Source: Streptosporangiaceae bacterium (GTDB taxonomy: Bacteria; Actinomycetota; Actinomycetes; Streptosporangiales; Streptosporangiaceae). Taken from it: a stretch of 64,000 bases of DNA. The stretch covers positions 1 through 64,000 of the forward strand of contig JAOPYK010000040.1 in NCBI GenBank assembly GCA_025964695.1. Direction: 5' to 3'. Positions 1 to 64,000 of the stretch are shown here, piece after piece (the stretch's first letter is position 1; each line of letters starts with the position of its first letter). A program made the position numbers and the translations under genes. Under the pieces are notes generated by a model. That model was not told the origin of the DNA, made no database searches, and saw only the letters and a list, made by a program, of their open reading frames with translations.

Positions 1-295
1 CCTGCGTGGTGCCGGGCAGGGGGTGGACGACCGCTCGTACGCCGGGCGAGGCGGGCAGCACGGCCGCCAGTTCGGCCAGCAGCACCTCGTCCAGGGCCCG
101 GGAACGGGCCAGCGCGCGGCCGTGCTCGCGGAACAGCAGGGTGGTCGCCGTCGCGGGGTCCTCGGCGAGCACCTCGTCCCAGCCCAGGTCGGCGAGCGCG
201 CCCGACAGCGAGGCCCTGGCGCGGTCACCCGCTCCGAGCAGCTCGCGCAGTGACTCCGACAGCAGTGCCCGGGTCTGCGCGTCCATCGTGGTCAT
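1..295 (-). CDS. Acyl-CoA dehydrogenase family subunit, N-terminal part (runs off the left edge)
   Basis: Only the first 98 codons are inside the window. The ATG overlaps the stop of the upstream acyl-CoA dehydrogenase as ATGA, and GAAGGAGG lies just upstream, so the start is well supported and translation is probably coupled. The visible residues form a Leu/Ala-rich helical N-terminus (ALLSESLRELLGAG, then LLFREHGRALARSRALDEVL) like the N-terminal helical domain of the non-classical subunit of actinobacterial heteromeric acyl-CoA dehydrogenases. No FAD or catalytic motif is visible because that part is off the edge. The identification rests mostly on the overlap with a clear dehydrogenase and on a similar pair at 21217-23462. 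Confidence 0.65.
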   Translation of the reverse strand, partial: MTTMDAQTRALLSESLRELLGAGDRARASLSGALADLGWDEVLAEDPATATTLLFREHGRALARSRALDEVLLAELAAVLPASPGVRAVVHPLPGTTQ

Positions 296-1470
296 GGTCG
301 TCGTCCCTCCTTCGGCAGTCCGAGCACACGGTCGGCGAGGATGCCGCGCTGCACCTCGGCGGAGCCGCCCATGATCGTGGCGGCCCGGCTGTACCACCAG
401 TCGGCCCGCCACTCGTCGAGGTCGCCGCCATCGCCCACCTCGACCTGGGGAGAGAGCAGATCGCGGGCGGCGTCGTACAGGTTCTGCTCCGCGGTCGCCA
501 GCAGCACCTTGTCCGCACTTGCCTCCGGGCCCACGGTGTCACCGCCGGCCAGGCGCCCGACGGTCTGCGCGCTCCGGCAACGCAGCGCGATGACGTCGAG
601 GTAGATCTGGCCGATCCGTCGTACGGCGCCGTCCGGGCGCCTGCCGGGGCGCGCGATCTGGTCGCGCAGTGCCCGCAGCCGCTGTAGCAGCACGGTGGAG
701 GCCAACCAGGCGTACATCCCGCGCTCCCACTGCAGCAGGTACATCGCCACCGTCCAGCCCTGCCCCTCGGCACCGACGAGGCGGGACGCGGGCACCAGCG
801 CTCCGTCGAAGAAGATCTCGGCCAGTTCGCGGCGGCCGCTCGCCAGCGCGATCGGCCGCACGGTGACGCCGGGAGTGTCCGTGTCGACGGCGAGCATGCT
901 CAGCCCCCGGTGCCGGCTCTCCGCAGTGCCGGTGCGGACCAGGCAGAACAGCCGGTGCGCCGTCGCGCCGTGGCTGGTCCAGATCTTCTGCCCGCTGATC
1001 ACATAGTGCTCACCGGTCCGCTCGGCCCGGCACCGCAGCGACGCCAGGTCGCTGCCGGACTCGGGTTCGGAGAAGCCCTGTCCCCACCATTCGTCCCCGC
1101 GCAGGTAGGCCGGCAGGAACCGTGTGGCGAGCGCGGGCGCGAACCGTACCGCCGCCGGGCCGAGGGTCTCCAGCATCAGATGCTGCTCGGGCACCGGGAG
1201 GTCACGCGCGGTGAGCTCGTCGAAGTAGACCGCACGATGGCGCTCGTCACCGCCCAGGCCGCCCACGCTCTCCGGCCAGCCGTAGCGGTTCCAGCCCGCC
1301 TCGTTGAGCAGCCGCATCAGCGCGGCGTGCTCGGTGAGCTTGTCCTCGACCGTTGGGTGGTGGGCTCTCCGCCAGCGGCCGAGGCCCGGATGTCCGTCGA
1401 GGAACGCGCCCAGCCCCTCGCGATAGTCCGCGATGCCGCCCGGGGCACCGGGCGTTCCGTCCGATCGCAT
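292..1470 (-). CDS. Acyl-CoA dehydrogenase (FadE family)
   Basis: A 392-residue flavoprotein expected to take two hydrogens from an acyl-CoA alpha-beta bond in the cytoplasm. It has the family motif GFSEPESGSD (about residues 132-141), the KIWTSHG segment (about 162-168) that lines the flavin, and the C-terminal GGSAEVQRGI with the catalytic-type glutamate near residue 372. The ATG at 1470 was chosen because GAGAAGAGAG precedes it; the reading frame stays open further upstream, but that stretch does not look like dehydrogenase. The stop overlaps the next dehydrogenase subunit by four bases, so the two probably form one enzyme. Transcription likely starts in the AT-rich gap shared with the divergent gene at 1630. 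Confidence 0.92.
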   Translation of the reverse strand: MRSDGTPGAPGGIADYREGLGAFLDGHPGLGRWRRAHHPTVEDKLTEHAALMRLLNEAGWNRYGWPESVGGLGGDERHRAVYFDELTARDLPVPEQHLMLETLGPAAVRFAPALATRFLPAYLRGDEWWGQGFSEPESGSDLASLRCRAERTGEHYVISGQKIWTSHGATAHRLFCLVRTGTAESRHRGLSMLAVDTDTPGVTVRPIALASGRRELAEIFFDGALVPASRLVGAEGQGWTVAMYLLQWERGMYAWLASTVLLQRLRALRDQIARPGRRPDGAVRRIGQIYLDVIALRCRSAQTVGRLAGGDTVGPEASADKVLLATAEQNLYDAARDLLSPQVEVGDGGDLDEWRADWWYSRAATIMGGSAEVQRGILADRVLGLPKEGRRP

Positions 1471-1508
1471 GCTCACGCTCTCTTCTCGCCGGTGCGCTCG
1501 GGATAATG

Positions 1509-1526
1509 AGCTAAATAGATATATGG
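1509..1526. promoter_or_regulatory. AT-rich regulatory island (putative operator of the acyl-CoA island)
   Basis: AGCTAAATAGATATATGG lies between the divergent genes at 1470 and 1630 in otherwise GC-rich DNA. The half AGCTAAA is shared exactly with 23546 and, with one change, with 28916. Function as an operator is inferred from recurrence, not shown. Confidence 0.45.
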
Positions 1527-1629
1527 TATGACTGGCGTCAACACCTCCTGAAACCGGAGGTCGAAGCGGAAATCGGGACCGGAGCCGGTCATGGGGCCGT
1601 CGCCGGTCCGGACTGGTAAGGAGCGTGGG

Positions 1630-1941
1630 ATGAACCTGAAGCCGGGAACGCGGTTGCGCAGCCAGGTCGACACGACGGAGGTGATCGTCGTCCGGCCGCC
1701 GGCCGGGGCGGGGGTCGTCGGCAGCGGCGGTCACCCGATGGTCGGCCTGGACGTGGAGGTCGGCTCGGGCCTGTCGCCTGCCGACGGCGCGGGAGAGGCC
1801 CCGCAGCTCGGCAAGCGTTACACGGCGCCGCACGACGAGGGCCTCGAGGTGCTCGTCACCAAACCCGGTTCGGCCGGTCTCGATCTGGACGGCACCGCGC
1901 TCGTCGTCAAGCAGGCCAAGCCTCTGCCCGCCAGCGACTGA
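1630..1941 (+). CDS. Small conserved-looking protein of unknown function
   Basis: A 103-residue acidic protein. AAGGAGCGTGGG precedes the ATG at 1630 and fixes the start; an in-frame start at 1591 lacks a good ribosome site. The N-terminal half has beta-strand-like stretches (TTEVIVVRPP, HPMVGLDVEV) and the C-terminal half another (GLDLDGTALVVKQAKPLP). No signal peptide, membrane segment or cysteines are seen. Codon use matches the neighbours. I do not recognise the family firmly. It is divergent from the dehydrogenase pair and shares the AT-rich promoter gap with it, so it probably belongs to the same regulon, perhaps as an accessory or binding protein. Confidence 0.7.
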   Translation: MNLKPGTRLRSQVDTTEVIVVRPPAGAGVVGSGGHPMVGLDVEVGSGLSPADGAGEAPQLGKRYTAPHDEGLEVLVTKPGSAGLDLDGTALVVKQAKPLPASD

Positions 1942-2038
1942 GGATCGCCGGCCCCTCTTGTGAGCCATCACTCAGTGAAGTAAATTCAGTTTAATCAGTT
2001 AGCGCTTTCTGAGGATCGAGGGCGCCCGAGGAGGACCC

Positions 2039-3196
2039 ATGCCGTTGCAACCGTGGATGAAGCTGGTCTCTGTCGACGACCACCTCATCGAACACCCCCG
2101 GGTCTGGCACGACCGGCTGTCCGCCGCGGACCGGGAGGCCGGACCACGCATCGTCGAGACGCCGCGCGACGGTCTGCCGTCGATCCAGTCATGGCGGTAC
2201 GAGGGCCGCGACTACCCCTACATCGGGCTCAACGCCGTGGCCGGGAAGCGGCCGGAGGAGTACGGCATCGAGCCGGTGCGATACGACGACATGATCCCGG
2301 GATGCTTCGATCCGAAGGCCCGGCTGGCCGACATGGATCTCGACGGCGTGCACGCCATGCTGTGCTTCCCGTCCTTCCCCCGGTTCGCCGGAGCCATCTT
2401 CCTCGAAGGCGAGGACAAGGGGCTGTCGCTGCGCTGCGTGCAGGCCTACAACGATTTCGTGCTCGACGAGTGGTGCGCCACCGATCCGGCCCGGTTCATC
2501 CCGGTGGTCATCCTGCCGCTGTGGGACGCGAAACTGGCCGCCCAGGAGATCTACCGGACCGCGGCCAAGGGCGCCAAGGCGATCACCTTCCCGGACATGG
2601 TGCACGCACTGGGACTGCCTTCGCTGCACACCGACTACTGGGAGCCGGTGCTGTCGGCGGCCGAGGAGACCGGCATGCCGCTCTGCATGCACTTCGGCAG
2701 CGGTGGATTCCCTCCCCAGATCGCTCCGGAGGCCCCGTTCGCGGTGACGATCACGCTGTTCGGGACGAACTCGATGCACTCCACCGCCGACCTGCTGTTC
2801 TCACCGGTGTTCCACCGGCATCCGAAGCTCAAGGTGGCGCTGTCGGAAGGCGGGATCGGCTGGATCCCCTACTTCCTCGAGCGCTGTGACTACGTCTGGA
2901 AGAAGCACCGCTACTACCAGAACGTCAACCAGGAGGCCGTGCCCTCCGACCTGTTCCGCAAGCACATCTACGGCTGCTTCATCGAGGACGCGTCCGGGGT
3001 GAACAACCGCTACGACATCGGCATCGACAACATCACCTGGGAGTGCGACTACCCGCACTCGGACTCCTTCTGGCCGGAGAGCCGCAAGCGGGCCGCGGAG
3101 GTGCTGGCCGAGGTCCCGGACGAGGAGGCGCACAAGATCGTCGAGCTCAACGCCCGGCGCGTGTACAACTTCCCCGACGTGGTGCCGACGGCCTGA
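2039..3196 (+). CDS. Metal-dependent amidohydrolase (amidohydrolase 2 family)
   Basis: A 385-residue TIM-barrel protein of the amidohydrolase-2 type, whose members hydrolyse or decarboxylate ring and acyl substrates using one bound metal. Visible metal-site motifs are VDDH at residues 12-15, MHFG with His218, SEGG at 269-272 and the strand-8 motif CDYPHSD at 336-342 with Asp337. GGAGGA is just upstream of the ATG. The AT-rich stretch 1974-2003 (AGTAAATTCAGTTTAATC core) is the likely promoter/operator. It opens a plus-strand run of four genes (amidohydrolase, small protein, dehydrogenase, isochorismatase-like). A ring-opening or decarboxylating role within the CoA pathway is inference; the second family member at 24629 has the same strand-8 motif type. 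Confidence 0.88.
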   Translation: MPLQPWMKLVSVDDHLIEHPRVWHDRLSAADREAGPRIVETPRDGLPSIQSWRYEGRDYPYIGLNAVAGKRPEEYGIEPVRYDDMIPGCFDPKARLADMDLDGVHAMLCFPSFPRFAGAIFLEGEDKGLSLRCVQAYNDFVLDEWCATDPARFIPVVILPLWDAKLAAQEIYRTAAKGAKAITFPDMVHALGLPSLHTDYWEPVLSAAEETGMPLCMHFGSGGFPPQIAPEAPFAVTITLFGTNSMHSTADLLFSPVFHRHPKLKVALSEGGIGWIPYFLERCDYVWKKHRYYQNVNQEAVPSDLFRKHIYGCFIEDASGVNNRYDIGIDNITWECDYPHSDSFWPESRKRAAEVLAEVPDEEAHKIVELNARRVYNFPDVVPTA

Positions 3197-3208
3197 GCGG
3201 AGACGGAC

Positions 3209-3436
3209 ATGGCTGAGCCGCGGATCGAGCAGCTTCCGCAGGACGACTGGTTCGATCAGGACCTGCTGACCAGGGACGAGGCGGCGGGCCGCCTGGCCGA
3301 GAAGATCGCTGAGATCACCGGGCGGCTGGCGGAGCTGGGCGAGGCGGGTGGTGCGGTCGACGCAGAGCCGGAGACCGCCGAGCTCCACCGGCGGCTGGCC
3401 GCTCTGCAGAACGCGCACGACGCGCTGGTGAACTGA
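3209..3436 (+). CDS. Small helical protein of unknown function
   Basis: A 75-residue acidic protein that follows the amidohydrolase by 12 bases, with GGAGACGG before its ATG. It begins with a W/D-rich segment (QLPQDDWFDQDLLTR) and is then almost all predicted helix with heptad-like Leu/Ala spacing (AEKIAEITGRLAELGE, then ETAELHRRLAALQNAHDAL), which suggests a short coiled coil. There are no cysteines, signal or membrane segment. Tight spacing in a clear operon and normal codon bias make it a real gene. I do not recognise the family. A partner or stability factor for the amidohydrolase or the following dehydrogenase is possible. Confidence 0.72.
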   Translation: MAEPRIEQLPQDDWFDQDLLTRDEAAGRLAEKIAEITGRLAELGEAGGAVDAEPETAELHRRLAALQNAHDALVN

Positions 3437-3513
3437 CACCGGCCACCCTGACCGGCCCGGCACCGGCCGGGATGAGTTCGCCGAGCCGACATCCCTGGCA
3501 GTCCGGAGGCCGG

Positions 3514-4701
3514 ATGGACTTCACGTTGAGCGACGAGCAGCGGGAGCTGCGGCGGACCGTCCGTTCCTTCCTCGATCGCAGGTCCCCGGAGGCCGAGGTC
3601 CGCCGTCTCATGGCGGATGAAGGCGGCCATGACGCCGCGACCTGGCGGCTGATGGCCGGCCAGCTCGGCCTGCACGGCCTCGCGCTGCCCGAGGAGTACG
3701 GGGGCGGCGGCTGCGGCATGGTAGAGCTCGGCGTGGTCCTCGAGGAGATGGGACGCGCCCTGCTGTGCGGTCCGTTCTTCTCCACGGTGGTGCTCGCGGC
3801 GACCACCCTGCTGTTCGTCGACGACCGGGAGGCTGCCGAGGACCTGCTGCCCGGGATCGCCTCCGGAGAGACGGTGGCGACACTGGCGCTCATCGAGGAC
3901 TCCGGGAGCTGGGACGAGACCGGGATCGCGCTCACGGCCGAGCGGTCGGCCGCCGGGTGGCTGCTGAGTGGCCGGAAGAACTACGTGCCCGATGGGCATC
4001 TGGCCGACGTGATCCTCGTGGCGGCCCGTACCGGCGCCGGGGTGAGCCTGTTCGCCGTGGACGGCGCGGCCGCAGGGCTGACGCGGGAACCGCTGCGGAC
4101 CCTGGACCTGACCCGCAAGCAGGCTCTCCTGGAGTACCGGAGCGTGCCGGCGCGGCTGGTGGGGGAGGAGGGCACGGCCTGGCCGGCCCTGCGGAAGGCC
4201 CTCGACGTCGCCGCGATCGCCCTCGCGGCGGAACAGGTCGGCGGGGCCGCCGCGGTGCTGGACATGGCGGTCGGCCATGCGAAGACGCGCGTGCAGTTCG
4301 GCCGGCCGATCGGTTCATTCCAGGCCATCAAGCACAGGTGCGCCGACATGGTGGTCGCCATCGAGTCCGCGCGGGCCACGGCCCACTACGCCCTGTGGGC
4401 GGCCGCCACGGGCGCCGCCGATCTGCCGCTCGTCGCCGCTACCGCGAAGGCGTACTGCTCACAGGTGTTCACCCGGTGCGCGGAGGCGAACGTGCAGATC
4501 CATGGTGGCATCGGCTTCACGTGGGAGCACCCGGCACATCTGTATCTCAAACGGGCGAAGAGCTCAGAGGTGTTCCTCGGCTCCCCGTCCCGGCACCGTG
4601 AGGCACTGGCGCGGCACGCCGGTTTCCACCCGCACGCAGGGCAGGAGCACCTGCCCACCCCACCCACCACGAACACCCCGAACATCAGGAGCGTCCCTTG
4701 A
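3514..4701 (+). CDS. Acyl-CoA dehydrogenase (FadE family, 395 aa)
   Basis: The ATG at 3514 (MDFTLSDEQRELRRTV, a classic dehydrogenase N-terminus) follows GGAGG by eight bases; the in-frame start at 3472 adds a non-homologous tail. The C-terminal helical domain has RVQFGRPIGSFQAIKH, and VQIHGGIGFTWE, which is the flavin-contacting HGG motif of this family. The end (KRAKSSEVFLGSPSRHRE) lacks the classical GGxxE motif, as in the shorter subunit type of actinobacterial heteromeric dehydrogenases. No partner overlaps it, so it may pair with another island subunit or work alone. The stop overlaps the TTG start of the next gene. Substrate unknown. Confidence 0.9.
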   Translation: MDFTLSDEQRELRRTVRSFLDRRSPEAEVRRLMADEGGHDAATWRLMAGQLGLHGLALPEEYGGGGCGMVELGVVLEEMGRALLCGPFFSTVVLAATTLLFVDDREAAEDLLPGIASGETVATLALIEDSGSWDETGIALTAERSAAGWLLSGRKNYVPDGHLADVILVAARTGAGVSLFAVDGAAAGLTREPLRTLDLTRKQALLEYRSVPARLVGEEGTAWPALRKALDVAAIALAAEQVGGAAAVLDMAVGHAKTRVQFGRPIGSFQAIKHRCADMVVAIESARATAHYALWAAATGAADLPLVAATAKAYCSQVFTRCAEANVQIHGGIGFTWEHPAHLYLKRAKSSEVFLGSPSRHREALARHAGFHPHAGQEHLPTPPTTNTPNIRSVP

Positions 4702-5351
4702 CGATGACACCCGCCGCCTTCGCCGAGCTGGTCGCACCGGCGCACACCGCCGTCCTCACCATGGAGCTGCAACGCGGGATCAGTGGTGATCTGGCCCACC
4801 TGCCAGAGCTGGGGAAGGCCGCACGCGAAAGCGGCGCGATCACGGCGGCCGGGCGGCTCTGCGAGCACGCCAGGCAGGCCGGTGTACGGGTCGTGCACTG
4901 CACGATGGAGCAGCGTCCGGACGGGGCGGGTTACGCGGCCAACGCGCGGCTCCTCGCGATGTGGAACAAGATCCGGACCGAGGCGGGCCGCCGGGGCATC
5001 GAGGCCGGCAGCCCGGAGGCCGAGCTGCTGCCCGAGCTAGCGCAGGCCGAACAGGACATCGTCGTGCCGAGGAGCAGTGGGCTGACGCCGTTCATGCTCA
5101 CCGGGCTGGACCAGATCCTGCGCAATCTGGCAGTCCGCACCGTCGTGGTAGTCGGTGTCTCGGCCAACATCGGGGTGACCGGACTGGTGATCGAGGCGGT
5201 CAACCGCGGTTACGACGTGGTCCTTGCACGTGACGCGGTGGCGGGCGTGCCGGCCGACTACGCCGACTCCGTCATCGACCTCTCGCTCTCGCTGCTCGCC
5301 AGGGTCGTCACGACGGCCGAGGTGGCCGGAGCCTGGCGTTCTGCCCGGTGA
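4698..5351 (+). CDS. Isochorismatase-like hydrolase with replaced catalytic residues
   Basis: A 217-residue alpha/beta protein of the isochorismatase/cysteine-hydrolase superfamily. The TTG at 4698 overlaps the upstream TGA (TTGA) and follows AGGAGCG by five bases; ATG 4704 is an alternative. The fold signature is clear (VVVGVSANIGVTGLVIEA, then GYDVVLARDAVAG). The catalytic triad positions are changed: the usual Asp of the DMQ motif is Glu23 (TMELQ), the usual Lys is Arg125 (VVPRSSG) and the usual Cys is Gly159 (NIGV). A Gly at the Cys position is known in true isochorismatases such as EntB, but the other two changes are unusual. It is either a diverged hydrolase, for instance acting on an enol ether or amide of the pathway, or a non-catalytic member. 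Confidence 0.85.
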   Translation: MTMTPAAFAELVAPAHTAVLTMELQRGISGDLAHLPELGKAARESGAITAAGRLCEHARQAGVRVVHCTMEQRPDGAGYAANARLLAMWNKIRTEAGRRGIEAGSPEAELLPELAQAEQDIVVPRSSGLTPFMLTGLDQILRNLAVRTVVVVGVSANIGVTGLVIEAVNRGYDVVLARDAVAGVPADYADSVIDLSLSLLARVVTTAEVAGAWRSAR

Positions 5352-5364
5352 GCCGCGCCGAGCG

Positions 5365-6171
5365 TCAGTCGAGCAGGTCGAGCACGGTCTTGCCGCCCGC
5401 CGCGTTCACCGCGTCGTCGGCGGCGGTGATGTGCAGTGCCCAGAGCCGCTCGGCCTCGTCGGCCTCGCCCGCCTCGATGAGGTCGACCAGCTTGGCGTGG
5501 GTCCGGTGGGCCTTGCGGGACTGCGCCTTGCGGACGGCGGAGTCCGGATCGGCGGCCAGATGAGAGGCGTTGGCCCGGTCGACGATGTAGCGGAGCATCC
5601 TGCTGAGCAGGATGAGCGTCTGGTTGCCGGACAGCTCGACGAGCAGGGCGTGGAAGGCGTCCTGCGCGTCGACCAGGGTCATCGGGTCGTCCATCGCGGC
5701 CTTCTCGGCCGCGACCGCCTCGCGGAGCCGCGCGATGTCGGCCGCCGTGTGCCCGGCGGCGACCGCACGCACACAGGGCGGCTCGACGACGGCACTGGCA
5801 CGGTAGACGTCGGCCAGGGTCGCGCCGCGGTATTCGAGGATGAGTCCGGCGTAGCGGGCGGCGACGTCTGCGTCGGGCGCGGCGACCCTCGCACCCCCGT
5901 GCGCGCCACGCCTGACGTTGATCAGTCCCTCGGACTCGAGAACCCGGAAGGCCTCGCGCAGCGTCGGCCGGGAGACGCCGAACTGCTCCATCAGCAGTGT
6001 CTCGGACGGAAGCGCGTCGCCTGGCTTCAACTCCCCGCGGATGATCTGACGTCGCAGGGACCGGGAGATGAGCTCGGCGGTCTTGGGCACCCGAAGCTGG
6101 CGGCCCACGCGCAGACGATCCGCGACGGGTGCCACCGCACCCGGGTTCGCAGCCCGTGCCGCCTCCGCCAT
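5365..6171 (-). CDS. FadR-subfamily GntR transcriptional regulator
   Basis: A 268-residue protein with an N-terminal winged helix (ISRSLRRQIIRGELKPGD, LPSETLLMEQFGVSRPTLREAF) and a C-terminal all-helical FCD domain. The FCD domain keeps likely metal/ligand residues in DAQDAFH, RTHAKL and ALHI. The ATG at 6171 follows GGCGAGGAGAA; the frame is open to 6342, but the upstream part is low-complexity and lacks a ribosome site. FCD domains bind small carboxylates or acyl-CoAs, so this is the best candidate master regulator of the island. It is convergent with the isochorismatase-like gene and divergent from the DUF2889 gene; GTAAAAAGTTTAC sits about 100 bases upstream of its start, consistent with autoregulation. 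Confidence 0.92.
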   Translation of the reverse strand: MAEAARAANPGAVAPVADRLRVGRQLRVPKTAELISRSLRRQIIRGELKPGDALPSETLLMEQFGVSRPTLREAFRVLESEGLINVRRGAHGGARVAAPDADVAARYAGLILEYRGATLADVYRASAVVEPPCVRAVAAGHTAADIARLREAVAAEKAAMDDPMTLVDAQDAFHALLVELSGNQTLILLSRMLRYIVDRANASHLAADPDSAVRKAQSRKAHRTHAKLVDLIEAGEADEAERLWALHITAADDAVNAAGGKTVLDLLD

Positions 6172-6271
6172 CGGATTCTCCTCGCCTTTCGTGCTCCCGG
6201 CCGGATTGGCCGCCCGGGGCGTCACCTCGTGGCGGCTCGTCGCGCCGTGAGAGCCGACGGTCACCATTCGC

Positions 6272-6284
6272 GTAAAAAGTTTAC
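6272..6284. promoter_or_regulatory. Palindrome upstream of the GntR gene (putative operator)
   Basis: GTAAAAAGTTTAC has perfect 5-bp arms (GTAAA/TTTAC) around AAG. It lies between the divergent GntR and DUF2889 genes. A second AT island, AAGTTGAATGATATTTCTAT at about 6393-6412, lies nearer the DUF2889 gene. Operator role is inferred. Confidence 0.45.
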
Positions 6285-6435
6285 CAGGTGTGATGTTGCG
6301 TGCTCGGTGACCGATTGTCACACGTCCGGTGAGAGTACTCACACGGCCTCGCCCCTCCCGGATCGCGCGGGGCCTTGCGGCTGGGGAGCATCAAGTTGAA
6401 TGATATTTCTATATGTGCCAAGCAGGGAGGACGTC

Positions 6436-7137
6436 ATGAGCCCGGTGCCGGAAGATCACGTGGCAGGCGCGGGGCGGCGGCCCGCGGATTCGGCGGGCCG
6501 GCCCGTCTATCGCCGCAGTATCGGCGTCGAGTCGGTCATGGCTGATGACGATCACCTTCGCGTCACCGGTCATCTCCGCGACGAGCGGCCGCCCATGGAC
6601 GGGGACGGCCCGGAGCAGCCGATGGTCGTCCATGACATGAGCCTGTCCCTGACGGTGCGGATCGCCGACCTGGTGGTGGTGGACGTCGTCGCCGACATGT
6701 CGGCGTTCCCGCACACCGAGTGCCCGCTCATCACCTCCCGGTTCGCCCATCTGATCGGCGTGCCCGTCCGCCGGGGATTCTCCAGGGAACTGAACCGTCG
6801 GCTGGGCGGCGTGGCGGGCTGTTCTCATCTGGTGGAGATCGCCCGGTCCATCGCGCCCGTGGTGACGCAGAGCATGCTCAGCGGACGGGTGCCGATCCGG
6901 CGTGACCCGGCGGAGCCCGCGGAGCCGTCTCGGCTGCCGGTGGGCAGCTGCCACCTGTGGCAGCCCGACGGTGTCGCGGTGCGCAAGCTGGGCGCCGGAT
7001 GGATCCCGGGCACCGGGCCGCGCCCGGTGCCCCCGCTGCGCGTCTTCACCGCCGGGAAGAGGGCGGGAACGACCACCGGACCCCCCGCGGCGGATCCGGT
7101 CGTGAAGGCCGCCGGGCCGGAACGGCCGACCCCCTGA
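6436..7137 (+). CDS. DUF2889 domain protein
   Basis: A 233-residue protein. GGGAGG precedes the ATG at 6436; the in-frame start at 6400 lies in the AT-rich promoter. The core (VYRRSIGVESVM, RVTGHLRDERP, VVDVVADMSAFPHTECP, and GCSHLVEIARSIAPVVTQ) matches DUF2889, a family found beside acyl-CoA catabolic genes. The C-terminal 45 residues are Pro/Ala/Gly-rich and look disordered. There is no signal peptide. Its biochemical role is unknown; the conserved His/Cys/Glu in GCSHLVE could be a catalytic or metal site. It lies just upstream of the thiolase on the same strand and divergent from the GntR regulator. Confidence 0.8.
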   Translation: MSPVPEDHVAGAGRRPADSAGRPVYRRSIGVESVMADDDHLRVTGHLRDERPPMDGDGPEQPMVVHDMSLSLTVRIADLVVVDVVADMSAFPHTECPLITSRFAHLIGVPVRRGFSRELNRRLGGVAGCSHLVEIARSIAPVVTQSMLSGRVPIRRDPAEPAEPSRLPVGSCHLWQPDGVAVRKLGAGWIPGTGPRPVPPLRVFTAGKRAGTTTGPPAADPVVKAAGPERPTP

Positions 7138-7194
7138 TACCGGGGCGACCGGCCGCGGGCCGGCGTCCACCCACATCGCAGAAGGAAAGTTCCC

Positions 7195-7227
7195 ATGATC
7201 GATCACTCTGGAGCCGGACATGCCTGA
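7195..7227 (+). CDS. Possible 10-residue leader ORF overlapping the thiolase start
   Basis: A very strong ribosome site (AAGGAAAG) precedes an ATG at 7195 that encodes MIDHSGAGHA and stops at 7227, eight bases inside the thiolase gene. The thiolase has its own weaker GGAG six bases before its ATG at 7220. The small frame may simply load ribosomes for coupled translation. No homology can be judged at this length. Confidence 0.3.
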   Translation: MIDHSGAGHA

Positions 7228-8401
7228 TGCCGTCATCGTCGCCGCCTGCAGGACCCCGATCGGCACCGCCTTCAAGGGCACGCTCACCGAGGTGCCCGCC
7301 AGCGAACTGGCCGTCCACGTCATCGAGAACGTGATCAAACGGAGCCAGGTCTCCGTGGACGACTTCGACGACGTCATCCTGGGCGAGTCCATGCAGGGCG
7401 GCGGTGTGATCGCGCGCTACGCCGCGGTCGCGACCGGGCTGCACGGGGTTCCGGGACTGGCCCACAACCGGCACTGCGCCTCCGGGCTGGCCGCGGTGCA
7501 GACCGCCGCCGCGGGCATCCGCGCGGGGATGGACCACGCGGTGATCGCCGGTGGCGCCGAGTCGATCTCCACTGCGCCGCGGGCCCGCCGCCGGACGCCG
7601 GGCACCGACGACTGGGAGGACCCGTGGATGCCGCTCTCCCATCCCGACTCCGCCGAGGCCCCGGCCCTGGACATGTCCGTGACCGTCGGCTGGAACACCG
7701 CGCGGATCGCGGGCGTGTCCCGGGAGGAGATGGACGCCTGGGCCCTCAACAGCCATGCCAAGGCGGTGCGCGCCATCGACGAGGGCCGCTTCGCCGACGA
7801 GATCGTGCCGATCCGCGCGCGCCGCAAGGACGGCGACGACGTGCTGTTCGACACCGACGAGCACCCGCGACGCGGGGGGTCCCTGGAGAAGATGGGCACG
7901 CTGAAGGTGCTGCACCCGGAGATCCCGGGCTTCAGTATCACCGCGGGCAACTCCTCGGGGGTCAACGACGGGGCCGCGGCGGTCGTCGTCACCTCGGACG
8001 AGTTCGCGCGTGCGCACGGCCTGCGCCCGCTCGCGGTCGTGCGTTCGTGGGCGTCCGTCGGGGTCGATCCGGTCCGTACCGGCCTGGCCCCGGTCGAGGC
8101 GATCCCGAAGGCACTGGCGCGGGCGGGTCTCACGGTCGGTGACGTCGATCTGTTCGAGATCAACGAGGCGTTCGCGTCCATGTGCGTGGCCACGACCCGC
8201 GAGCTCGGCCTGGACGCGGACCGGGTGAATGTGAACGGCAGCGGCTGCAGCCTGGGTCACCCCATCGCCGCGACGGGTGCCCGCATGGTGACCACGATGG
8301 TGCACGAACTCGGCCGGCGCGGTGGCGGCATCGGAGTCGTGTCGATGTGCGCCGGTGGCGGCATGGGCTCGGCGCTGGTCCTGGAAGTGGCCGGACGCTG
8401 A
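7220..8401 (+). CDS. Thiolase (acetyl-CoA C-acyltransferase)
   Basis: A 393-residue degradative-type thiolase that cleaves a 3-oxoacyl-CoA with CoA to release acetyl- or propionyl-CoA. The nucleophile Cys86 is in NRHCASGL, NEAF is at 315-318, the catalytic His347 is in GHPIAATGAR, and the second Cys377 is in CAGGGMG. Length is normal for the family. It lies 82 bases downstream of the DUF2889 gene and ends in a hairpin shared with the convergent dehydrogenase. It is the only fully canonical thiolase in the island, so it probably performs the final thiolysis. Exact chain length is unknown. Confidence 0.95.
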   Translation: MPDAVIVAACRTPIGTAFKGTLTEVPASELAVHVIENVIKRSQVSVDDFDDVILGESMQGGGVIARYAAVATGLHGVPGLAHNRHCASGLAAVQTAAAGIRAGMDHAVIAGGAESISTAPRARRRTPGTDDWEDPWMPLSHPDSAEAPALDMSVTVGWNTARIAGVSREEMDAWALNSHAKAVRAIDEGRFADEIVPIRARRKDGDDVLFDTDEHPRRGGSLEKMGTLKVLHPEIPGFSITAGNSSGVNDGAAAVVVTSDEFARAHGLRPLAVVRSWASVGVDPVRTGLAPVEAIPKALARAGLTVGDVDLFEINEAFASMCVATTRELGLDADRVNVNGSGCSLGHPIAATGARMVTTMVHELGRRGGGIGVVSMCAGGGMGSALVLEVAGR

Positions 8402-8408
8402 CCTGAGG

Positions 8409-8440
8409 CCGGGTGGTGGTGTGTCGGCCCCGCCACCCGG
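8409..8440. terminator. Hairpin between convergent genes
   Basis: CCGGGTGG (8409-8416) pairs perfectly with CCACCCGG (8433-8440) across a 16-base loop. It sits between the convergent thiolase and dehydrogenase stops. There is no T-tract, as is common in high-GC actinomycetes. Confidence 0.5.
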
Positions 8441-8466
8441 TCCACCGGAGCCTGCCTGCGGCGTGG

Positions 8467-9705
8467 TCAGCCGGTGCCGGTGGGCGCCGGGGGCTCGCGC
8501 GGGAGGCCGAGGACCGTCTCGGCGATGATGTTGCGCTGCACCTCCGAAGAGCCCGCGTAGATCGTTCCCGCCCGGGCGTTCAAATAGGTGGCGGCCCAGG
8601 ACGCGGTGGAGTCGAACGGCGCGCCGGGGTCGTCCGTACGCATGGAACGCAGCGGGCCACGGCCCTCCAGAACCTGGCCCGAGGGACCGAGGATGTCCAT
8701 CGCCAGTGTGGTGACGTCCTGGTGGTACTCGCTCCAGAACAGCTTGAGGACCGACGATTCGGGACCCGGCGGGTTGCCCTTGAGGTAGTCGGTGAGCACG
8801 CGGTAACCGAGGTGCCGCATGCTCTCGACCCGGCAGTGGCAGTCCGCCAGGCGTTGCCGGATCATCGGGTCGTCGACCGCCCCGCGTGCCCGGGCGAGCG
8901 TGATCAGGCGGTCCAGCTCTGCGCGGAACGCGATCGGCATGGTGGCGGCCTCCTCACCGCGCTCGAAGCCGAGCAGCGACTTGGCGACGTGCCAGCCACC
9001 GTTCACGGGGCCGACCACGTGCCCGGCGGGGGTCCTCGCGTCGTCGAAGAACACCTCGCAGAAATCGTCGTCGCCGTTCATCATCGTGATGGGCCGGACC
9101 TCGACGCCCGGCTGGTCCATGGGGACCAGCAGGAACGAGATCCCGCGGTGCTTGGGAGCGTCCGGATCCGTACGCGCCAGAACGAAGATCCAGTTGGCCC
9201 GGTGGGCCTGTGAGGTCCAGATCTTCTGGCCGTTGACGATCCACTCGTCGCCGCCCCGCACCGCCCTGGTCCGGAGTGCGGCCAGGTCCGAGCCCGCCTC
9301 CGGCTCGGAGAAGCCCTGGCACCAGATGTGCGCGTTGCTCAGGATGCGGGGCAGGAAATACCGACGCTGCTCCTCGGTGCCCCAGCGCAGCAGGGTGTTG
9401 CCCATCATCTTGATGCTGACCATGTCGTTCAGGCCGCCTGCGGGCACCCCGGCGCGCATGAGTTCCTCGACGAGGACGACCTGGTGCAGGTGGGAGAGCC
9501 CCTGCCCGCCGTACTCCACCGGCCAGTTCAGCCCGAGCAGGCCACGGCGGTACAGAGTGGCGCGCCAGGACTCGGAGAAGGCCAGGGCCTCGTCGCGGCC
9601 GGGGATGGCGCCGAGGCCGGACCAGCCCGGGGGAAGCTCTTCGGCGAGCACCCGGCAGACCTGTGCCCGGAAGGCCCCCGCCTCCGGCGGGTAGCTGATG
9701 TCCAT
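8467..9705 (-). CDS. Acyl-CoA dehydrogenase (FadE family, 412 aa)
   Basis: A classical-length dehydrogenase with WPVEYGGQG, the motif QGFSEPEAGSDLAALRTRA, KIWTSQAHRANW, and a C-terminal YAGSSEVQRNIIAETVLGLP that carries the catalytic-type Glu. AAGGAGCGAG precedes the ATG at 9705. It is divergent from the dehydrogenase at 9874; the two share a 168-base promoter gap with the ATAGTTTAACTAT palindrome. The N-terminal half resembles the 292-1470 protein (same SEPE.GSD and QKIWTS spacing), so both may act on related bulky acyl-CoAs. Substrate unknown. Confidence 0.93.
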   Translation of the reverse strand: MDISYPPEAGAFRAQVCRVLAEELPPGWSGLGAIPGRDEALAFSESWRATLYRRGLLGLNWPVEYGGQGLSHLHQVVLVEELMRAGVPAGGLNDMVSIKMMGNTLLRWGTEEQRRYFLPRILSNAHIWCQGFSEPEAGSDLAALRTRAVRGGDEWIVNGQKIWTSQAHRANWIFVLARTDPDAPKHRGISFLLVPMDQPGVEVRPITMMNGDDDFCEVFFDDARTPAGHVVGPVNGGWHVAKSLLGFERGEEAATMPIAFRAELDRLITLARARGAVDDPMIRQRLADCHCRVESMRHLGYRVLTDYLKGNPPGPESSVLKLFWSEYHQDVTTLAMDILGPSGQVLEGRGPLRSMRTDDPGAPFDSTASWAATYLNARAGTIYAGSSEVQRNIIAETVLGLPREPPAPTGTG

Positions 9706-9805
9706 CTCGCTCCTTGCCCGAACGCCTGGCCGTCACGCCGAGCGGAGCCGGTGCTCCGGCCCGTCCGCACGGCACCGACCGCTTGCGTCGAGATCGGATA
9801 GCATA

Positions 9806-9818
9806 ATAGTTTAACTAT
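9806..9818. promoter_or_regulatory. Palindromic AT-rich site between divergent dehydrogenases
   Basis: ATAGTTTAACTAT has perfect 6-bp arms around a central T and lies midway between the starts at 9705 and 9874. The ATAGTTTAA core recurs at 20178, before another divergent pair. Probably an operator for a regulator common to the island. Confidence 0.5.
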
Positions 9819-9873
9819 AAAGACGGATGTTTCCAGCGGCCACCGGGTCTTGGTGGACGGAAGGGTGGACGGC

Positions 9874-11016
9874 ATGCGGCGCGTCATCTTCGAGGATGTG
9901 CATGATCAGTTCCGGGCGACGGCCCGTACGTTCTTCGAGAAGGAGTGCGTTCCGTACACCGATCAGTGGGAACGTGACGGGAAGGTCAGCCGGGAGGCCT
10001 GGCGCAAGGCCGGGCGGCAGGGTCTGCTCGCCTTCGAGGTGCCCGAGGAGTACGGCGGCATGGGCATCCGCGACTTCCGGTTCAACGCCATCGTCTCCGA
10101 GGAGCTGTTCAACACCGGTGCCGTCGGCATCGGCCTCGGCGTGCAGAACGACATCATGCCGTCCTACCTGGTCGACCTGACCACCGAAGAGCAGAAGCGG
10201 CGCTGGCTCCCCGGGCTGGCCAACGGCGACATCGTCACCTCGATCGCCATGTCCGAGCCGGGCGCCGGGTCGGATGTCGCCGGCATCAAGACGACCGCGG
10301 TCCGCAAGGGAGACGGTTATGTCGTCAACGGCGCCAAGACGTTCATCAGCAACGGACTGTTGTCGGACCTGGTGATGGTGGCGGCCAAGACCGATCCGGC
10401 GGCCGGGCACCGCGGCATCAGCCTGATCGCGGTGGAGACCGATACCCCCGGCTTCAAACGCGGCCGCAAACTCGACAAGATCGGCCAGTTCTCGGCGGAC
10501 ACGGCAGAGCTGTTCTTCGACGAGGTCGAGGTGCCCGCCGAGAACCTGGTCGGGGAGGAGAACCGCGGTTTCTATCACATGATGCGCAACCTGCCGAAGG
10601 AGCGGCTGGGCATCGCGGTGTACGCGGTCGCGGCCGCACGGCGTGCGTTCGGGCTGACCATGCGGTACGTCACCGAGCGGGAGGCGTTCGGCCGGCCGAT
10701 CGGCACCTTTCAGGTGAACCGGCACTTCCTCGCCGAGATCAAGACGAAGATCGACGTCGCGCAGACCTACCTCGACCAGTGCATCATGGCGGCCAATGCG
10801 GGAGAGCTCACCGCGCAGGAGGCGGCAGGCTGTAAGTGGTGGACCACCGAGCTGCAGTGGGAGGTGCTGGACCGCTGCCTGCAGCTGCACGGCGGGTACG
10901 GCTACATCAACGAATTCGAGATCGCCCGGCTGTGGCGCGACTCCCGGGTGCAGCGGCTGTACGGCGGGACCACCGAGATCATGAAGGACCTCATCGGCCG
11001 CGACCTGGGTCTGTGA
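9874..11016 (+). CDS. Acyl-CoA dehydrogenase (short/medium-chain type, 380 aa)
   Basis: A classical tetrameric-type dehydrogenase. GGAAGGG precedes the ATG at 9874; the TTG at 9850 in the same frame lacks support. Motifs run in order: EEYGGMG, IAMSEPGAGSDVAGIKTTA, GAKTFISNG, REAFGRPIGTFQVNRHF, LQLHGGYGYINEFEIAR, and RLYGGTTEIMKDLIGRDL with the catalytic Glu. It is closest in style to isovaleryl-/2-methylacyl-CoA and similar short-chain enzymes, so branched or shortened chain oxidation is plausible. The last codons (GRDLGL-stop) appear to be the seed of the tandem repeat that follows. Confidence 0.95.
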   Translation: MRRVIFEDVHDQFRATARTFFEKECVPYTDQWERDGKVSREAWRKAGRQGLLAFEVPEEYGGMGIRDFRFNAIVSEELFNTGAVGIGLGVQNDIMPSYLVDLTTEEQKRRWLPGLANGDIVTSIAMSEPGAGSDVAGIKTTAVRKGDGYVVNGAKTFISNGLLSDLVMVAAKTDPAAGHRGISLIAVETDTPGFKRGRKLDKIGQFSADTAELFFDEVEVPAENLVGEENRGFYHMMRNLPKERLGIAVYAVAAARRAFGLTMRYVTEREAFGRPIGTFQVNRHFLAEIKTKIDVAQTYLDQCIMAANAGELTAQEAAGCKWWTTELQWEVLDRCLQLHGGYGYINEFEIARLWRDSRVQRLYGGTTEIMKDLIGRDLGL

Positions 11017-11150
11017 GGCCGGGACCTGCGTCTGTGAAGCCGGGACCTGGGGGCGGTGAGGCCCGGACGTGGGGCTTTGACGCCCCGGACCTGAGGCTTA
11101 GAGAACCGGGCCTGGGGCTTTGAGGCCCGAGCCTGGGGCTTTGAGGCCGG
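10996..11150. repeat. Imperfect 21-22-bp tandem repeat spanning two gene ends
   Basis: About seven units of the form GAGGCCCGGACCTGGGGCTTT run from the last codons of the dehydrogenase through the gap and into the C-terminal codons of the convergent ligase. The first unit overlaps the dehydrogenase codons for GRDLGL and the stop. In the ligase the repeat encodes the tail GLKAPGSGLKAPGPVL. Unit drift shows it is not recent. Confidence 0.75.
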
Positions 11151-12747
11151 ACGGAGCTGCGGCCCGGGCGAACTGCGCGCGCAGATCCGCCTTGCGTACC
11201 TTCATGCTCGCGTTGCGCGGCAGTTCCGCAACCAGGTGCACGTGTCGCGGGACCTTGTAATTGGCCATGTGCTCCCTGGCCCACGCGATGAGGTCCGCCG
11301 CTCGCACGTCCTGGCCGGCGGCGGGCACGACGAACGCCGCGCCCACTTCGCCGAGACGGTCATCGGGCACGCCGATGACGGCGACGTCCGCCACCGCCTC
11401 GTACCGGAGCAGCAGGCGCTCGATCTCGGCCGGGTAGGCGTTGAAGCCGCCGGCGATGAACATGTCCTTCTTGCGGTCGGTGATCCGCAGGAAGCCGCGC
11501 TCGTTGAGCGTCCCGATGTCGCCGGTGTGCAGCCAGCCGTCGGCGTCGATCACCTCGGCCGTCGCCTCCGGGTCCTCCCAGTAGCCCCGCATCACGACAT
11601 AACCCCGGACCAGGACCTCACCCGCCTCTCCGGGGGAGACCGGCCCGCCCTCCTCGTCGATCAGCGTCACCTCGACGTCCTGCGCCGGCCTGCCGACCGA
11701 GTTGGCGATGTCCTCCGGGTCGTCCTCCGGCCGGCAGGTGCTGACCATCGAGGTCGCCTCGGTGAGCCCGTACGCGGTGAGGACGACGTCGAATCCGAGG
11801 TCGTCGTGCAGCCGGTGCACCAGTTCGACCGGCACGACGGCGGCGGAGGGCACGGTGAAGCGCAGTGAGGACAGGTCGTGGTCGCCGCGTCGCGGATGCC
11901 GCATCAGGTCGTTGAAGAGCGTGGGCGGGCCGAGCAGCACGGTGACCCGCTCCCGCTCGATGCGCCCGAGCACCTCGTCGACGTCGAAGATCCGCTGCGG
12001 GATCACGGTGACGCCGTGCATGAGGCTCGCCATCCAGCCGGCCTTGTACCCGAAGGTGTGGAAGAACGGCGGGATCACCAAATAACGGTCGCCGAGGGCG
12101 AAGCCGAAGACGGCCGAGAGGTAACCGTGGGCGCGCAGCGACTGCGCGTGCGTCAGCATCACGCCCTTGGGGGCTCCGGTCGTCCCCGAGGTGAACATGA
12201 TGTCCGACAGATCGTCGCCCGTGATGGCGTCGATCCGCTCGATCGCGGTCGTCTCCGGCACCAGGACACCGGCGGCCAGGTGATCGTCCCAGGAGACGGC
12301 TCCCTCGGGGACGGCGCCCAGCGCGCACACCGTGTGCAACTCCTTCGCCAGGTCAGGTTCGCCCGACCGCAGCATCCTGAGGTGGTCCATGCCGAGGAAG
12401 TCGGTGCCGGCGATCAGCATCCGGGCGCCGCTCTTGCGCAGCACGTACGCGGCCTCCTCCGCCTTGAACCGGGTGTTGAGCGGCACCAGGACCCCACCGG
12501 CGCCGAGCACGCCGAGCGCAGCGATGATCCACTCGGCGCTGTTGGGCAGCCAGATCCCCACCCGGTCCCCGGGCCGCACCCCGGCCGCGATGGCGGCCCG
12601 CACAGAACGGACCATCTCGGCCTCCAGTTCGGCGAACGTCCACCGCCGGCCGGAGTCCGGATCGACCAGCGACTCCCGGTCGGAGAGCCGCCGGCCGTTC
12701 ACGCGCAGTACGCCGGGGATGCTGCGGAATTCGAGGTCATAGCGCAT
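11098..12747 (-). CDS. AMP-forming acyl-CoA ligase (FadD3-like family)
   Basis: A 549-residue adenylating enzyme that activates a carboxylic acid to its CoA thioester. The P-loop FTSGTTGAPKGVM, the AYGLTEAT motif, WLHTGDIG, the hinge region RKKDMFIAGGFNAYPAEIE and the late lysine region NASMKVRKADL are all present in order. The final 16 residues (two GLKAPG units and PVL) are encoded by the 21-bp tandem repeat and are not part of the fold. The ATG at 12747 is close behind the gene at 13599 in a minus-strand operon. It probably activates the pathway's starting or intermediate acid; in steroid degraders related enzymes activate the propanoate-bearing ring remnant, but that substrate is not implied here. 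Confidence 0.92.
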   Translation of the reverse strand: MRYDLEFRSIPGVLRVNGRRLSDRESLVDPDSGRRWTFAELEAEMVRSVRAAIAAGVRPGDRVGIWLPNSAEWIIAALGVLGAGGVLVPLNTRFKAEEAAYVLRKSGARMLIAGTDFLGMDHLRMLRSGEPDLAKELHTVCALGAVPEGAVSWDDHLAAGVLVPETTAIERIDAITGDDLSDIMFTSGTTGAPKGVMLTHAQSLRAHGYLSAVFGFALGDRYLVIPPFFHTFGYKAGWMASLMHGVTVIPQRIFDVDEVLGRIERERVTVLLGPPTLFNDLMRHPRRGDHDLSSLRFTVPSAAVVPVELVHRLHDDLGFDVVLTAYGLTEATSMVSTCRPEDDPEDIANSVGRPAQDVEVTLIDEEGGPVSPGEAGEVLVRGYVVMRGYWEDPEATAEVIDADGWLHTGDIGTLNERGFLRITDRKKDMFIAGGFNAYPAEIERLLLRYEAVADVAVIGVPDDRLGEVGAAFVVPAAGQDVRAADLIAWAREHMANYKVPRHVHLVAELPRNASMKVRKADLRAQFARAAAPSGLKAPGSGLKAPGPVL

Positions 12748-12786
12748 GACGGCACTCCTTGCTGGATCCGGGAACGATTGCGGTGC

Positions 12787-13599
12787 TCAGCCGTCCCGCT
12801 GTGCCGCGGCCTTCTCCGACGCCGCCTGCTTCATGCCTTCCAGGCCGATCATCGCGGGGAAGTCGAGCTCGCTGTACCAGTGGCCGTGGCCGGTCTCATG
12901 CACGTCGAAGACCGCCTGCAGCGCGGTCTGGAAACCCTGCACGTCCAGGGTCTGGTTGACCGCCCGCTTGGCCTGCCGGAGCGCGAACGGATGCTTCTGG
13001 GCGATCTCCTCGGCCAGCGCGAGCGTCTCGTCCTGCAGCCTGTCGAGCGGGACGACCCGGTTGACCATGCCGATCCGCTCGGCGTCCTCGGCGGTGACCC
13101 GGCGGCCGGTGAACAGTAGTTCCTTTGCCCTGCGGGCGCCCAGCTCCCAGGTGTGGCCGTGGTACTCGACCCCGCCGATGCCCATGTTGATCACCGGGTC
13201 GGAGAAGTACGCGTTGTCCGCGGCGATGATCAGGTCGCACGGCCAGCAGAGCATCAGGCCCGCCGCGATGCAGGCGCCCTGCACGGCGGCGATCGTCGGC
13301 TTCGGCACGTTGCGCCACCTGAGCGAGTAGCCGAGATACCTGCGGGCCTCGTTGCCGTACATTTCGGCCAGGGTGGGGGGCGCGCTGTCGGCCCCCGACA
13401 GGTCGTGCCCGGCGGAGAAGTGCTTCCCGTTGGCGTTCAGCACGATGACGCGGACCTCGTCGTCGTTCTCCGCGCGGGTCCAGGCGGCGTCGAGCGCGTC
13501 CAGAAAGGCGAACGACTGCGCGTTGGCCGCCTCGGGCCGGTTGAGCGTGATCACCGCGACGGCGCCGGAGGTCCGGTACAGGATCGGGTCGGTGGACAC
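12787..13599 (-). CDS. Enoyl-CoA hydratase/isomerase (crotonase family)
   Basis: A 270-residue crotonase. GTG at 13599 follows AAGGAAGAGGAAC; the open frame upstream is not homologous. The oxyanion motif KHFSAGHDLSG and the second motif GACIAAGLMLCWPCDLIIAAD are clear. The region normally carrying the second catalytic Glu reads DPVINMGIGGVEYHGHTWE, which differs from the canonical PE...P..GG, so it may be an isomerase, a hydrolase or a hydratase with shifted acid. It shares strand and spacing (39 bases) with the ligase gene. Confidence 0.9.
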   Translation of the reverse strand: MSTDPILYRTSGAVAVITLNRPEAANAQSFAFLDALDAAWTRAENDDEVRVIVLNANGKHFSAGHDLSGADSAPPTLAEMYGNEARRYLGYSLRWRNVPKPTIAAVQGACIAAGLMLCWPCDLIIAADNAYFSDPVINMGIGGVEYHGHTWELGARRAKELLFTGRRVTAEDAERIGMVNRVVPLDRLQDETLALAEEIAQKHPFALRQAKRAVNQTLDVQGFQTALQAVFDVHETGHGHWYSELDFPAMIGLEGMKQAASEKAAAQRDG

Positions 13600-13657
13600 A
13601 GGGTTCCTCTTCCTTGGTCGCTGGATGAAGGTCTCGTACGCTCGGGCGTCCCGCGCC

Positions 13658-14884
13658 TCAGCCGCTCCGGCTGAGGAGCATGCAGCCCGCCACCGGACCG
13701 CCTCCGGCCGCCACCGCCGCCACGGCGGGTTCCCCGGCGACCTGCCGCTCGCCGGCCTGTCCCCACAGCTGGACACAGGCCTCGTGCAGCAGCCCGACCC
13801 CGTGCAGCCGGCCACCGGAGAGCTGTCCGCCGTTGGTGTTGAGTGGGAGCTCGCCGGAGCGTGAGATGCGCTCGCCGTCTTCGACGAAGTGCCCGGCCTG
13901 ACCCTGCTCGCAGAAGCCGAGCGCCTCCAGCCACTGCAGGGTCAGGTAGCTGAAGCCGTCGTACAGCTCGGCGATGTCCACGTCAGCGGGCCGCAGCGAG
14001 GTCCGCTCCCACAGCGTGTGCGCGGCGTCGTGGGCGGCCATCGTCGTCAGGTCCGCCCGCTGGTCCCAGGTGGACCGCTGGTACATGCCCGTGCCGACCG
14101 ACTCGACCGTGAGCGGGGCCTGCGGCAGGCCCGCCGTCGCGTCACGCCGTGAGATGACGACCGCGGTGGCCCCGTCGCAGGGCACATCGCAGTCGTACAG
14201 GCAGAACGGGGTCGAGATCATCCGCGAGCCGAGGTAGTCCTCGAGCGTGAGCGGCGTGCGGTAGACGGCGTTGGGGTTGAGCGCCGCGTTGCGACGGGCG
14301 TTCAGCGGCACCTGCGCCAGCTGCTCCCTGGTCAGCCCGTACTCGTACATGTAGCGCTGCGCCATCATGCTCAGCCAGTTCGCGGCCGATATCGCCCCGA
14401 AGGGTGCGAACCACTCGTACGGGCCGTCCGCCCTGCCCTGGCCCTGCGAACCGCCCGCCAGGACTCCGGCCCGGCCGCGGTTCTGCTGGGCGGTGGACTC
14501 CCACACGGAGCGGAAGCACACCACGTGATCGGCCAGGCCGGTCGCCACCGCCAGGCACGCGTCGGCCAGCGGCCCCAGCTGGCCGGCGGTCTCGAGCGCC
14601 CCGAGAAACCAGCGCGCCCGGATGCCGAGGCCGCCGATCACGTCGTACGCCCCGCCGCCGGTGAATCCCGGGTCCGGAACGGTGGCGCCCGGATACGTCG
14701 CGACGCCGTCGATGTCGGCCGGTGTCAGACCCGCGTGCTCGATGGCCCGTAGACAGGCGTCCAGGGTCAGTTCCAGCCCGTCGCGGCCCAGCCGGCGGCC
14801 CACCTTGGACTGGCCGACTCCGCTGATGACCGCGCGGCCCGCGAGGGGGTTCACCGGTTCACCGGACGGAACAGGGGCAGCCAT
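13658..14884 (-). CDS. SCP2-type thiolase-fold protein, Ltp2-like lyase candidate
   Basis: A 408-residue thiolase-fold protein. GGGAGGACGT precedes the ATG at 14884. The segment where thiolases carry the nucleophilic Cys reads ALETAGQLGPLADA, with no Cys, while the C-terminal LPLNTNGGQLSGGRLHG is typical of the non-thiolytic branch. Such proteins, with a partner DUF35 protein, act as retro-aldol lyases in steroid side-chain degradation (Ltp2 with the DUF35 domain of ChsH2). The adjacent, overlapping DUF35 gene (34-base overlap) supports this. Expected reaction: cleavage of a beta-hydroxyacyl-CoA to a ketone or aldehyde plus a short acyl-CoA. Confidence 0.85.
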   Translation of the reverse strand: MAAPVPSGEPVNPLAGRAVISGVGQSKVGRRLGRDGLELTLDACLRAIEHAGLTPADIDGVATYPGATVPDPGFTGGGAYDVIGGLGIRARWFLGALETAGQLGPLADACLAVATGLADHVVCFRSVWESTAQQNRGRAGVLAGGSQGQGRADGPYEWFAPFGAISAANWLSMMAQRYMYEYGLTREQLAQVPLNARRNAALNPNAVYRTPLTLEDYLGSRMISTPFCLYDCDVPCDGATAVVISRRDATAGLPQAPLTVESVGTGMYQRSTWDQRADLTTMAAHDAAHTLWERTSLRPADVDIAELYDGFSYLTLQWLEALGFCEQGQAGHFVEDGERISRSGELPLNTNGGQLSGGRLHGVGLLHEACVQLWGQAGERQVAGEPAVAAVAAGGGPVAGCMLLSRSG

Positions 14885-15315
14885 ACGTCCTCCCAATGCT
14901 CGAATATGACTTCCACCGGCATGCCGATCTCGACCTGGTCGGGCTCGCAGCCGACGATGTTGCTGGTCAGCCGGACGCCCGGCTCCTCCTCGATCTCCAC
15001 GATGCCCACGACGTAGGGGGGCGGGAATCCGGGCAGCCACTGCTGGTGGTTCACCGTGAACGTCACGAGGGTGGCGCGACCGGACACCGGCTCGGCCCCG
15101 ACGTCGAAGCTCTGACAGCGGAAGCAGATGGGACTCGGGGGATGGAAGAAGTGCCCGCAGGAGTGACAGCGGTGGATCCGCAGCTCGTCCTTCTCGCCTC
15201 CGGTCCAGAAGTCCCGGGTCAGCGGCTTGACGGCCGGCAGCATGCGGGACTCGGGTCTGGCCGGGGACGGCGGCGAGCCGCCCTCGCCGGATGGGCTCGG
15301 GGTGGTGTTCAACAA
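14851..15315 (-). CDS. Zn-ribbon OB-fold protein (DUF35 family)
   Basis: A 154-residue protein with an N-terminal rubredoxin-like zinc ribbon (Cys50, Cys53, Cys64, Cys67 in CHSCGHFFHPP and ICFRC) followed by a C-terminal OB fold (TLVTFTVNHQQWLPGFPPPY, GMPVEVIFEHWEDVWLPLFRP). The start is TTG at 15315 (or the next TTG), placed by AAGGAGGT; ATG for MLPAVK about 25 codons on is the alternative. It overlaps the following thiolase-fold gene, and the two probably form one complex in which this protein binds the CoA tail. A second zinc-ribbon/OB module is fused within the 18816-20063 protein. Confidence 0.88.
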   Translation of the reverse strand: MLNTTPSPSGEGGSPPSPARPESRMLPAVKPLTRDFWTGGEKDELRIHRCHSCGHFFHPPSPICFRCQSFDVGAEPVSGRATLVTFTVNHQQWLPGFPPPYVVGIVEIEEEPGVRLTSNIVGCEPDQVEIGMPVEVIFEHWEDVWLPLFRPVNR

Positions 15316-15322
15316 CCGACCT

Positions 15323-15378
15323 CCTTCATCTCGTCAGCCTTCATCTCGTCAGTCTCGTCAGTCTCGTCAGTCTCGTCG
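15323..15378. repeat. Short tandem repeat with multiplied stop codons
   Basis: On the minus strand a 9-bp unit GACTGACGA occurs three times, followed by two longer variants ending GATGAAGG. The first unit contains the stop codon of the VOC gene, so the stop is repeated in frame, and the last unit provides the start of the AAGGAGG ribosome site of the DUF35 gene. Confidence 0.7.
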
Positions 15379-16350
15379 GGCGAGTGCGGAGGCCGGCCGT
15401 TCGACCAGTTCGACGACCACGCCGTCCGGATCCTTGAGGAACAGCACCGTCAGGCCACCGAGCGGCGTACCGGCCATCGGTATCCAGACCGGCTCGGCGC
15501 CCTGCCGGGCGGTCACGTGCTCCGACGCCAGCGCGATGCGGTACAGACCCTGCGAGTTGGCGGCCTGTGGCGGTGTGCCGGTTCCGGTGGGACGATGCCA
15601 CTGGACGAGTTCGAGAGTGAACGACCGATCCCGCGGCAGGGCGAGGGAGGCGAGGGACACCTCGATCTCCCCCTCGACCCCGGCCACGTCGCCGGGCAGG
15701 GTCACCCGGGAACGAGCCACCAGCGGGGTGAAACCGAGTGCCGTGTACCAGGCGAGGGAGTCACCGAGGTCTGAGCAGTTGATCCGCAGATGCGACAGCG
15801 TCGCTCCGGGGGCGGGATCGTAGGGGTGCGGGGCCTCGACCAGTTCGACGGTGACCCCGTCCAGGTCGGTGACGCGCAGCCCGTGGGTGCTCGCGCCGCG
15901 GTGCGGCAACGCTCCCGAACGAACCGTGCCCGGGTGCGCGGACCCCGGGGGCGCCGGCTCGCGGAGACGGCGCTCGACCACGGAGACGTCCGGCACGTAG
16001 TAGCCGAGGGCGCTCAGACCGGTCCGCCATGGCTCGGGCGGCGGCCGGTCCGCGAGCGCGGGGTCGTTCCACTGCACCAGTTCCAGGGCCGCGGCCACCC
16101 GTGGCCCGCGCCAGTCGTAGAGGAACCAGGCGTCAGTGTCGGTGGTGCCCTCGATCCCGAGCGCGGTGCCGTCGGCGTCGGAGGACTGCGAGCGCATACG
16201 CCGGTTCAGCCCGAGCAGCCCGGCGTAGAAGTCGTGCGCGGCGGACACGTCGCCGGTGTTGATGTTGCAGTGCAGGACACCGTGGGCGAGCCCGGTGCCC
16301 CCGGCGGACCTGCCGGGACCGTCCGGCTGCGGAGGCCACGTCGTCGTCAT
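15367..16350 (-). CDS. Two-domain VOC (glyoxalase/extradiol-dioxygenase fold) protein
   Basis: A 327-residue protein with two VOC modules. Module one (from about residue 22) carries LHCNINTGDV.AAHDFYAGLLG and ends DLDGVTVELVEAP; module two (from about 188) carries LSHLRINCSDLGDSLAWYTALGF and ends DPDGVVVELVERP. Each keeps a His on its first strand and a Glu on its last, so a metal site is likely. This could be an extradiol-type dioxygenase, an epimerase or an isomerase; the sequence alone does not decide. Its ATG overlaps the upstream CoA-transferase stop (ATGA), and its own stop lies in a tandem repeat. Confidence 0.82.
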   Translation of the reverse strand: MTTTWPPQPDGPGRSAGGTGLAHGVLHCNINTGDVSAAHDFYAGLLGLNRRMRSQSSDADGTALGIEGTTDTDAWFLYDWRGPRVAAALELVQWNDPALADRPPPEPWRTGLSALGYYVPDVSVVERRLREPAPPGSAHPGTVRSGALPHRGASTHGLRVTDLDGVTVELVEAPHPYDPAPGATLSHLRINCSDLGDSLAWYTALGFTPLVARSRVTLPGDVAGVEGEIEVSLASLALPRDRSFTLELVQWHRPTGTGTPPQAANSQGLYRIALASEHVTARQGAEPVWIPMAGTPLGGLTVLFLKDPDGVVVELVERPASALARRD

Positions 16351-17666
16351 CGTCGGTTATCTCCGTCCTGCAGTCTTGAGAAGACGTCGAAGTCGGTGGG
16401 CAGCGGCTCGAATCTCGGGAGACGCCGTTCGACGAAGCTCGCGACCCCCTCCGGGAAGTCGGCGCCGTCATTCGGATCGGGCGCGCGCTCGGCGGACCAG
16501 AGATCGGCCAGGGCCCTGCGACGCTGCGCGCGGTCCAGCCCCCGCAGGTCGGCCACCCCGGTCTCGGTGACGACGACGTCGATGTCGTGGGACGGGGTGC
16601 TCGCCGGGGCGTCGAGCGAGCCGACCATCGTCGGCCTCCCGGCGTGCCGGGTGGGCAGGGCGAGGATGCTCAGGCCGCCGATCGCCCGGGTGGCCGAGAA
16701 CATGTAGTCCGGCTGCCCGCCGACGCCCGCGACCAGCGAATCCCCGATGGACTCGACGTTCACCTGGCCGTCCCGGTCGATCTGCAGAGCGGTGTTGACG
16801 GCGACCAGCGGGGGAGCCGCCGCCAGCCGGGCGGGATCGTGGGTGATCTCCACGGGATGGAGCATCGGCCGGCCGTCGGCCCACCGGTACAGCTCGGCTC
16901 CGCCCGCGAGATAGGGCGCCACGGGCGTGCCGAGCAGCAGGCCACGGCTCTCCAGCTCCATGACGCCCGGGGTGACGATCCCGGTGTCGACGAACACCGA
17001 CTGGCACAGGAACCGGGGCAGTGCGGTCCCGATCCCGCCGGGTGCGAACTGCAACCGGGCGCCGGACGGGATCAGCGCGGCGACGCGTTCCGCAATGGCC
17101 CGCTGCTGGTCAGACGGCTCGGGCCAGGCCACCTCGCCCGGGCCGTCCGAGCGGGAGTCGAGCAGGAACAGCCGCTCGGGCGGTATCGGCGGCCCCGCGT
17201 CGCAGCACGGTCCGGGCCGCGGGACTCCAGCGATGGTCGCACCGCTGCGCGTCGCCGCCCGCATCCAGGCGACCTCGGAGGTGAACCGGTAGCCGCCCTC
17301 GCTGCTCGTCACCGAGGCGATGAGCACGTCAGGCCGGATCACGTCACGCAGCAGCGCCGGCACGGCGCCCAGGCGCGCGGGCAGGTAGCGTATCCAACCC
17401 GCGTCGATCGCCTTGCGCAGGCCGTAACCGCCCATGATCGTGCTGATGTCGGTGAACACCGCCAGATCGAGGCCCTCCGGGGTGCACGGGCACCATCCGA
17501 GGAACAACCTGATGTCGCCGACGCGGGCGGCGGCGGCCGACAGTTCCCTGAGCACCTCTCCGCGCGGCATCCCGACACCGTCGGAGAGCGCGACCGTCAT
17601 GCCCGGCCGCAGCAGCGTCTCCAGCGAGGTCACCGGCGTCCGCCGTCCGGATCCGAGGTCAGCCAC
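16347..17666 (-). CDS. Acetyl-CoA hydrolase/transferase family CoA-transferase
   Basis: A protein of about 439 residues from the acetyl-CoA hydrolase/4-hydroxybutyrate CoA-transferase family, which moves CoA between carboxylates through a glutamyl-CoA intermediate. The C-terminal domain has VAVNTALQIDRDGQVNVES, with the catalytic-type Glu, followed by GVGGQPDYMFSA and DVVVTETGVADLRGL. The GTG at 17666 overlaps the upstream thiolase by eight bases; GTG 17633 is an alternative because neither has a strong ribosome site. Placed between a thiolase and a VOC gene, it may load CoA on a dicarboxylic intermediate or recover CoA at the end of the route. Confidence 0.85.
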   Translation of the reverse strand: MADLGSGRRTPVTSLETLLRPGMTVALSDGVGMPRGEVLRELSAAAARVGDIRLFLGWCPCTPEGLDLAVFTDISTIMGGYGLRKAIDAGWIRYLPARLGAVPALLRDVIRPDVLIASVTSSEGGYRFTSEVAWMRAATRSGATIAGVPRPGPCCDAGPPIPPERLFLLDSRSDGPGEVAWPEPSDQQRAIAERVAALIPSGARLQFAPGGIGTALPRFLCQSVFVDTGIVTPGVMELESRGLLLGTPVAPYLAGGAELYRWADGRPMLHPVEITHDPARLAAAPPLVAVNTALQIDRDGQVNVESIGDSLVAGVGGQPDYMFSATRAIGGLSILALPTRHAGRPTMVGSLDAPASTPSHDIDVVVTETGVADLRGLDRAQRRRALADLWSAERAPDPNDGADFPEGVASFVERRLPRFEPLPTDFDVFSRLQDGDNRR

Positions 17667-18819
17667 GATCAGAGCCCAGGATGGTGACCGCCGACACCGC
17701 GGTCGGGCCGCCGACATTGTGGGCCAGGCCCACCCGGGCACCGTCGACCTGGTTGGCGGCCGCACCGCGCAACTGCTCGAAAAGCTCCACGCACTGGGCC
17801 ACCCCGGTGGCGCCCGGCGGGTGCCCCTTGGCCTTGAGCCCCCCGCTCGGATTGACCGGGATCGAGCCGCCGACGCTGGTGGCCCCCGTCTCCACGAGCT
17901 TGTACGCGCCGAAGCGCTCCGCGAAGCCGAGATCCTCGTAACTGATCAGTTCAACGCCCGTGAAGCAGTCATGGATCTCCGCCACGTCGATGTCCGCGGG
18001 GGTGATCCCGGCCATCGCGAAAGCGCGCTCGGCCGCCCGGCGCGTCGCCGGGAACGTGGTCAGGTCCGCCTTGTGCTGGTGCATCACCCGGTCGAGACCG
18101 AGTCCCACGCCGCGCACCCACACCGGCCGGTCGGTGTAGCGGTCGACCACCTCTTCGGCCACCACCAGGAGGGCCGCGGCGCCGTCGCTCTGCGGGGTGC
18201 AGTCGTACAACCCGAACGGCTCGACCACCATGGGCGCCTGGAGTACCTGCTCGATCGTGATCTCGAACCGCAGCTGGGCCTTGGGATTGTTCAGCGCGTG
18301 CCGGTGGTTCTTCACCGCCACCATCGCCATGTGCTCGCGGGTGGCCGGCGACTCGTGCAGGTAGCGCACGACGTGCAGGGCGAAGTTGGCCGGTGCGATC
18401 AGCCCGAGCGGGTAGTCCCACGCCATGTCGCGGGTCATGCCCGCCCACTCCCAGAACGTCGACCGGGCGGAGGACTCGCGGACCTTGTCCGCGCCGACCA
18501 CCAGTGCCACGTCAACGTGGCCGGACGCGACCGCGAAGGTGGCGTTGCGCAGCGCGTCGTTTCCCGTCGCACAGGCGTTCTCCACCCGCGTCACCGGAAT
18601 GTCCTCCAGCCCGCAGGAGTCGGCCAGGATGCCCGCCGGGAAACCATCGGTGGTGGTGAGCGCGCCGAACCAGGCGGCCTGGATGTCCGAGCGGTCCAGG
18701 CCCTTGTCGACCGACCGCTCGCACTCGCTGACCGCCATCGGGAGCAGGTCCTTGATGCCGAGACCGAAGTGCTCGGCGAACGGGGTCATGCCGGCCCCGG
18801 CCAGCGCCACCCGCCTCAC
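17659..18819 (-). CDS. SCP2-type thiolase (lipid-transfer-like acetyl-CoA acetyltransferase)
   Basis: A 386-residue thiolase of the lipid-transfer type. Cys83 in ENACATGNDAL is the likely nucleophile, HDCFTGVELISYEDLG is the middle motif, and GGLKAKGHPPGATG carries the C-terminal His, so this copy is likely catalytic, unlike the one at 13658. The GTG at 18819 overlaps the upstream stop as GTGA. In archaea and actinobacteria such thiolases form complexes with a DUF35 protein and an HMG-CoA-synthase-like protein; here the overlapping upstream gene has exactly those two parts fused. Confidence 0.88.
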   Translation of the reverse strand: MRRVALAGAGMTPFAEHFGLGIKDLLPMAVSECERSVDKGLDRSDIQAAWFGALTTTDGFPAGILADSCGLEDIPVTRVENACATGNDALRNATFAVASGHVDVALVVGADKVRESSARSTFWEWAGMTRDMAWDYPLGLIAPANFALHVVRYLHESPATREHMAMVAVKNHRHALNNPKAQLRFEITIEQVLQAPMVVEPFGLYDCTPQSDGAAALLVVAEEVVDRYTDRPVWVRGVGLGLDRVMHQHKADLTTFPATRRAAERAFAMAGITPADIDVAEIHDCFTGVELISYEDLGFAERFGAYKLVETGATSVGGSIPVNPSGGLKAKGHPPGATGVAQCVELFEQLRGAAANQVDGARVGLAHNVGGPTAVSAVTILGSDRG

Positions 18820-20063
18820 GCGGTCACTTCCGCATGGCCCGCGGCGCCATCGGGCCAGAAGGCGTATCCGTAGTCGGGCACCCCCGAACGCACCGCGACG
18901 CGTCGAAGCGTCATGCGCCCGGTGTCCCCGATGGCAACCGAGCCCGCCTCGCTGGCGGTCGTCTTCACCAGCACGCGGACGTCGAGGCCCGCCAGCTGCA
19001 CCATGGCGAGGCTGAAGGGCGTCGACAGGCCGGGTACGGGTACGTGCACGGTGACGGCGGTGTAGACCTCGGCCCGGCGCGGCAGCGGCACCGACGACCA
19101 ACGGGACTCGGCGCCGCACTCCCGGCAGCGGTGGCGCGGCGGGTAGGCGAGCGTGCCGCAGCCGTCGCAGCGGGCCGCCTCCCAGCGCACCTTGCTGTCG
19201 AACGCCCGCTCGTAGGCGGCGAGCGAGAGGGGGATCTCCGGCCCCGGGGTGTGCCGCGCCACCGGCACCGGGCGGGCTTCCGGCTCGAGCCTCAGCACGG
19301 TGACCGGCGCGGTCCCGGCCGCCGGCGTCGCGTCGGCCGCCGCTGCCGTGAGCATCGCCTGTTCCGAGGCGACGAGCAGCGCCGGGGCACTGGCTCCCCG
19401 TTCCGCCAGGGCAGCGAGCGCGAACATCGTCGCGCTCGCGCCGAGGGTCGGCAGCCGGGGCGGTTCTCCTGCGCACAGCGCTTTCGCCTGCCCGTGCGGC
19501 ACTCCGGCGACCACCGTGGCCTTGTCCTGCGGGCCTGCCTGACGCAGGGACTCCTTGAGCCCTCGTTCACGCAGGAGGCGCGGGTCGTCGTAGGAGTGGG
19601 CGGCGCCGTCGCCGGAGCGCGTCATGACGGGGAGGCTCCGGTTGACCCGGCTCACCGGCCGCAGATGCAGCCCCTCAGCGGCGACCAGCGCGGCGCCCGC
19701 ACCCGCGGGGTCGAGGTCGGCGGCGATCACCAGGGTCCGGGGCCGCGCCGACAGCACCGCGTCGAGCGCCGTCGGCGCTCCGCCGATCCGCTCCACCACC
19801 TCGATGTCCCGCGGCAGGCCGAGGCCCGCCAGGAGCGCCGCGGCGTTCCCGCCCTCCAGCAACGGCAGATCACGCGTGACCAGGACCACGCGTTCGACGC
19901 AGGCCTGAGCATCGTGGGCCGGTCGGACGGGCGAGGCGCTGTCGAGCGCGGCCTGGCCGGCCTCCACGGCCATGGTCACGGTGTCCTCGTCGCCGCCTGG
20001 AAGGCGCCGGCCCGCCTTCTCCCACGGAGGCAGGTAGGTGCTGATCGTGCTGAGGTAGGTCAT
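18816..20063 (-). CDS. HMG-CoA-synthase-like thiolase-fold protein fused to zinc-ribbon/OB domain
   Basis: A 415-residue two-part protein. Residues 1 to about 270 have a thiolase/HMG-CoA-synthase-like layout (ISTYLPPWE start, a repeat of the fold after about 150). The stretch aligned with the HMGCS active-site cysteine reads VVERIGGAPTALDAV, with no Cys. Residues about 280-415 are a DUF35 module: zinc ribbon with Cys299, Cys302, Cys313, Cys316, then an OB fold (EVYTAVTVHVPVPGLSTPFSLAM). It is probably a non-catalytic scaffold and CoA binder for the overlapping thiolase. The ribosome site before ATG 20063 is weak. The 309-base gap to the divergent crotonase holds two AT-rich islands. Confidence 0.82.
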   Translation of the reverse strand: MTYLSTISTYLPPWEKAGRRLPGGDEDTVTMAVEAGQAALDSASPVRPAHDAQACVERVVLVTRDLPLLEGGNAAALLAGLGLPRDIEVVERIGGAPTALDAVLSARPRTLVIAADLDPAGAGAALVAAEGLHLRPVSRVNRSLPVMTRSGDGAAHSYDDPRLLRERGLKESLRQAGPQDKATVVAGVPHGQAKALCAGEPPRLPTLGASATMFALAALAERGASAPALLVASEQAMLTAAAADATPAAGTAPVTVLRLEPEARPVPVARHTPGPEIPLSLAAYERAFDSKVRWEAARCDGCGTLAYPPRHRCRECGAESRWSSVPLPRRAEVYTAVTVHVPVPGLSTPFSLAMVQLAGLDVRVLVKTTASEAGSVAIGDTGRMTLRRVAVRSGVPDYGYAFWPDGAAGHAEVTA

Positions 20064-20372
20064 CTGCGCTCGCCGTTCGCGGAGGTGTGGCCGCGGAGCG
20101 CGGTCCAGGGCTGCATCTGATACACCGTCCCGCCGCCGGCGCGGAGGACCACGCCGGTCTCGACTGCTCTGGATAAATAGTTTAAACAGTTTACCTTTTG
20201 TGGGATCGTTCCGTCCAGTAGATCCGCGCCGTCACCCGGAACCGGCCTGGTGCCGTCCGTCGATCTCGCCGGGGGCCTCGCCCACCCGGATGCTCCGCGC
20301 GCAGTCTGTTAAATGATTAAGCTCAATAAGCCGTGTGCTGATCGGCTGACCGCGACCATGGAAGAGGGGCAC
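20064..20372. promoter_or_regulatory. Divergent promoter region with two AT-rich islands
   Basis: No gene. The island at 20174-20196 contains the core AATAGTTTAAACAGTTTACC with the 8-bp palindrome GTTTAAAC (20180-20187). A second island at 20308-20330 reads GTTAAATGATTAAGCTCAAT. Both are starkly AT-rich against the surroundings and resemble sites at 9806, 23546 and 28916. Confidence 0.5.
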
Positions 20373-21143
20373 ATGAACTACGATCTCCCGGCCGAGCTGC
20401 TCGTGGAGTCCGACGGGCCCGTCCGTGTTCTGACGCTGAACAATCCAGATCAGCTGAACGCCTTCGTGGACCCGCTGCACGATGCCATGGTCGGTATCTG
20501 GGCCCAGCTCGCCGCCGACCCCGGCTGCCGTGCCGTCGTCCTGACCGGAGCCGGGCGGGCCTTCAGCGCAGGCGGCAACATCCCCGGTTTCATCCGTGAC
20601 TACGAGGACCCCGAGCACCGGCGGGCCTCACTGCGCGCCGCGCGAAAGCTGGTCGACGAGATCCTCGGTTTTCCCATCCCGGTCATCGCGGCGATCAACG
20701 GGCCGGCCGTCGGTCTCGGGTGCAGCCTGGCCTCGCTCTGCGACCTCGTGCTGATCTCGGAGGACGCCTACCTGGCCGACACGCACGTCAGCATCGGCCT
20801 GGTCGCGGGCGACGGCGGCGCCATGTCCTGGCCGCTCATGATGAGCATCCTCAAGGCCAAGGAGTATCTGTTCACCGGTGACCGCATCCTGGCCGCCGAG
20901 GCGGTCTCCCTCGGCCTGGCGAACCGGATGGTGCCCGCCGACCGGCTCGCCGACGAGGCCCGGGCGCTGGCCCAACGCATCGCCGCCCAGCCGCCGCAGG
21001 CCCTACAGGAGACCAAGCGCGCCCTGAACCTCCATCTGCAGCAGGCCGCCGGCCTGGTGCTGCCGTTCGCCCTGGCCGCGGAGGGCGAGTCATTCGGCAC
21101 CGACGACATCCGCAAGACCATCGAGCGGTTCCGCTCCCGCTGA
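20373..21143 (+). CDS. Enoyl-CoA hydratase/isomerase (crotonase family)
   Basis: A 256-residue crotonase. GGAAGAGGGGC precedes the ATG at 20373; in-frame starts further up (20313, 20358) lie in the promoter. It has GRAFSAGGNIPGF, INGPAVGLGCSLASLCDLVL, and DTHVSIGLVAGDGGAMSWPL. Position two is Asp-Thr-His-Val where classical hydratases have PE, so one catalytic Glu is absent. The C-terminus is normal (PPQALQETKRALNLHL). This could be an isomerase, retro-Claisen hydrolase or dehydratase. It is divergent from the HMGCS-like gene. Confidence 0.9.
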   Translation: MNYDLPAELLVESDGPVRVLTLNNPDQLNAFVDPLHDAMVGIWAQLAADPGCRAVVLTGAGRAFSAGGNIPGFIRDYEDPEHRRASLRAARKLVDEILGFPIPVIAAINGPAVGLGCSLASLCDLVLISEDAYLADTHVSIGLVAGDGGAMSWPLMMSILKAKEYLFTGDRILAAEAVSLGLANRMVPADRLADEARALAQRIAAQPPQALQETKRALNLHLQQAAGLVLPFALAAEGESFGTDDIRKTIERFRSR

Positions 21144-21216
21144 CCTGCCGTCCCATCCCCTCCCGCCGTGATCTTGCCCGATCAGCTCACTGACCTCTGC
21201 AGGCCGGTACACGGCG

Positions 21217-22296
21217 TCAACGTGCGAGGAGCGCCGATCCGGCGGTGATGAGCGGATACAGGTCATCGGCGCCGACGTTCTCGGCCGTGCGGCCGAGATG
21301 CGTGCTCCATTCCCGTTCGTCGCCGTACTCGCACCGCCAGGCGCGTAGCCGCCGGGTGGCGTGGTGCAGCGGATACTCCTGGGTCACGCCCATGGCTCCG
21401 TGTGCCTGGTGGGCGGACCGGACTGCGCTGTGCACCGAGAGGTTCGCGAGCAGCTTCGCGGCGGCGATCTCGACGCGGGCGTCCCCGTGCTGTGCGCGGC
21501 GGGCCGCGGCGGTGGCGGCCACGCCGACGGCGGCGGTCTCCTGGACCACCGTGACGATGTGGTGCTGTACGGCCTGGAACCGTGCGAGCGGCCGGCCGAA
21601 CTGTTCGCGTTCCCGGGTGTAGCCCACGGTCAGTTCGCAGACCCGTTGCAGGGCGCCGGCCATCAGGACCGCCCTGGTGAGCGCTCCGCGATACAGCAGG
21701 GCCTCCCCGGCGATCGCGGACGGGACCAGTATCTGCGGGGTCACGCCTTCGAACGCCACCGTGTCGCGTGGTTCACCGGCGAGGTTGGTCATCGGTGTGA
21801 CGGTCGCGGCGTCGCCCTGGACTGCCATGACGCTCCAGGCATTCCCCGGCGGTGGCTCCTGGGAAGCGGGCGGTTCCGAGGGCAGCAACGTCACGATCGA
21901 TCCGGCCGCTCGCGCCCATGGCACGCGGTGGGCGGTGCCGTACAGCCGTCCGCCGGAGAGGCGCAGCGTGTCGTCCGGGCGGCCGGGCACGACCGTGAGC
22001 GGCTCCGATGGCAACTCGACTCCGGCCGCGGTCAGCAGCCAGCCCGCCAGGCCGGTTTCGGCGAGCGGCAGCGGCAGGGAGTGCGCCCCCGCGACCCGCA
22101 GCACGGCGAGCGCGTCGAGGAGCGTGCCGCCCTGCCCGCCGAGGTCCTCGGGCAGCCCGATCCAGGGCAGCCCGAGGCCGGCGACCTCGGCCCACATTTG
22201 CGGTGCCCAACCGCTCTGCTCGGCCGCGCGCAGGGCGTCGGGCCGGCACAGTGAGCCGAAGAGGCGCTCGGTCGTCTCGATCAGCATGTCGCTCAT
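21217..22296 (-). CDS. Acyl-CoA dehydrogenase, non-classical subunit
   Basis: A 359-residue subunit whose ATG overlaps the upstream dehydrogenase stop (ATGA). It keeps LPEDLGGQGG, REREQFGRPLARFQAVQHH and HQAHGAMGVTQEYPLHHATRRL in the C-terminal domain. The central domain is shortened, and the SEP.GSD motif and terminal GGxxE are missing. This is the pattern of one half of actinobacterial alpha2beta2 dehydrogenases such as FadE26/27 or FadE28/29, where FAD is shared between two different subunits. It is expected to work only with the 22293-23462 partner. Confidence 0.88.
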   Translation of the reverse strand: MSDMLIETTERLFGSLCRPDALRAAEQSGWAPQMWAEVAGLGLPWIGLPEDLGGQGGTLLDALAVLRVAGAHSLPLPLAETGLAGWLLTAAGVELPSEPLTVVPGRPDDTLRLSGGRLYGTAHRVPWARAAGSIVTLLPSEPPASQEPPPGNAWSVMAVQGDAATVTPMTNLAGEPRDTVAFEGVTPQILVPSAIAGEALLYRGALTRAVLMAGALQRVCELTVGYTREREQFGRPLARFQAVQHHIVTVVQETAAVGVAATAAARRAQHGDARVEIAAAKLLANLSVHSAVRSAHQAHGAMGVTQEYPLHHATRRLRAWRCEYGDEREWSTHLGRTAENVGADDLYPLITAGSALLAR

Positions 22297-23462
22297 GGGG
22301 TCAGGCCTTTCGTCACCACGGATCGGAGGATCTCTGTCGTCCCGCCCCGCAGGGTGTACGACGGGGCGGTGAGCACGGAGGTCACCAGCAGCCGCTCGAA
22401 CAGCGACGCGGACTGAGGGGAGGGTTCCAGATCGATGAGGCGTTCCAGGGCCGCGAGCACGTCCTGCTCGAAGCGGGTGCCCATCTCCTTGACCAGCGCG
22501 GCCTCCACCGCCGCGTCCTGACCGGCGTCCAGCCTGCGGGCCACGGCCAGCGAGAGGTGGCGCAGGCTCCACCAGCGGGCCACGGCCTCACCGAGCAACT
22601 GCGCCTCGGCCTCGCTCAGCGCCACTGACTCCCGTGCCTGTCGTTCGCGCAGGAACTGCTCGACGACGATGTACGTCGACAGCCACCGCTCCGGCCCGCC
22701 CCGCTCGTACGCCAGCTCCGAGGTGCTCTGCGCCCAGCCGTCGCCGACCTCACCGAGCACCAGGTCATCGGGAACGAAGACATCGGTGAGCACGACCTCG
22801 TTGAAGTCGGCACTCCCGTCGAGGAACGGGATGCCGCGCACCCGTACGCCGTCGCCGCGCAGGTCGACGATCAGCTGGCTCAGGCCGCGGTGACGCTCCT
22901 GATCCTCGCCGGTACGGCACAGCACGATGAACCAGTCGTTGCGGTGTGCGCCGGTGGTCCACACCTTGGTCCCGTTCACCAGCCAGCCGCCGTCGACCCG
23001 GCGGGCCCTGGTACGTACGGATGCGAGGTCGCTGCCGGAGTCGGGCTCACTCATGCCGATGGAGAAGGCGATCTCACCGCGGCAGATCGCGGGCAGGAAC
23101 CGCACCTTCTGTTCCTCGGTGCCGAACCGGTTGATCACGGGTCCGCTCTGCCGGTCGGCGATCCAATGGTGACCGACCGGAGCCCCCCAGCGCAGCAGCT
23201 CCTCGACGACGACGAAGCGCTCCACCACGGAGCGGTCACCGCCGCCGTAGCGCCTGGGCAGCGCCATGCCGAGCCAGCCTCGCTCCGCCAGCCTCGTGGA
23301 GAAGCCCGGGTCCGCGGCACCGTTCATCCCCAGCCCCGGGGTGAAGGAGCCACGGGGCAGCTCCCGCTCGAGAAACTCCCGTACCTGTCGCTGGAGGGCC
23401 AGTTCGTGTTCGTTGAGATCGACGGGTTCGAACCGCGACCAGAGAGGAAGGTGGACGGTCAC
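22293..23462 (-). CDS. Acyl-CoA dehydrogenase, catalytic-type subunit
   Basis: A 389-residue dehydrogenase. GTG at 23462 follows GGAGGCC. Visible motifs are LPRRYGGGD, SIGMSEPDSGSDLASVRTRA, GTKVWTTGAHRNDW, and the C-terminal TLRGGTTEILRSVV with the catalytic-type Glu. It is expected to pair with the ATGA-overlapped subunit downstream. Codon use and length are typical. The gene is divergent from the crotonase at 23630 with the AGCTAAATTATTCTA element between. Confidence 0.93.
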   Translation of the reverse strand: MTVHLPLWSRFEPVDLNEHELALQRQVREFLERELPRGSFTPGLGMNGAADPGFSTRLAERGWLGMALPRRYGGGDRSVVERFVVVEELLRWGAPVGHHWIADRQSGPVINRFGTEEQKVRFLPAICRGEIAFSIGMSEPDSGSDLASVRTRARRVDGGWLVNGTKVWTTGAHRNDWFIVLCRTGEDQERHRGLSQLIVDLRGDGVRVRGIPFLDGSADFNEVVLTDVFVPDDLVLGEVGDGWAQSTSELAYERGGPERWLSTYIVVEQFLRERQARESVALSEAEAQLLGEAVARWWSLRHLSLAVARRLDAGQDAAVEAALVKEMGTRFEQDVLAALERLIDLEPSPQSASLFERLLVTSVLTAPSYTLRGGTTEILRSVVTKGLTP

Positions 23463-23545
23463 TCGCGGGGCCTCCGGTGTCGGCGGTATCGGTAGGCAGT
23501 GTCGGTCGGTGAGGTGGGGATGGACGGGCTAACGACAGGATATAT

Positions 23546-23560
23546 AGCTAAATTATTCTA
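23546..23560. promoter_or_regulatory. AT-rich putative operator between dehydrogenase and crotonase
   Basis: AGCTAAATTATTCTA closely matches the left 13 bases of the perfect palindrome at 28916 (AGTTAAATTATTT...). It lies 84 bases from the GTG at 23462 and 70 from the start at 23630. Confidence 0.5.
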
Positions 23561-23629
23561 TGTTATTTTGGGTCCGGGGTTCGCTGTGAGCGCGGACCCG
23601 GCCGGGAGCCCAGTGAAGGAGAACCCACG

Positions 23630-24415
23630 TTGAGCGTGGACATCGACCGCCGTGGTCCGCTGACCGTCGTGACCATCAACCGTCCCGAGGCGCGCAACGC
23701 TCTCGACTTCGAGACGATGGCGGGTATCGGCGCCGCCCTGCTCGCGGCCGAGCACGACCCGGAGGTCCGTGCCGTGATCCTCACGGGTGCCGGGGACCGG
23801 GCCTTCTGCGCGGGGATGGATCTGCGGGCGTTCGCGGACGGCGCACCGGCCGTCGACGACGACCGGCCGGGCCTCGAGGTGCTGACGGACCGGATATACC
23901 GTAAGCCGGTGATCGCCGCCGTCAACGGCGCCGCGGTGGGTGGCGGCTTCGAGCTGGTGCTCGCCTGCGACCTGGTCGTGGCCGCGGACCATGCGCGCTT
24001 CGGTCTCCCGGAGGTCCGCCGCGGGCTCATCGCGGGCGGTGGCGGGACACGCCTGCCGCGGCGCATCCCGCTCGCCGTCGCCCTGGAGCTCGGACTCACC
24101 GGTGAGTACATCGGCGCCGAGCGGGCCCGTGAGCTCGGGCTGGTCAACCGGGTGGTCCCCAGCGCGGGCATGCTGGAGGCCGCCACGGAACTGGCGGGCC
24201 TGGTCGCCCGCAACGCGCCGCTCGCCCTCTCGGTGACCAAGACGCTCATGCTCCGCGAGGCCGCGGGGGCCTCGATGGAGGAGATCGCGGCGGTGGGCAA
24301 GGCCGTGTTCGAGAGCGCGGACGCGCTGGAAGGCGCGCGTGCTTTCACCGAGAAGCGGGAGCCGCGCTGGTCTCCACTGGCCGAGGCGGGAAAGGCGAGC
24401 GCCGGGGGCGCGTGA
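23630..24415 (+). CDS. Enoyl-CoA hydratase (crotonase family)
   Basis: A 261-residue crotonase with TTG start at 23630 preceded by AAGGAGAACC. It is canonical: INRPEARNAL, GDRAFCAGMDLRAF, VNGAAVGGGFELVLACDLVVAAD, FGLPEVRRGLIAGGGGTRLPRRI with PE, and a normal C-terminus (APLALSVTKTLML). It probably hydrates the enoyl-CoA made by one of the dehydrogenases. Of the four crotonases in the island, this one looks most like an ordinary hydratase. Confidence 0.93.
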   Translation: MSVDIDRRGPLTVVTINRPEARNALDFETMAGIGAALLAAEHDPEVRAVILTGAGDRAFCAGMDLRAFADGAPAVDDDRPGLEVLTDRIYRKPVIAAVNGAAVGGGFELVLACDLVVAADHARFGLPEVRRGLIAGGGGTRLPRRIPLAVALELGLTGEYIGAERARELGLVNRVVPSAGMLEAATELAGLVARNAPLALSVTKTLMLREAAGASMEEIAAVGKAVFESADALEGARAFTEKREPRWSPLAEAGKASAGGA

Positions 24416-24628
24416 CGCACCCGGTTGCGGACTCGACCGGGCCGACGGCTTCGTCGTGCTCACCGCCGCCCGCGCGCACCCGAGCACGCCCGCACCGTGA
24501 AGCCGGCCGGCCGCGAACGGAAGTGCGGGTTCGTCCCAGCTCGGGAGATAGGCCCGTACGACCTGTCGCGACCGGCAGTTCACCGTCACCGCCGGGTCAC
24601 GCGTCCCGTCCGTGAGGCTCGAAGACGG

Positions 24629-25825
24629 TCAGGTGGCGGCCAGCAGGTCCCGGAGGTTGTCTCCCATGATCTTTCGCTGCACCGACGCGTCCAGGCCGCG
24701 CAGGTCCTCCAGGAAGTCGATCGGCTCGGCCACACCCTCCGGGTGCGGCCAGTCGGAGCCGAACAGGACCCGCTCGGGCCGCAGGGTGTCCAGAAGGGAG
24801 GCGACGCTGTCCTCCTGGAACGGCGTGATCCAGATGTGCTCGTGGAAGGCCTCGACAGGGTCCTTGCCGAACGTCTGGGGGATCTTGCCGTAAGCGTTGC
24901 CCAGCCGGCGGAGCAGCTCCGGAGCCCAGGCCGAGCCGAGCTCGACGGTGGCCACCCGCAGACCCGGATGCCGGTCGAAGACGCCGTGGCAGATCAGTGC
25001 CGTGATGGTGTCGGAGATCGGCCGCTCGACGTGCAGCGACAGGGTCTCGGCGAACGGCGACTCGTTGTAAGTCTGAAAGGTGGTCCGCTCGCCCCAGTCG
25101 CGGGCGTGTTTGGCGTAGCCGGAGTCGGCGGCATGGAAGGCCACGACCAGCCCGGCCTCGGCGGCCATGGCCCAGAATCTGTCGTGTGCCGGGTCGCCGA
25201 GCGAACGGGGGCCGGTGGGAGTGACCACCGGGGCCGGCCGGAAGACGATGAGGCGGGTGCCCGCCTCGATCACGCGCTCCAGTTCACGCTCGGCCGCCGC
25301 CGGGTCCACCAGGCTGAAGACCGGCGGGGAGACGATGCGGCCGTCGCGGTTGTAGCCCCACTCGTCCTCGATCCAGCGGTTGAAAGCGTCCAGCACGGCG
25401 TGCAGCGCCGGCGGGTCGTCGTGCAGCAACTCCTCGATGCCGAGCGCCAGGGTCGGCAGCAGGCAGGCGGTGCCGACGTTCTGACGACCCAGCACATCGA
25501 GCCGCAGCGACCGGTCCCGGTATTCCGGGCGGATGGGCTCCAGCGAACCGATCAGGCCCTTGGCGTCGGCGCCCGCGCTGTTCCTGCCGCGGAAGTAGTC
25601 GGCGAGGGCGCCCGGCTTGGCGACCGGGTCGAACGTCGGGTTGCTGATCATGGAGAAGACGCGGTCGCCGATCAGCAGGCGGGTGCGTCCGTCCTCGGTC
25701 TTCGCCCAGCGGATCGCGTACTGGAACCGCTTGTCCAGGTGCCGGGTGAAGGAGTCCGCGGCTTCGTAGAAGTGCTGGTCCATATCGGCGAGCACGAAGC
25801 CCGGTCCCAGCGATGAGTCGGTCAT
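24629..25825 (-). CDS. Metal-dependent amidohydrolase (amidohydrolase 2 family)
   Basis: A 398-residue TIM-barrel protein, second of the island. The ATG at 25825 (MTDSSLGPGFVLADMDQHFYE) is preceded by AAAGG; the longer open frame upstream is unrelated sequence crossing the promoter. Metal-site motifs are MDQHFYE near the N-terminus, VAFHAADSGY in the middle and LFGSDWPHPEG near the C-terminus. It resembles 2-amino-3-carboxymuconate semialdehyde decarboxylase-type relatives seen in actinobacterial hydrolase sets. It could hydrolyse a ring or decarboxylate an acid in the pathway. It is divergent from the GH1-like gene, with an AT-rich element at 25869-25889. Confidence 0.88.
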   Translation of the reverse strand: MTDSSLGPGFVLADMDQHFYEAADSFTRHLDKRFQYAIRWAKTEDGRTRLLIGDRVFSMISNPTFDPVAKPGALADYFRGRNSAGADAKGLIGSLEPIRPEYRDRSLRLDVLGRQNVGTACLLPTLALGIEELLHDDPPALHAVLDAFNRWIEDEWGYNRDGRIVSPPVFSLVDPAAAERELERVIEAGTRLIVFRPAPVVTPTGPRSLGDPAHDRFWAMAAEAGLVVAFHAADSGYAKHARDWGERTTFQTYNESPFAETLSLHVERPISDTITALICHGVFDRHPGLRVATVELGSAWAPELLRRLGNAYGKIPQTFGKDPVEAFHEHIWITPFQEDSVASLLDTLRPERVLFGSDWPHPEGVAEPIDFLEDLRGLDASVQRKIMGDNLRDLLAAT

Positions 25826-25868
25826 GGGATGCCTTTCTCGGCCGTCGGGAGGAGCCCAAGAACGGGTA

Positions 25869-25889
25869 CTAATAGTTATATCATTTATC
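25869..25889. promoter_or_regulatory. AT-rich island upstream of the second amidohydrolase
   Basis: CTAATAGTTATA followed by TCATTTATC, 44 bases before the ATG at 25825 on the minus strand. It contains the AATAGTT core shared with 9806 and 20177. Weak symmetry; membership of the same regulon is inferred. Confidence 0.4.
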
Positions 25890-26085
25890 TTCATCATGCC
25901 GAAGGGGGAGCGTGCCGATCTGAGCGGGCGGGCGGGACGGCGGTGGCCGTTCGCGGGAGTCGGCCGCCGAGTAACCTGCCAGAAACATTGTGGCGACCTC
26001 CCCGTGGTGTTAGCGTCCAAAACGGTGCCCTGGCTGGGCGAACGCTTTCGCACGTTGGATGATCGGTTACCGGCGGGTGGTGAGG

Positions 26086-27564
26086 ATGAGCGCCTCCGAA
26101 GCGTGGAACCGCATGCGCGGCCTCGACTGGGGGATCGCCACGGCCGACAACATCGGTGCCCCTGCGCTGACGCCGGGCGAGCGCACGGCGTCCATACGAG
26201 GCGTCTGCGCGCCGGTGTCCGGCCACGCCGACCGGTGGGCCCGTGACCTGCGAGAGGTCGTCGGCGTCACGCCGGTCGCCCACCGGGCCATCGTCGGCTG
26301 GCCCTATCTGCAGCCCGATGGGCCGGGCGGCTGGGATCGGGCCGCGCTCGATCGCTGTGACCGCGCGCTGGACGCCAGGCTCGCCGCCGGCCTGCGCCCG
26401 AGCCTGACGCTGCTGCACATGGACCTGCCGGCCTGGCTGGATGACGAGGGCGGCTGGCTCCTACGGGAGACCGCGCTGCGCTTCGCCGACTTCGCGGCCG
26501 AACTGGGGCGCCGTTTCGGGGACCGGGTGAACCGCTGGATCACCTTCACCGATCTGGCGGCACCCTCCCTGGCCGACCGCGTCGCGGGAATACGGCCGCC
26601 CGGCCGGGGCATCGGCGCCGCGGGGCTGCCGGCGGTGCACCACGTGCTGCTGGCGCACGGGCTCGCGGTACGAGCACTGCGTGATGCGGCGGTGTACGGA
26701 AAGATCGGGAGTGCCCTGCCGCTCATCGGCTCCTACGCCGCCACCGGCGACCCCTGGGACCGGATCGCACTGGAAAGCTTCGAGTCCTGGACGCTGCGGC
26801 TGTTCCTGGACCCGCTGCTGCTCAGCGAGCACATGACGCAGGACGACGGCACCTCGCCGGTGGCGGAGTCTGGCTGTGTGCGGCCCGGTGACATGGAGAT
26901 CATCGGGGGGCCCCAGGACTTTCTCGGCTTCACCTGGGCCGGGTCCTGCCGGATCGCGGCTCCGGAGAACCTGGCGAGGGTGCTGCCCGCGATGGGCTGC
27001 TTCGGGGCGTTGAACGACGTCAACCGGTTGCTCGTCCGGCTCGGTTTCACGATCGTCCCATTCGACGAGGTTCCGACCTCGTCCAATGGCTGGCCCATCG
27101 TTCCCGAAGCGCTGGCCGACGCGGTGGCCGCGGCCCGGGACCTCTACGGTGACCTGCTGCCGCCGCTCTACATCACCGACAGCGGCATCGGTGAGCTGGA
27201 CACCGCGGGGCCGCCCGGGCAGATCACCGAGCGGCGTCGCGCACTGCTGGCCGCCAGGCTGACCTGGCTGTCCGACGTCATGGCGGAGGGCGTGGACGTG
27301 CGCGGCTACGAGTACTGGTCCGTCATGGACAACCTGGAGTGGCAGCTGCGTTACTACCGCCTCTACGGGATCGCCGTTCCCGACCGGGAGCCGGTGACCC
27401 AGCCGCCGATCCCGTGCGACTGGATCGGCGCCGGCACATTCGACCAGCCGCGTCCGGCGGCGTCCGTCACCACGACCGCCACGACCGCAACCACGACGGA
27501 CCCGGCCGACGTCGCGGCGGCCGCCGGCAAGCCGGGCACGGTCCGGCTGCTGAGGCGCGACTGA
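26086..27564 (+). CDS. GH1-like (family 1 glycosidase) protein with both catalytic Glu replaced
   Basis: A protein of about 492 residues with the whole GH1 barrel recognisable: WGIATADN at the start, a TFNEP-like segment TFTDL, FLGFTWAG, GWPIVPEAL, YITDSG, and the late GYEYWSVMDNLEWQLRYYRLYGI. The acid/base Glu of TFNEP is Asp (residue about 156) and the nucleophile Glu of ITENG is Asp (about 365). Normal beta-glycosidase activity is therefore doubtful. The C-terminus is a Thr/Ala-rich disordered tail. Start is uncertain: ATG 26086 has GGTGG upstream, ATG 26059 has no site. It lies inside the acyl-CoA island between an amidohydrolase and a CoA-transferase; its role is unknown. Confidence 0.8.
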   Translation: MSASEAWNRMRGLDWGIATADNIGAPALTPGERTASIRGVCAPVSGHADRWARDLREVVGVTPVAHRAIVGWPYLQPDGPGGWDRAALDRCDRALDARLAAGLRPSLTLLHMDLPAWLDDEGGWLLRETALRFADFAAELGRRFGDRVNRWITFTDLAAPSLADRVAGIRPPGRGIGAAGLPAVHHVLLAHGLAVRALRDAAVYGKIGSALPLIGSYAATGDPWDRIALESFESWTLRLFLDPLLLSEHMTQDDGTSPVAESGCVRPGDMEIIGGPQDFLGFTWAGSCRIAAPENLARVLPAMGCFGALNDVNRLLVRLGFTIVPFDEVPTSSNGWPIVPEALADAVAAARDLYGDLLPPLYITDSGIGELDTAGPPGQITERRRALLAARLTWLSDVMAEGVDVRGYEYWSVMDNLEWQLRYYRLYGIAVPDREPVTQPPIPCDWIGAGTFDQPRPAASVTTTATTATTTDPADVAAAAGKPGTVRLLRRD

Positions 27565-27651
27565 TCACAAGGCCCGGAGCTCCGCGCTCGGCCTGGCCCG
27601 GGATGCGGGGCTCCGGTGACGTGAGGCTCCGGTGGCGCGGGGACGACGGGG

Positions 27652-28869
27652 TCAGAGGACCGCGCCCTGGACCTTGAGCTCGAGGATCTCGTCCATCGTC
27701 AGGCCGATGTCCTTCAGGATGTCATCGGTGTGCTCGCCGTGGTCCGGAGCGCGGGTGAGGGCGGGTGGCGTCTCGTCGAACTGCAGGGGAGAGGGCACCA
27801 GGCGGAACGACGAGCCGTCGGGGGCCTCGACGTCCACGAGGTATCCGTTGGCCTTGGCCTGCGGGTCCTCGAGAATCTCACTTGCGCGCTGGACCGGCGC
27901 CCACACGCCCCTGATGTCGGCGAGCACGGCCTTCCACTCGGCGAAGGTGCGTTCGGCGAAGAGGTCGTCGAGGATCTCGATGCACGCGTCCCGGTTCTCC
28001 GACATCGCCTTGCCGGTGGCGAAACGAGGGTCATCGGCCAGTTCCGGGCGGCCGGCGGCGCTGACGAGCTCGGGCCAGAACCGTTCGTACTGCAGCATGT
28101 TGAACAGCAGATACCGGCCGTCCTTGGTGCGGTAGTAGTTCACCAGCGGGTTCGGCATCGTCTCGTGACTGCGGAAGGGCAGTCGTTCCATCCCGAAGAG
28201 CCCGGCTCCGGCCAGCGTGGCACCGGTGGCCCACATGCCCATGGCGAGCAGCGAGTTGTCGACGATCATGGCCTCGCCGGTGCGGTCGCGGTGCAGCAGG
28301 GCCGCCGCGACCCCGCCGGCCAGGGTGAGCCCGCCGAGCACGTCGCCGTAGGCGGGGCCGGGCTGCATCGTGGGGAAGTCACTGCCGGGTGGGGTGCCGA
28401 TATCGGCGGAGCCGCCGCGGGCCCAGAAGGTGGCCAGGTCGTACCCGCCGCGTTCGGCCTCGGGGCCGCGCTGGCCGTTGGCGGATCCGCGCACGTAGAT
28501 GATGTCGGGATTGACGGCCCGGATGTCCTCGACGTCGATGCCGAGCTTGCGGCGGCCCGCGGGCAGGAAGTTGGTGAGGAAGACGTCCGCCTGCGCGGCC
28601 AGCTTGAGCAGGACATCATGACCGGCGGGTGAGGCCAGATCGAGCCCGATGCTCTTCTTGCCGCGGTTGGGCACCTCCATCATGTGGTTCACCGAACCCC
28701 CGCCGGGCACCAGACCCGAGCTGATGAGCCCGCGCTGGGGGTCCCCGTGCTCGGGATGCTCGATCTTGACGACCTCGGCACCCCACTCCGCCAGGACCGC
28801 GCCGGCCATCGGGACGTAGGTCCAAGCGGCGACCTCGATGACCTTCACACCGTTCAGGATGGCTTTCAC
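27652..28869 (-). CDS. Class III (CaiB/BaiF) CoA-transferase
   Basis: A 405-residue member of the formyl-CoA transferase family. GTG at 28869 follows AGGAGA. N-terminal VIEVAAWTYVPMAGAVLAEWGAEVVKIEHP is diagnostic, and the aspartyl-CoA-forming Asp lies in YDLATFWARGG. Later motifs (GDVLGGLTLAGGVAAALLHRDRTGE, FWPELVSAAGRPELADDPRF) are normal. It transfers CoA between carboxylic acids and so offers an ATP-independent way to activate the substrate. It is followed upstream by the second AMP-forming ligase, both preceded by AT-rich sites. Confidence 0.93.
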   Translation of the reverse strand: MKAILNGVKVIEVAAWTYVPMAGAVLAEWGAEVVKIEHPEHGDPQRGLISSGLVPGGGSVNHMMEVPNRGKKSIGLDLASPAGHDVLLKLAAQADVFLTNFLPAGRRKLGIDVEDIRAVNPDIIYVRGSANGQRGPEAERGGYDLATFWARGGSADIGTPPGSDFPTMQPGPAYGDVLGGLTLAGGVAAALLHRDRTGEAMIVDNSLLAMGMWATGATLAGAGLFGMERLPFRSHETMPNPLVNYYRTKDGRYLLFNMLQYERFWPELVSAAGRPELADDPRFATGKAMSENRDACIEILDDLFAERTFAEWKAVLADIRGVWAPVQRASEILEDPQAKANGYLVDVEAPDGSSFRLVPSPLQFDETPPALTRAPDHGEHTDDILKDIGLTMDEILELKVQGAVL

Positions 28870-28915
28870 GCCGGCTCTCCTCACACTCTGCCCGGTCCAG
28901 GTCGGCCAGTCTATT

Positions 28916-28932
28916 AGTTAAATTATTTAACT
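28916..28932. promoter_or_regulatory. Perfect palindrome: best example of the island operator
   Basis: AGTTAAA (28916-28922), TTA, TTTAACT (28926-28932): perfect 7-bp arms with 3-bp spacer. It lies 47 bases upstream of the CoA-transferase GTG on the minus strand. Related half-sites occur at 1509, 9806, 20177, 23546 and 30509. The FadR-type GntR protein at 5365 is the likely binder; not shown. Confidence 0.55.
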
Positions 28933-28954
28933 TCAATGCTCGTCGAGTGCCTGT

Positions 28955-30454
28955 TCAGGCGACGGCCCCGCCGCCCAGCGCGTTGACCAGCTCACGCCGC
29001 AGCAGCTTTCCGGTGGGGGTGTACGGCAGCGCGTCCTGGAAGACCACCACGTCGGGGGTCTTCGAACCGCGCAGCCGGCTGCGCACCCACGATTGCAGCG
29101 TCTCCCCGTCGACCTCGGCCCCGTCGTGCGTCACGACGAACGCTGCGATCCGCTCGCCCCACTCCTCGTCGGGCAGGCCCACCACCGCCACCTCGCGCAC
29201 CGCGGCGTGCCGCAGCAGCGCGTCCTCGACCTCGGCGGGCGCGACGTTCTCCCCGCCCCGGATGATCGTGTCGTCCGCGCGGCCCTCGATGAACAGGTAG
29301 CCGTCGTCGTCGAAAAGGGCGAGGTCCCGGGTGCGGAACCACCCGTCGGCGTCGACCAGGGACCCGGCGCCCTTGTACTCACCGGACACCTGCGGTCCGC
29401 GCACCCACAGCTCACCCCGCGACCCTGACGGCAGTACGGTGCCGTCTGCGGCGCGGATCTGCGCCTCGACACCCGGGACCATCCGGCCGGCGGAACGCAG
29501 GCGTGCCCGGATCGCCGGATCGTCCGATGTCAGCGCCGCCCGGTGGTCATCCGGCCCGAGCAGGGCGATGGTGGAGCTGGTCTCGGTGAGGCCGTAGGCG
29601 TTGACGAACCCGGTGTCCGGGAAGCAGCGCAGGGCCGCTTCGAGAACGGTGGCCGGCATCCGCGCGCCGCCGTACGCGAGTGACCGGAGCGTGGGCACGC
29701 CGGCCGGCCGGCCGTCCAGGTGCTCCACGATGCGCGCGAGCATCGTCGGGACGAGCATCGCCGAGGTGACGCCCTCCTCGCGCACCAGCCGCAGCCAGCC
29801 CTCGGGGGTGAAGTTCCCGAGGTGGATCATCCGGCGCCCGGCGTAGATGTTGCTGAGCACCGATCCGACGCCCGCGACGTGATAGGGCGGCACGCTGACC
29901 AGGACCGCGTCAGCCCCATCGGCGCTGCCGAACTCCACCGTCTGCAGGATGTAGCTCGTCAGGTGCCGGTGGCGCAGCACCGCCGCCTTCGGCGCCGCCG
30001 TCGTACCGCTGGTGAACAGCAGAACAGCCGGGTCGTCTTCGGAGGCCTCCAGGCCTTCGGCGGGCTCGGCCGCGAGGCCCTTCTCCAGTAGTGCCGGCGT
30101 GGCCATGACCTCGGCGCCGGCCGCCGCGAAGACCTCTGTGAAGTCCTCATCGGCGATCACTAGCGGCCGCTCGGTGCGGGCGAGCAGATCGGTGAGCGCC
30201 TCCGCCGACAGCCGGTAGTTCACCGGTACGAGCGGCACGCCGGCCAGGGCGGCGCCGAAGAGCACCACGGGGAAGGCGGGCCCGTTGACGCCGGCGAAGA
30301 CTAGCTCCCGGGCTCCGGTCGAGCGGACGACGCTCGCCACGCCCGCCGCGGTCCGCCGCAACAGCGCGTAGCTCATCCCCGTCGCCCGGCGACCGGTGGC
30401 GGCGCGCTCCGGGTCGCCGGCCACAGCCATCTCCAGCAGCATCGCGATGTTCAA
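28955..30454 (-). CDS. AMP-forming acyl-CoA ligase
   Basis: A 499-residue adenylating enzyme. TTG at 30454 follows GGAAGGAACT. The P-loop LLFTSGTTAAPKAAV, AYGLTETSST, and the C-terminal PYTPTGKLLRRELV with the catalytic lysine are clear. The usual TGDL motif reads TRDL (WFRTRDLALFDDDGY), and the hinge reads GRADDTIIRGGENVAPAEVE. It is shorter than the ligase at 11098 and only distantly similar, so it likely takes a different acid. It is divergent from the LLM oxidoreductase. Confidence 0.92.
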   Translation of the reverse strand: MNIAMLLEMAVAGDPERAATGRRATGMSYALLRRTAAGVASVVRSTGARELVFAGVNGPAFPVVLFGAALAGVPLVPVNYRLSAEALTDLLARTERPLVIADEDFTEVFAAAGAEVMATPALLEKGLAAEPAEGLEASEDDPAVLLFTSGTTAAPKAAVLRHRHLTSYILQTVEFGSADGADAVLVSVPPYHVAGVGSVLSNIYAGRRMIHLGNFTPEGWLRLVREEGVTSAMLVPTMLARIVEHLDGRPAGVPTLRSLAYGGARMPATVLEAALRCFPDTGFVNAYGLTETSSTIALLGPDDHRAALTSDDPAIRARLRSAGRMVPGVEAQIRAADGTVLPSGSRGELWVRGPQVSGEYKGAGSLVDADGWFRTRDLALFDDDGYLFIEGRADDTIIRGGENVAPAEVEDALLRHAAVREVAVVGLPDEEWGERIAAFVVTHDGAEVDGETLQSWVRSRLRGSKTPDVVVFQDALPYTPTGKLLRRELVNALGGGAVA

Positions 30455-30508
30455 GGCTCAGTTCCTTCCGCTGCGGCCCTCGACGTGCTCGCGGTCCGGC
30501 CGCTGGAC

Positions 30509-30530
30509 AGCTAATCACTTATTACGTTAG
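30509..30530. promoter_or_regulatory. AT-rich site between ligase and LLM oxidoreductase
   Basis: AGCTAATCACTTATTACG plus TTAG: the outer CTAA/TTAG are inverted. It sits in the 109-base gap of a divergent pair. Similar in base content and AGCTAA start to the sites at 1509 and 23546. Confidence 0.4.
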
Positions 30531-30563
30531 ATCTTTACCATCATTCACGGAAGGCGCCAAGAC

Positions 30564-31475
30564 ATGCGATTCATCTACCAGTTCCCGCCCCGCGCGGTGA
30601 AGCACTACGAGCGGTGGACCGCCGGCCACGAGCTAGCCGAGGTCGCCGTCGCGGCCGAGGAGGCGGGCTTCGACATGGTCTCGATGACCGATCACCCCTT
30701 CCCCGAGCAGCGCTGGCTCGACAACGGCGGCCATCACTCGCTCGACCCCTTCGTGGCCCTGTCCTTCATGGCACAGGCGACCTCACGGCTCAGGCTGCTC
30801 ACCGCCCTGCTCGTCGCGGGTTACCGGAATCCCTACCTCGCGGCGAAGTCGATCGCCAGCCTGGACCTGCTCTCCGGTGGCCGCCTCGTCGTGGGCATGG
30901 GCGCGGGCTACCTGCAACCCGAGTTCGCCGTACTGGGCGCGGATTTCACCGACCGCGGCCCGCGATTCGACGAGGCGCTGTCGGCGATGAAGGCCGCGTG
31001 GACGGGCGAGCCGGTCGAGCACGACAGCCCCTCGTTCCCCGCGCACGGCCACGTGCAGCTGCCCAGGCCCGCGCAGCGACCGCATCCGCCGATCTGGATC
31101 GGCGGCAACAGCAGGGCCGCCCGCCGCCGGGTGGCCGAGTCGGCGGACGGCTGGATGCCGTTCCAGCAGGGCCCGGAGATGGCGAGCATCACCGGAACGC
31201 CCGCACTCGACTCCGTCGACGTCCTCGCCGGCCACATCGCCGAGATCCGCGAGGCGCGGGTGGCGGCGGGCCGCACCACTGATCTCGACGTCTGCTGGGC
31301 GCCTTGGGGACACCCCGGCGAGGACTACCTGCGTGCGCTGGCGGAGAGCATCCCGTGGTACGAGACCGCGGGCATCACGTACATCCTGATCGAGTCCCAG
31401 GCGCGCGGCTTCGACGCCTGCCTCACCGAGCTTGAGCTCCTCCGCGACCACCTGCCGCATCCGGCCCCGCGCTGA
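30564..31475 (+). CDS. LLM-class flavin/F420-dependent oxidoreductase
   Basis: A 303-residue luciferase-like TIM barrel. GGAAGG lies upstream of the ATG. The hallmarks are DMVSMTDHPFPEQ at residues about 37-50, RLRLLTALLVAGYRNPYLAAKSIASLDLLSGGRLVVGMGAGYLQPEF split over two strands (about 73-118), and HPPIWIGGNSRAARRRVAESADGWMP. Family members use F420 or FMN to oxidise alcohols or reduce enones, or act as monooxygenases. In this pathway an F420-dependent dehydrogenase or reductase of a cyclic intermediate is plausible. Its 3' end overlaps an antisense decayed gene. Confidence 0.9.
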   Translation: MRFIYQFPPRAVKHYERWTAGHELAEVAVAAEEAGFDMVSMTDHPFPEQRWLDNGGHHSLDPFVALSFMAQATSRLRLLTALLVAGYRNPYLAAKSIASLDLLSGGRLVVGMGAGYLQPEFAVLGADFTDRGPRFDEALSAMKAAWTGEPVEHDSPSFPAHGHVQLPRPAQRPHPPIWIGGNSRAARRRVAESADGWMPFQQGPEMASITGTPALDSVDVLAGHIAEIREARVAAGRTTDLDVCWAPWGHPGEDYLRALAESIPWYETAGITYILIESQARGFDACLTELELLRDHLPHPAPR

Positions 31476-31985
31476 GACCCGTCGAGATCACGATCTTGCC
31501 CAAGGCCCGGCGGGCGGCCACATGCTCCAGTGCTGCGCCCGCGTCTTCGAGGGGGAGAACGGCGGACACGCGCGGGCGCATGCCCTCCGGCCACCAGCCG
31601 GGCGAGGGCGGCCTCGCCGTCCGCCACCCGCTCCGGCAGGTGGCCGGCGAGCGTACGGAGCTCGAAACCGCGCACGGTGATCCCCTTGAGCAGCACCAGG
31701 TTGAGCGGGATGCGGGGGATCTCGCCGGCGGCGAAGCCGACGCAGACGAACCGGCCGCCCCAGCGGCACGCCCGCAGCGCGGGCTCGGCATAGGGGCCGC
31801 CCACCGGGTCGATCACCAGGTCCGCGCCGTCTCCGGTGATCCGCCGGATGTGGCTCTTGAGGCGAAGGCACCGGTATGAGTCGTGCCCATGACCGCGGTG
31901 CCCGGCGACCGGCGACGGGGTCGGGAAGCTCACGGACGACGAGCGTGGACGGCGGGCGGTAGACCTCGCAGCGGGCGGCTCTCAT
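31423..31985 (-). pseudogene. Decayed zinc-type quinone oxidoreductase (internal deletion and frameshift)
   Basis: The frame starting at 31985 reads MRAARCEVYRPPSTLVVREL then PDPVAG, a normal N-terminus of a quinone oxidoreductase. It then loses homology, and the nucleotide-binding half resumes in another frame near 31860 as ADLVIDPVGGPYAEPAL, RWGGRFVCVGFAAGEIPRIPLN, then LLKGITVRGFE. Near 31580 the frame shifts again to give AVLPLEDAGAALEHVAARRA and LGKIVIST. Some 170-200 residues of the middle are missing. The gene cannot make a working enzyme. It overlaps the 3' end of the LLM gene and precedes the TetR gene on the other strand. Confidence 0.8.
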
Positions 31986-32027
31986 CGCGGGCGTCCGGGG
32001 ACGGGAAGGATCACTAGTGGGAACACC

Positions 32028-32052
32028 ATTCTCAGTATAGTGTTCTGAGAAT
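32028..32052. promoter_or_regulatory. Inverted repeat upstream of TetR gene (putative operator)
   Basis: ATTCTCAG (32028-32035) is the exact inverse of CTGAGAAT (32045-32052), spaced nine bases. The right half contains GTTCTGAGAAT, which reappears (inverted, one base changed) at 36243-36253 before the second TetR gene. It ends 17 bases before the ATG at 32070, so the TetR protein probably represses itself here. Confidence 0.6.
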
Positions 32053-32069
32053 TGGAGTGGGGGTTGCAC

Positions 32070-32717
32070 ATGGAGGAGCCCGAGCCGGTAGTGCGCGGGG
32101 GTACCCGGCTGCGACGGCGTCCGTCGCCCGGCAGGCAGGCGCGCTATGACGACGAGGTCCGGCGGCTGATCGAGGCGGCCCAGACCGTGATGCGTCGCTG
32201 CGGCACCGAGGAGACGCCGAGGGTCGCTGACATCCTGGCGGAGGCAGGTCTGTCCAACCAGGCGTTCTACCGCCACTTCCGGGGCCGGGACGACCTGGTC
32301 GTGGCCACCTTCGAACACGGCCTGATCACGCTGTTCGAGTACCTGTCCCATCAGGTCGCCAAAGAGCCCACCGTCGAGGGCCGCGTCAGGGCCTGGGTCT
32401 CCGGGGTTCTGGTGCAACTGGTCGATCCGGAGCTGGTCGAGCTCACCCGGGCGATCTTCTGGAACGTGAACCGCATCCCCACCGGGAGAACCGAGCTGGA
32501 GGCGGCCAACAGCGAGCGGATCCGGGGGCTGCTGGTCGCCACGCTGCGCGAGGGAGGGTCACCGGACCCCGACCGGGACGCCACCGCCATCACGACCCTG
32601 GTCCTGGGCATGACCGAGCGCTTTCTCACCACGCGGCAGACCCCCGGGTCGGCGGACATCGACCATCTTGTTCGGTTCTGCCTCCACGCGATCGGTGAGC
32701 CCGCCACGCCGGCGTGA
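32070..32717 (+). CDS. TetR family regulator
   Basis: A 215-residue protein. ATG 32070 follows GGAGTGGGGG; TTG 32052 is unlikely because it lies in the operator. The N-terminal basic arm (GTRLRRRPSPGRQARY) is followed by a TetR helix-turn-helix (VADILAEAGLSNQAFYRHFRGRDDLVVATFEHG), then an all-helical ligand domain. It is 46 bases upstream of the APH-like gene on the same strand. The second TetR at 36310 has the same layout and a shared promoter motif, so the two probably bind related sites controlling 32-39 kb. Confidence 0.9.
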   Translation: MEEPEPVVRGGTRLRRRPSPGRQARYDDEVRRLIEAAQTVMRRCGTEETPRVADILAEAGLSNQAFYRHFRGRDDLVVATFEHGLITLFEYLSHQVAKEPTVEGRVRAWVSGVLVQLVDPELVELTRAIFWNVNRIPTGRTELEAANSERIRGLLVATLREGGSPDPDRDATAITTLVLGMTERFLTTRQTPGSADIDHLVRFCLHAIGEPATPA

Positions 32718-32762
32718 CGGCGTGGCGCCTGAGGAACGCGGCACCTTATGAGGGAGAGACGA

Positions 32763-33785
32763 ATGCCAGCACAGCACCCGGCCACTACCGGCATCCCCAC
32801 CACCGCGGACGGGGTCCGGGAACGCGTGTCGACCATCGTGGACGCCACCTGGGCCGGCGCCACGGTCACCGTGCTCGACGCGCTGCCCGGCGGCACCTCC
32901 AGTCTGACCTACCTCGCCCGGCTGGCCGGCCCGGCGCCGGAGCGAGCGGTGGTGAAGATGGCGCCACCCGGGCTGGCGCCGGTGCGGAACCGGGATGTGC
33001 TCCGTCAGGCGCGCGTTCTGCGGGCACTGCGGGACGCGCCGGACGTGCCGGTCCCCGAGGTGTTCGTGGAGGATCCGGGGACGCCGCCGGAGGTTCCGCC
33101 GATGTTCCTGATGTCCTTCGTCGAGGGCGAATCGGTCGAGCCGGTGATCGAACCGGACACCGGCATCCCCGGAGAGGAGCTGCGGGCCAGGGCGCTCGGT
33201 GCGGCGCGGGCCCTGGCCGGGCTACAGGCCATCGATCCCGCCCCCCTCATGGAGCCCGCGATCACACCCGCAGAGGAGCTCGCCCGCTGGGACAAGGCGT
33301 TCGCCACCGTACCGGCGGGGCTGGCGCAGAGCGCCGGGCAATGTGGCGCGCGGCTGGCCGCGTGGACGCCCGAGCCGTCCGCGCCGGTGATCCAGCACGG
33401 TGACTGGCGGCTGGGCAACATGCTCTCCAACGGCCCGCGGGTCAACGCCGTGATCGACTGGGAGATCTGGGCGGTCGGCGACCCCCGGATGGACGTGGCG
33501 TGGTTCCTGCTGATGACCGACCCGGCGCACCCGAGCACGGTGGGCCTGCCGGCCGGGATGCCGTCCCCGGACGAGCTGCTCGACTGCTACGAACAGGCCG
33601 CCGGGCGCCGGGCGCGCGGTCTGGAGTGGTTCGAGGCCCTGGTGCGTTACAAGCAGGCGGCGGCCACCGCGCTGATCGCCAAGAACGCCCGGAAGCGGGG
33701 GGTCGAGTCGCCGATCCCCGACGCGGAGGGGCTCATCGGCACACTGCTGGACCAGGCGAGCGAGCGCCTCGCCAAGCGAGGGTGA
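32763..33785 (+). CDS. APH-family phosphotransferase-like protein
   Basis: A 340-residue protein of the aminoglycoside-phosphotransferase/choline-kinase fold. GAGGGAGAG precedes ATG 32763. The nucleotide lysine is in ERAVVKMAPPG, the catalytic loop is VIQHGDWRLGNML, and the metal-binding segment is VIDWEIWAVGDPRMDVAWFL. In actinobacteria this branch occurs again and again next to acyl-CoA dehydrogenases and SDR genes rather than antibiotic resistance. Its substrate there is unknown, but a hydroxyacyl or hydroxylated ring intermediate has been suggested for relatives with dehydrogenase fusions in eukaryotes (ACAD10/11). It is followed by a strong hairpin. Confidence 0.9.
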   Translation: MPAQHPATTGIPTTADGVRERVSTIVDATWAGATVTVLDALPGGTSSLTYLARLAGPAPERAVVKMAPPGLAPVRNRDVLRQARVLRALRDAPDVPVPEVFVEDPGTPPEVPPMFLMSFVEGESVEPVIEPDTGIPGEELRARALGAARALAGLQAIDPAPLMEPAITPAEELARWDKAFATVPAGLAQSAGQCGARLAAWTPEPSAPVIQHGDWRLGNMLSNGPRVNAVIDWEIWAVGDPRMDVAWFLLMTDPAHPSTVGLPAGMPSPDELLDCYEQAAGRRARGLEWFEALVRYKQAAATALIAKNARKRGVESPIPDAEGLIGTLLDQASERLAKRG

Positions 33786-33808
33786 CGAGCCGGGAATGAC
33801 AAGCCGCC

Positions 33809-33835
33809 GGGCCGGGCCCGGTGCGGGCCCGGCCC
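33809..33835. terminator. Strong bidirectional hairpin terminator
   Basis: GGGCCGGGCCCG (33809-33820) and CGGGCCCGGCCC (33824-33835) are perfect 12-bp complements around the loop GTG. It lies between the convergent APH gene and the truncated SDR. No T-tract. Confidence 0.75.
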
Positions 33836-33844
33836 TATCCGGCC

Positions 33845-34090
33845 TCACCGGACCATGAGGACCCCGCCGCCGACGGGGAAGAGCTGCCCGGTGATGAAAC
33901 GGGAGCCGGTACCGGCGAGGAAGCGGAGCAGCGGCACCAGGTCGCGGTCGACCTCGCCGAGCCTTCCGTCGATGGGCATGACCGCCGTCAGCTGGGCGTC
34001 GTGGGCGGCGAGCTGCTCGGCCGTCATGCTCCCGCCGGTGACGAGGATGCGGCGTCCGGTGAGAGAACCGTCGGTCATGTAGAGGCCCAT
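33845..34090 (-). pseudogene. SDR gene remnant with large in-frame internal deletion
   Basis: An 81-codon frame that starts as an SDR (MTDGSLTGRRILVTGGS, the glycine motif cut after TGG) and continues directly with an SDR C-terminus (LLRFLAGTGSRFITGQLFPVGGG). The central roughly 170 residues with the NAD-binding remainder, the catalytic Ser and YxxxK are missing. ATG 34090 overlaps the stop of the intact SDR (TGATG), so it is still positioned for translation. It may be a dead gene or an expressed fragment. The same neighbourhood holds the decayed quinone oxidoreductase at 31423-31985. Confidence 0.7.
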
Positions 34091-34833
34091 CAGTAGAGGC
34101 CGCCGTCGACGCGGATCAGCGACCCGGTCGTGTAGCCGGACGCGTCGCTGGCGAGGTAGAGGGCGGTGGTCACGATCTCCTCGGGTCTGCCCGGCCGGCC
34201 GATCGCGCTGCGGATGCTCCTGCGATGTTCCGCCGGCCAGGCCTTGGCGATGTCGGTGAGGAAGGGGCCGGCCGAGATGGTGTTGACCCGTACGGTGGGT
34301 CCGTACTCCAGGGCGAACACGGTGGTGAGCGCGTTCAGGGCGGCTTTCGATCCGGAGTAGGGTCCCAGGTTGGCCTGCGGCATGATCGCCCCGGATGAGG
34401 ACACGTTGATGATCGACCCGCCGCCCGCGTCCGCCATCCGCCGCCCGACGATGGCGGAGAGGCGGAACGGTCCCTTGAAGTTCACTCCGACGATCTTGTC
34501 GAAGAGCTCCTCGCTGGTCTCCGCGGACGAGGGCGCCAGCGGCGACATGCCGGCGTTGTTGACCAGGATGTCCACCCGGCCGAATTCGGCGTAGGCGACG
34601 TCGGCCAGCCGGTCGAGATCCGGCCAGTGGGCGACGTGCGCCGCGACCGGCAACGCCCGGCGTCCCAGCTTGCGAACCTCCTGCGCCGCGGCCTCGCAGG
34701 CATCCAGCTTGCGGCTGGTGATGACCACGTCCGCGCCGGCGGCGGCGAAGGCGCGCACCATCTCCAGGCCGAGCCCTCGGCTGCCTCCCGTCACCAGGGC
34801 GACCTTGCCGGTGAGATCGAACAGATCGGTCAT
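34090..34833 (-). CDS. SDR family oxidoreductase
   Basis: A 247-residue classical short-chain dehydrogenase. GGAGGTGCC precedes ATG 34833, which overlaps the upstream dehydrogenase stop (ATGA). TGGSRGLG binds the nucleotide, NNAG is at about 92-95, the catalytic Ser is in IINVSSSGA, and the active site YSGSK follows. Arg41 in TSRK after the second strand hints at NADP preference. It probably oxidises a 3-hydroxyacyl-CoA or a ring alcohol made by the neighbouring hydratases. It is followed by the SDR remnant in the same operon. Confidence 0.93.
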   Translation of the reverse strand: MTDLFDLTGKVALVTGGSRGLGLEMVRAFAAAGADVVITSRKLDACEAAAQEVRKLGRRALPVAAHVAHWPDLDRLADVAYAEFGRVDILVNNAGMSPLAPSSAETSEELFDKIVGVNFKGPFRLSAIVGRRMADAGGGSIINVSSSGAIMPQANLGPYSGSKAALNALTTVFALEYGPTVRVNTISAGPFLTDIAKAWPAEHRRSIRSAIGRPGRPEEIVTTALYLASDASGYTTGSLIRVDGGLY

Positions 34834-36140
34834 GCCGGCACCTCCGCGGACCGCGAGAGGATCTCCTCGTAGCGGCGGCGGGCCGCCTCCCGTCTGGGCG
34901 GTAGATGCTCACTGGGGAACAGGCCCTCCGCGGGCCGGTACCGCTTGAGCAGTTGCTTGGCGACGGTCGTGCGGTGCACCTCGGTGGGGCCGTCGGCGAG
35001 CGCGAGCGCCGGCACGGCCATCCACATGCGGGCCAGCGGCAGCTCGTTGGTCGTGCCCAGCGAGCCGTGGACGTGCAGGGCGCGCTGGACGATATCGTGG
35101 TAGATCTTCGCCATCGCCACCTTGCACATCGCGATCTGCGTACGCGCCGCACCGTGCGGCTGGGTGTCGATGATCCAGGCCGTGTGCAGCACTAGCAGGC
35201 GGTACTGCTGGAGTTCGATCCACGAGTCCGCGATGAAGGACTGGACGGCCTGCTTGTCGGCCAGCGGGGTGCCCTGGGTCCGCCGGCTGAGCGCACGCTC
35301 GCACATCATGTCGAAAGCTCGTGCGCACTGGCCGACGGTGCGCATGGCGTGGTGCACCCGGCCGCCGCCCAGCCGGGCCTGCGCGACCCGGAAGCCCTCG
35401 CCCGGCCCGCCGAGCATCGCGTCCAGCGGCACCCGCACCCGCTCGTAACGGACGTAGCCGTGGATGCCCTCATCGAGCTCGTCCCGCTCGTCCATGGTGG
35501 AGACGTTGCGGAGGATCTCGATGCCGGGAGTCTCCGCCGGCACGACGAACATCGACATGCGCGACTGCGGTGCCGCGTCGGGGTCGGTCACCGCCATGAC
35601 GATGAAGAACGCGGCGTAGCGGGCGTTGGAGGAGAACCACTTCTCCCCGTCGATGACCCATGCGTCGCCGTCGCGCCAGGCACGGCAGACGAACTCCTTC
35701 GGGTCGGCGCCGGCTTGGGGCTCGGTCATGGAGAAGCAGGAGACGATCTCGCCGTCGAGCAGCGGCCGAAGGTAGCGCTCCTTCTGCTCCGGGGTGCCGA
35801 ACATCGCGAGGATCTCGGCGTTGCCGGTGTCGGGAGCCGCTGTGCCGAAGACCGTGGGTGCCCAGTACGAACGGCCCAGGATCTCGTTCATGTACGCCAG
35901 CTTCACCTGGCCATAGCCCGGGCCGCCGAGCTCCGGGCCCAGATGGCACGCCCACAACTCGTGCTTGCGGACCTCCTCCTGCAGCGGCCGCAGGATCGCG
36001 CGCGCCCGGTCGTTCCCGACGTCGTACGGATCGCCACCGTGCGGAAACAGCAGGTCCAGCGGCTCGACCTCCTCCCGGACGAACGTGGCCATCCAGTCGA
36101 GCCTCTCCTGGAACTCGGGTTCGATCGTGAAGTTCAGCAC
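34830..36140 (-). CDS. Acyl-CoA dehydrogenase (long FadE family, 436 aa)
   Basis: GTG 36140 with GAAGGGG upstream gives VLNFTIEPEFQERLDWM; the longer frame reads through the promoter. Motifs: CHLGPELGGPGYGQVKLAYMNE at about 74-95, CFSMTEPQAGADPKEF, GEKWFSSNARYA, and the C-terminal HVHGSLGTTNELPLARMW, then LADGPTEVHRTTVAKQLL with Glu. This is the long branch that in animals is ACAD10/ACAD11 and that in bacteria is usually found with APH-like and SDR proteins. Both are neighbours here, so these three genes likely form one functional unit. Confidence 0.93.
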   Translation of the reverse strand: MLNFTIEPEFQERLDWMATFVREEVEPLDLLFPHGGDPYDVGNDRARAILRPLQEEVRKHELWACHLGPELGGPGYGQVKLAYMNEILGRSYWAPTVFGTAAPDTGNAEILAMFGTPEQKERYLRPLLDGEIVSCFSMTEPQAGADPKEFVCRAWRDGDAWVIDGEKWFSSNARYAAFFIVMAVTDPDAAPQSRMSMFVVPAETPGIEILRNVSTMDERDELDEGIHGYVRYERVRVPLDAMLGGPGEGFRVAQARLGGGRVHHAMRTVGQCARAFDMMCERALSRRTQGTPLADKQAVQSFIADSWIELQQYRLLVLHTAWIIDTQPHGAARTQIAMCKVAMAKIYHDIVQRALHVHGSLGTTNELPLARMWMAVPALALADGPTEVHRTTVAKQLLKRYRPAEGLFPSEHLPPRREAARRRYEEILSRSAEVPA

Positions 36141-36242
36141 GTGCGGCCCCTTCGCTGTCGTGACACACCAAGCGGTGGTGGTCGGTCCTCTCCGGCCCTG
36201 CCGGCCAGCGTCCAGCACGGCGTCCCGGAAATCAAGAATGGC

Positions 36243-36253
36243 ATTCTGAGAAC
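36243..36253. promoter_or_regulatory. TTCTGAGAA site in the divergent TetR/dehydrogenase promoter
   Basis: ATTCTGAGAAC lies between the dehydrogenase GTG (36140) and the TetR gene. It matches the right half of the 32028-32052 inverted repeat read in the opposite direction. Putative TetR operator for both directions. Confidence 0.55.
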
Positions 36254-36309
36254 ACGATACGGGTACCGTACACTGCATGACCGGCCCGCAGAGCGGAGGA
36301 GCAGACAGC

Positions 36310-36978
36310 GTGGACGAGTCCCTGGCGGCCCGGGCGGTACGCCGCCGGATCGCCGACCGTCAGGCGGCGGCCGAGAGCGAGGTCCGCAGGCTGCTCGACG
36401 CGGGCCTGGAGCTCATGCGGACCGATCCCACCGCCGCCCCGAAGGTCTCGGATCTCGTACGGCTGGCGGGAGTCTCCAACGACGCCTTCTACCGGGCCTT
36501 CCGCAGCAAGGACGACCTGATGGCCACGATCGTCGACGAGGGCGGCCGGCGGCTGCTCGGCTATGTCCGGCACCAGCGTGACAAATCCGCGGACCCGGCC
36601 GAGCAGTTGCGCCTCTGTCTGCGGGCGGTGCTGCAGCAGGCCGCGGATCCCGAGGTGGCGGCCACCTCCCGGGCGGTGCTGAGCAACGCCTCCCGGGCGC
36701 TGTGGGCCCGGGCGATCGCGCTCGTCGACCTCAAGCGGCAGATCGCTCTCATCATGGAGAAGCCCCTCGCCGGGCTCGGCAGCGCCGACCCCGGCCGTGA
36801 CGCCTTCCTGCTCTCCTGCGCGGTGTTCGGCGCGATGGAGCAGTTTCTCTGGTCAGAGCAGTCGCCGACGCCGGCGGAGTTCGACTTCCTCTGCGCGTGG
36901 GCGTTGCGCTCGGTCACGGTCGCCCGCGGCAGCCTCGGCGAGGAGTCACTGAAGGTGCCGGGGAGCGTCGATGGCTGA
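36310..36978 (+). CDS. TetR family regulator
   Basis: A 222-residue protein. GTG 36310 is preceded by GGAGGAG at good distance; ATG 36277 has no ribosome site but cannot be excluded. The helix-turn-helix is VSDLVRLAGVSNDAFYRAFRSKDDLMATIVDEGG, closely similar to that of the TetR at 32070 (the AGxSNxAFYRxFRxxDDL core is shared). It is divergent from the long dehydrogenase and its 3' end overlaps the next crotonase by eight bases, so it is cotranscribed with a structural gene. Confidence 0.9.
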   Translation: MDESLAARAVRRRIADRQAAAESEVRRLLDAGLELMRTDPTAAPKVSDLVRLAGVSNDAFYRAFRSKDDLMATIVDEGGRRLLGYVRHQRDKSADPAEQLRLCLRAVLQQAADPEVAATSRAVLSNASRALWARAIALVDLKRQIALIMEKPLAGLGSADPGRDAFLLSCAVFGAMEQFLWSEQSPTPAEFDFLCAWALRSVTVARGSLGEESLKVPGSVDG

Positions 36979-38062
36979 CGCCCCGTGCGTCTCGGTCACC
37001 GATCTGGCCGGTGGTGCCCTGGCCGGGCCGCAGCTGGATGCGACCGGGCAGGTACGCGAGCCGCTGCTGGCCGTGGACCTCGACGAGCACCTCGACGAGC
37101 ACCTCGACGCGGCGACGCTGGAGCGGGCACTCGCGCACATCCGCACCTGCGACCGGTTGCTGGTCGGCGTCGCGGGGCACGCGGTCGGGCCGCTGTCCCC
37201 GCACGCCGCGGAGCTGGCGCGTGCCCTGGATCTGACCCTGTCCGGCCCCTCCGTGGTGGCCGGACGCGAATGCGTCACCGTCGCCGACCCGCATCGGCAC
37301 CTCGCGACCCTGCACGCGGCGGCGGCGCGGAACCCGCAGGCGTCCGTGGTCCTCGGCGGCGTGCTCAGGACGGCTGAGTCGCTGCCGGTCCCCGCCGCAC
37401 TGGACGTCGAGTCGCTGGGCTACTCCACCCTGCTCGGCGGTACCGAGTTCCATCGCTGGCTGACGGCCCGTGGTCCGCGCCCCGAGCCTGCGTTCGTCGG
37501 CGATCCGGTGCTGGTCGACCGCCGCGACGACCACCTGCTGATCACGCTCAACCGGCCGGAGCGACGCAACGCCTACGGCCGCCAGGTGCGTGACGCCCTT
37601 GTCGAGGCGCTGCGGTTGGCGCTGCTGGACGACAGCATCGACCGGGTCGTGCTCGATGGGGCGGGGCCGTCTTTCTGCTCTGGCGGCGACCTCGACGAGT
37701 TCGGCACCACCCCTGACCTCGCGACCGCGCATCTGGTGCGCACCCGCGCCGGGGCGGGCCGGCTCGTAGCCGAACTCGCGGCCCGGATCGAGGTCCGCGT
37801 GCACGGCAGCTGCGTCGGAGCCGGCATCGAGCTTCCCGCCTTCGCCGGCACCCTGGTCGCCGACCCGGCGACCACATTCCGGCTGCCCGAACTGGGTATG
37901 GGACTGATCCCCGGCGCGGGCGGCACGGTCAGCATCCCCCGGCGGATCGGCCGCTGGCGGACGCTGTATCTCGCCCTGACCGGTGCGGCGGTCGACACGC
38001 GGACTTCGCTGGACTGGGGGCTGATCGATGAGGTGGCGCCGCATGAACAGTGGTCCGGATGA
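36971..38062 (+). CDS. Crotonase-family protein with an extra N-terminal domain
   Basis: A 363-residue protein, about 100 longer than usual. Residues from about 175 on form a canonical crotonase: LITLNRPERRNAYG, GPSFCSGGDLDEFG, VRVHGSCVGAGIELPAFAG, and FRLPELGMGLIPGAGGTVSIPRRIG with PE and Pro-GAGG intact. Residues 1 to about 165 (ALAHIRTCDRLLVGVAGHAVGP, LTLSGPSVVAGRECVTVA) look like a degenerate second crotonase or a related small alpha/beta domain with no catalytic motif. GGGAGCG precedes the ATG, which overlaps the TetR stop. Expected role: enoyl-CoA hydratase of the second sub-pathway. Confidence 0.87.
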   Translation: MADAPCVSVTDLAGGALAGPQLDATGQVREPLLAVDLDEHLDEHLDAATLERALAHIRTCDRLLVGVAGHAVGPLSPHAAELARALDLTLSGPSVVAGRECVTVADPHRHLATLHAAAARNPQASVVLGGVLRTAESLPVPAALDVESLGYSTLLGGTEFHRWLTARGPRPEPAFVGDPVLVDRRDDHLLITLNRPERRNAYGRQVRDALVEALRLALLDDSIDRVVLDGAGPSFCSGGDLDEFGTTPDLATAHLVRTRAGAGRLVAELAARIEVRVHGSCVGAGIELPAFAGTLVADPATTFRLPELGMGLIPGAGGTVSIPRRIGRWRTLYLALTGAAVDTRTSLDWGLIDEVAPHEQWSG

Positions 38063-38114
38063 GGCACCGGGGCGCAGATCGGCACACCCGGAAGGCGATG
38101 GGGAAGTGAGCACC

Positions 38115-38984
38115 ATGGAAGGTTCCCGGCTGGCCCGGTACGTACAAGATTGGCGGCCATCGGCCCGAATCTCGCACGACCTGATCTCCCCGGTCCCGGC
38201 CGCCGCGCTGGCGGGGCTGCTGGGCGGTCCGGACCGGGCCGTGCAGACCGGTGACCGGCTACCGGCCCTCTGGCATTGGCTCTACTTCCTGGAATGGCCC
38301 GCACAGGACGAGCTGGGCGCGGACGGGCACCCGGCCCAGGGGCACTTCCTTCCGCCGATCCCGAACCGGAAGCGCATGTTCGCGGGCGGCCGGCTGCACG
38401 TGCGGGCACCGATGCGGCTCGGCACCGCCGCCGAGCGCACGTCGGCCCTCGCCGGTGTCGAGGCGAAGGAGGGCCGGACCGGAGAGCTGCTGTTCGTGAC
38501 GGTACGGCATGAGATCCGGCAGGAGGGCGAGGTCCGGCTGGTCGAGGAGCAGGACCTGGTCTATCGCTCGGACGAGACGACCGTGGCCCAGCGGCCGCCG
38601 GAACCACGGCCGCAGGAGCCGGCCGCCTCGTCGTCACCCTGGCAGCGGCCGCTGACGGCCGATCCCGTACTGCTGTTCCGGTTCAGCGCGCTCACCGCCA
38701 ACGCGCACCGCATCCACTACGACCAGGCCTATGCCCGCGACGTGGAAGGGTACCCGGGGCTCGTGGTGCACGGTCCGCTGCTCGCCGTTCACATGACCGA
38801 ACTGGCCCGCCGCGATGCCCCCGACCGGCAGATCGGCTCTGTGCGCTACCGGCTGCGCCGCCCGGTGTTCGCCGGCGATCCGGTGCTGGTGACCGGTGAC
38901 CCCGCCGACGACGGCACGGCGCGCATGTCCGTCATCGGCGCCTCCGACCACGTCATGGCCGACGCGGAGGTGACCTTCGCCTGA
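38115..38984 (+). CDS. Double hot-dog (MaoC/HTD2-like) acyl-CoA hydratase
   Basis: A 289-residue protein with an N-terminal FAS1-type hot-dog domain (LWHWLYFLEWPAQDELGADGH, FLPPIPNRKRMFAGGRLHV split around residue 75) and a C-terminal hydratase hot-dog with FSALTANAHRIHYDQAYA and YPGLVVHGPLLA. This is the layout of mesaconyl-C4-CoA and itaconyl-CoA hydratases. ATG 38115 has GGGGAAG upstream; GTG 38106 is an alternative. It follows the crotonase closely and probably hydrates a branched or dicarboxylic enoyl-CoA. Last gene of the island. Confidence 0.88.
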   Translation: MEGSRLARYVQDWRPSARISHDLISPVPAAALAGLLGGPDRAVQTGDRLPALWHWLYFLEWPAQDELGADGHPAQGHFLPPIPNRKRMFAGGRLHVRAPMRLGTAAERTSALAGVEAKEGRTGELLFVTVRHEIRQEGEVRLVEEQDLVYRSDETTVAQRPPEPRPQEPAASSSPWQRPLTADPVLLFRFSALTANAHRIHYDQAYARDVEGYPGLVVHGPLLAVHMTELARRDAPDRQIGSVRYRLRRPVFAGDPVLVTGDPADDGTARMSVIGASDHVMADAEVTFA

Positions 38985-39156
38985 TCGCGCCCAATGGCGT
39001 GGGCATTCGGCACCTCGCCGGCCCCTCAAGCCCCATGGGTATCAGGGGTGCTACCTGCGGGGATTTGATTTCTCCGTTTCGCCACCTTTGCCATTGGTCA
39101 TGTACCAGGCTGGCTTCGGGGAACAGTGGGCCGCCTGCTTCCAGGAGGGGCTTACC

Positions 39157-40470
39157 GTGGACACAAGTGTGCCACCAGGGGTTTTGCCTCCGCTGCCCGG
39201 GGATCCGGCGGCCGTCGGGCCTTATCAAGTGCTGGGTCGGCTGGGCGTCGGCGGCATGGGCGTCGTCTACCTTGCCCGCGACACCTCCGGAGAGCTGATC
39301 GCCGTCAAGACGCTGCGCCGCTCGATCAGCGATGATCCTGAGTCGCGTTCACGTTTCCACGCGGAGGTGGTATATGGCCGCCGGGTCTCCTCGTCATGGA
39401 CGCCGAGTGTGCTGGCCGATGGCACGGACCGTTCCCAGCCCTACATCGTCACCGAGTACATCCCCGGGTCCTCGTTGTCGGAGTGGGTCCTGACCCAGGG
39501 CCCGCTCGACGGAGACCTCCTCAACGCGGTGGCGCTGGGCATGGCCGCGGCGCTGGCCGCCGTCCACCGGGCCGGTCTGGTCCACCGGGACCTGAAACCC
39601 GCCAACGTGCTGCTCTCTCCGGCCGGGCCGCGTGTAATCGACTTCGGGATCGCCAACGATCTGGATGCCCCCGGCGGGTTCACCCAGCAGGGCATGGTCA
39701 TGGGCAGTCCCGGCTGGGTGGCCCCGGAGCGGTTCGAGGGCCGACCGGCCACTCCCGCCTCCGACGTCTTCAGCTGGGGCTGTGTGACCGGGTTCGCGGC
39801 GCTGGGCCGCCATCCTTTCGGTTCGGGCCGGCCGGCCCAGATCCTGCAGGGCTATCCGGAGCTCGCGAGCCTTGAGGAGCCGCTGCGCGGCCTGGTGATG
39901 CTGTCCCTCGGGCGGGATCCGGCGGCCCGCCCACGCGCCGACGAACTGCTCAGGCTGCTGCTCGCCTCGCACGGCCGTGATTCCGCGACCGAGGCGGTCG
40001 CCGCCCTCTGGACCCCGTCCCACGACAGAGCGGACGACCCGGACGGTCCGACCAGCCCGCTACCGCGGCGGAGGAGGCGCGCCGGGCTGGCCGCCCTCGC
40101 GGTCGCCGCCGCGGCCGGGGCCATCGTCGCGATCGTGGGCCTGACCAGCGCCGCGACACCGGATCTCACCCGCCCAGGTGGAACCCATGGTGGTCGGATC
40201 CCATCCCACTCTTCGCCCGGTCGTTTCCCGAGAACCGGTTCCGGTACCGCGCCGCTCAGAGGTCCCGTCTCGCATCCCCTGGCACAACCTCCGGGCAGCG
40301 CGCGGTCACCATCGGCCCAAGTCACGGTCACCGTTTCCCCGGCCACCGCGGCTTCCCCGGCCACCCCGGCGTCGTCGTCGGCCACCCCGACCACGCAGAC
40401 ACCGATTGGCTGGCCAAAGCACGGCAAGAAGTCCCATCCCCCTCGGGGCCCGCACGGAAGCGGCTCCTAG
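39157..40470 (+). CDS. Membrane-anchored Ser/Thr protein kinase
   Basis: A 437-residue Hanks-type kinase. GTG 39157 follows AGGAGGGG. Gly-loop GRLGVGGMGVVYLARD at 27-42, ATP lysine Lys51, Glu70 in the C-helix region, HRDLKPAN at 143-150, DFG at 162-164, APE at 189-191: all catalytic residues are kept. A basic stop (PRRRRRAG) precedes one membrane helix at about 309-331. The outside part is a Pro/Ser/Thr-rich tail of about 105 residues with no PASTA repeats, likely flexible or glycosylated. It stands alone between two unrelated transcription units, so its target is unknown. Confidence 0.93.
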   Translation: MDTSVPPGVLPPLPGDPAAVGPYQVLGRLGVGGMGVVYLARDTSGELIAVKTLRRSISDDPESRSRFHAEVVYGRRVSSSWTPSVLADGTDRSQPYIVTEYIPGSSLSEWVLTQGPLDGDLLNAVALGMAAALAAVHRAGLVHRDLKPANVLLSPAGPRVIDFGIANDLDAPGGFTQQGMVMGSPGWVAPERFEGRPATPASDVFSWGCVTGFAALGRHPFGSGRPAQILQGYPELASLEEPLRGLVMLSLGRDPAARPRADELLRLLLASHGRDSATEAVAALWTPSHDRADDPDGPTSPLPRRRRRAGLAALAVAAAAGAIVAIVGLTSAATPDLTRPGGTHGGRIPSHSSPGRFPRTGSGTAPLRGPVSHPLAQPPGSARSPSAQVTVTVSPATAASPATPASSSATPTTQTPIGWPKHGKKSHPPRGPHGSGS

Positions 40471-40638
40471 CCCGATCTCAGGGCCGACAGGCACCTGACC
40501 AGCCCCCAACCCCGGTGAAGGAGCACCCGTGTCCACCGATACCGGGCGAGCCGACCGGCTACCGGGGTGCCCGGCACGGGAGTATGAGCGGGAGCGCCGA
40601 TTGTGCTCGATCGCCGGACGACGAACGGAACAGCTCGG

Positions 40639-42180
40639 TCAGCGGATGGCCACCACGGCGCTCCCGTCGGAACGGGGATCGCTGCCCGCCTCGAGTGCTC
40701 CGCCCTGGTGCACGGCGACCGACTGGGCGTGACCGGCCCACTCCGACAGGGCGGGCAGTTCGGTGCGGGGCGCGCCGGTCGCCGCGAGCGAGGCCCGTGC
40801 CGGGGCGGCCACGTCCGCCTCCATACTGATGGTGTCCTCTGGCTGTCCCAACTCCAGGCCGCCGACGATCCAGCGCGGCGCCGCGACGGCGTCCGCGGGG
40901 CCGTCCCCGCCGAGCAGGCGCAGGAGGAGCTGGGCGTGGATCTGCGGCTGGGCCTTGCCGCCCATGGTGCCGTTGACCCAGGCCAGCTGCTTTGCCCTGG
41001 TCGCCATGACGGGCATCAGGGTGTGGGCGGGGCGTTTGCCGGGGGCCAGGACGTTCGGTGAGCCGGGGGAGAGGGAGAAGAACGAGCCACGGTTGTGCAT
41101 GAGGATCCCGGTCCCGGATTCCAGGATCCCGGCGCCGAAGCCGTCGAAGAGGCTCTGGATCAGTGAGACGGCGAACCCGTCGGTGTCGGCGGCGACGACC
41201 GCCACCGTGTCGCCGCTCGCGCGCCCGGTGGCAGCCGGCGACGCGGCGGGGGCGAGGTGGCGCAGACGCGCCGGATCGAGCAGCGCGGCGACGTCGATGT
41301 CGGCGAAGCGGGGATCGCCCAGGTGCCGGGTGCGGTCGAGGATGCCGTGGTGGAAGATCGTGGCGAGCCGCCCCGCTCCAGTGCCGAGCGGGTCGTCGAC
41401 CTGCTGTTCGGCCAGCGCGCCCAGGGCCTGGAGCAGGAGCAGGCCCTGGGTGTTGGGCGGGCTGGTATGGATGCGGTGGCCGTCGAAGGTACGCGACAGT
41501 GGCGTGGTGAGTTCGGCCTGGTAAGCCCGTAGATCGCCGGTGTCGATGGGGGAGCCGAGCCGGCGGAGGCCCCCGGCCAGCCGCTCGCCGACGGACCCGG
41601 CGTACAGGGCCCGTACGCCCTGGTCGGCGAGGGTCGAGAGGGTCCCGGCCAGCGCCTCCTGCCGCAGCGTGCCGCCCTCGGCGAGCGGGGTCCCCCCGGG
41701 GCTGAACACGGCCCGCATTCCCGGATCGGCCGCGATCAGGTCGGCGGCCCCGGCGATCGCCTCGGCCAGCCCTCGCACGACCGGTGTCGCGGCGGCGTGC
41801 TCGATGGCCCGGGTGAAGTGCGCCGGCCACGCGAGCGCCGCCCCGGCCTCGTGCAGCGCCGCCCAGCCCGCCGCGACGCCGGGCACGGTGATGGTGTCGG
41901 GGCCGGTGACGGGCATGTCGCCGTACCGCGCGGCCAGATCCTGCCTCGAGACGCCGCGCGGGGCGGGACCGGTCGCGTTGACGCAGGCGATCCGCCCGTC
42001 CGGGGTACGGATCAACGCGACCAGGTCGCCGCCCAGCGCGGTGTTGTGCGGGTAGACCACCGCGAGCACGGCGGCGGCCGCGAGGGCGGCGTCGACCGAG
42101 TTGCCGCCCCGCTCCACCGCCTCCCGTGCGGCGGCGGTCGCGAGCACATGCGGTGTGGCGATGCCACAGCTGTAGGTCAT
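40639..42180 (-). CDS. Gamma-glutamyltransferase family Ntn-hydrolase
   Basis: A 513-residue member of the gamma-glutamyltransferase family. GAGGGAC precedes ATG 42180. The autoprocessing nucleophile is probably Thr325 in GDTVAVVAADTDGFAVSLIQS, which divides a long large subunit from a small subunit of about 190 residues. PHNTALGGD near residue 45 and LVALIRTPDGRI are N-terminal family motifs. There is no signal peptide, so it seems cytoplasmic, unlike classical glutathione-degrading enzymes. Substrate could be a gamma-glutamyl amide or an amide bond as in acylases of this fold. A link to the gamma-glutamyl operon at 54-60 kb is possible but speculative. Confidence 0.9.
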   Translation of the reverse strand: MTYSCGIATPHVLATAAAREAVERGGNSVDAALAAAAVLAVVYPHNTALGGDLVALIRTPDGRIACVNATGPAPRGVSRQDLAARYGDMPVTGPDTITVPGVAAGWAALHEAGAALAWPAHFTRAIEHAAATPVVRGLAEAIAGAADLIAADPGMRAVFSPGGTPLAEGGTLRQEALAGTLSTLADQGVRALYAGSVGERLAGGLRRLGSPIDTGDLRAYQAELTTPLSRTFDGHRIHTSPPNTQGLLLLQALGALAEQQVDDPLGTGAGRLATIFHHGILDRTRHLGDPRFADIDVAALLDPARLRHLAPAASPAATGRASGDTVAVVAADTDGFAVSLIQSLFDGFGAGILESGTGILMHNRGSFFSLSPGSPNVLAPGKRPAHTLMPVMATRAKQLAWVNGTMGGKAQPQIHAQLLLRLLGGDGPADAVAAPRWIVGGLELGQPEDTISMEADVAAPARASLAATGAPRTELPALSEWAGHAQSVAVHQGGALEAGSDPRSDGSAVVAIR

Positions 42181-42287
42181 GGTGTCCCTCAGGGGATGTA
42201 GTTCGCGTTCAGCTCACAACCATGAAATGTAATCGCGCAGCTCAACGGCCACGGCACCGGCCCCCGGGGCGGTGAGGAAGGCGGCGC

Positions 42288-43109
42288 CTAGGGCTTTCGG
42301 CCGACGGCGCCGTACTGGTAGACGTCGGGCGTGGTGCCGACGTCCTGGGGGTCGGGCCGCCATCGGGTGCAGGAGACGACCCCCGGCTCCAGGAGTTCCA
42401 GGCGGTCGAAGAACCGGGTGAGTTCCTCGGCGCTGCGGAGCGTGATCGGGGGTTTGGCGTTCTCGTTCCAGAAGCGGACGGCCTCTTCGGATTCCTCGGG
42501 GTTGATCTCCTTGGTGGGATGCGCGATGGCCAGGTAGCTGCCGGAGGGGACCGCGCCGATCAGGGTGTTGACGAGGCTGTGCGCCTCGTCGGAGTCACCG
42601 ATGAAGTTCAGAACGCCCAGCAGCATGATCGCGATCGGACGGCTGAAGTCCAGGGTCCGGGCCGCCGCGCGCAGGATCGCATCGGTGTCGCGCGCGTCGG
42701 CCTCGATGTAGTCGGTGACGCCGGGTGGGGAGCTGGTGAGCAGTGCATGAGCGTGGACCAGGACGAGGGGGTCGTTGTCGACGTAGACGATGCGGCACTC
42801 GGGTGCGATCGCCTGGGCGACTTCGTGGGTGTTGCCGGCGCTGGGCAGGCCGGTGCCGATGTCCAGGAACTGGCGGATGCCTGCTTCTGCGACCAGGTGA
42901 CGCACGGCACGGGTGAGGAACGCCCGGTCGGCGCGCGCGGAGGTGACGATGTTCGGGAGGAACGCGCGGATCTGGTCGCCCACCTCCTGGTCGGCGGGGT
43001 AGTTGTCCTTGCCGCCCAGCCAGTAGTTCCAGATCCGAGCCGTGTGCGCCACGCTGGTGTCGAGCGAGGCCCGCTGCCGGCCATCGGAGGCGGGCGAACT
43101 GTCGGTCAT
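42288..43109 (-). CDS. SAM-dependent methyltransferase (DUF574 family)
   Basis: A 273-residue protein typical of actinomycete DUF574 (methyltransferase 19). The family opening SVAHTARIWNYWLGGKDNYPADQ is present (split at about residue 27), and the SAM site is FLDIGTGLPSAGNTHE followed by VYVDNDPLVLVHA. GGAGAA precedes ATG 43109. Many paralogues occur in actinomycete genomes and no physiological substrate is known. It stands alone, divergent from the formaldehyde dehydrogenase. Confidence 0.9.
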   Translation of the reverse strand: MTDSSPASDGRQRASLDTSVAHTARIWNYWLGGKDNYPADQEVGDQIRAFLPNIVTSARADRAFLTRAVRHLVAEAGIRQFLDIGTGLPSAGNTHEVAQAIAPECRIVYVDNDPLVLVHAHALLTSSPPGVTDYIEADARDTDAILRAAARTLDFSRPIAIMLLGVLNFIGDSDEAHSLVNTLIGAVPSGSYLAIAHPTKEINPEESEEAVRFWNENAKPPITLRSAEELTRFFDRLELLEPGVVSCTRWRPDPQDVGTTPDVYQYGAVGRKP

Positions 43110-43460
43110 GAGTCGTTTCTCCGCTAAATGGATCGTGGTGAATATGCCGAGCGTAGCCGCTGAGCCAAGGGCGGGACTCGCCGATTCGGGATCTTGTGCG
43201 GCTCCGATTCGCACCGGGGAGAGGGGCGTCGGCCGCAGCCTCAACCCGCCGGCGTCCCGCCGGCTCTGACCCACGTCGGCGGGGGACGCGGGAGAGACCT
43301 TGCTGCTGGGGTCGCGACCTGCGGGTATATCGTCGTATTGGGGGAGACAGCCATCGTCTTCGGGGGTTGCGATGGCCCGTGACCCGTCGTGGCTGCTTCT
43401 TCCGTGACAGCAATTGAACGGCTGCTCATCCGCCACTCAGGCAACGAAAGAAGACACATC
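43110..43460. other. Non-coding gap between divergent methyltransferase and formaldehyde dehydrogenase genes
   Basis: 351 bases with no supported gene. It holds the promoters of both neighbours and a short GCCGGC hairpin at about 43248-43264. I see no clear operator. GAAAGAAG at 43446-43453 is the ribosome site of the dehydrogenase. Confidence 0.5.
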
Positions 43461-44684
43461 ATGTCCGGCAACAAAGGTGTCGCCTACATGGGTCCAGGCG
43501 AGGTCGAGGTCCACGCCACGGACTACCCGGAATTCGAGCTCAAGGACGGGCCCGGGGTCAACCCCGCCAACGTGGGCCGGAAGGTTCCGCACGGCGCGAT
43601 CCTGAAGGCCGTCGCGACGAACATCTGCGGCAGCGACCAGCACATGGTCCGCGGCCGCACCACCGCGCCGGTGGGCCTCGTCCTCGGTCATGAGATCACC
43701 GGTGAGGTCGTCGAGACCGGCCCGGACGTGGAGTTCATCAAGGTGGGCGACCTCGTCTCCGTGCCTTTCAACATCTCATGCGGCCGCTGCCGGAACTGCA
43801 AGGAGGGCAAGACCGGCGTCTGCGAGAACGTCAACCCCGATCGGCCCGGTTCCGCGTACGGGTACGTCGACATGGGCGGCTGGGTCGGCGGTCAGGCCGA
43901 GTACGTTCTGGTTCCCTACGCCGACTGGAACCTGCTCAAGTTCCCCGACAAGGAGCAGGCGATGGAGAAGATCCTCGACCTGGCCATGCTCGCGGACATC
44001 TTCCCGACGGGTTTTCACGGCTGCGTCACCGCCGGAGTGAAGCCGGGATCGACCGTCTACATCGCGGGCGCCGGTCCGGTCGGGCTCGCCGCCGCCGCCT
44101 CGGCGTTCCTGCTCGGGGCCGCCGTGGTCATCGTCGGTGACCTGAACAAGGAGCGCCTGGACCAGGCGCGCAGCTTCGGCTGCGAGACCATCAACGTGGC
44201 CGATGGCGAGCCCAAGGACCAGATCGAGCAGATCCTGGGCGAACCCGAGGTGGACTGCGGTGTCGACGCCGTCGGCTTCGAGGCGCACGGCCATGGGAGT
44301 GAGGCGGGCACCGAACGTCCCGCCACCGTGCTCAACACGCTCATGGAGATCACCCGGGCGGGCGGCGCGCTCGGCATCCCGGGCCTCTACGTGACCGGTG
44401 ACCCGGGCGCCAAGGACGAGGCCGCCAAGCAGGGATCGCTGTCGATCCGCTTCGGCCTGGGCTGGGCCAAGTCGCACGCCTTCTTCACCGGTCAGTGCCC
44501 CGTCATGCGCTACAACCGGCAGTTGATGATGGCGATCCTGCACGACCGGGTGCAGATCGCGAAGGCCGTCAACGCCACGTCGATCCCGCTTGACCAGGCA
44601 CCTCAGGGCTACGAGGACTTCGACAAGGGCGCCGCGCGCAAGTTCGTCCTGGACCCGCACGGCATGCTCGCCAAGAGCGGGTAG
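43461..44684 (+). CDS. fdhA: Glutathione-independent formaldehyde dehydrogenase
   Basis: A 407-residue zinc medium-chain dehydrogenase that oxidises formaldehyde with tightly bound NAD. The catalytic zinc ligands are Cys56 (NICGSDQHM) and His77/Glu78 (LGHEITG); structural zinc ligands are Cys107, Cys110, Cys113 and Cys121. GAGPVGLAAAASAFLLGAA binds NAD, with Asp at the end of the next strand. The insertion ALGIPGLYVTGDPGAKD and the SIRFGLGWAKSHAF segment are diagnostic of the Pseudomonas-type FDH rather than ordinary alcohol dehydrogenase. ATG 43461 follows GAAAGAAG. Formaldehyde could come from the flavin oxidase of the 54-60 kb operon. Confidence 0.93.
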   Translation: MSGNKGVAYMGPGEVEVHATDYPEFELKDGPGVNPANVGRKVPHGAILKAVATNICGSDQHMVRGRTTAPVGLVLGHEITGEVVETGPDVEFIKVGDLVSVPFNISCGRCRNCKEGKTGVCENVNPDRPGSAYGYVDMGGWVGGQAEYVLVPYADWNLLKFPDKEQAMEKILDLAMLADIFPTGFHGCVTAGVKPGSTVYIAGAGPVGLAAAASAFLLGAAVVIVGDLNKERLDQARSFGCETINVADGEPKDQIEQILGEPEVDCGVDAVGFEAHGHGSEAGTERPATVLNTLMEITRAGGALGIPGLYVTGDPGAKDEAAKQGSLSIRFGLGWAKSHAFFTGQCPVMRYNRQLMMAILHDRVQIAKAVNATSIPLDQAPQGYEDFDKGAARKFVLDPHGMLAKSG

Positions 44685-44700
44685 CCGACTTCCTACTTCC

Positions 44701-44719
44701 AGCCCGGTGATGCCGGGCT
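44701..44719. terminator. Hairpin after formaldehyde dehydrogenase
   Basis: AGCCCGG (44701-44707) and CCGGGCT (44713-44719) are perfect complements around TGATG, 17 bases after the stop. No T-tract. Confidence 0.6.
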
Positions 44720-45617
44720 CGAAGAATGTGGGGACGCCGCCGGGCGAGGTTCGGTGCACCGGCACTACCCTGCGCGGCCTTGATCTCAGTCGATCCCTGG
44801 TGTGGTCGGTTCGGGTGTGGTGGATCCGGGTCTGGTCGACCCTGGTGTGCAGGCCAGGGCCATTGCCTCCAGCAGAGCGAGAAACCCCTCGGGAACAGTG
44901 GCTGCCCGCGCCGGGCCGGTTCCGTCGTCGAAGCCCCAAGGGCTGGTCGCGAAGGTTTCGTCGCGGCCGATGGCGCATGTCGCGGGCGAGCGGGCCGCAG
45001 GCCCAGAATGTGGTGAGGCTGGAGAATCGTTGCGTGGCTGGTCCATTGCCGTTGCTCCTTAAGGACTACCTGGTGAACTGACTGTCCTCGATAGTGTGGA
45101 ATGCGGAAACAAGCAAAGGCCGGTCTGCTCATCACTGAATTCGATGACCCTGCGCCACTCTCGTGCAGAGTCAGGCCGAGTCACCTGGTCCGCCGGGTAC
45201 GGCTCACGGAAGACACGGCAGCCGGGCACCAGGGGCGTCAGCGACCAGCCTGCGGACCCGTCGTCAGCGGTTCATGTTCGAGCATCTGGTCACTCTGTGT
45301 GGAGCAGGAAGAAGGGCCGCCGCGTTTTCACAGTTCCACACCCGTGGGATGGTCGAAGACGATCGAGACCTTTATCGCTGTGAGGTTGTCTGCTCGCACA
45401 GTGACGAGGATATGCTACAGAGAGATCATGTACGATCACGCACTGCGATAGATACGTACATTTGGTGCATCGCTGCACATCGGTATCTCCCAGTGCCGCA
45501 GGGCTCTGCGACACGTCAGATTCGGTCCGGCCTGTGGGTGCCCTCTCCCAGAGGGCGGGGACGCCCGCGATCGGCAGGTGTCCCCATTGGAGACGCGGAC
45601 CGGGAGATGTGTGGCCC
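44720..45617. other. Long gap with no confident gene
   Basis: About 900 bases with mixed, lower GC than the genes. Open frames here have poor codon bias. The one candidate gene is listed separately (44786-45046). TGTACG at about 45430 and CGTACA at about 45455 form an inverted pair that might be a regulatory site upstream of the STAS gene. The stretch may be an eroded former gene region. Confidence 0.4.
44786..45046 (-). CDS. Possible small protein of unknown function
   Basis: An 86-codon frame on the minus strand with an excellent ribosome site (TTAAGGAGC, nine bases before ATG 45046). The product starts MDQPRNDSPASPHSG, has an acidic aromatic centre (DETFATSPWGFDDGTG) and a helical PEGFLALLEAMALA stretch, then a Thr/Pro-rich end. 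Third-position GC is only moderate, unlike its neighbours. I recognise no family. The ribosome site is the main argument for it. Confidence 0.35.
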   Translation of the reverse strand: MDQPRNDSPASPHSGPAARSPATCAIGRDETFATSPWGFDDGTGPARAATVPEGFLALLEAMALACTPGSTRPGSTTPEPTTPGID

Positions 45618-45929
45618 ATGGACGAGTTACACCTGCTGGCGTACAGAACCGATGACACGGTGACCATCGCGGTCACCGGCGACCTCGACATCGCCACCGC
45701 CCCTGGGCTGGTGGCCTTCGTACGGGACAACCTCCGCGACGGCGACGACCGCCTCACGCTGGATCTGAGCCGGCTGAGTTTCGTCGACGCGGGAGGTCTG
45801 GGCCTGCTGGTCGGCGTCCGGGTCCGTATGCAGCGGCAAGACGCGCTGCTGTCCCTGATCGGCACCACCGATGAGCTCAGGCGGCTGCTGCGGATCACCG
45901 GCCTGGACACCCAGTTCTCCATTGCCTGA
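45618..45929 (+). CDS. STAS-domain anti-sigma factor antagonist-like protein
   Basis: A 103-residue STAS domain like SpoIIAA/RsbV. TIAVTGDLDIATAPGLVAFV and LTLDLSRLSFVDAGGLGLLVGV are diagnostic. The position after the conserved Asp57, where family members carry the serine phosphorylated by the partner anti-sigma kinase, is Ala58 (DAGG instead of DSSG). It would therefore not be switched off by the usual phosphorylation. No anti-sigma kinase or sigma gene is next to it. The ATG at 45618 is 11 bases from GGGAG; GTG 45609 is an alternative. Confidence 0.88.
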   Translation: MDELHLLAYRTDDTVTIAVTGDLDIATAPGLVAFVRDNLRDGDDRLTLDLSRLSFVDAGGLGLLVGVRVRMQRQDALLSLIGTTDELRRLLRITGLDTQFSIA

Positions 45930-46282
45930 CCCACGATGGTGCGCCGCGACGACGCACTGACCGGAGGAATGCGACAGCTCCTACCGGATGGCGGTAGCTA
46001 CGCCGGGGGCTCGATGGTATCGGCCGGTTCGCCGCCGACCCGCCGGGCGGCCGGCCTGATCCCTTCCTCAACCCGATCGGTCGGGTCTGACGCCCCAGAC
46101 GGATTCGGGACACGTTCTGGCCCGCTCTGGCGTGCGTGACGGGTACGGCGTGGACGCGCAGCTCCGGGATGCGGACGTGGACCTGCGGTTCTTGGGTAAT
46201 GAGTACTGACATGAGTACGTGCCCCGGGCCTGGTCCCGGGTTCCCGGACTGGACACCGATCAGTTGATGCACTGGAGTGGCC
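45930..46282. other. Gap between STAS and zinc dehydrogenase genes
   Basis: 353 bases without a convincing gene. A short frame ending at about 46209 (VRDGYGVDAQLRDADVDLRF then LGNEY) has good codon bias and may be the tail of a lost gene. The dehydrogenase ribosome site (GGAG) lies at the end. Confidence 0.35.
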
Positions 46283-47461
46283 ATGCGCGCTGTCGTCTAT
46301 CAAGGCATCCATGACGTCGCGGTTCGAGAGGTTCCCGACGCGACGATCAAGGAACCGACCGACGTGGTCATCCGGGTTACCTCGAGTGCGATTTGCGGCA
46401 GCGACCTGCACATGTACGACGGCCGACCCGAGCCGCCGCCGGGGATGATCATGGGTCATGAGCCGCTGGGCGTGATCGAGCAGGTGGGAAGCGCCGTATG
46501 GAGGGTCACGGCCGGAATGCGGGTCGTGGTACCGACGCATCTGTTCTGCGGCGTCTGTTACAACTGCGCGCGCGGCTTCACCGCGTCCTGTATGCGGGTC
46601 CGCGAGGACGGGCTGGGCGCGGCCTACGGATACGCCGGTATGGGCGACTACCCCGGCGCCTGGGCCGAACTGCTCCGGGTGCCCTTCGCCGACGCCAACT
46701 GCGTGCCCGTCCACGGCACGCCCGGCGACGACAGGGAGGACGACTTCGTACTGCTGGCCGACGCGTTCGTCACCGGATGGCATGCCACTCAGCTGGCCCG
46801 GGTGTCCGCCGGCGACACCGTGGCCGTTTTCGGCGCGGGAGCCGTCGGCCTGCTCGCGGCCTACTCCAGCGTGCTGCGCGGTGCGGCGGTGGTCTTCTCG
46901 GTGGACCGGGTTCCCGAGCGACTGGCCATGGCCAAGGCCCTGGGCGCGATGCCGATCGATTTCACGCAAGGTGATCCGGTCGAGCTGATCATTGAACATC
47001 GGCGTTCGATGGGGCTGCCGCTGGCCGAGAAGCCTCTGATCGGAACCGACGTGGTCATCGACGCCGTCGGCTTTCAGGCGCTCGACCGCGCTGATGTCTC
47101 GAGGGAGTCGGCCGACCAGGTCATCTCCGACGCTGCGCGGCTGGTCAACCCCAACGGGCGACTCGGCATCGTCGGCGTGTATCCGGTCAGTGACCCCCGT
47201 GCTCCTGAGGACGCCGGGATTGACGGTGCCCTCGGCGTACCGTGGGGCCGCTTCTTCGGCAAGGGCGTGAGCATCGGCTTCGGCCGCACCAACGACCGCC
47301 AGTACACCGCACTGCTTCGAGATCTGGTGACCGCCGGGCGCGCCCACCCGGGAGCCATCGTCTCGCACCACGGGACGCTGGAGGACGCGCCCGCTCTGCT
47401 GGCGGAGTTCCGCCGACGCGAACACGGCGTGGTCAAGGCGGTGCTCCGACCACAGGCTTGA
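46283..47461 (+). CDS. Zinc-dependent alcohol dehydrogenase
   Basis: A 392-residue medium-chain dehydrogenase, related to but distinct from the gene at 43461. Catalytic zinc: Cys38 (ICGSDLHMY), His59/Glu60 (MGHEPLG); structural zinc: Cys89, Cys92, Cys95, Cys103. GAGAVGLLAAYSSVLRGAA binds NAD. The region VDRVPERLAMAKALGA and the long insertion with YPVSDPRAPEDAGIDG are like formaldehyde-dehydrogenase-type sequences of actinobacteria that act on sugar or glycol alcohols. ATG 46283 is preferred with GGAG upstream; GTG 46277 is possible. Substrate unknown. Confidence 0.9.
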   Translation: MRAVVYQGIHDVAVREVPDATIKEPTDVVIRVTSSAICGSDLHMYDGRPEPPPGMIMGHEPLGVIEQVGSAVWRVTAGMRVVVPTHLFCGVCYNCARGFTASCMRVREDGLGAAYGYAGMGDYPGAWAELLRVPFADANCVPVHGTPGDDREDDFVLLADAFVTGWHATQLARVSAGDTVAVFGAGAVGLLAAYSSVLRGAAVVFSVDRVPERLAMAKALGAMPIDFTQGDPVELIIEHRRSMGLPLAEKPLIGTDVVIDAVGFQALDRADVSRESADQVISDAARLVNPNGRLGIVGVYPVSDPRAPEDAGIDGALGVPWGRFFGKGVSIGFGRTNDRQYTALLRDLVTAGRAHPGAIVSHHGTLEDAPALLAEFRRREHGVVKAVLRPQA

Positions 47462-47587
47462 CGGGGAGAGGTTGCGAAACCGTACAGTCCCCTCGGCCGT
47501 GGTGCCCCGGTGCCCGCGACTCACGCGCCGCCGCCATGCAAGTGTGCTCACATGGCCTTCGAGTTCGCGTGCACCCTGATCTACGTC

Positions 47588-48202
47588 TCAGGAGTCGGAC
47601 GGCCGCAGGCCGAGGTTACGTTCGGCCAGGCGGGTGAGGCGCCGTACGGTGGTGCCGGTGTCCTCGAGGGGCAGCATGAGGTGGCTGACGGTGAGGCGGA
47701 CCAGGGCGTCGGCGGTGGCGGCGATGTCTTCTGGGTCCAGTCCGGGGGCGCGGGTGGTGATGTGCTGGCGGAGCACTTGGCCGGCCAGTCCGATCAAGGG
47801 CTGGGAGTCGGTCGTGATGAGGGGCAGGAGGGTGTCGGGGCTGCCTTCGCGAGTGGTGGTGAGGATGGCGCGCAGCAGCGGGTTGGTCGCTGCTTCGTCG
47901 AGGGCGAAGCCGATCGCGGCCTGGATGGCTGGGATCACCTGGTGGTGGGGCTGGACGTGGTGGGCGACCCCGTCGATGAACCGCTCGGCCTCGCGCAGCA
48001 GTAGCGCTTCGCCGATCTGTTCCTTTGAAGAGAACTCTTTGTAGAGGGTCTGGCGGCTGATGCCGACGGCGGCGGCGATCGCCGTCATCCGTACCGCCGC
48101 CCATCCGTGTTCGATCATCAGGTGGAACGCGGCGTCCATGGTGTCTTGGCGAAGCTGACGGCGGACCCGGGTCTGGAAGTCCGCCGGCACCGGAGTGTTC
48201 AC
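47588..48202 (-). CDS. TetR family regulator
   Basis: A 204-residue repressor. The helix-turn-helix is MTAIAAAVGISRQTLYKEFSSKEQIGEALLLREAERF. The start is GTG 48202 (weak ribosome site). It is divergent from the DUF6230/DUF6114 pair. Two perfect inverted repeats with the same half-site and the same 11-base spacer lie in the 256-base gap, one nearer each gene, so it very likely represses both itself and that pair. Confidence 0.92.
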   Translation of the reverse strand: MNTPVPADFQTRVRRQLRQDTMDAAFHLMIEHGWAAVRMTAIAAAVGISRQTLYKEFSSKEQIGEALLLREAERFIDGVAHHVQPHHQVIPAIQAAIGFALDEAATNPLLRAILTTTREGSPDTLLPLITTDSQPLIGLAGQVLRQHITTRAPGLDPEDIAATADALVRLTVSHLMLPLEDTGTTVRRLTRLAERNLGLRPSDS

Positions 48203-48276
48203 ACCCCAGACAGTAACAATCTTCTTGTCCGCTCAGCGAACAGCATCCCGACAGGCATATCACTTCCGTTCTCATC

Positions 48277-48303
48277 ATTGACAGTTGATGAGTTGCTGTC
48301 AAT
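48277..48303. promoter_or_regulatory. TetR operator 1
   Basis: ATTGACAG (48277-48284), 11 bases, CTGTCAAT (48296-48303): perfect 8-bp arms. TTGACA read on the minus strand may be the -35 box of the TetR gene, so binding would block it. Confidence 0.75.
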
Positions 48304-48421
48304 CTGAGCGTATGAGCAGACAACGGACCCTTGTCCGGCCCGGCCTGCGCGGCTTCGCCCGTCTCCTGGTCACCCTCCACCCCTGATCCAGCACTGACAG
48401 CAGTGCCTAATTTGTTCTTTC

Positions 48422-48450
48422 CATTGACAATATGTGATCAGTTGTCAATG
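48422..48450. promoter_or_regulatory. TetR operator 2
   Basis: CATTGACAA (48422-48430), 11 bases, TTGTCAATG (48442-48450): perfect 9-bp arms with the same ATTGACA half and spacer as operator 1. It ends eight bases before the GTG of the DUF6230 gene, overlapping its promoter or leader. Confidence 0.78.
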
Positions 48451-48458
48451 GTGGTGAC

Positions 48459-49151
48459 GTGAAACGCATGAGGCGACCAGCGACCACCCCAGCCGAGCCC
48501 ACCGCGCTCACTCAACCCGCGCTCACCCAACTCGAGCCCGACCCGGCCGCGCTGGGCGGGCCGGGCCACACCCGGTGGCGGCGGTTCTTCGGCCTGCTGG
48601 CCTCCGCGCTGACGGTCTGCGCGGTCATGATCGCCGGGGTGCTGGAGGGGGTACTGCCGGTGTCGGCGGCGCTACGCGGCAACCAGAGCATCAAACTGTC
48701 CATCCAGCACGTCTCGGTCTACGCCGACGGATCCTTTCCCCGCTTCTTCCAGACCCGCGACGGCCACAACCACACCGTGGTCGTCGTCGGCCTGCACCAG
48801 GTCCGGGTCGAGGGCCTGTGCGCCTCCGGCAAGGCCTCCACCCCCCTGGGCTCCTACGTGCTACGCATCACCACGCCACCCGGCGGCCAGCATCTGCAGG
48901 TCGATGACCTGCAGATGGCGTTGGAAGGCATCGACGGTGTCCAGATCACCGGCGGCAGCGTCTCCCTCAACCGCGGCGCGACCAGCGCCAAAGGCGTCCC
49001 CGCCGAATCCGGGCCACCCGGCACGCTGCCCATCACCGCCACCGACCTGACCCTGCGCATCCACGGCAGCGTTCGATGGCTCACCGCCAGCGGCCTGAAA
49101 CTCTCCGGCGTCGGCCTGACCACCGGACGAGACGTCAAGGAATGCTTCTGA
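48459..49151 (+). CDS. DUF6230 family membrane-anchored protein
   Basis: A 230-residue protein starting at GTG 48459. A Pro-rich cytoplasmic N-terminus of about 40 residues leads to one membrane helix (FFGLLASALTVCAVMIAGVL, about 43-65). The exterior part is beta-rich (IKLSIQHVSVYADGSFPRF, VVVVGLHQVRVEGLCASGK, and ITATDLTLRIHGSVRWLTAS) with two Cys. This family sits next to DUF6114 in streptomycetes, as here. Function is unknown; a cell-envelope or lipid-related role is a guess. It is controlled by the divergent TetR. Confidence 0.85.
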   Translation: MKRMRRPATTPAEPTALTQPALTQLEPDPAALGGPGHTRWRRFFGLLASALTVCAVMIAGVLEGVLPVSAALRGNQSIKLSIQHVSVYADGSFPRFFQTRDGHNHTVVVVGLHQVRVEGLCASGKASTPLGSYVLRITTPPGGQHLQVDDLQMALEGIDGVQITGGSVSLNRGATSAKGVPAESGPPGTLPITATDLTLRIHGSVRWLTASGLKLSGVGLTTGRDVKECF

Positions 49152-49585
49152 TGCCCACCCGCCGACAAGCCCCCTCGCCCCGCAGCCGGCAGGACCAGCG
49201 GCGAGCCCGTCTGGGTGCCGCCCGCACCCGGTGGCGGCAGTGGCGGCGCAGCCGACCCCTATGGGCCGGGCTGTTCTCCCTCGCCGGTGGCCTGACCATC
49301 CTGCTGCTACCCGCCGACCAGTACACCGTGCTCACCCTGCCCGGCACCGCCGGCTTCGCCGGATTCCTCCTCGGCGGCCTCATCGCCGCCCTCGGCGTCC
49401 TGCTGTGCTTCCAACCCGATCACCACAACATGATCAGCATTGCCATCGTGCTCGCCGCCCTGGCCTCCTTCATCTACACCAACCTCGGCGGCTTCCTTGT
49501 CGGCATGCTCCTGGCCCTCACCGGCGGCAGCCTCGCCTTCGCCTGGGCACCCCACCCACGACGATCCCAGCAGACCCCGCACTGA
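49151..49585 (+). CDS. DUF6114 family integral membrane protein
   Basis: A 144-residue protein whose ATG overlaps the upstream stop as TGATG with AAGGAA at good distance. After a very basic N-terminus of about 40 residues come three to four membrane helices (LWAGLFSLAGGLTILLLP, GFAGFLLGGLIAALGVLLCF, ISIAIVLAALASFIYTNLGG, FLVGMLLALTGGSLAFAW). It almost certainly works with the DUF6230 protein. Function unknown. Confidence 0.87.
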   Translation: MPTRRQAPSPRSRQDQRRARLGAARTRWRQWRRSRPLWAGLFSLAGGLTILLLPADQYTVLTLPGTAGFAGFLLGGLIAALGVLLCFQPDHHNMISIAIVLAALASFIYTNLGGFLVGMLLALTGGSLAFAWAPHPRRSQQTPH

Positions 49586-49792
49586 GCACAGGCCCCCGGT
49601 ACTCCTGCCCCCGCGGTTCGCGGTGGGATTTGCGTAGAGGAGCGTCGGAGATCGACGCCTACCGTGCGGCGGAGTCCGAGGTGATACCGCAGGCCGCCGG
49701 GTCCGAGGGGGACGAGACTAGCGGCCGGTTATCAATGGGTGAACATGTCCTGTCAAGCCTACCGATTAGGATGTATCGGCTGATAAATCACG

Positions 49793-51064
49793 GTGGTGAC
49801 TATTTCCCGTCGTAGATTCGTGGCCGGAACGGCCACCGCCGCGCTCGCAGCGACCATGGCTGGGCGCTCCGCCGATGCCAGTACGAGTGCCGGCCAGGGA
49901 CAGCTGCCCCCACCCCAGGACTCGGGTATCGACCACATCGTCGTCGTGATGATGGAGAACCGGTCGTTCGACCACTACCTGGGCTGGCTCCCCGGTGCCA
50001 AGGGCAAGCAGGCTGGGCTGACCTATCTCGACAAGTTCAACGTTCCGCACACCACTTACCACCTGCAGGACACCCAGGGCTGTGATCACCCCGATCCCGA
50101 CCACTCCTTCGAGGGCGGCCGGATCGAGTACAACAATGGCCGCTGCGACGGGTGGCTGCGCGCCGGCCAGAACGACGTGTTCTCCATCGGCTACTACCTG
50201 CGGCAGGATCTGGCGTTCTACGGCAACGCCGCGCCGTACTGGACGGTCTGCGACCAGTATTTTTCGGCGGTCATGGCCGAGACGTACCCGAACCGCTTCT
50301 ACCAGCACGCCGCGCAGACCGACAGGATCCACAACTCCACGACGGTCTCGACCCTGCCGACCATCTGGGACCGCTTGGCGGCGGCCGGCCTGAGAGGCCG
50401 CTACTACTTCAACGACACACCGTTCACGGCGCTGTGGGGCACGAAGTATCTGTCGATCAGCCGCCCGTTCGGTGAATTTCTCACCGACTGTGCCACGGGC
50501 GCCCTGCCGCAGCTCTCTTTTGTGGACCCGAAGTTTCTCGACGAAGACAGCGGCACCTCGGCCGACGACCACCCGCATGCTGACATCCGCGCGGGGCAGT
50601 ACTTCCTCAGCCAGGTCTATCAGGCCGTGACGTCCAGCCCGCTGTGGGAGCGGACCCTGCTCGTGATCAACTATGACGAGTGGGGTGGGTTCTTCGACCA
50701 CGTCACGCCCTCGGTTGCACCGGACGCCAACCCGGATTGGGGTTTGCGCGGTTTCCGCGTGCCCTGCCTGATCATCTCGCCACGGGCCCACCGCGGATAC
50801 GTCGCGCACAACGTCTATGACCACACCTCGGTACTCAAGGCCGTCGAATGGCGGTGGGGGCTCGCTCCGCTGACCCCGCGCGACTCGGCCGCCCGCAACA
50901 TTGCCGAGGTGCTGGACTTCACCAACCCGCCCGACCTGACTGCGCCGCGCTGGAACGTACCCCCGTTCGCCGGCCAACCCTGCGCGCTCAGTTCCTTGTC
51001 CGACTACGAGCAGTGGCACGCGCTGCGTGACCTCGCCCTCTCTTCCGGTTGGAGTCTGCCGTGA
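49793..51064 (+). CDS. Secreted phosphoesterase (phospholipase C / acid phosphatase family), Tat-exported
   Basis: A 423-residue member of the bacterial phospholipase C family. The N-terminus SRRRFVAGTATAALAATMAG is a Tat signal. DHIVVVMMENRSFDHYLGWLPG carries the metal/nucleophile region, and TLLVINYDEWGGFFDHV plus SPRAHRGYV carry the other metal ligands. It is much shorter than Mycobacterium PlcA-type enzymes and closer to acid phosphatases of the family. Start is GTG 49793 or 49796, with no strong ribosome site. The stop overlaps the next phosphoesterase gene (GTGA). Likely role: release of phosphate from lipids or organic esters outside the cell. Confidence 0.9.
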   Translation: MVTISRRRFVAGTATAALAATMAGRSADASTSAGQGQLPPPQDSGIDHIVVVMMENRSFDHYLGWLPGAKGKQAGLTYLDKFNVPHTTYHLQDTQGCDHPDPDHSFEGGRIEYNNGRCDGWLRAGQNDVFSIGYYLRQDLAFYGNAAPYWTVCDQYFSAVMAETYPNRFYQHAAQTDRIHNSTTVSTLPTIWDRLAAAGLRGRYYFNDTPFTALWGTKYLSISRPFGEFLTDCATGALPQLSFVDPKFLDEDSGTSADDHPHADIRAGQYFLSQVYQAVTSSPLWERTLLVINYDEWGGFFDHVTPSVAPDANPDWGLRGFRVPCLIISPRAHRGYVAHNVYDHTSVLKAVEWRWGLAPLTPRDSAARNIAEVLDFTNPPDLTAPRWNVPPFAGQPCALSSLSDYEQWHALRDLALSSGWSLP

Positions 51065-52164
51065 TCCGATCCCGCATCCTCTGGCTTGCCACCGGTATCG
51101 TCCTGGTCGCCGCGCTGCTTAGCGGGAACGGCGCGGCCGCGCAGACCACAAACTCCTACCCGCCGCCCGTCGGCCACGTGTTCGTGATCAACCTGGAGAA
51201 CAAAGGCTATGACGAGACCTGGGGCCCGGCGTCGGTCGCGCCGTACCTGAGCCGGACGCTCCGTGCCGAGGGCGTGCTGCTGTCGCAGTACTACGGCATC
51301 GGACACAACAGCCTGGACAACTACATCGCCCAGATCTCCGGGCAGGGCCCCAACGCGGACACCCAGAGCGACTGCCAGATCTACTCGCCCTTCGTGGGGA
51401 CCGGCACGGTGGCGCCAGGTCAGGCGGTCGGCCGGGGCTGTGTCTACCCCTCCTCGGTGCCGACGCTGGCAGGTCAGTTGACCGCGGCCGGCCGCACCTG
51501 GAAGGGCTACATGGAGGACATGGGCACGCCCTGCCGGCACCCGGCGCTCGGCACGGTGGACGACACCCAGAAAGCGAAGGTCGGCGACCAATACGCGGCT
51601 CGGCACAATCCCTTCGTCTATTTTGCGTCGATGACCGGGTCGCCGGACTGCACCAGCAAGGTGGTCGATCTGTCCGCGCTGCCAACCGATCTGCAGGCTA
51701 GGCAGACCACCCCGGAGTTCGCCTTCATCACCCCGAATCTGTGCCATGACGGGCATGATGCGCCCTGCGTGGACGGAATGCCGGGTGGGCTGGTCTCCGC
51801 CGACGCGTGGCTGCGTCAGTGGGTGCCGGTGATCACCGCGTCCCCGGCGTTCCAGAAGGACGGTGTGCTGGTGATCACCTTCGACGAATCCGACGGCCCC
51901 CAGTCCGACGCGAGCGCCTGCTGCGGTGAGGGGCCCGGCCCGAACACCCCGCTGCCCGGAATCACCGGCCTGGGTGGTGGGCGGGTCGGAGCGCTGGTGC
52001 TGTCGCCGCAGTTCGTCGCACCGGGCACGTGGAGCGACACACCGTACAACCACTACTCACTGCTGGCGAGCATCGAGGACCTGTTCGGGCTGTCACACCT
52101 CGGCTACGCCGACGCGCCTGGCCTGCCCCGGTTCGGCCTCGACGTCTACAACCGACGCGTTTAA
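51061..52164 (+). CDS. Secreted phosphoesterase of the same fold (acid phosphatase-like), Sec-exported
   Basis: A 367-residue second phosphoesterase, GTG start at 51061 preceded by TTGGAG and overlapping the upstream stop. It has a Sec signal peptide (ILWLATGIVLVAALLSGNGAAA). GHVFVINLENKGYDETWG replaces the ENRSFDHY motif of the first gene, and VLVITFDESDGPQSD and YNHYSLLASIEDLFGL are the later metal-site motifs. Several Cys could form disulfides. It differs from its neighbour enough to suggest different substrates, with one entering by Tat and one by Sec. Confidence 0.88.
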   Translation: MIRSRILWLATGIVLVAALLSGNGAAAQTTNSYPPPVGHVFVINLENKGYDETWGPASVAPYLSRTLRAEGVLLSQYYGIGHNSLDNYIAQISGQGPNADTQSDCQIYSPFVGTGTVAPGQAVGRGCVYPSSVPTLAGQLTAAGRTWKGYMEDMGTPCRHPALGTVDDTQKAKVGDQYAARHNPFVYFASMTGSPDCTSKVVDLSALPTDLQARQTTPEFAFITPNLCHDGHDAPCVDGMPGGLVSADAWLRQWVPVITASPAFQKDGVLVITFDESDGPQSDASACCGEGPGPNTPLPGITGLGGGRVGALVLSPQFVAPGTWSDTPYNHYSLLASIEDLFGLSHLGYADAPGLPRFGLDVYNRRV

Positions 52165-52297
52165 CTGGTTCGGCGGGCGGGCATGGCGGGCGATTTCCCC
52201 CAGTGAGGCAAAATGCGCGCAATCTACCGGTAACAGCAATGGAATGATCGATCTCTAGCTTTCACGGGTATCACCAGCTCCTTCTCCTGGAGATCCC

Positions 52298-53860
52298 TTG
52301 CGTCGCTTCCGTCTCTTGCTCGCCGTAACCACCCCGCTCGCAGCCTCACTGCTCGCTCTGACATCGACCGCGGCGATGGCCAAGCCCGAAAACCCGAAGA
52401 GCTTCACGCTCGAGGAGACCACCGTTGCGAAGATCCAGGCGGCATTCGCCAACGGGTCGCTCACCTGCGAGACACTGATCGGCGGCTACCTCAACCGCAT
52501 CAAGGCGTACGAGCACGCGGGCCCGGCGATCAACTCTTTGATCACTCTTGCTCCGGACGCGATGGCCCAGGCCCGTGCCCTGGATGCCGCCTACCGGCGG
52601 GCCAGAGGGCGCGTCGGCGCGCTGCACTGCATCCCGGTCATCCTCAAGGACAACATAGAGACCAAGGACATGCAGACCACCGGCGGATCCAAGGCGCTGG
52701 CCGGGTCCGTCCCTCCCCAGGACGCCTACATCACCGCGCAACTGCGGAAGTCCGGGGCCATCATCCTCGGCAAGGGCAACATGGACGAATGGGCCCACGG
52801 CGGCAAGGCAGGCTATAGCTCGATCAACGGCCAGACCCTGAACCCGTACGACCTGTCACGGTCGCCGGCGGGGTCGAGCGGCGGGCCGGCCGCCGCCATC
52901 GCGGCGAATTTTGCGGCGCTGTCCATCGGCACCGACACACTCGGCTCACTCCGAGGGCCGATAAACGCCGAGTCGCTGGTCGGGGTGAAGCCCACCCTCG
53001 GACTCGTCAGCGGTACCGGAGTCATCCCGTTCGCGCTGACGTTCGACGTAGCCGGTCCGATGACGCGAACGGTCACCGACAGTGCGCGCCTGCTCAACGT
53101 CATCGCAGGCGTCGACAAGCAGGACCCCCGCACACTGGCCGCCAAGGGGAAGGTGCCCGAGGACTACACCCGCTACCTGCGTACCAACGCGCTCAAAGGC
53201 GTACGCGTCGGGGTGTTGCGTACGTACGTGACAGGCAGCAACACGCCGGTCATCGATCAAGCGCTGACCGACATGAAGGCACTCGGCGCGACAATCGTCG
53301 ACGGCATCCAGGCCCCGGAGTCACTGCAGGCGCTGCAGGGCCAGTACTACACCTTCATCTCCGAGACCGAGTTCAAGAACCAGCTCGGCGACTACCTGCG
53401 GACACGACGCCCCGGCGCCCCGGTGCAATCCCACGCCGATGTGCTGGCGGCGAGTGAGGCCCCAGGATTCGGCATGGCACCCGTCGTGCTCGCGCGATTG
53501 AAGAGCGAGGCCACTCGCGGGTCGCTCACGGACGCGGACTACCTGACCGCCGTGAAGACGGGCCCGGCGGCGATGCGTACGGAGATCGATAAACTACTCA
53601 AGGACAACAACGTGGACGTTCTCGTGCACGCCGGCAGCAGCGGGTCTGCCATGGCCAGCCTGTCCGGATACCCCTCGGTTCTCGTGCCCGCAGGGGTCGA
53701 CGCGTCGGGCGTGTCCGTGAGCATGGCGTTCCTCGGCAAGGCGTTCACCGAGCCGCAGATGCTCGGGTACGCCTACGCCTACGAGCAAGCGACCCACCAC
53801 CGTCAAGTGCCCGTCAACACCCCGCCGCTCGCTCCGCTGTCCTCCGGTAAGACCAAGTAG
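52298..53860 (+). CDS. Secreted amidase (amidase signature family)
   Basis: A 520-residue amidase with TTG start at 52298 after CTGGAG. A Sec signal (FRLLLAVTTPLAASLLALTS, cleaved near AMA-KP) precedes the mature enzyme. The Ser-cisSer-Lys triad is complete by spacing: Lys117 (ILKDN), Ser193 (PAGSSGG) and Ser217 (GTDTLGSLRGP), with the usual intervals of 76 and 24 residues. The last motif has Leu where Gly is usual. Such exported enzymes hydrolyse amides or peptide amides outside the cell. It is 134 bases after the phosphoesterases with no clear terminator, so it may be cotranscribed. Confidence 0.92.
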   Translation: MRRFRLLLAVTTPLAASLLALTSTAAMAKPENPKSFTLEETTVAKIQAAFANGSLTCETLIGGYLNRIKAYEHAGPAINSLITLAPDAMAQARALDAAYRRARGRVGALHCIPVILKDNIETKDMQTTGGSKALAGSVPPQDAYITAQLRKSGAIILGKGNMDEWAHGGKAGYSSINGQTLNPYDLSRSPAGSSGGPAAAIAANFAALSIGTDTLGSLRGPINAESLVGVKPTLGLVSGTGVIPFALTFDVAGPMTRTVTDSARLLNVIAGVDKQDPRTLAAKGKVPEDYTRYLRTNALKGVRVGVLRTYVTGSNTPVIDQALTDMKALGATIVDGIQAPESLQALQGQYYTFISETEFKNQLGDYLRTRRPGAPVQSHADVLAASEAPGFGMAPVVLARLKSEATRGSLTDADYLTAVKTGPAAMRTEIDKLLKDNNVDVLVHAGSSGSAMASLSGYPSVLVPAGVDASGVSVSMAFLGKAFTEPQMLGYAYAYEQATHHRQVPVNTPPLAPLSSGKTK

Positions 53861-54055
53861 CCGATTAAGTGAGGTCGGGGACTGGTGCGGTGCCTTGCGC
53901 TCCGTTTCCAGTCCTCGCCGCTTCAATCCGTGCAGTCGGTACGAACGCGCAGATCATCCTTATCCGCGGGGACCACTTTGATGTCCATGGCCGACAGCGC
54001 CCGTGGCCACGTCAACAACACCAGCTGGACACCAACCAGCTGGACACAAGTGGTG

Positions 54056-54709
54056 TCAGTCGTGTGCGTGGTCGCCGTAGGCGGTGACGGACAGGAAGCG
54101 GATGGGGAGTTCCACCAGTTCCTGGGGGCCGTGGGCGCCTTCGCCGTCCAGTTGCAGGGCGTCGCCGGGCCGCATCGTGTAATGGGCGCCGCCGTGGCCG
54201 TAGACCATGACGCCTTCGAGCATGTAGAGCAGCTCGGTGCCGGGGTGCTGGAACAGGGGGAAGACCTCGCTGGACTCGGTGAGGGTGACCAGTACGGCTT
54301 CCATGCGCTTGTGCGGCCCGCGCAGGGCGCCGAGGAGTTCGTAGACGTGGCCGACGCGGCTGCCGCGCCGGACGATGCGGGCGCTGTGCCCAGCCGGGAC
54401 GAAGACCGCCTCCCGCTCGGCGTCGACCCCGCGGAAGAGCGCCGTCACCGGGATGTCGAGACCGGCAGCGAGCCGCCCGAGAGTTGTCAGGCTGCAGGAG
54501 GTCTGGGCGTTCTCGATCTTGGAGAGCATGGCCTTGGAGATGCCGACGCGTACCGCCATCTCGCCCACCGACAGCCCGGCGGCGATCCGGTACCCCCGCA
54601 CCTGGCGCGCGATGGTGGCCTCCAGATCCACCGGCGCCACCCTGCCGGGATCGATCTCCCGGTCAGGCAGCGCCGCAGCGCGGTCGTGGAACTCCTCTTC
54701 GGTGGCCAT
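54056..54709 (-). CDS. HTH-XRE/cupin transcriptional regulator (PuuR-like)
   Basis: A 217-residue regulator. GAGGGAGAA precedes ATG 54709. N-terminal Cro/C1 HTH (GLSVGEMAVRVGISKAMLSK and IENAQTSCSLTTLGRLAAGL) is joined to a C-terminal cupin (FPLFQHPGTELLYMLEGVMVY and MRPGDALQLDGEGAHGPQEL). PuuR, which controls gamma-glutamyl-putrescine catabolism in E. coli, has the same layout. It is the last gene of the six-gene operon, 35 bases after the oxidase, and is expected to sense the amine or its gamma-glutamyl product. Confidence 0.9.
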   Translation of the reverse strand: MATEEEFHDRAAALPDREIDPGRVAPVDLEATIARQVRGYRIAAGLSVGEMAVRVGISKAMLSKIENAQTSCSLTTLGRLAAGLDIPVTALFRGVDAEREAVFVPAGHSARIVRRGSRVGHVYELLGALRGPHKRMEAVLVTLTESSEVFPLFQHPGTELLYMLEGVMVYGHGGAHYTMRPGDALQLDGEGAHGPQELVELPIRFLSVTAYGDHAHD

Positions 54710-54744
54710 ACCGGCAATTCTCCCTCACTCAACACCGTCTCCTG

Positions 54745-55860
54745 TCAGGAGACGGTGACCCCGTGGGCGGCGAGCCCGAATCGTGGGTCGGGGCCGGGCT
54801 GGCCGATGGCGAGGTGGGTGGCGATCTCGCCGATCAGCGGGGCGAACTTGGCGCCGTGACCAGAGCAGGGGGAGCAGACCACGAGCGGCCCGGTGCGGTC
54901 GAGGATGAAGTCCTGGCTGGCGGTGGAGGTGTAGAGGCAGGTGGCCGCGTTGAACGGCTCGGGGACGAGTCCGGGCAGCCACTGACGTACGTACGCGGTG
55001 ATGCGCTCGCGGGCGGCCGGGTCGACGACGCCGCTGCGGCCGTCGGCGGTGGTGGTGCCGCCCGCGCCGTGCTCGGCGATCTTGCGCCCGCCATCGGGGC
55101 CGCCGTCGCGGCCGCCGGGAAGGCTGTAGGTGGACAGGGCGTCCTTGTGCAGCACCACCGGCCAGTCCAGCGCCGGGTCCCGGCGCGGGAAGTGGAACAC
55201 CTGCTGCTGGGTCACGGTCAGCTCGGGCAGCGGTACGAGCCCGCCCAGCAGGTCTTGGACCCAGGCTCCGGCAGCGACCACGACCCGCCGGGCGGTGAAC
55301 GTCCCGGAGGCGGTCTCCAGACGGGCCCGGTCGTCGCCGTCCACGGTGATCCGCCTGACCGGAGTCTCGGGATGGATCGAGGCGCCGCGGTGCCGCGCGC
55401 GGGCGATGAACGCGGCCACGGCGGCGGCCGCGTCCACCGTGCCCGCCTCGGGGTGAAAGAGCACCGGACCGTCGAACCGCAGCCCGGGCCAGTGGCGTTC
55501 GGCCTCGGCCGCCGCAAGCACCTCGTGCGGGACGCCGCACTCGGCCAGGATGGCGGCGATACGCTCCGGCTCACGCAGCCTGCCGTGGTCGATGCCGCCG
55601 GTGATCCGCAGCAGTGGCTCGCCCGCGTCCTGCTCCAGTTCCCGCCACAGCGCCATGGCCCGTCCGGTCATCTGCACGTACAGCGGATCGGAGTAGGCAC
55701 GGCGAACGATGCGGGCGCTGCCGTGCGAGCTGCCCCGGTCGTGGCCGAGGGCGAACCGCTCCAGCAGCACCACCGACCGGCCACGCCTTGTGGCGGCCCA
55801 CGCGGTGGCGGCGCCCATCAGCCCGGCGCCGACGACGGCGATCTCGACCTCCTCGGTCAC
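54745..55860 (-). CDS. Covalent-FAD N-methyl amino acid oxidase (monomeric sarcosine oxidase / SolA-like)
   Basis: A 371-residue DAO-fold flavoprotein. GTG 55860 overlaps the upstream stop (GTGA). VVGAGLMGAATAWAA binds ADP, and GSSHGSARIVRRAY at about 43-56 is the sarcosine-oxidase active-site strip. Cys308 in ATCLYTST matches the cysteine that carries covalent FAD in monomeric sarcosine oxidase, and PCSGHGAKFAP is the C-terminal motif. The reaction expected is oxidative N-demethylation with O2, giving an amino acid, formaldehyde and H2O2. In this operon the substrate could be N-methylglutamate. Confidence 0.9.
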   Translation of the reverse strand: MTEEVEIAVVGAGLMGAATAWAATRRGRSVVLLERFALGHDRGSSHGSARIVRRAYSDPLYVQMTGRAMALWRELEQDAGEPLLRITGGIDHGRLREPERIAAILAECGVPHEVLAAAEAERHWPGLRFDGPVLFHPEAGTVDAAAAVAAFIARARHRGASIHPETPVRRITVDGDDRARLETASGTFTARRVVVAAGAWVQDLLGGLVPLPELTVTQQQVFHFPRRDPALDWPVVLHKDALSTYSLPGGRDGGPDGGRKIAEHGAGGTTTADGRSGVVDPAARERITAYVRQWLPGLVPEPFNAATCLYTSTASQDFILDRTGPLVVCSPCSGHGAKFAPLIGEIATHLAIGQPGPDPRFGLAAHGVTVS

Positions 55861-57182
55861 AGCCCCGCTCCGGGGATCCAGTTCGTGCCGGCCAGCGGGA
55901 CACGGGCCATGGCGGCGGCCTCGATGGTGAGGGCGACCAGGTCCTCGGGCTCGAGGTTGTGCAAATGGGCTTTGCCGCAGGCGCGGGCGACCGTCTGCGC
56001 CTCCATGGTCATCACGCGAAGGAAGTTGGCGATCCGGCGGCCTCCCTCGACCGGGTCGAGGCGAGAGGCCAACTTCTCGTTCTGGGTGGAGATCCCGGCC
56101 GGGTCGCGGCCGTCCTGGAAGTCGTCGTAGTAGCCCGCCGCCGAGCCGAGCTCGCGGTACTCGGCGTCGTACTTTGGATGGTTGTCGCCCAATGCGATGA
56201 GGGCCGCGGTGCCGATGGCGACCGCGTCGGCGCCCAGCGCCATGCATTTGGCCAGGTCGGCGCCGTTGCGTACCCCTCCTGAGACGATGAGCTGCACCTT
56301 GCGGTGCAGGCCCTCCTCCTGCAGCGCCTGCACTGCCTGGGGGAGAGCGGCCAGCGTGGGGATGCCGACGTGCTCGATGAAGACCTCCTGGGTGGCGGCG
56401 GTGCCGCCCTGCATGCCGTCGACCACGATGACATCCGCCCCGGCCTTGGCGGCCAGCTTGACGTCGTAATAGGTGCGGGTGGCGCCGATCTTGACGTAGA
56501 TCGGCTTCTCCCAGTCGGTGATCTCCCGCAGCTCCCGGATCTTGATCTCCAGGTCGTCGGGCCCGGTCCAGTCCGGATGGCGGCAGGCGCTGCGCTGGTC
56601 GATGCCGAGGGGGAGAGTACGCATCCCGGCCACCCGGTCGGTGATCTTCTGGCCGAGAAGCATTCCGCCGCCGCCGGGCTTGGCGCCCTGGCCGAGAACG
56701 ACCTCGATGGCGTCCGCCTTACGAAGGTCGTCGGGGTTCATGCCGTACCGGGACGGCAGGTACTGGTAGACGAGGTGCCTGGACTGCCCCCGCTCCTCCG
56801 GGGTCATCCCGCCGTCACCGGTGGTGGTGGAGGTTCCGACCTCGCTCGCGCCCCGCCCGAGCGCTTCCTTGGCCCGGCCGGACAGCGCGCCGAAACTCAT
56901 CCCGGCGATGGTGACCGGGGTGTCCAGGTGCAGCGGATAGGTGGCGTGCCGGTCGCCGAGCAGGACATCGGTGCCGCAGCGCTCACGGTAACCCTCCAGG
57001 GGGTAGCGGGACATGCTGGCGCCGAGGAAGAGCAGGTCGTCGAAGTGCGGCACACGGCGCTTGGCGCCCCAGCCGCGGATGTCATAGATGCCGGTCTCGG
57101 CAGCGCGCTGGATGGCGTGGATGGTCGCGCGGTCGAACGTCGCGGACTCGCGCAGGCCATGGGCGGCCGGGTCGTCGTACAA
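55857..57182 (-). CDS. FMN-binding glutamate synthase family protein (GlxD/MgsC type)
   Basis: A 441-residue protein equal to the central FMN domain of glutamate synthase. TTG 57182 follows GGAGG. PVTIAGMSFGALSGRAKEALGRG, GEVGTSTTTG-like EVGTSTTTGDGGM, GQGAKPGGGGMLLGQKIT, and GADVIVVDGMQGGTAATQEVF are conserved, and CRHPDWTGPDD contains a Cys rather than a full Fe-S cluster set. It accepts an amine or ammonia from the amidotransferase and adds it to 2-oxoglutarate. Homologues are MgsC of N-methylglutamate synthase and GlxD of rhizobia. It acts with the next two genes. Confidence 0.9.
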   Translation of the reverse strand: MYDDPAAHGLRESATFDRATIHAIQRAAETGIYDIRGWGAKRRVPHFDDLLFLGASMSRYPLEGYRERCGTDVLLGDRHATYPLHLDTPVTIAGMSFGALSGRAKEALGRGASEVGTSTTTGDGGMTPEERGQSRHLVYQYLPSRYGMNPDDLRKADAIEVVLGQGAKPGGGGMLLGQKITDRVAGMRTLPLGIDQRSACRHPDWTGPDDLEIKIRELREITDWEKPIYVKIGATRTYYDVKLAAKAGADVIVVDGMQGGTAATQEVFIEHVGIPTLAALPQAVQALQEEGLHRKVQLIVSGGVRNGADLAKCMALGADAVAIGTAALIALGDNHPKYDAEYRELGSAAGYYDDFQDGRDPAGISTQNEKLASRLDPVEGGRRIANFLRVMTMEAQTVARACGKAHLHNLEPEDLVALTIEAAAMARVPLAGTNWIPGAGL

Positions 57183-57215
57183 GGGGTCCTCCGGATGGCT
57201 TGGGCCGTCGTCGCG

Positions 57216-57920
57216 TCAGTAGGCGCCGCTATTGTCGATCTTGAAGTGGTAGAGCTCGCGGGCGGAGCCGTAACGGCGGAAGGCGGCGGGGTCCTCGTCG
57301 ACCCCGGCGGCCTTGAGCAGTTCGGAGAGTTCGGCTAGATGTTCGTCGCGCAGCGGCTTTTCGACGCAGTCCGCGCCGAGCGACTTCACCGTGCCCTTGA
57401 TGTAGATACGTACCTCGTACAGCGAGTCGCCCAGCGCGTCACCCGCGTCGCCGCAGACCACCAGGCGGCCGGCCTGGCCCATGAAAGCGCTCATGTGGCC
57501 GACGCTCCCGCCGACGACGATGTCCACGCCCTTCATGGAGATCCCGCAGCGAGCGGAGGCGTCGCCCTCGATCACCAGCAGGCCACCGTGCGCCGTCGCG
57601 CCCGCGGACTGGGACGCGTTGCCGCGCACCCGGACCGTGCCGGACATCATGTTCTCCGCGACACCCACACCCGCGTTGCCGTTGACGGTGACCGTGGCGT
57701 GCTGGTTCATGCCTGCGCAGTAGTAGCCCGCGTGACCGTCGATGAGGACGTCCAGGTCGGCGTCGAGTCCGACCGCGAGGTTGTGCGCACCGCCGGGGTG
57801 CGCGACGTGCCAGGCCGTACCGCGGGCGGCGGCGTGCAGGGACGAGTTGAGGTCGCGTACAGACGCGGCCTGCAGGTCGACCGTCCTCACGGTGGTGGGC
57901 GCTCTGGTCACCGTTGCCAT
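57216..57920 (-). CDS. GXGXG-motif glutamate synthase family protein (GlxC/MgsB type)
   Basis: A 234-residue protein corresponding to the C-terminal structural domain of glutamate synthase. GGAGGAGG precedes ATG 57920, which overlaps the amidotransferase gene by 13 bases. The right-handed beta-helix repeats are clear: VTVNGNAGVGVAENMMSG, VRVRGNASQSAGATAHGG, IEGDASARCGISMKGVD, VGGSVGHMSAFMGQAG and CGDAGDALGDSL. It has no catalytic role by itself and holds the amidotransferase and FMN subunits together. Confidence 0.92.
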   Translation of the reverse strand: MATVTRAPTTVRTVDLQAASVRDLNSSLHAAARGTAWHVAHPGGAHNLAVGLDADLDVLIDGHAGYYCAGMNQHATVTVNGNAGVGVAENMMSGTVRVRGNASQSAGATAHGGLLVIEGDASARCGISMKGVDIVVGGSVGHMSAFMGQAGRLVVCGDAGDALGDSLYEVRIYIKGTVKSLGADCVEKPLRDEHLAELSELLKAAGVDEDPAAFRRYGSARELYHFKIDNSGAY

Positions 57921-58795
57921 GTGTAGACCTCCTCCGGCTCTGGTTCGAAGATTCGGGCGGACTCGATGCCGGGTAGCCCGGCCAGGCAGCGGTACTCGGA
58001 GGCCATGGCCACCCAGGCGTCGGTCTCCGCGATGACGGCGGGCTTGCAGGCGATGGCGTCCCGGACGACGGCGAAGGTGTCGCTGGTGGTCACCAGCAGC
58101 GTGTAGAAGCCGTCGAAGCGTTCGCACAGCAGCCGCAGTGACTTCTCCAGGTCGAACCCCAGGGCGAGTTGGGCGGCCACGAAGCGGGCACCGACCTCGG
58201 AGTCGTTCTCGCTGTCGAAGACCGCCCCGTCGGCCCGCAACTCGCGGCGGATGGTTGCGTGGTTGGCGAAGGAGCCGTTGTGCACCAGGCACAGGTCCTC
58301 GGCGACCGAGAAGGGGTGCGCGCCCTCAGGCGTGACCGCGGACTCGGTGGCCATCCGGGTGTGCGCGATGCCCTGCCGCCCGGAAGCCTGCCTCAGCCCG
58401 AACTCCTCGGCCAGGGTGTCGGGGTGGCCGACGCCCTTGAGTACGGCCAGGTCCGAGCCGCGGCCGGTGACGATCGCCTCCGGGAAGGCGTCCCGTACGG
58501 CCCGCTCCAGCTCGGCGCCGCCGGCGGCCCGGGACCGTACGACGACGCTCTGGCCCACCGTGACCGCGTCCGCGCCACCGCCCACCCGGCCGGCGATCTC
58601 CGGTGCCGACAGGCCCGGGTCCAGCAGGCTGACCGCCGCGTGGCCGGGCGGGGTGAGCCGGGCGTCGCCGTACAGGCCGACTCCGGCGGAGTCGGGGCCG
58701 CGTTCGGCCGCTTGGTGGAGCATTCCGGTGAGCAGTTCGCCGAGCCGGGGCTCCAGCGAGGGGTCGCGCACCTGAAGCCCTGCGATGCCGCACAT
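57908..58795 (-). CDS. Class II glutamine amidotransferase (GlxB/MgsA type)
   Basis: A 295-residue Ntn amidotransferase. GGAGGAACG precedes the ATG, so after Met removal the N-terminus is the nucleophile Cys2 (CGIAGL). GIAHTRMATES, HPFSVAEDLCLVHNGSFANH and SENDSEVGARFV are the substrate-binding motifs. In the separate-subunit glutamate-synthase-like enzymes this protein cleaves glutamine or a gamma-glutamyl-alkylamide and passes the amine to the FMN subunit. It follows the GS-like gene by 32 bases. Confidence 0.92.
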   Translation of the reverse strand: MCGIAGLQVRDPSLEPRLGELLTGMLHQAAERGPDSAGVGLYGDARLTPPGHAAVSLLDPGLSAPEIAGRVGGGADAVTVGQSVVVRSRAAGGAELERAVRDAFPEAIVTGRGSDLAVLKGVGHPDTLAEEFGLRQASGRQGIAHTRMATESAVTPEGAHPFSVAEDLCLVHNGSFANHATIRRELRADGAVFDSENDSEVGARFVAAQLALGFDLEKSLRLLCERFDGFYTLLVTTSDTFAVVRDAIACKPAVIAETDAWVAMASEYRCLAGLPGIESARIFEPEPEEVYTWQR

Positions 58796-58827
58796 GGCGT
58801 TCCTCCGGTCGGGTGGGGATGCAGGTG

Positions 58828-60216
58828 TCAGACGGCGGTCAGATAACGGTCGACCTCCCAGGAGGTCACCGTGTTGTGCCAGCTGTAGAACTCCTCGCGC
58901 TTCAGCTGGGCGTAGTAGTCGCTGACGCCGGCGGCGGGGTCGACGGCATCGAGCACACTGCGGACGATCTCATCGCCCTCCAGTGCGTGCACGGCGTCGA
59001 GGAGGGTGCGTGGCAGCGCCGGGCCGCCGCTCGCGCCCGGAGCTCCGGGGTCGAGTTCGCGGCGTACGCCGTCGAGTCCGGCGCCGAGCACGGCGGCCGC
59101 GGCGAGGTAGGAGTTGGCCGAGCCGTCGATGCCGCGCAGCTCCACCCGGTCCGCGTCGGGCACCCGCACCAGGTGAGTACGGTCGTTGCCGCCCCAGGTC
59201 GCCTCGCGCGGCGCCCAGGTGGCTCCCGAAATGGTGGTGGTGGCGCCCGTGCGCTTGTAGGAGTTGACGGTCGGCGCGATCAGGGCATGCAGGGCCGGGG
59301 CGTGGGCGATCAGTCCCGCGGTGAAGCGGTACGCCTCCGGGCTCAGCCCCGTTCCGTACGGATCGGCGGTACCCTCCGCGGCAGGGAACAGCGGGCGGTC
59401 GCCGTCCCACAGCGAGAGATGCATGTGCAGGCCGCTGCCCGTGCGGTCGGTGAACGGCTTGGGCATGAACGTCGCCGTCATGCCGCGCTGCTCGGCCAGC
59501 ACCTGAATGATGTACCGCAGGGTGACCACCCGATCGGCGGTGGTGAGCGCGTCGGCGTGGTGGAAGTTCTGCTCGAACTGCCCGTTGCCGTCCTCATGGT
59601 CGCTCGCGTACGGCCCCCAGCCCAGCTGGACCATGGCGTCGGACACGGCGGTGAGGTGGTCGTACATCCGGGTCAGCCCGCGGGCGTCGTAGCACGGCTG
59701 CGCGGCGTCGTCGAGGCGGTCGGCGGTGACCAGGGTGCCGTCCTCGCCGCGCCGGACCAGGAAGTACTCCACCTCGGCGCCGCTGACCAGCGCCATGCCG
59801 TCGGCGGCCGCCTGGCCGATCAGCGTACGGAGCATGACGCGCGGCGCGAAGGCGTACGGGCGGCCCTCGACGTGCGGGTCGCAGTGCACCATGCCGAGCC
59901 CGGGCCGTACAAAGGTCAGCGGGGAGTAGGAGCGGACGTCCGGGATCGCGATCACGTCCGGGTGGCGCGGTAGCTGGCCCATCGCGCCGGCCGCGTACCC
60001 GGCGAAGCCGACGCCCTCGCCCTGCAGGACGTCGGCGGCCTCCACCGGGACGAGCTTGGCGCACGGCTTGCCGGTCAGCGTGGTGAAGGTCGCCAGCAGG
60101 AACCGCACCCCGTCCGCCTTGGCCATGGACGCCAAGGACTGGGTGCCGCCGGGGGCGGGAAGAGCTGTATCCGCAGGCTGGTCGGTGGTTGGCGTGGACA
60201 TCAGCGGAACGGACAC
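58828..60216 (-). CDS. Type III glutamine synthetase-like protein (GlnT / gamma-glutamylmethylamide synthetase type)
   Basis: A 462-residue GS-family ligase. GTG 60216 with GGGGAGC is the best start; the frame runs on to TTG 60258. Metal and substrate motifs are kept: GAEVEYFLV, HEDGNGQFEQNF, GSGLHMHLS, NSYKRTGATTT and VELRGIDGSANSYLAAAAVL. It lacks the adenylylation tyrosine context of GlnA. The GlnT/GmaS branch makes gamma-glutamyl amides from amines such as methylamine or ethylamine. Here it opens the operon with the three glutamate-synthase-like subunits, which fits use of a primary amine. Ordinary glutamine synthesis cannot be ruled out. Confidence 0.9.
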   Translation of the reverse strand: MSVPLMSTPTTDQPADTALPAPGGTQSLASMAKADGVRFLLATFTTLTGKPCAKLVPVEAADVLQGEGVGFAGYAAGAMGQLPRHPDVIAIPDVRSYSPLTFVRPGLGMVHCDPHVEGRPYAFAPRVMLRTLIGQAAADGMALVSGAEVEYFLVRRGEDGTLVTADRLDDAAQPCYDARGLTRMYDHLTAVSDAMVQLGWGPYASDHEDGNGQFEQNFHHADALTTADRVVTLRYIIQVLAEQRGMTATFMPKPFTDRTGSGLHMHLSLWDGDRPLFPAAEGTADPYGTGLSPEAYRFTAGLIAHAPALHALIAPTVNSYKRTGATTTISGATWAPREATWGGNDRTHLVRVPDADRVELRGIDGSANSYLAAAAVLGAGLDGVRRELDPGAPGASGGPALPRTLLDAVHALEGDEIVRSVLDAVDPAAGVSDYYAQLKREEFYSWHNTVTSWEVDRYLTAV

Positions 60217-60490
60217 GCATGCTCCCCACGGGTCAGGATGTTCACTGTCATGACTCAAAGTCTCACGATAGTAAACACATGCAATGTGTCCGATCCGTTG
60301 CCGTCCTGTAAATACGGTCAGCAGCGCCCGAGGGAGAACCAGCCTTCCCGGTCGGACCGAGGCCGAGAGGGCGGCCTGGCTTGGCGCGGGAGGACTTGGC
60401 GCACCACGCGTTTCGCCGCGCGGCCGTCGTCATGTGGGCAGAACCTGTCGCGGAACTGCGCGCGTGCCCTGGTGGCCCCACGCTCCCGTC

Positions 60491-61618
60491 TCAGTAGCTG
60501 GTGCTCATGACGGTGCGGACTTGAGCGAGTGTCTGTTCGGCGATGGTGTTGGCCTTGTCGTTGCCGGTGGCGAGCACCTGCCGCAGGTAGCTGCGATCGG
60601 TGGCGTACTCGGTGCGCCGGGTTCGGATGGGGCGCAGGAATTCGTTGACCGTTTCGGTGACGACGTGTTTGAGGGCGGCGGCTCCGCCGGTTCCGATGTC
60701 CTCGGCCACCCGGTGCGGGTCGCGGTCCTGGCAGAGCGCCGCCAGAAGCACGAGGTTGGAGACGTCCGGACGAGTGTCCGGCTCGTAGGTGATGTGGCGG
60801 TGGGCGTCGGTCCTGGCCCGCTTGATCAGCTGGGCGGTCTGGTCGGCGGTCGCGGACAGGGCGATGGCGTTGCCGCGGCTCTTGCTCATCTTCTGCCCGT
60901 CGAGGCCCAGCAGGTTTGGGACCTGTGACAACAGCGCGTCGGGGACGGGGAAAACGGGCTCGGACGGCGCGTAGCGGTCGTTGAAGCGGCGGGCGATGGT
61001 GCGGGTGATCTCCTGGTGCGGGAGCTGGTCCTTGCCGACCGGTACCAGGTTGGCTTTGCAGAACAGGATGTCGGCGGCCTGGTGGACTGGATAGGTGAAC
61101 ATCAGGCCGCTGACCGAGGACTGCCGGGACGCGGTGATCTCTTCCTTGACCGTGGGGTTGCGCTGGAGCTCAGAGACGGACACCAGGGACAGGAACGGCA
61201 GTAGCAGCTGGTTGAGAGCGGGCACGGCGCTGTGTGTGAACACGGTGGCGGTGCCCGGGTCGATGCCGACGGCCAGGTAGTCGGCGATGAGACCTTCGAC
61301 GTGCTCGGTCAGGCGGTCGGCGATGTCGCGGTCGGTGAGTACCTGATAGTCGGCGATCAGTACGAAGAGTTCCACGCCGTTGTGTTGCAGGCGGACGCGG
61401 TTGGCCAGGGTGCCGAAGTAGTGACCCAGATGCAGCGGGCCGGTCGGCCGGTCTCCGGTCAGGATCCGGAATCGCGCGGGGTCGTGGGCGATATGTGCTT
61501 CCAGTTCACCGGTGCGGCGCAGTGCGGCCTGCAGGGTCAACGAGCCATCGGCATCGGCCGGCGCTATTGATTCGGTCACCGGTTCGATCGGGCCGGAGGT
61601 GGCGATGGGATGGTTCAC
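60491..61618 (-). CDS. trpS: Tryptophanyl-tRNA synthetase
   Basis: A 375-residue class Ic synthetase. GTG 61618 follows GAGGAGAC. The HIGH motif is HLGH at residues 63-66 (PTGPLHLGHYFG), the KMSKS motif is exact at 243-247, and FTYPVHQAADIL and VPVGKDQLPH are TrpRS-specific. An N-terminal extension of about 45 residues precedes the usual start. The leader carries a tandem-Trp attenuator, the control known for the indolmycin-resistant TrpRS1 of Streptomyces coelicolor. This is therefore probably a second, inducible TrpRS and not necessarily the housekeeping one. Confidence 0.95.
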   Translation of the reverse strand: MNHPIATSGPIEPVTESIAPADADGSLTLQAALRRTGELEAHIAHDPARFRILTGDRPTGPLHLGHYFGTLANRVRLQHNGVELFVLIADYQVLTDRDIADRLTEHVEGLIADYLAVGIDPGTATVFTHSAVPALNQLLLPFLSLVSVSELQRNPTVKEEITASRQSSVSGLMFTYPVHQAADILFCKANLVPVGKDQLPHQEITRTIARRFNDRYAPSEPVFPVPDALLSQVPNLLGLDGQKMSKSRGNAIALSATADQTAQLIKRARTDAHRHITYEPDTRPDVSNLVLLAALCQDRDPHRVAEDIGTGGAAALKHVVTETVNEFLRPIRTRRTEYATDRSYLRQVLATGNDKANTIAEQTLAQVRTVMSTSY

Positions 61619-61667
61619 GAGTGTCTCCTCGAAGTCGGGGGCCCGCCGACCGGATCAGCCCCCGCCG

Positions 61668-61698
61668 AAGAGAAAGGGCCGTCCAACCGGACGGCCCT
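61668..61698 (-). terminator. Attenuator terminator of trpS (segment 3:4)
   Basis: On the minus strand AGGGCCGTCC, loop GGTT, GGACGGCCCT: perfect 10-bp stem (61698-61675) followed directly by TTCTCTT. It lies between the leader peptide and trpS. Confidence 0.9.
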
Positions 61699-61734
61699 GA
61701 TCGTGCGTGGAAGATGGCCGTCCTATGACGGCCA
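61689..61734 (-). promoter_or_regulatory. trpS attenuator: pause hairpin (1:2) and antiterminator pairing (2:3)
   Basis: Segment 1 TGGCCGTC (61734-61727) pairs with segment 2 GACGGCCA (61722-61715) around ATAG. Segment 2 as GGACGGCC (61723-61716) can instead pair all eight bases with segment 3 GGCCGTCC (61696-61689), which would break the terminator. The second Trp codon ends segment 1's 5' edge, so a ribosome stalled there frees segment 2. Confidence 0.88.
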
Positions 61735-61761
61735 CCAGCTCAGGCACGGAAAACGATGCAT
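61723..61761 (-). CDS. trpS leader peptide with tandem Trp codons
   Basis: ATG at 61761 encodes MHRFPCLSWWPS, stop TAG at 61723. The two adjacent TGG codons (61737-61732) lie at the start of the pause hairpin, and the stop lies in its loop, the exact geometry of ribosome-mediated attenuation. Shortage of charged tRNA-Trp would stall the ribosome and allow trpS expression. There is no strong ribosome site before the ATG; a TACTCT -10-like box at about 61778-61773 suggests a leaderless or nearly leaderless transcript, which is inference. Confidence 0.9.
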   Translation of the reverse strand: MHRFPCLSWWPS

Positions 61762-62052
61762 CACGTCAGAGTACTTGATCCATCTTGAATGAGCGGGAAC
61801 ACCGGCCGGTTCGAGCGTCTGTGGCCAGGCCGCGGCCTCGTCGCGCTCCGCGCTCCGGCGGAACATAGACGGAACAGCACGACCTTGATCCCCTCGGCCA
61901 TCATCCATGATCGATTCATTACCCCTCTGACGGGTTGGCGGCACCCAGGGACACTAACGACACCCAAAACTTGCTTGGCCTGGGGGACGTTATGACGAGA
62001 TATCGCAGTTCCATTGATTTAATAGGGGGAGCACCTCACCCTTCGGGGGCAG
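61762..62052. other. Divergent gap between trpS leader and sensor kinase
   Basis: 291 bases with no supported gene. It should hold the promoters of the trpS leader (minus) and the histidine kinase (plus). A short AT-rich tract (TTCCATTGATTTAATAGG, about 62009-62026) lies upstream of the kinase and may be its promoter. Confidence 0.4.
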
Positions 62053-63420
62053 ATGGTGAACTGGAACCGATCATCGCTTCGGGCTCGTAGGACATCGGAG
62101 GCCGGCGCTGTCGCGGCGCTGGTGTGCATCGGGCTCAGCGTGCTCTTCCTCGTCCTGGTGGGCAAACAGGACACCGCTATGGCCCAGGCTCGGGTCACGG
62201 CAGGCTGGGACCGAGTGCTGCCCCTCATCAAACTGGAGCGCCTCCCGGCCGTGCTGCCGGACCGTCAGGACGGCAAGGTCCAGGCGATCCAGGTTCTGGA
62301 CGCGCGCAACCGAGTGGTCGCGGCGACCCCGCAACTCGTCAGCGAGCCGCCGATCGCCACCTTCCGTTCGACCGACGGCGGCGTGCGTGCGCAACGGATG
62401 CTGTGCCCTCCGGCCGGGCTGAAGGGCTGCATGACCGTCGTCTCGTACAAGGTCTATTCTCAGCCGGATGGGATCTGGCTGATCGACGTGGCGGTTCCGG
62501 CGGTCCCCTGGTACGGGAACGCCACAGCGCTGTTCCTCGCGATCGGCGCGTCCCTGCTGATGACCGCGATGATGGCTGCCTGGACGTTCCGTGCGACCAG
62601 CAAGGATGTGGCTTCGGTGAACGCCATCCGGACGGGACTGGCGGAGATCACCGCCACCGGCCTGGACCGCCGCGTCCCGGTACCCGAGCGCCAGGACGAG
62701 ATCAAGCTTCTGGCCGAAACCGAGAACGACACCCTGGACCGCCTCGAAGGCACCTACCAGCAGCTACGGCGCTTCACCTCGGACGCCTCCCACGACCTGC
62801 GCAGCCCGATCACCGCCATGAGGGCTCAGCTGGAGGAGGCGCTGATGTATCCCGACGACACCGACTGGCCGCGGACGGCCACCTCGGTACTCGCCGGGAC
62901 GGAACGGCTGCAGGCGATCGTGACCGACCTGCTGATCCTCGCCCGGCTGGACGCCGGTGTACCCATGTGCCTGGAGGCGACCGATCTCGCCGAGCTGGTC
63001 GGTGTCGAGCTGGACCGCCGTCCCCAGCGTGTGGAGGCCATCAGGAATCTGCAGCAGGGTGTGTTCACTCAGTGTGACCGGCTGCGAATCTGCCGCCTGG
63101 TGGGCAACCTGATCGACAACGCCGACCGCCATGCCGATACGCAGATGACGGTCACTGTGCGCGACGACGGGCCCCTGGCGGTCCTGGAGGTGGCTGACGA
63201 CGGCGCCGGTATCGCCGTCGAGCTACGGCAGGTGGTCTTCGAACGCTTCACCCGGCTGGAGGCCTCCTGCGAACGGGACCCCGGAGGAACCGGGCTCGGG
63301 CTCGCGATCGCCCGGCAGATCGCAGAAGCACATCACGGGACCCTGACCATAGAGGACAGCGCGCGAGGAACCCGCTTTGTCCTGCGCCTCCCACGGTGCG
63401 ACGCCTCACTGTCTCGCTGA
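62053..63420 (+). CDS. Orphan sensor histidine kinase
   Basis: A 455-residue kinase with GGGGGC before ATG 62053. Membrane helices at about 18-37 and 156-179 flank an external sensor of about 115 residues with two Cys (LCPPAGLKGC). A HAMP-like linker is followed by HisKA with phospho-His247 (SDASHDLRSPITAMR), N box NLIDNADRHA at about 352-361, G1 DDGAGI, F box FERFTR and G2 GGTGLGLAIA. All catalytic residues are kept. No response regulator gene is adjacent, so its partner lies elsewhere or was lost. Confidence 0.93.
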   Translation: MVNWNRSSLRARRTSEAGAVAALVCIGLSVLFLVLVGKQDTAMAQARVTAGWDRVLPLIKLERLPAVLPDRQDGKVQAIQVLDARNRVVAATPQLVSEPPIATFRSTDGGVRAQRMLCPPAGLKGCMTVVSYKVYSQPDGIWLIDVAVPAVPWYGNATALFLAIGASLLMTAMMAAWTFRATSKDVASVNAIRTGLAEITATGLDRRVPVPERQDEIKLLAETENDTLDRLEGTYQQLRRFTSDASHDLRSPITAMRAQLEEALMYPDDTDWPRTATSVLAGTERLQAIVTDLLILARLDAGVPMCLEATDLAELVGVELDRRPQRVEAIRNLQQGVFTQCDRLRICRLVGNLIDNADRHADTQMTVTVRDDGPLAVLEVADDGAGIAVELRQVVFERFTRLEASCERDPGGTGLGLAIARQIAEAHHGTLTIEDSARGTRFVLRLPRCDASLSR

Positions 63421-63809
63421 GCCGCAACTCCAGGATGTGCCCTTCGGAGCGTTGACACTTAATACCGCGCCGCCGTCTGCGGCTTCACTCAGAGCTGCCC
63501 GGTAGCCGATCCGGCCGTGGTGTCCTCACCGAGAAGGGTGCGGAGCGTCGCGAGCGACCGCATGCTCTGGATCTTCGCGTTGCTCTCGGATAGCCCTTGG
63601 CGTCACCAGTCACGCAGCCAAAGATCACTGTTGCGCGACTCGAAAGTCGAGTGATCTCCCGGCTGTAATCAAGCGTCACATACCCTGGCGCCGATGCGAA
63701 GGCCCAGGTAGAGCTCTTTTACCTCCCTGAAACAGCAATCCGTTGCCAGAAGCCACCTCGCGCCCTAGGCTACGGACAGTTGCATTGAATGCAAGCGCAG
63801 TTTTATTCT
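63421..63809. other. Gap upstream of the IclR gene
   Basis: 389 bases with no convincing gene. On the minus strand a 35-codon stretch ending at 63488 (LSESNAKIQSMRSLATLRTL and onward) has good codon bias but is closed by a stop just upstream, so it may be a gene remnant. A compound hairpin lies at 63623-63656 (GATCACT...AGTGATC with inner CGACT/AGTCG). Confidence 0.4.
63780..63794. promoter_or_regulatory. Perfect palindrome upstream of IclR gene
   Basis: TTGCATT, G, AATGCAA: perfect 7-bp arms, 15 bp in all, ending 15 bases before the ATG. Size and position fit an IclR autoregulatory operator. Confidence 0.65.
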
Positions 63810-64000
63810 ATGAAAGTGTCCTCCCAAGATGACCGGTACGTTGTCCGATCCGTCGTCCGAGCGCTCGACGTCCTGATCGTGCTGTCCACCCAGAACGGCT
63901 CCGTCAGCCTTGCCGACTTGGCCAAAGAAACAGGTCTGAACCCCTCCACGGTCTTCCGGCTGCTGGAATCGATGCGTGTGCGCGGATTCGTTCGGCAGGC
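63810..64000 (+). CDS. IclR family transcriptional regulator, N-terminal part (runs off right edge)
   Basis: The first 63 codons are visible. They form the IclR winged helix: YVVRSVVRALDVLIVLST followed by SLADLAKETGLNPSTVFRLLESMRVRGFV. The effector domain is off the edge. ATG 63810 has no clear ribosome site; GTG 63816 is the next option. The palindrome at 63780-63794 is the likely operator. Confidence 0.85.
   Translation, partial: MKVSSQDDRYVVRSVVRALDVLIVLSTQNGSVSLADLAKETGLNPSTVFRLLESMRVRGFVRQ

Follow-up and report, generated by a model that had tools for sequence, protein, structure and literature searches.

The DNA analysed here, a stretch of 64,000 nucleotides from a Streptosporangiaceae bacterium that is referred to as the window, carries an open reading frame at 26086..27564 on the forward strand, which encodes a GH1-like protein of 492 amino acids. 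An alternative in-frame ATG is possible at 26059; the start at 26086 is backed by relatives. The original prediction had placed the gene in a CoA catabolic island, and acyl-CoA gene families do flank it in the window, the island spanning the region from the start of the window to about 39 kb. The divergent upstream neighbour, an amidohydrolase gene (Amidohydro_2, PF04909; 24629..25846, reverse strand), is present in the sister species too and is preceded by genes for a crotonase/enoyl-CoA hydratase (PF00378; 23630..24415, forward), an adjacent pair of acyl-CoA dehydrogenases (PF00441, PF02770, PF02771; 21217..23462, reverse), a ChsH2-type OB-fold protein (PF01796, PF12172; 18816-20063, reverse) and a thiolase (PF22691; 17659-18816, reverse). 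Downstream lie a CaiB/BaiF CoA-transferase (PF02515; 27652..28884, reverse), an acyl-CoA ligase (PF00501; 28955..30454, reverse) with a 78% identical relative in a Streptomyces plasmid island, and an F420-dependent LLM oxidoreductase (PF00296, above the cut-off of TIGR03619; 30564..31475, forward). The rest of the island (292..15040) comprises acyl-CoA dehydrogenases, thiolases, a GntR regulator, an acyl-CoA ligase and a crotonase.

The NCBIfam matches of most of these neighbours stay below equivalog cut-offs, as does that of one further acyl-CoA dehydrogenase of the island, whose best relative is IpdE2. Taken together, the dehydrogenase pair, the IpdE2-like dehydrogenase, the ChsH2-type OB-fold protein beside a thiolase, the crotonases and the CaiB transferase suggest that the island may serve to degrade an isoprenoid/steroid-like acid with a branched or cyclic structure. 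At its N-terminus, the ChsH2-type protein is extended by about 290 residues that lack a Pfam match and appear thiolase/HMG-CoA-synthase-like by eye, possibly representing a fusion. The regulators of the island are of the GntR and TetR types. Relatives of the GntR regulator (5365-6342, reverse), up to 69-74% identical, occur in most islands compared, and its binding site might reveal the regulon of the island and its inducer.

Relationship to glycoside hydrolase family 1

The 492-residue protein matches the Pfam family Glyco_hydro_1 (PF00232) over residues 47-433 with 183.6 bits (6.2e-54), far above the curated cut-off of 22.6, and is therefore a GH1 member by descent at the family level. The score against TIGR03356, the GH1 beta-glucosidase equivalog, is 217.3 bits and lies below the cut-off of 478.5. 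HMMER alignment to solved beta-glucosidases places T153-F-T-D156-L on the acid/base motif TFNEP (codon of Asp156 at 26551..26553, forward strand) and I363-T-D365-S-G on the nucleophile motif ITENG (codon of Asp365 at 27178..27180, forward), so that the replacement of both catalytic Glu residues, as originally proposed, is borne out. Four other GH1 genes of the same genome (498-542 bits) have kept Glu at both positions.

Profile searches identified relatives that share the derived residues, giving 22 members from the genus of the window, one other genus of the same family and Streptomyces. They include an independent MAG of the sister species (L006/L008; 92% identity to the window protein), one genome of the other genus (L009; 51-53% identity), 16 of 296 Streptomyces genomes, two further Streptomyces carriers in the class sample (G534 and G569) and one 539-kb Streptomyces plasmid. 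The Asp pair is present in the sister MAG, in the relative with 51-53% identity and in 17 Streptomyces genomes. No further members were found by profile search among 396 genomes of the phylum sample, in which two other matches reached 273-276 bits, the level of ordinary GH1s; the 65 genomes of the genus of G252 held no carrier besides G252, and a profile scan of genome contigs recovered the sister MAG alone. In the profile searches, the members score at least 540 bits, and ordinary GH1s among the matches listed score about 300 or less. In a tree with 31 ordinary actinobacterial GH1s, four of which stem from the genome of the window, the 22 members form one clade (SH-aLRT 100) whose stem measures 1.33 changes per column; the inner branches of L009 and L058 are long, and the placement of both within the clade is accordingly unsure. 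Genes of this clade are automatically annotated as 'family 1 glycosylhydrolase'. Neither of the two Glu residues that close strand 4 (acid/base, NEP) and strand 7 (nucleophile, TENG) is present in the clade and, judged by its sequence, the protein encoded at 26086-27564 is a GH1 protein by descent that does not qualify as a GH1 glycosidase by catalytic criteria.

Since both catalytic residues deviate from the family, local decay or a sequencing error in a single genome had to be considered. The open reading frames are, however, intact, the 22 members share derived residues, and Ka/Ks ratios according to Nei-Gojobori amount to 0.27 for the window gene and its sister, 0.20-0.26 for five Streptomyces pairs and 0.12 for the near-identical L057/L059; one ordinary GH1 pair, with 0.26, lies in the range of 0.20-0.27. 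The clade is thus under purifying selection, which argues against decay. None of the 22 members carries the normal Glu residues, which the original prediction had named as the sign of a local decay. The shared derived residues of the orthologues and the Ka/Ks ratios rule out local decay, the occurrence of the same change in independent genomes rules out chance or assembly error, and the probability left to this explanation is negligible.

Genomic context of the clade

Within 10 kb of the gene, 12 of 14 loci possess 7-13 genes of acyl-CoA families, compared to 0-2 in 20 control stretches of 20 kb (four around ordinary GH1s of the same genome as the window, 16 arbitrary Streptomyces stretches). 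The 12 CoA-rich loci do not amount to 12 independent events, as many Streptomyces loci have one common arrangement; three distinct island arrangements can be discerned, that of the window, that of the plasmid and G902, and the one common in Streptomyces. The annotated Streptomyces plasmid island matches that of the window in type. The exceptions are the divergent carriers G252 and G928 with one and no CoA-family gene within 10 kb, respectively, where more CoA-type, SDR or LLM-like ORFs, some of them named by reading the N-terminus, lie about 2-18 kb off. At the locus of the most divergent relative (L073-L074; G928:C1 3439000-3477900), ORFs that appear related to phosphonate metabolism by eye are situated a few kb away. 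We observed that the 539-kb linear Streptomyces plasmid (L059; NZ_CP107787.1 59181-96512) and the 10-Mb contig C1 of another Streptomyces genome, G902 (230000-268900), harbour one and the same island, with 96-100% identity between corresponding genes, suggesting that this island may move between replicons.

Predicted structure and active site

An AlphaFold2 model of the window protein, based on a 42-row alignment, has a mean pLDDT of 78, with values above 90 in much of the barrel and below 50 after residue 413; the model of a Streptomyces orthologue is likewise of low confidence after strand 8. The predicted model shows the (beta/alpha)8 barrel of GH1, with the residues after 413 poorly modelled. 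In enzymes of clan GH-A, the two catalytic Glu residues sit after strand 4 and at the end of strand 7; in the model, strand 4 (150-155) ends at D156 and strand 7 (361-365) at D365, in agreement with the fold and the positions originally predicted. VIA-align superimposed the model on the beta-glucosidase Cba3 with a Z of 35.7 and an rmsd of 2.8 over 363 residues, and beta-Klotho was also among the structural matches of this search, which was accompanied by a Foldseek run. No solved close relative was found in the PDB, the best matches being ordinary beta-glucosidases.

Conservation of the two Asp residues in orthologues differs between the positions. D365 is Asp in all 22 members, within the motifs TDSG, IDNG or VDNG, whereas D156 is Asp in 20 of 22 and Ser in the near-identical L057/L059; all 31 ordinary GH1s have Glu at both sites. 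To judge from the Ser156 sublineage, the Asp pair is not essential family-wide. The original prediction had also held the remainder of the GH1 fold to be intact, which applies to the fold as such; most sugar-binding residues have been lost as well. The glycone-binding set that is invariant in ordinary GH1s, in a BglA-style numbering, with the alignment columns located by motif, is not retained: across the clade, His121 reads H/D, Asn165 T/S/P, Asn293 S/T/L/V, Tyr295 H/A/Y and Trp406 W/A, and the Gln20 motif is missing, as compared with only 8 usable full-length controls. The first active-site loop, which follows strand 1, is shortened by 13 residues in the window protein and by up to 24 in Streptomyces, according to a hand count. 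In turn, residues newly invariant in the clade include E409, W235, E294, N295 and N313, of which W235 takes a position that is mostly Leu in ordinary GH1s. Glu409 (codon at 27310..27312, forward strand), an acidic residue on barrel strand 8 where ordinary GH1s mostly have Phe or Tyr, is Glu in 22 of 22 members and, since it precedes the retained Trp411 on this strand by two residues, is likely to face the barrel interior. The change was therefore understated originally, as it extends to the glycone-binding residues, the first loop and Glu409; the sublineage with Ser156 had been overlooked as well.

These data bear on the question of whether the protein may still be a glycosidase with an unusual Asp/Asp site that deglycosylates a terpenoid or steroid ahead of the CoA pathway. 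Such a role would fit the GH1 descent and the carboxylates at both positions in 20 of 22 members, and a glycosidase upstream of a CoA route would be biologically sensible. However, in retaining glycosidases a change from Glu to Asp at either site lowers the rate by orders of magnitude, one sublineage has Ser instead of Asp156, and Gln20, His121, Asn165, Asn293, Tyr295 and Trp406 are missing or not kept. We regard this function as improbable.

Discussion

The loss of the Glu pair and of most sugar contacts under purifying selection points to a new role rather than that of an ordinary glycosidase, as originally suggested, and the protein was probably co-opted for another task among acyl-CoA breakdown genes. 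In our estimation, the chances are about even that it is a neofunctionalised GH1 barrel, repurposed as a non-glycosidic enzyme of a catabolic route that is linked to CoA and may deal with isoprenoid/steroid-like compounds. The pocket would take a non-sugar compound of the pathway encoded by the island, and Asp365 might act as general base or nucleophile, aided by Glu409 and, in most members, by Asp156. The reaction could be a hydrolysis or elimination such as the opening of a ring or lactone or the cleavage of an ester or enol, and the soybean hydroxyisourate hydrolase, a GH1 barrel acting on a non-glycosidic bond, may serve as precedent for this mode by analogy.

The main rival is a non-catalytic GH1 pseudoenzyme that binds a substrate or product of the island or a partner protein as a sensor, chaperone or scaffold. 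Both Glu residues and most glycone contacts are gone, Asp156 has become Ser in one sublineage, and beta-Klotho is found among the structural matches; Klotho and molluscan GH1 domains are inactive and serve in binding or folding (PMC10628560; PMC10619976), the former holding FGF tails in the former sugar pockets of its GH1 domains. Against such a function, Asp365 is never neutral, an additional Glu409 has become fixed in the barrel, and the gene encodes a lone single-domain protein amid catabolic enzymes. We consider a binding protein rather unlikely and prefer the enzyme hypothesis, given that position 365 is acidic throughout and that the additional Glu has been gained and retained, both residues being present in all members while the sugar contacts drift. 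The occurrence of Ser156, the low confidence of both models from residue 414 onwards, and the paucity of CoA-family genes near G252 and G928 speak against an enzyme, and Asp365 and Glu409 could be structural instead of catalytic. More specifically, it might tentatively be hypothesized that a GH1-barrel enzyme relying on Asp365 and Glu409, and usually Asp156, carries out an unrecognised non-glycosidic step in the CoA-linked isoprenoid/steroid-like catabolism of actinobacteria. If true, this would provide a natural case of a glycosidase barrel shifted to new chemistry, in a family that ranks among the most thoroughly studied of all glycosidases, and the clade may indicate where a degradation pathway still lacks a step. 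A literature search for bacterial GH1 proteins that lack both Glu residues or reside in CoA islands retrieved nothing relevant; published reports may exist.

The nearest solved GH1 proteins are Cba3 (PDB 8znv/8znw) and BglU (3w53). With bacterial GH1 beta-glucosidases of this kind the clade shares the fold, the overall layout, about 31-34% identity and the Trp that precedes SVMDN in strand 8; it differs from them by Asp in place of both Glu residues, the loss of most sugar contacts, the shorter first loop, Glu409 and the CoA island context. In soybean hydroxyisourate hydrolase, a GH1 barrel that no longer has the residues for glucose binding catalyses the hydrolysis of a bond that is not glycosidic (PMC1781453). 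The clade, too, has lost the glucose-binding residues of GH1, but the soybean protein is a plant enzyme from a purine context that has kept Glu in an HENG motif, in contrast to TDSG, IDNG or VDNG in the CoA context of the clade, so that the likeness, being one of analogy, is confined to how the protein may work. Similarly, Klotho, domain 1 of molluscan CjCEL1A and LpMDGH1 are degenerate GH1 domains with roles in binding or folding (PMC10628560; PMC10619976). They resemble the clade in the loss of catalytic or substrate residues but are animal multi-domain proteins, whereas the members of the clade consist of a single bacterial domain in which Asp365 and Glu409 are fixed, and belong to a catabolic island. 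Finally, myrosinases and rice Os4bglu14/Os9bglu33 naturally possess Gln at the position of the acid/base Glu (PMC1781453). The replacement of this residue is a feature in common; in these proteins, replacement of the acid/base residue alone has been described, while both positions are changed in the clade.
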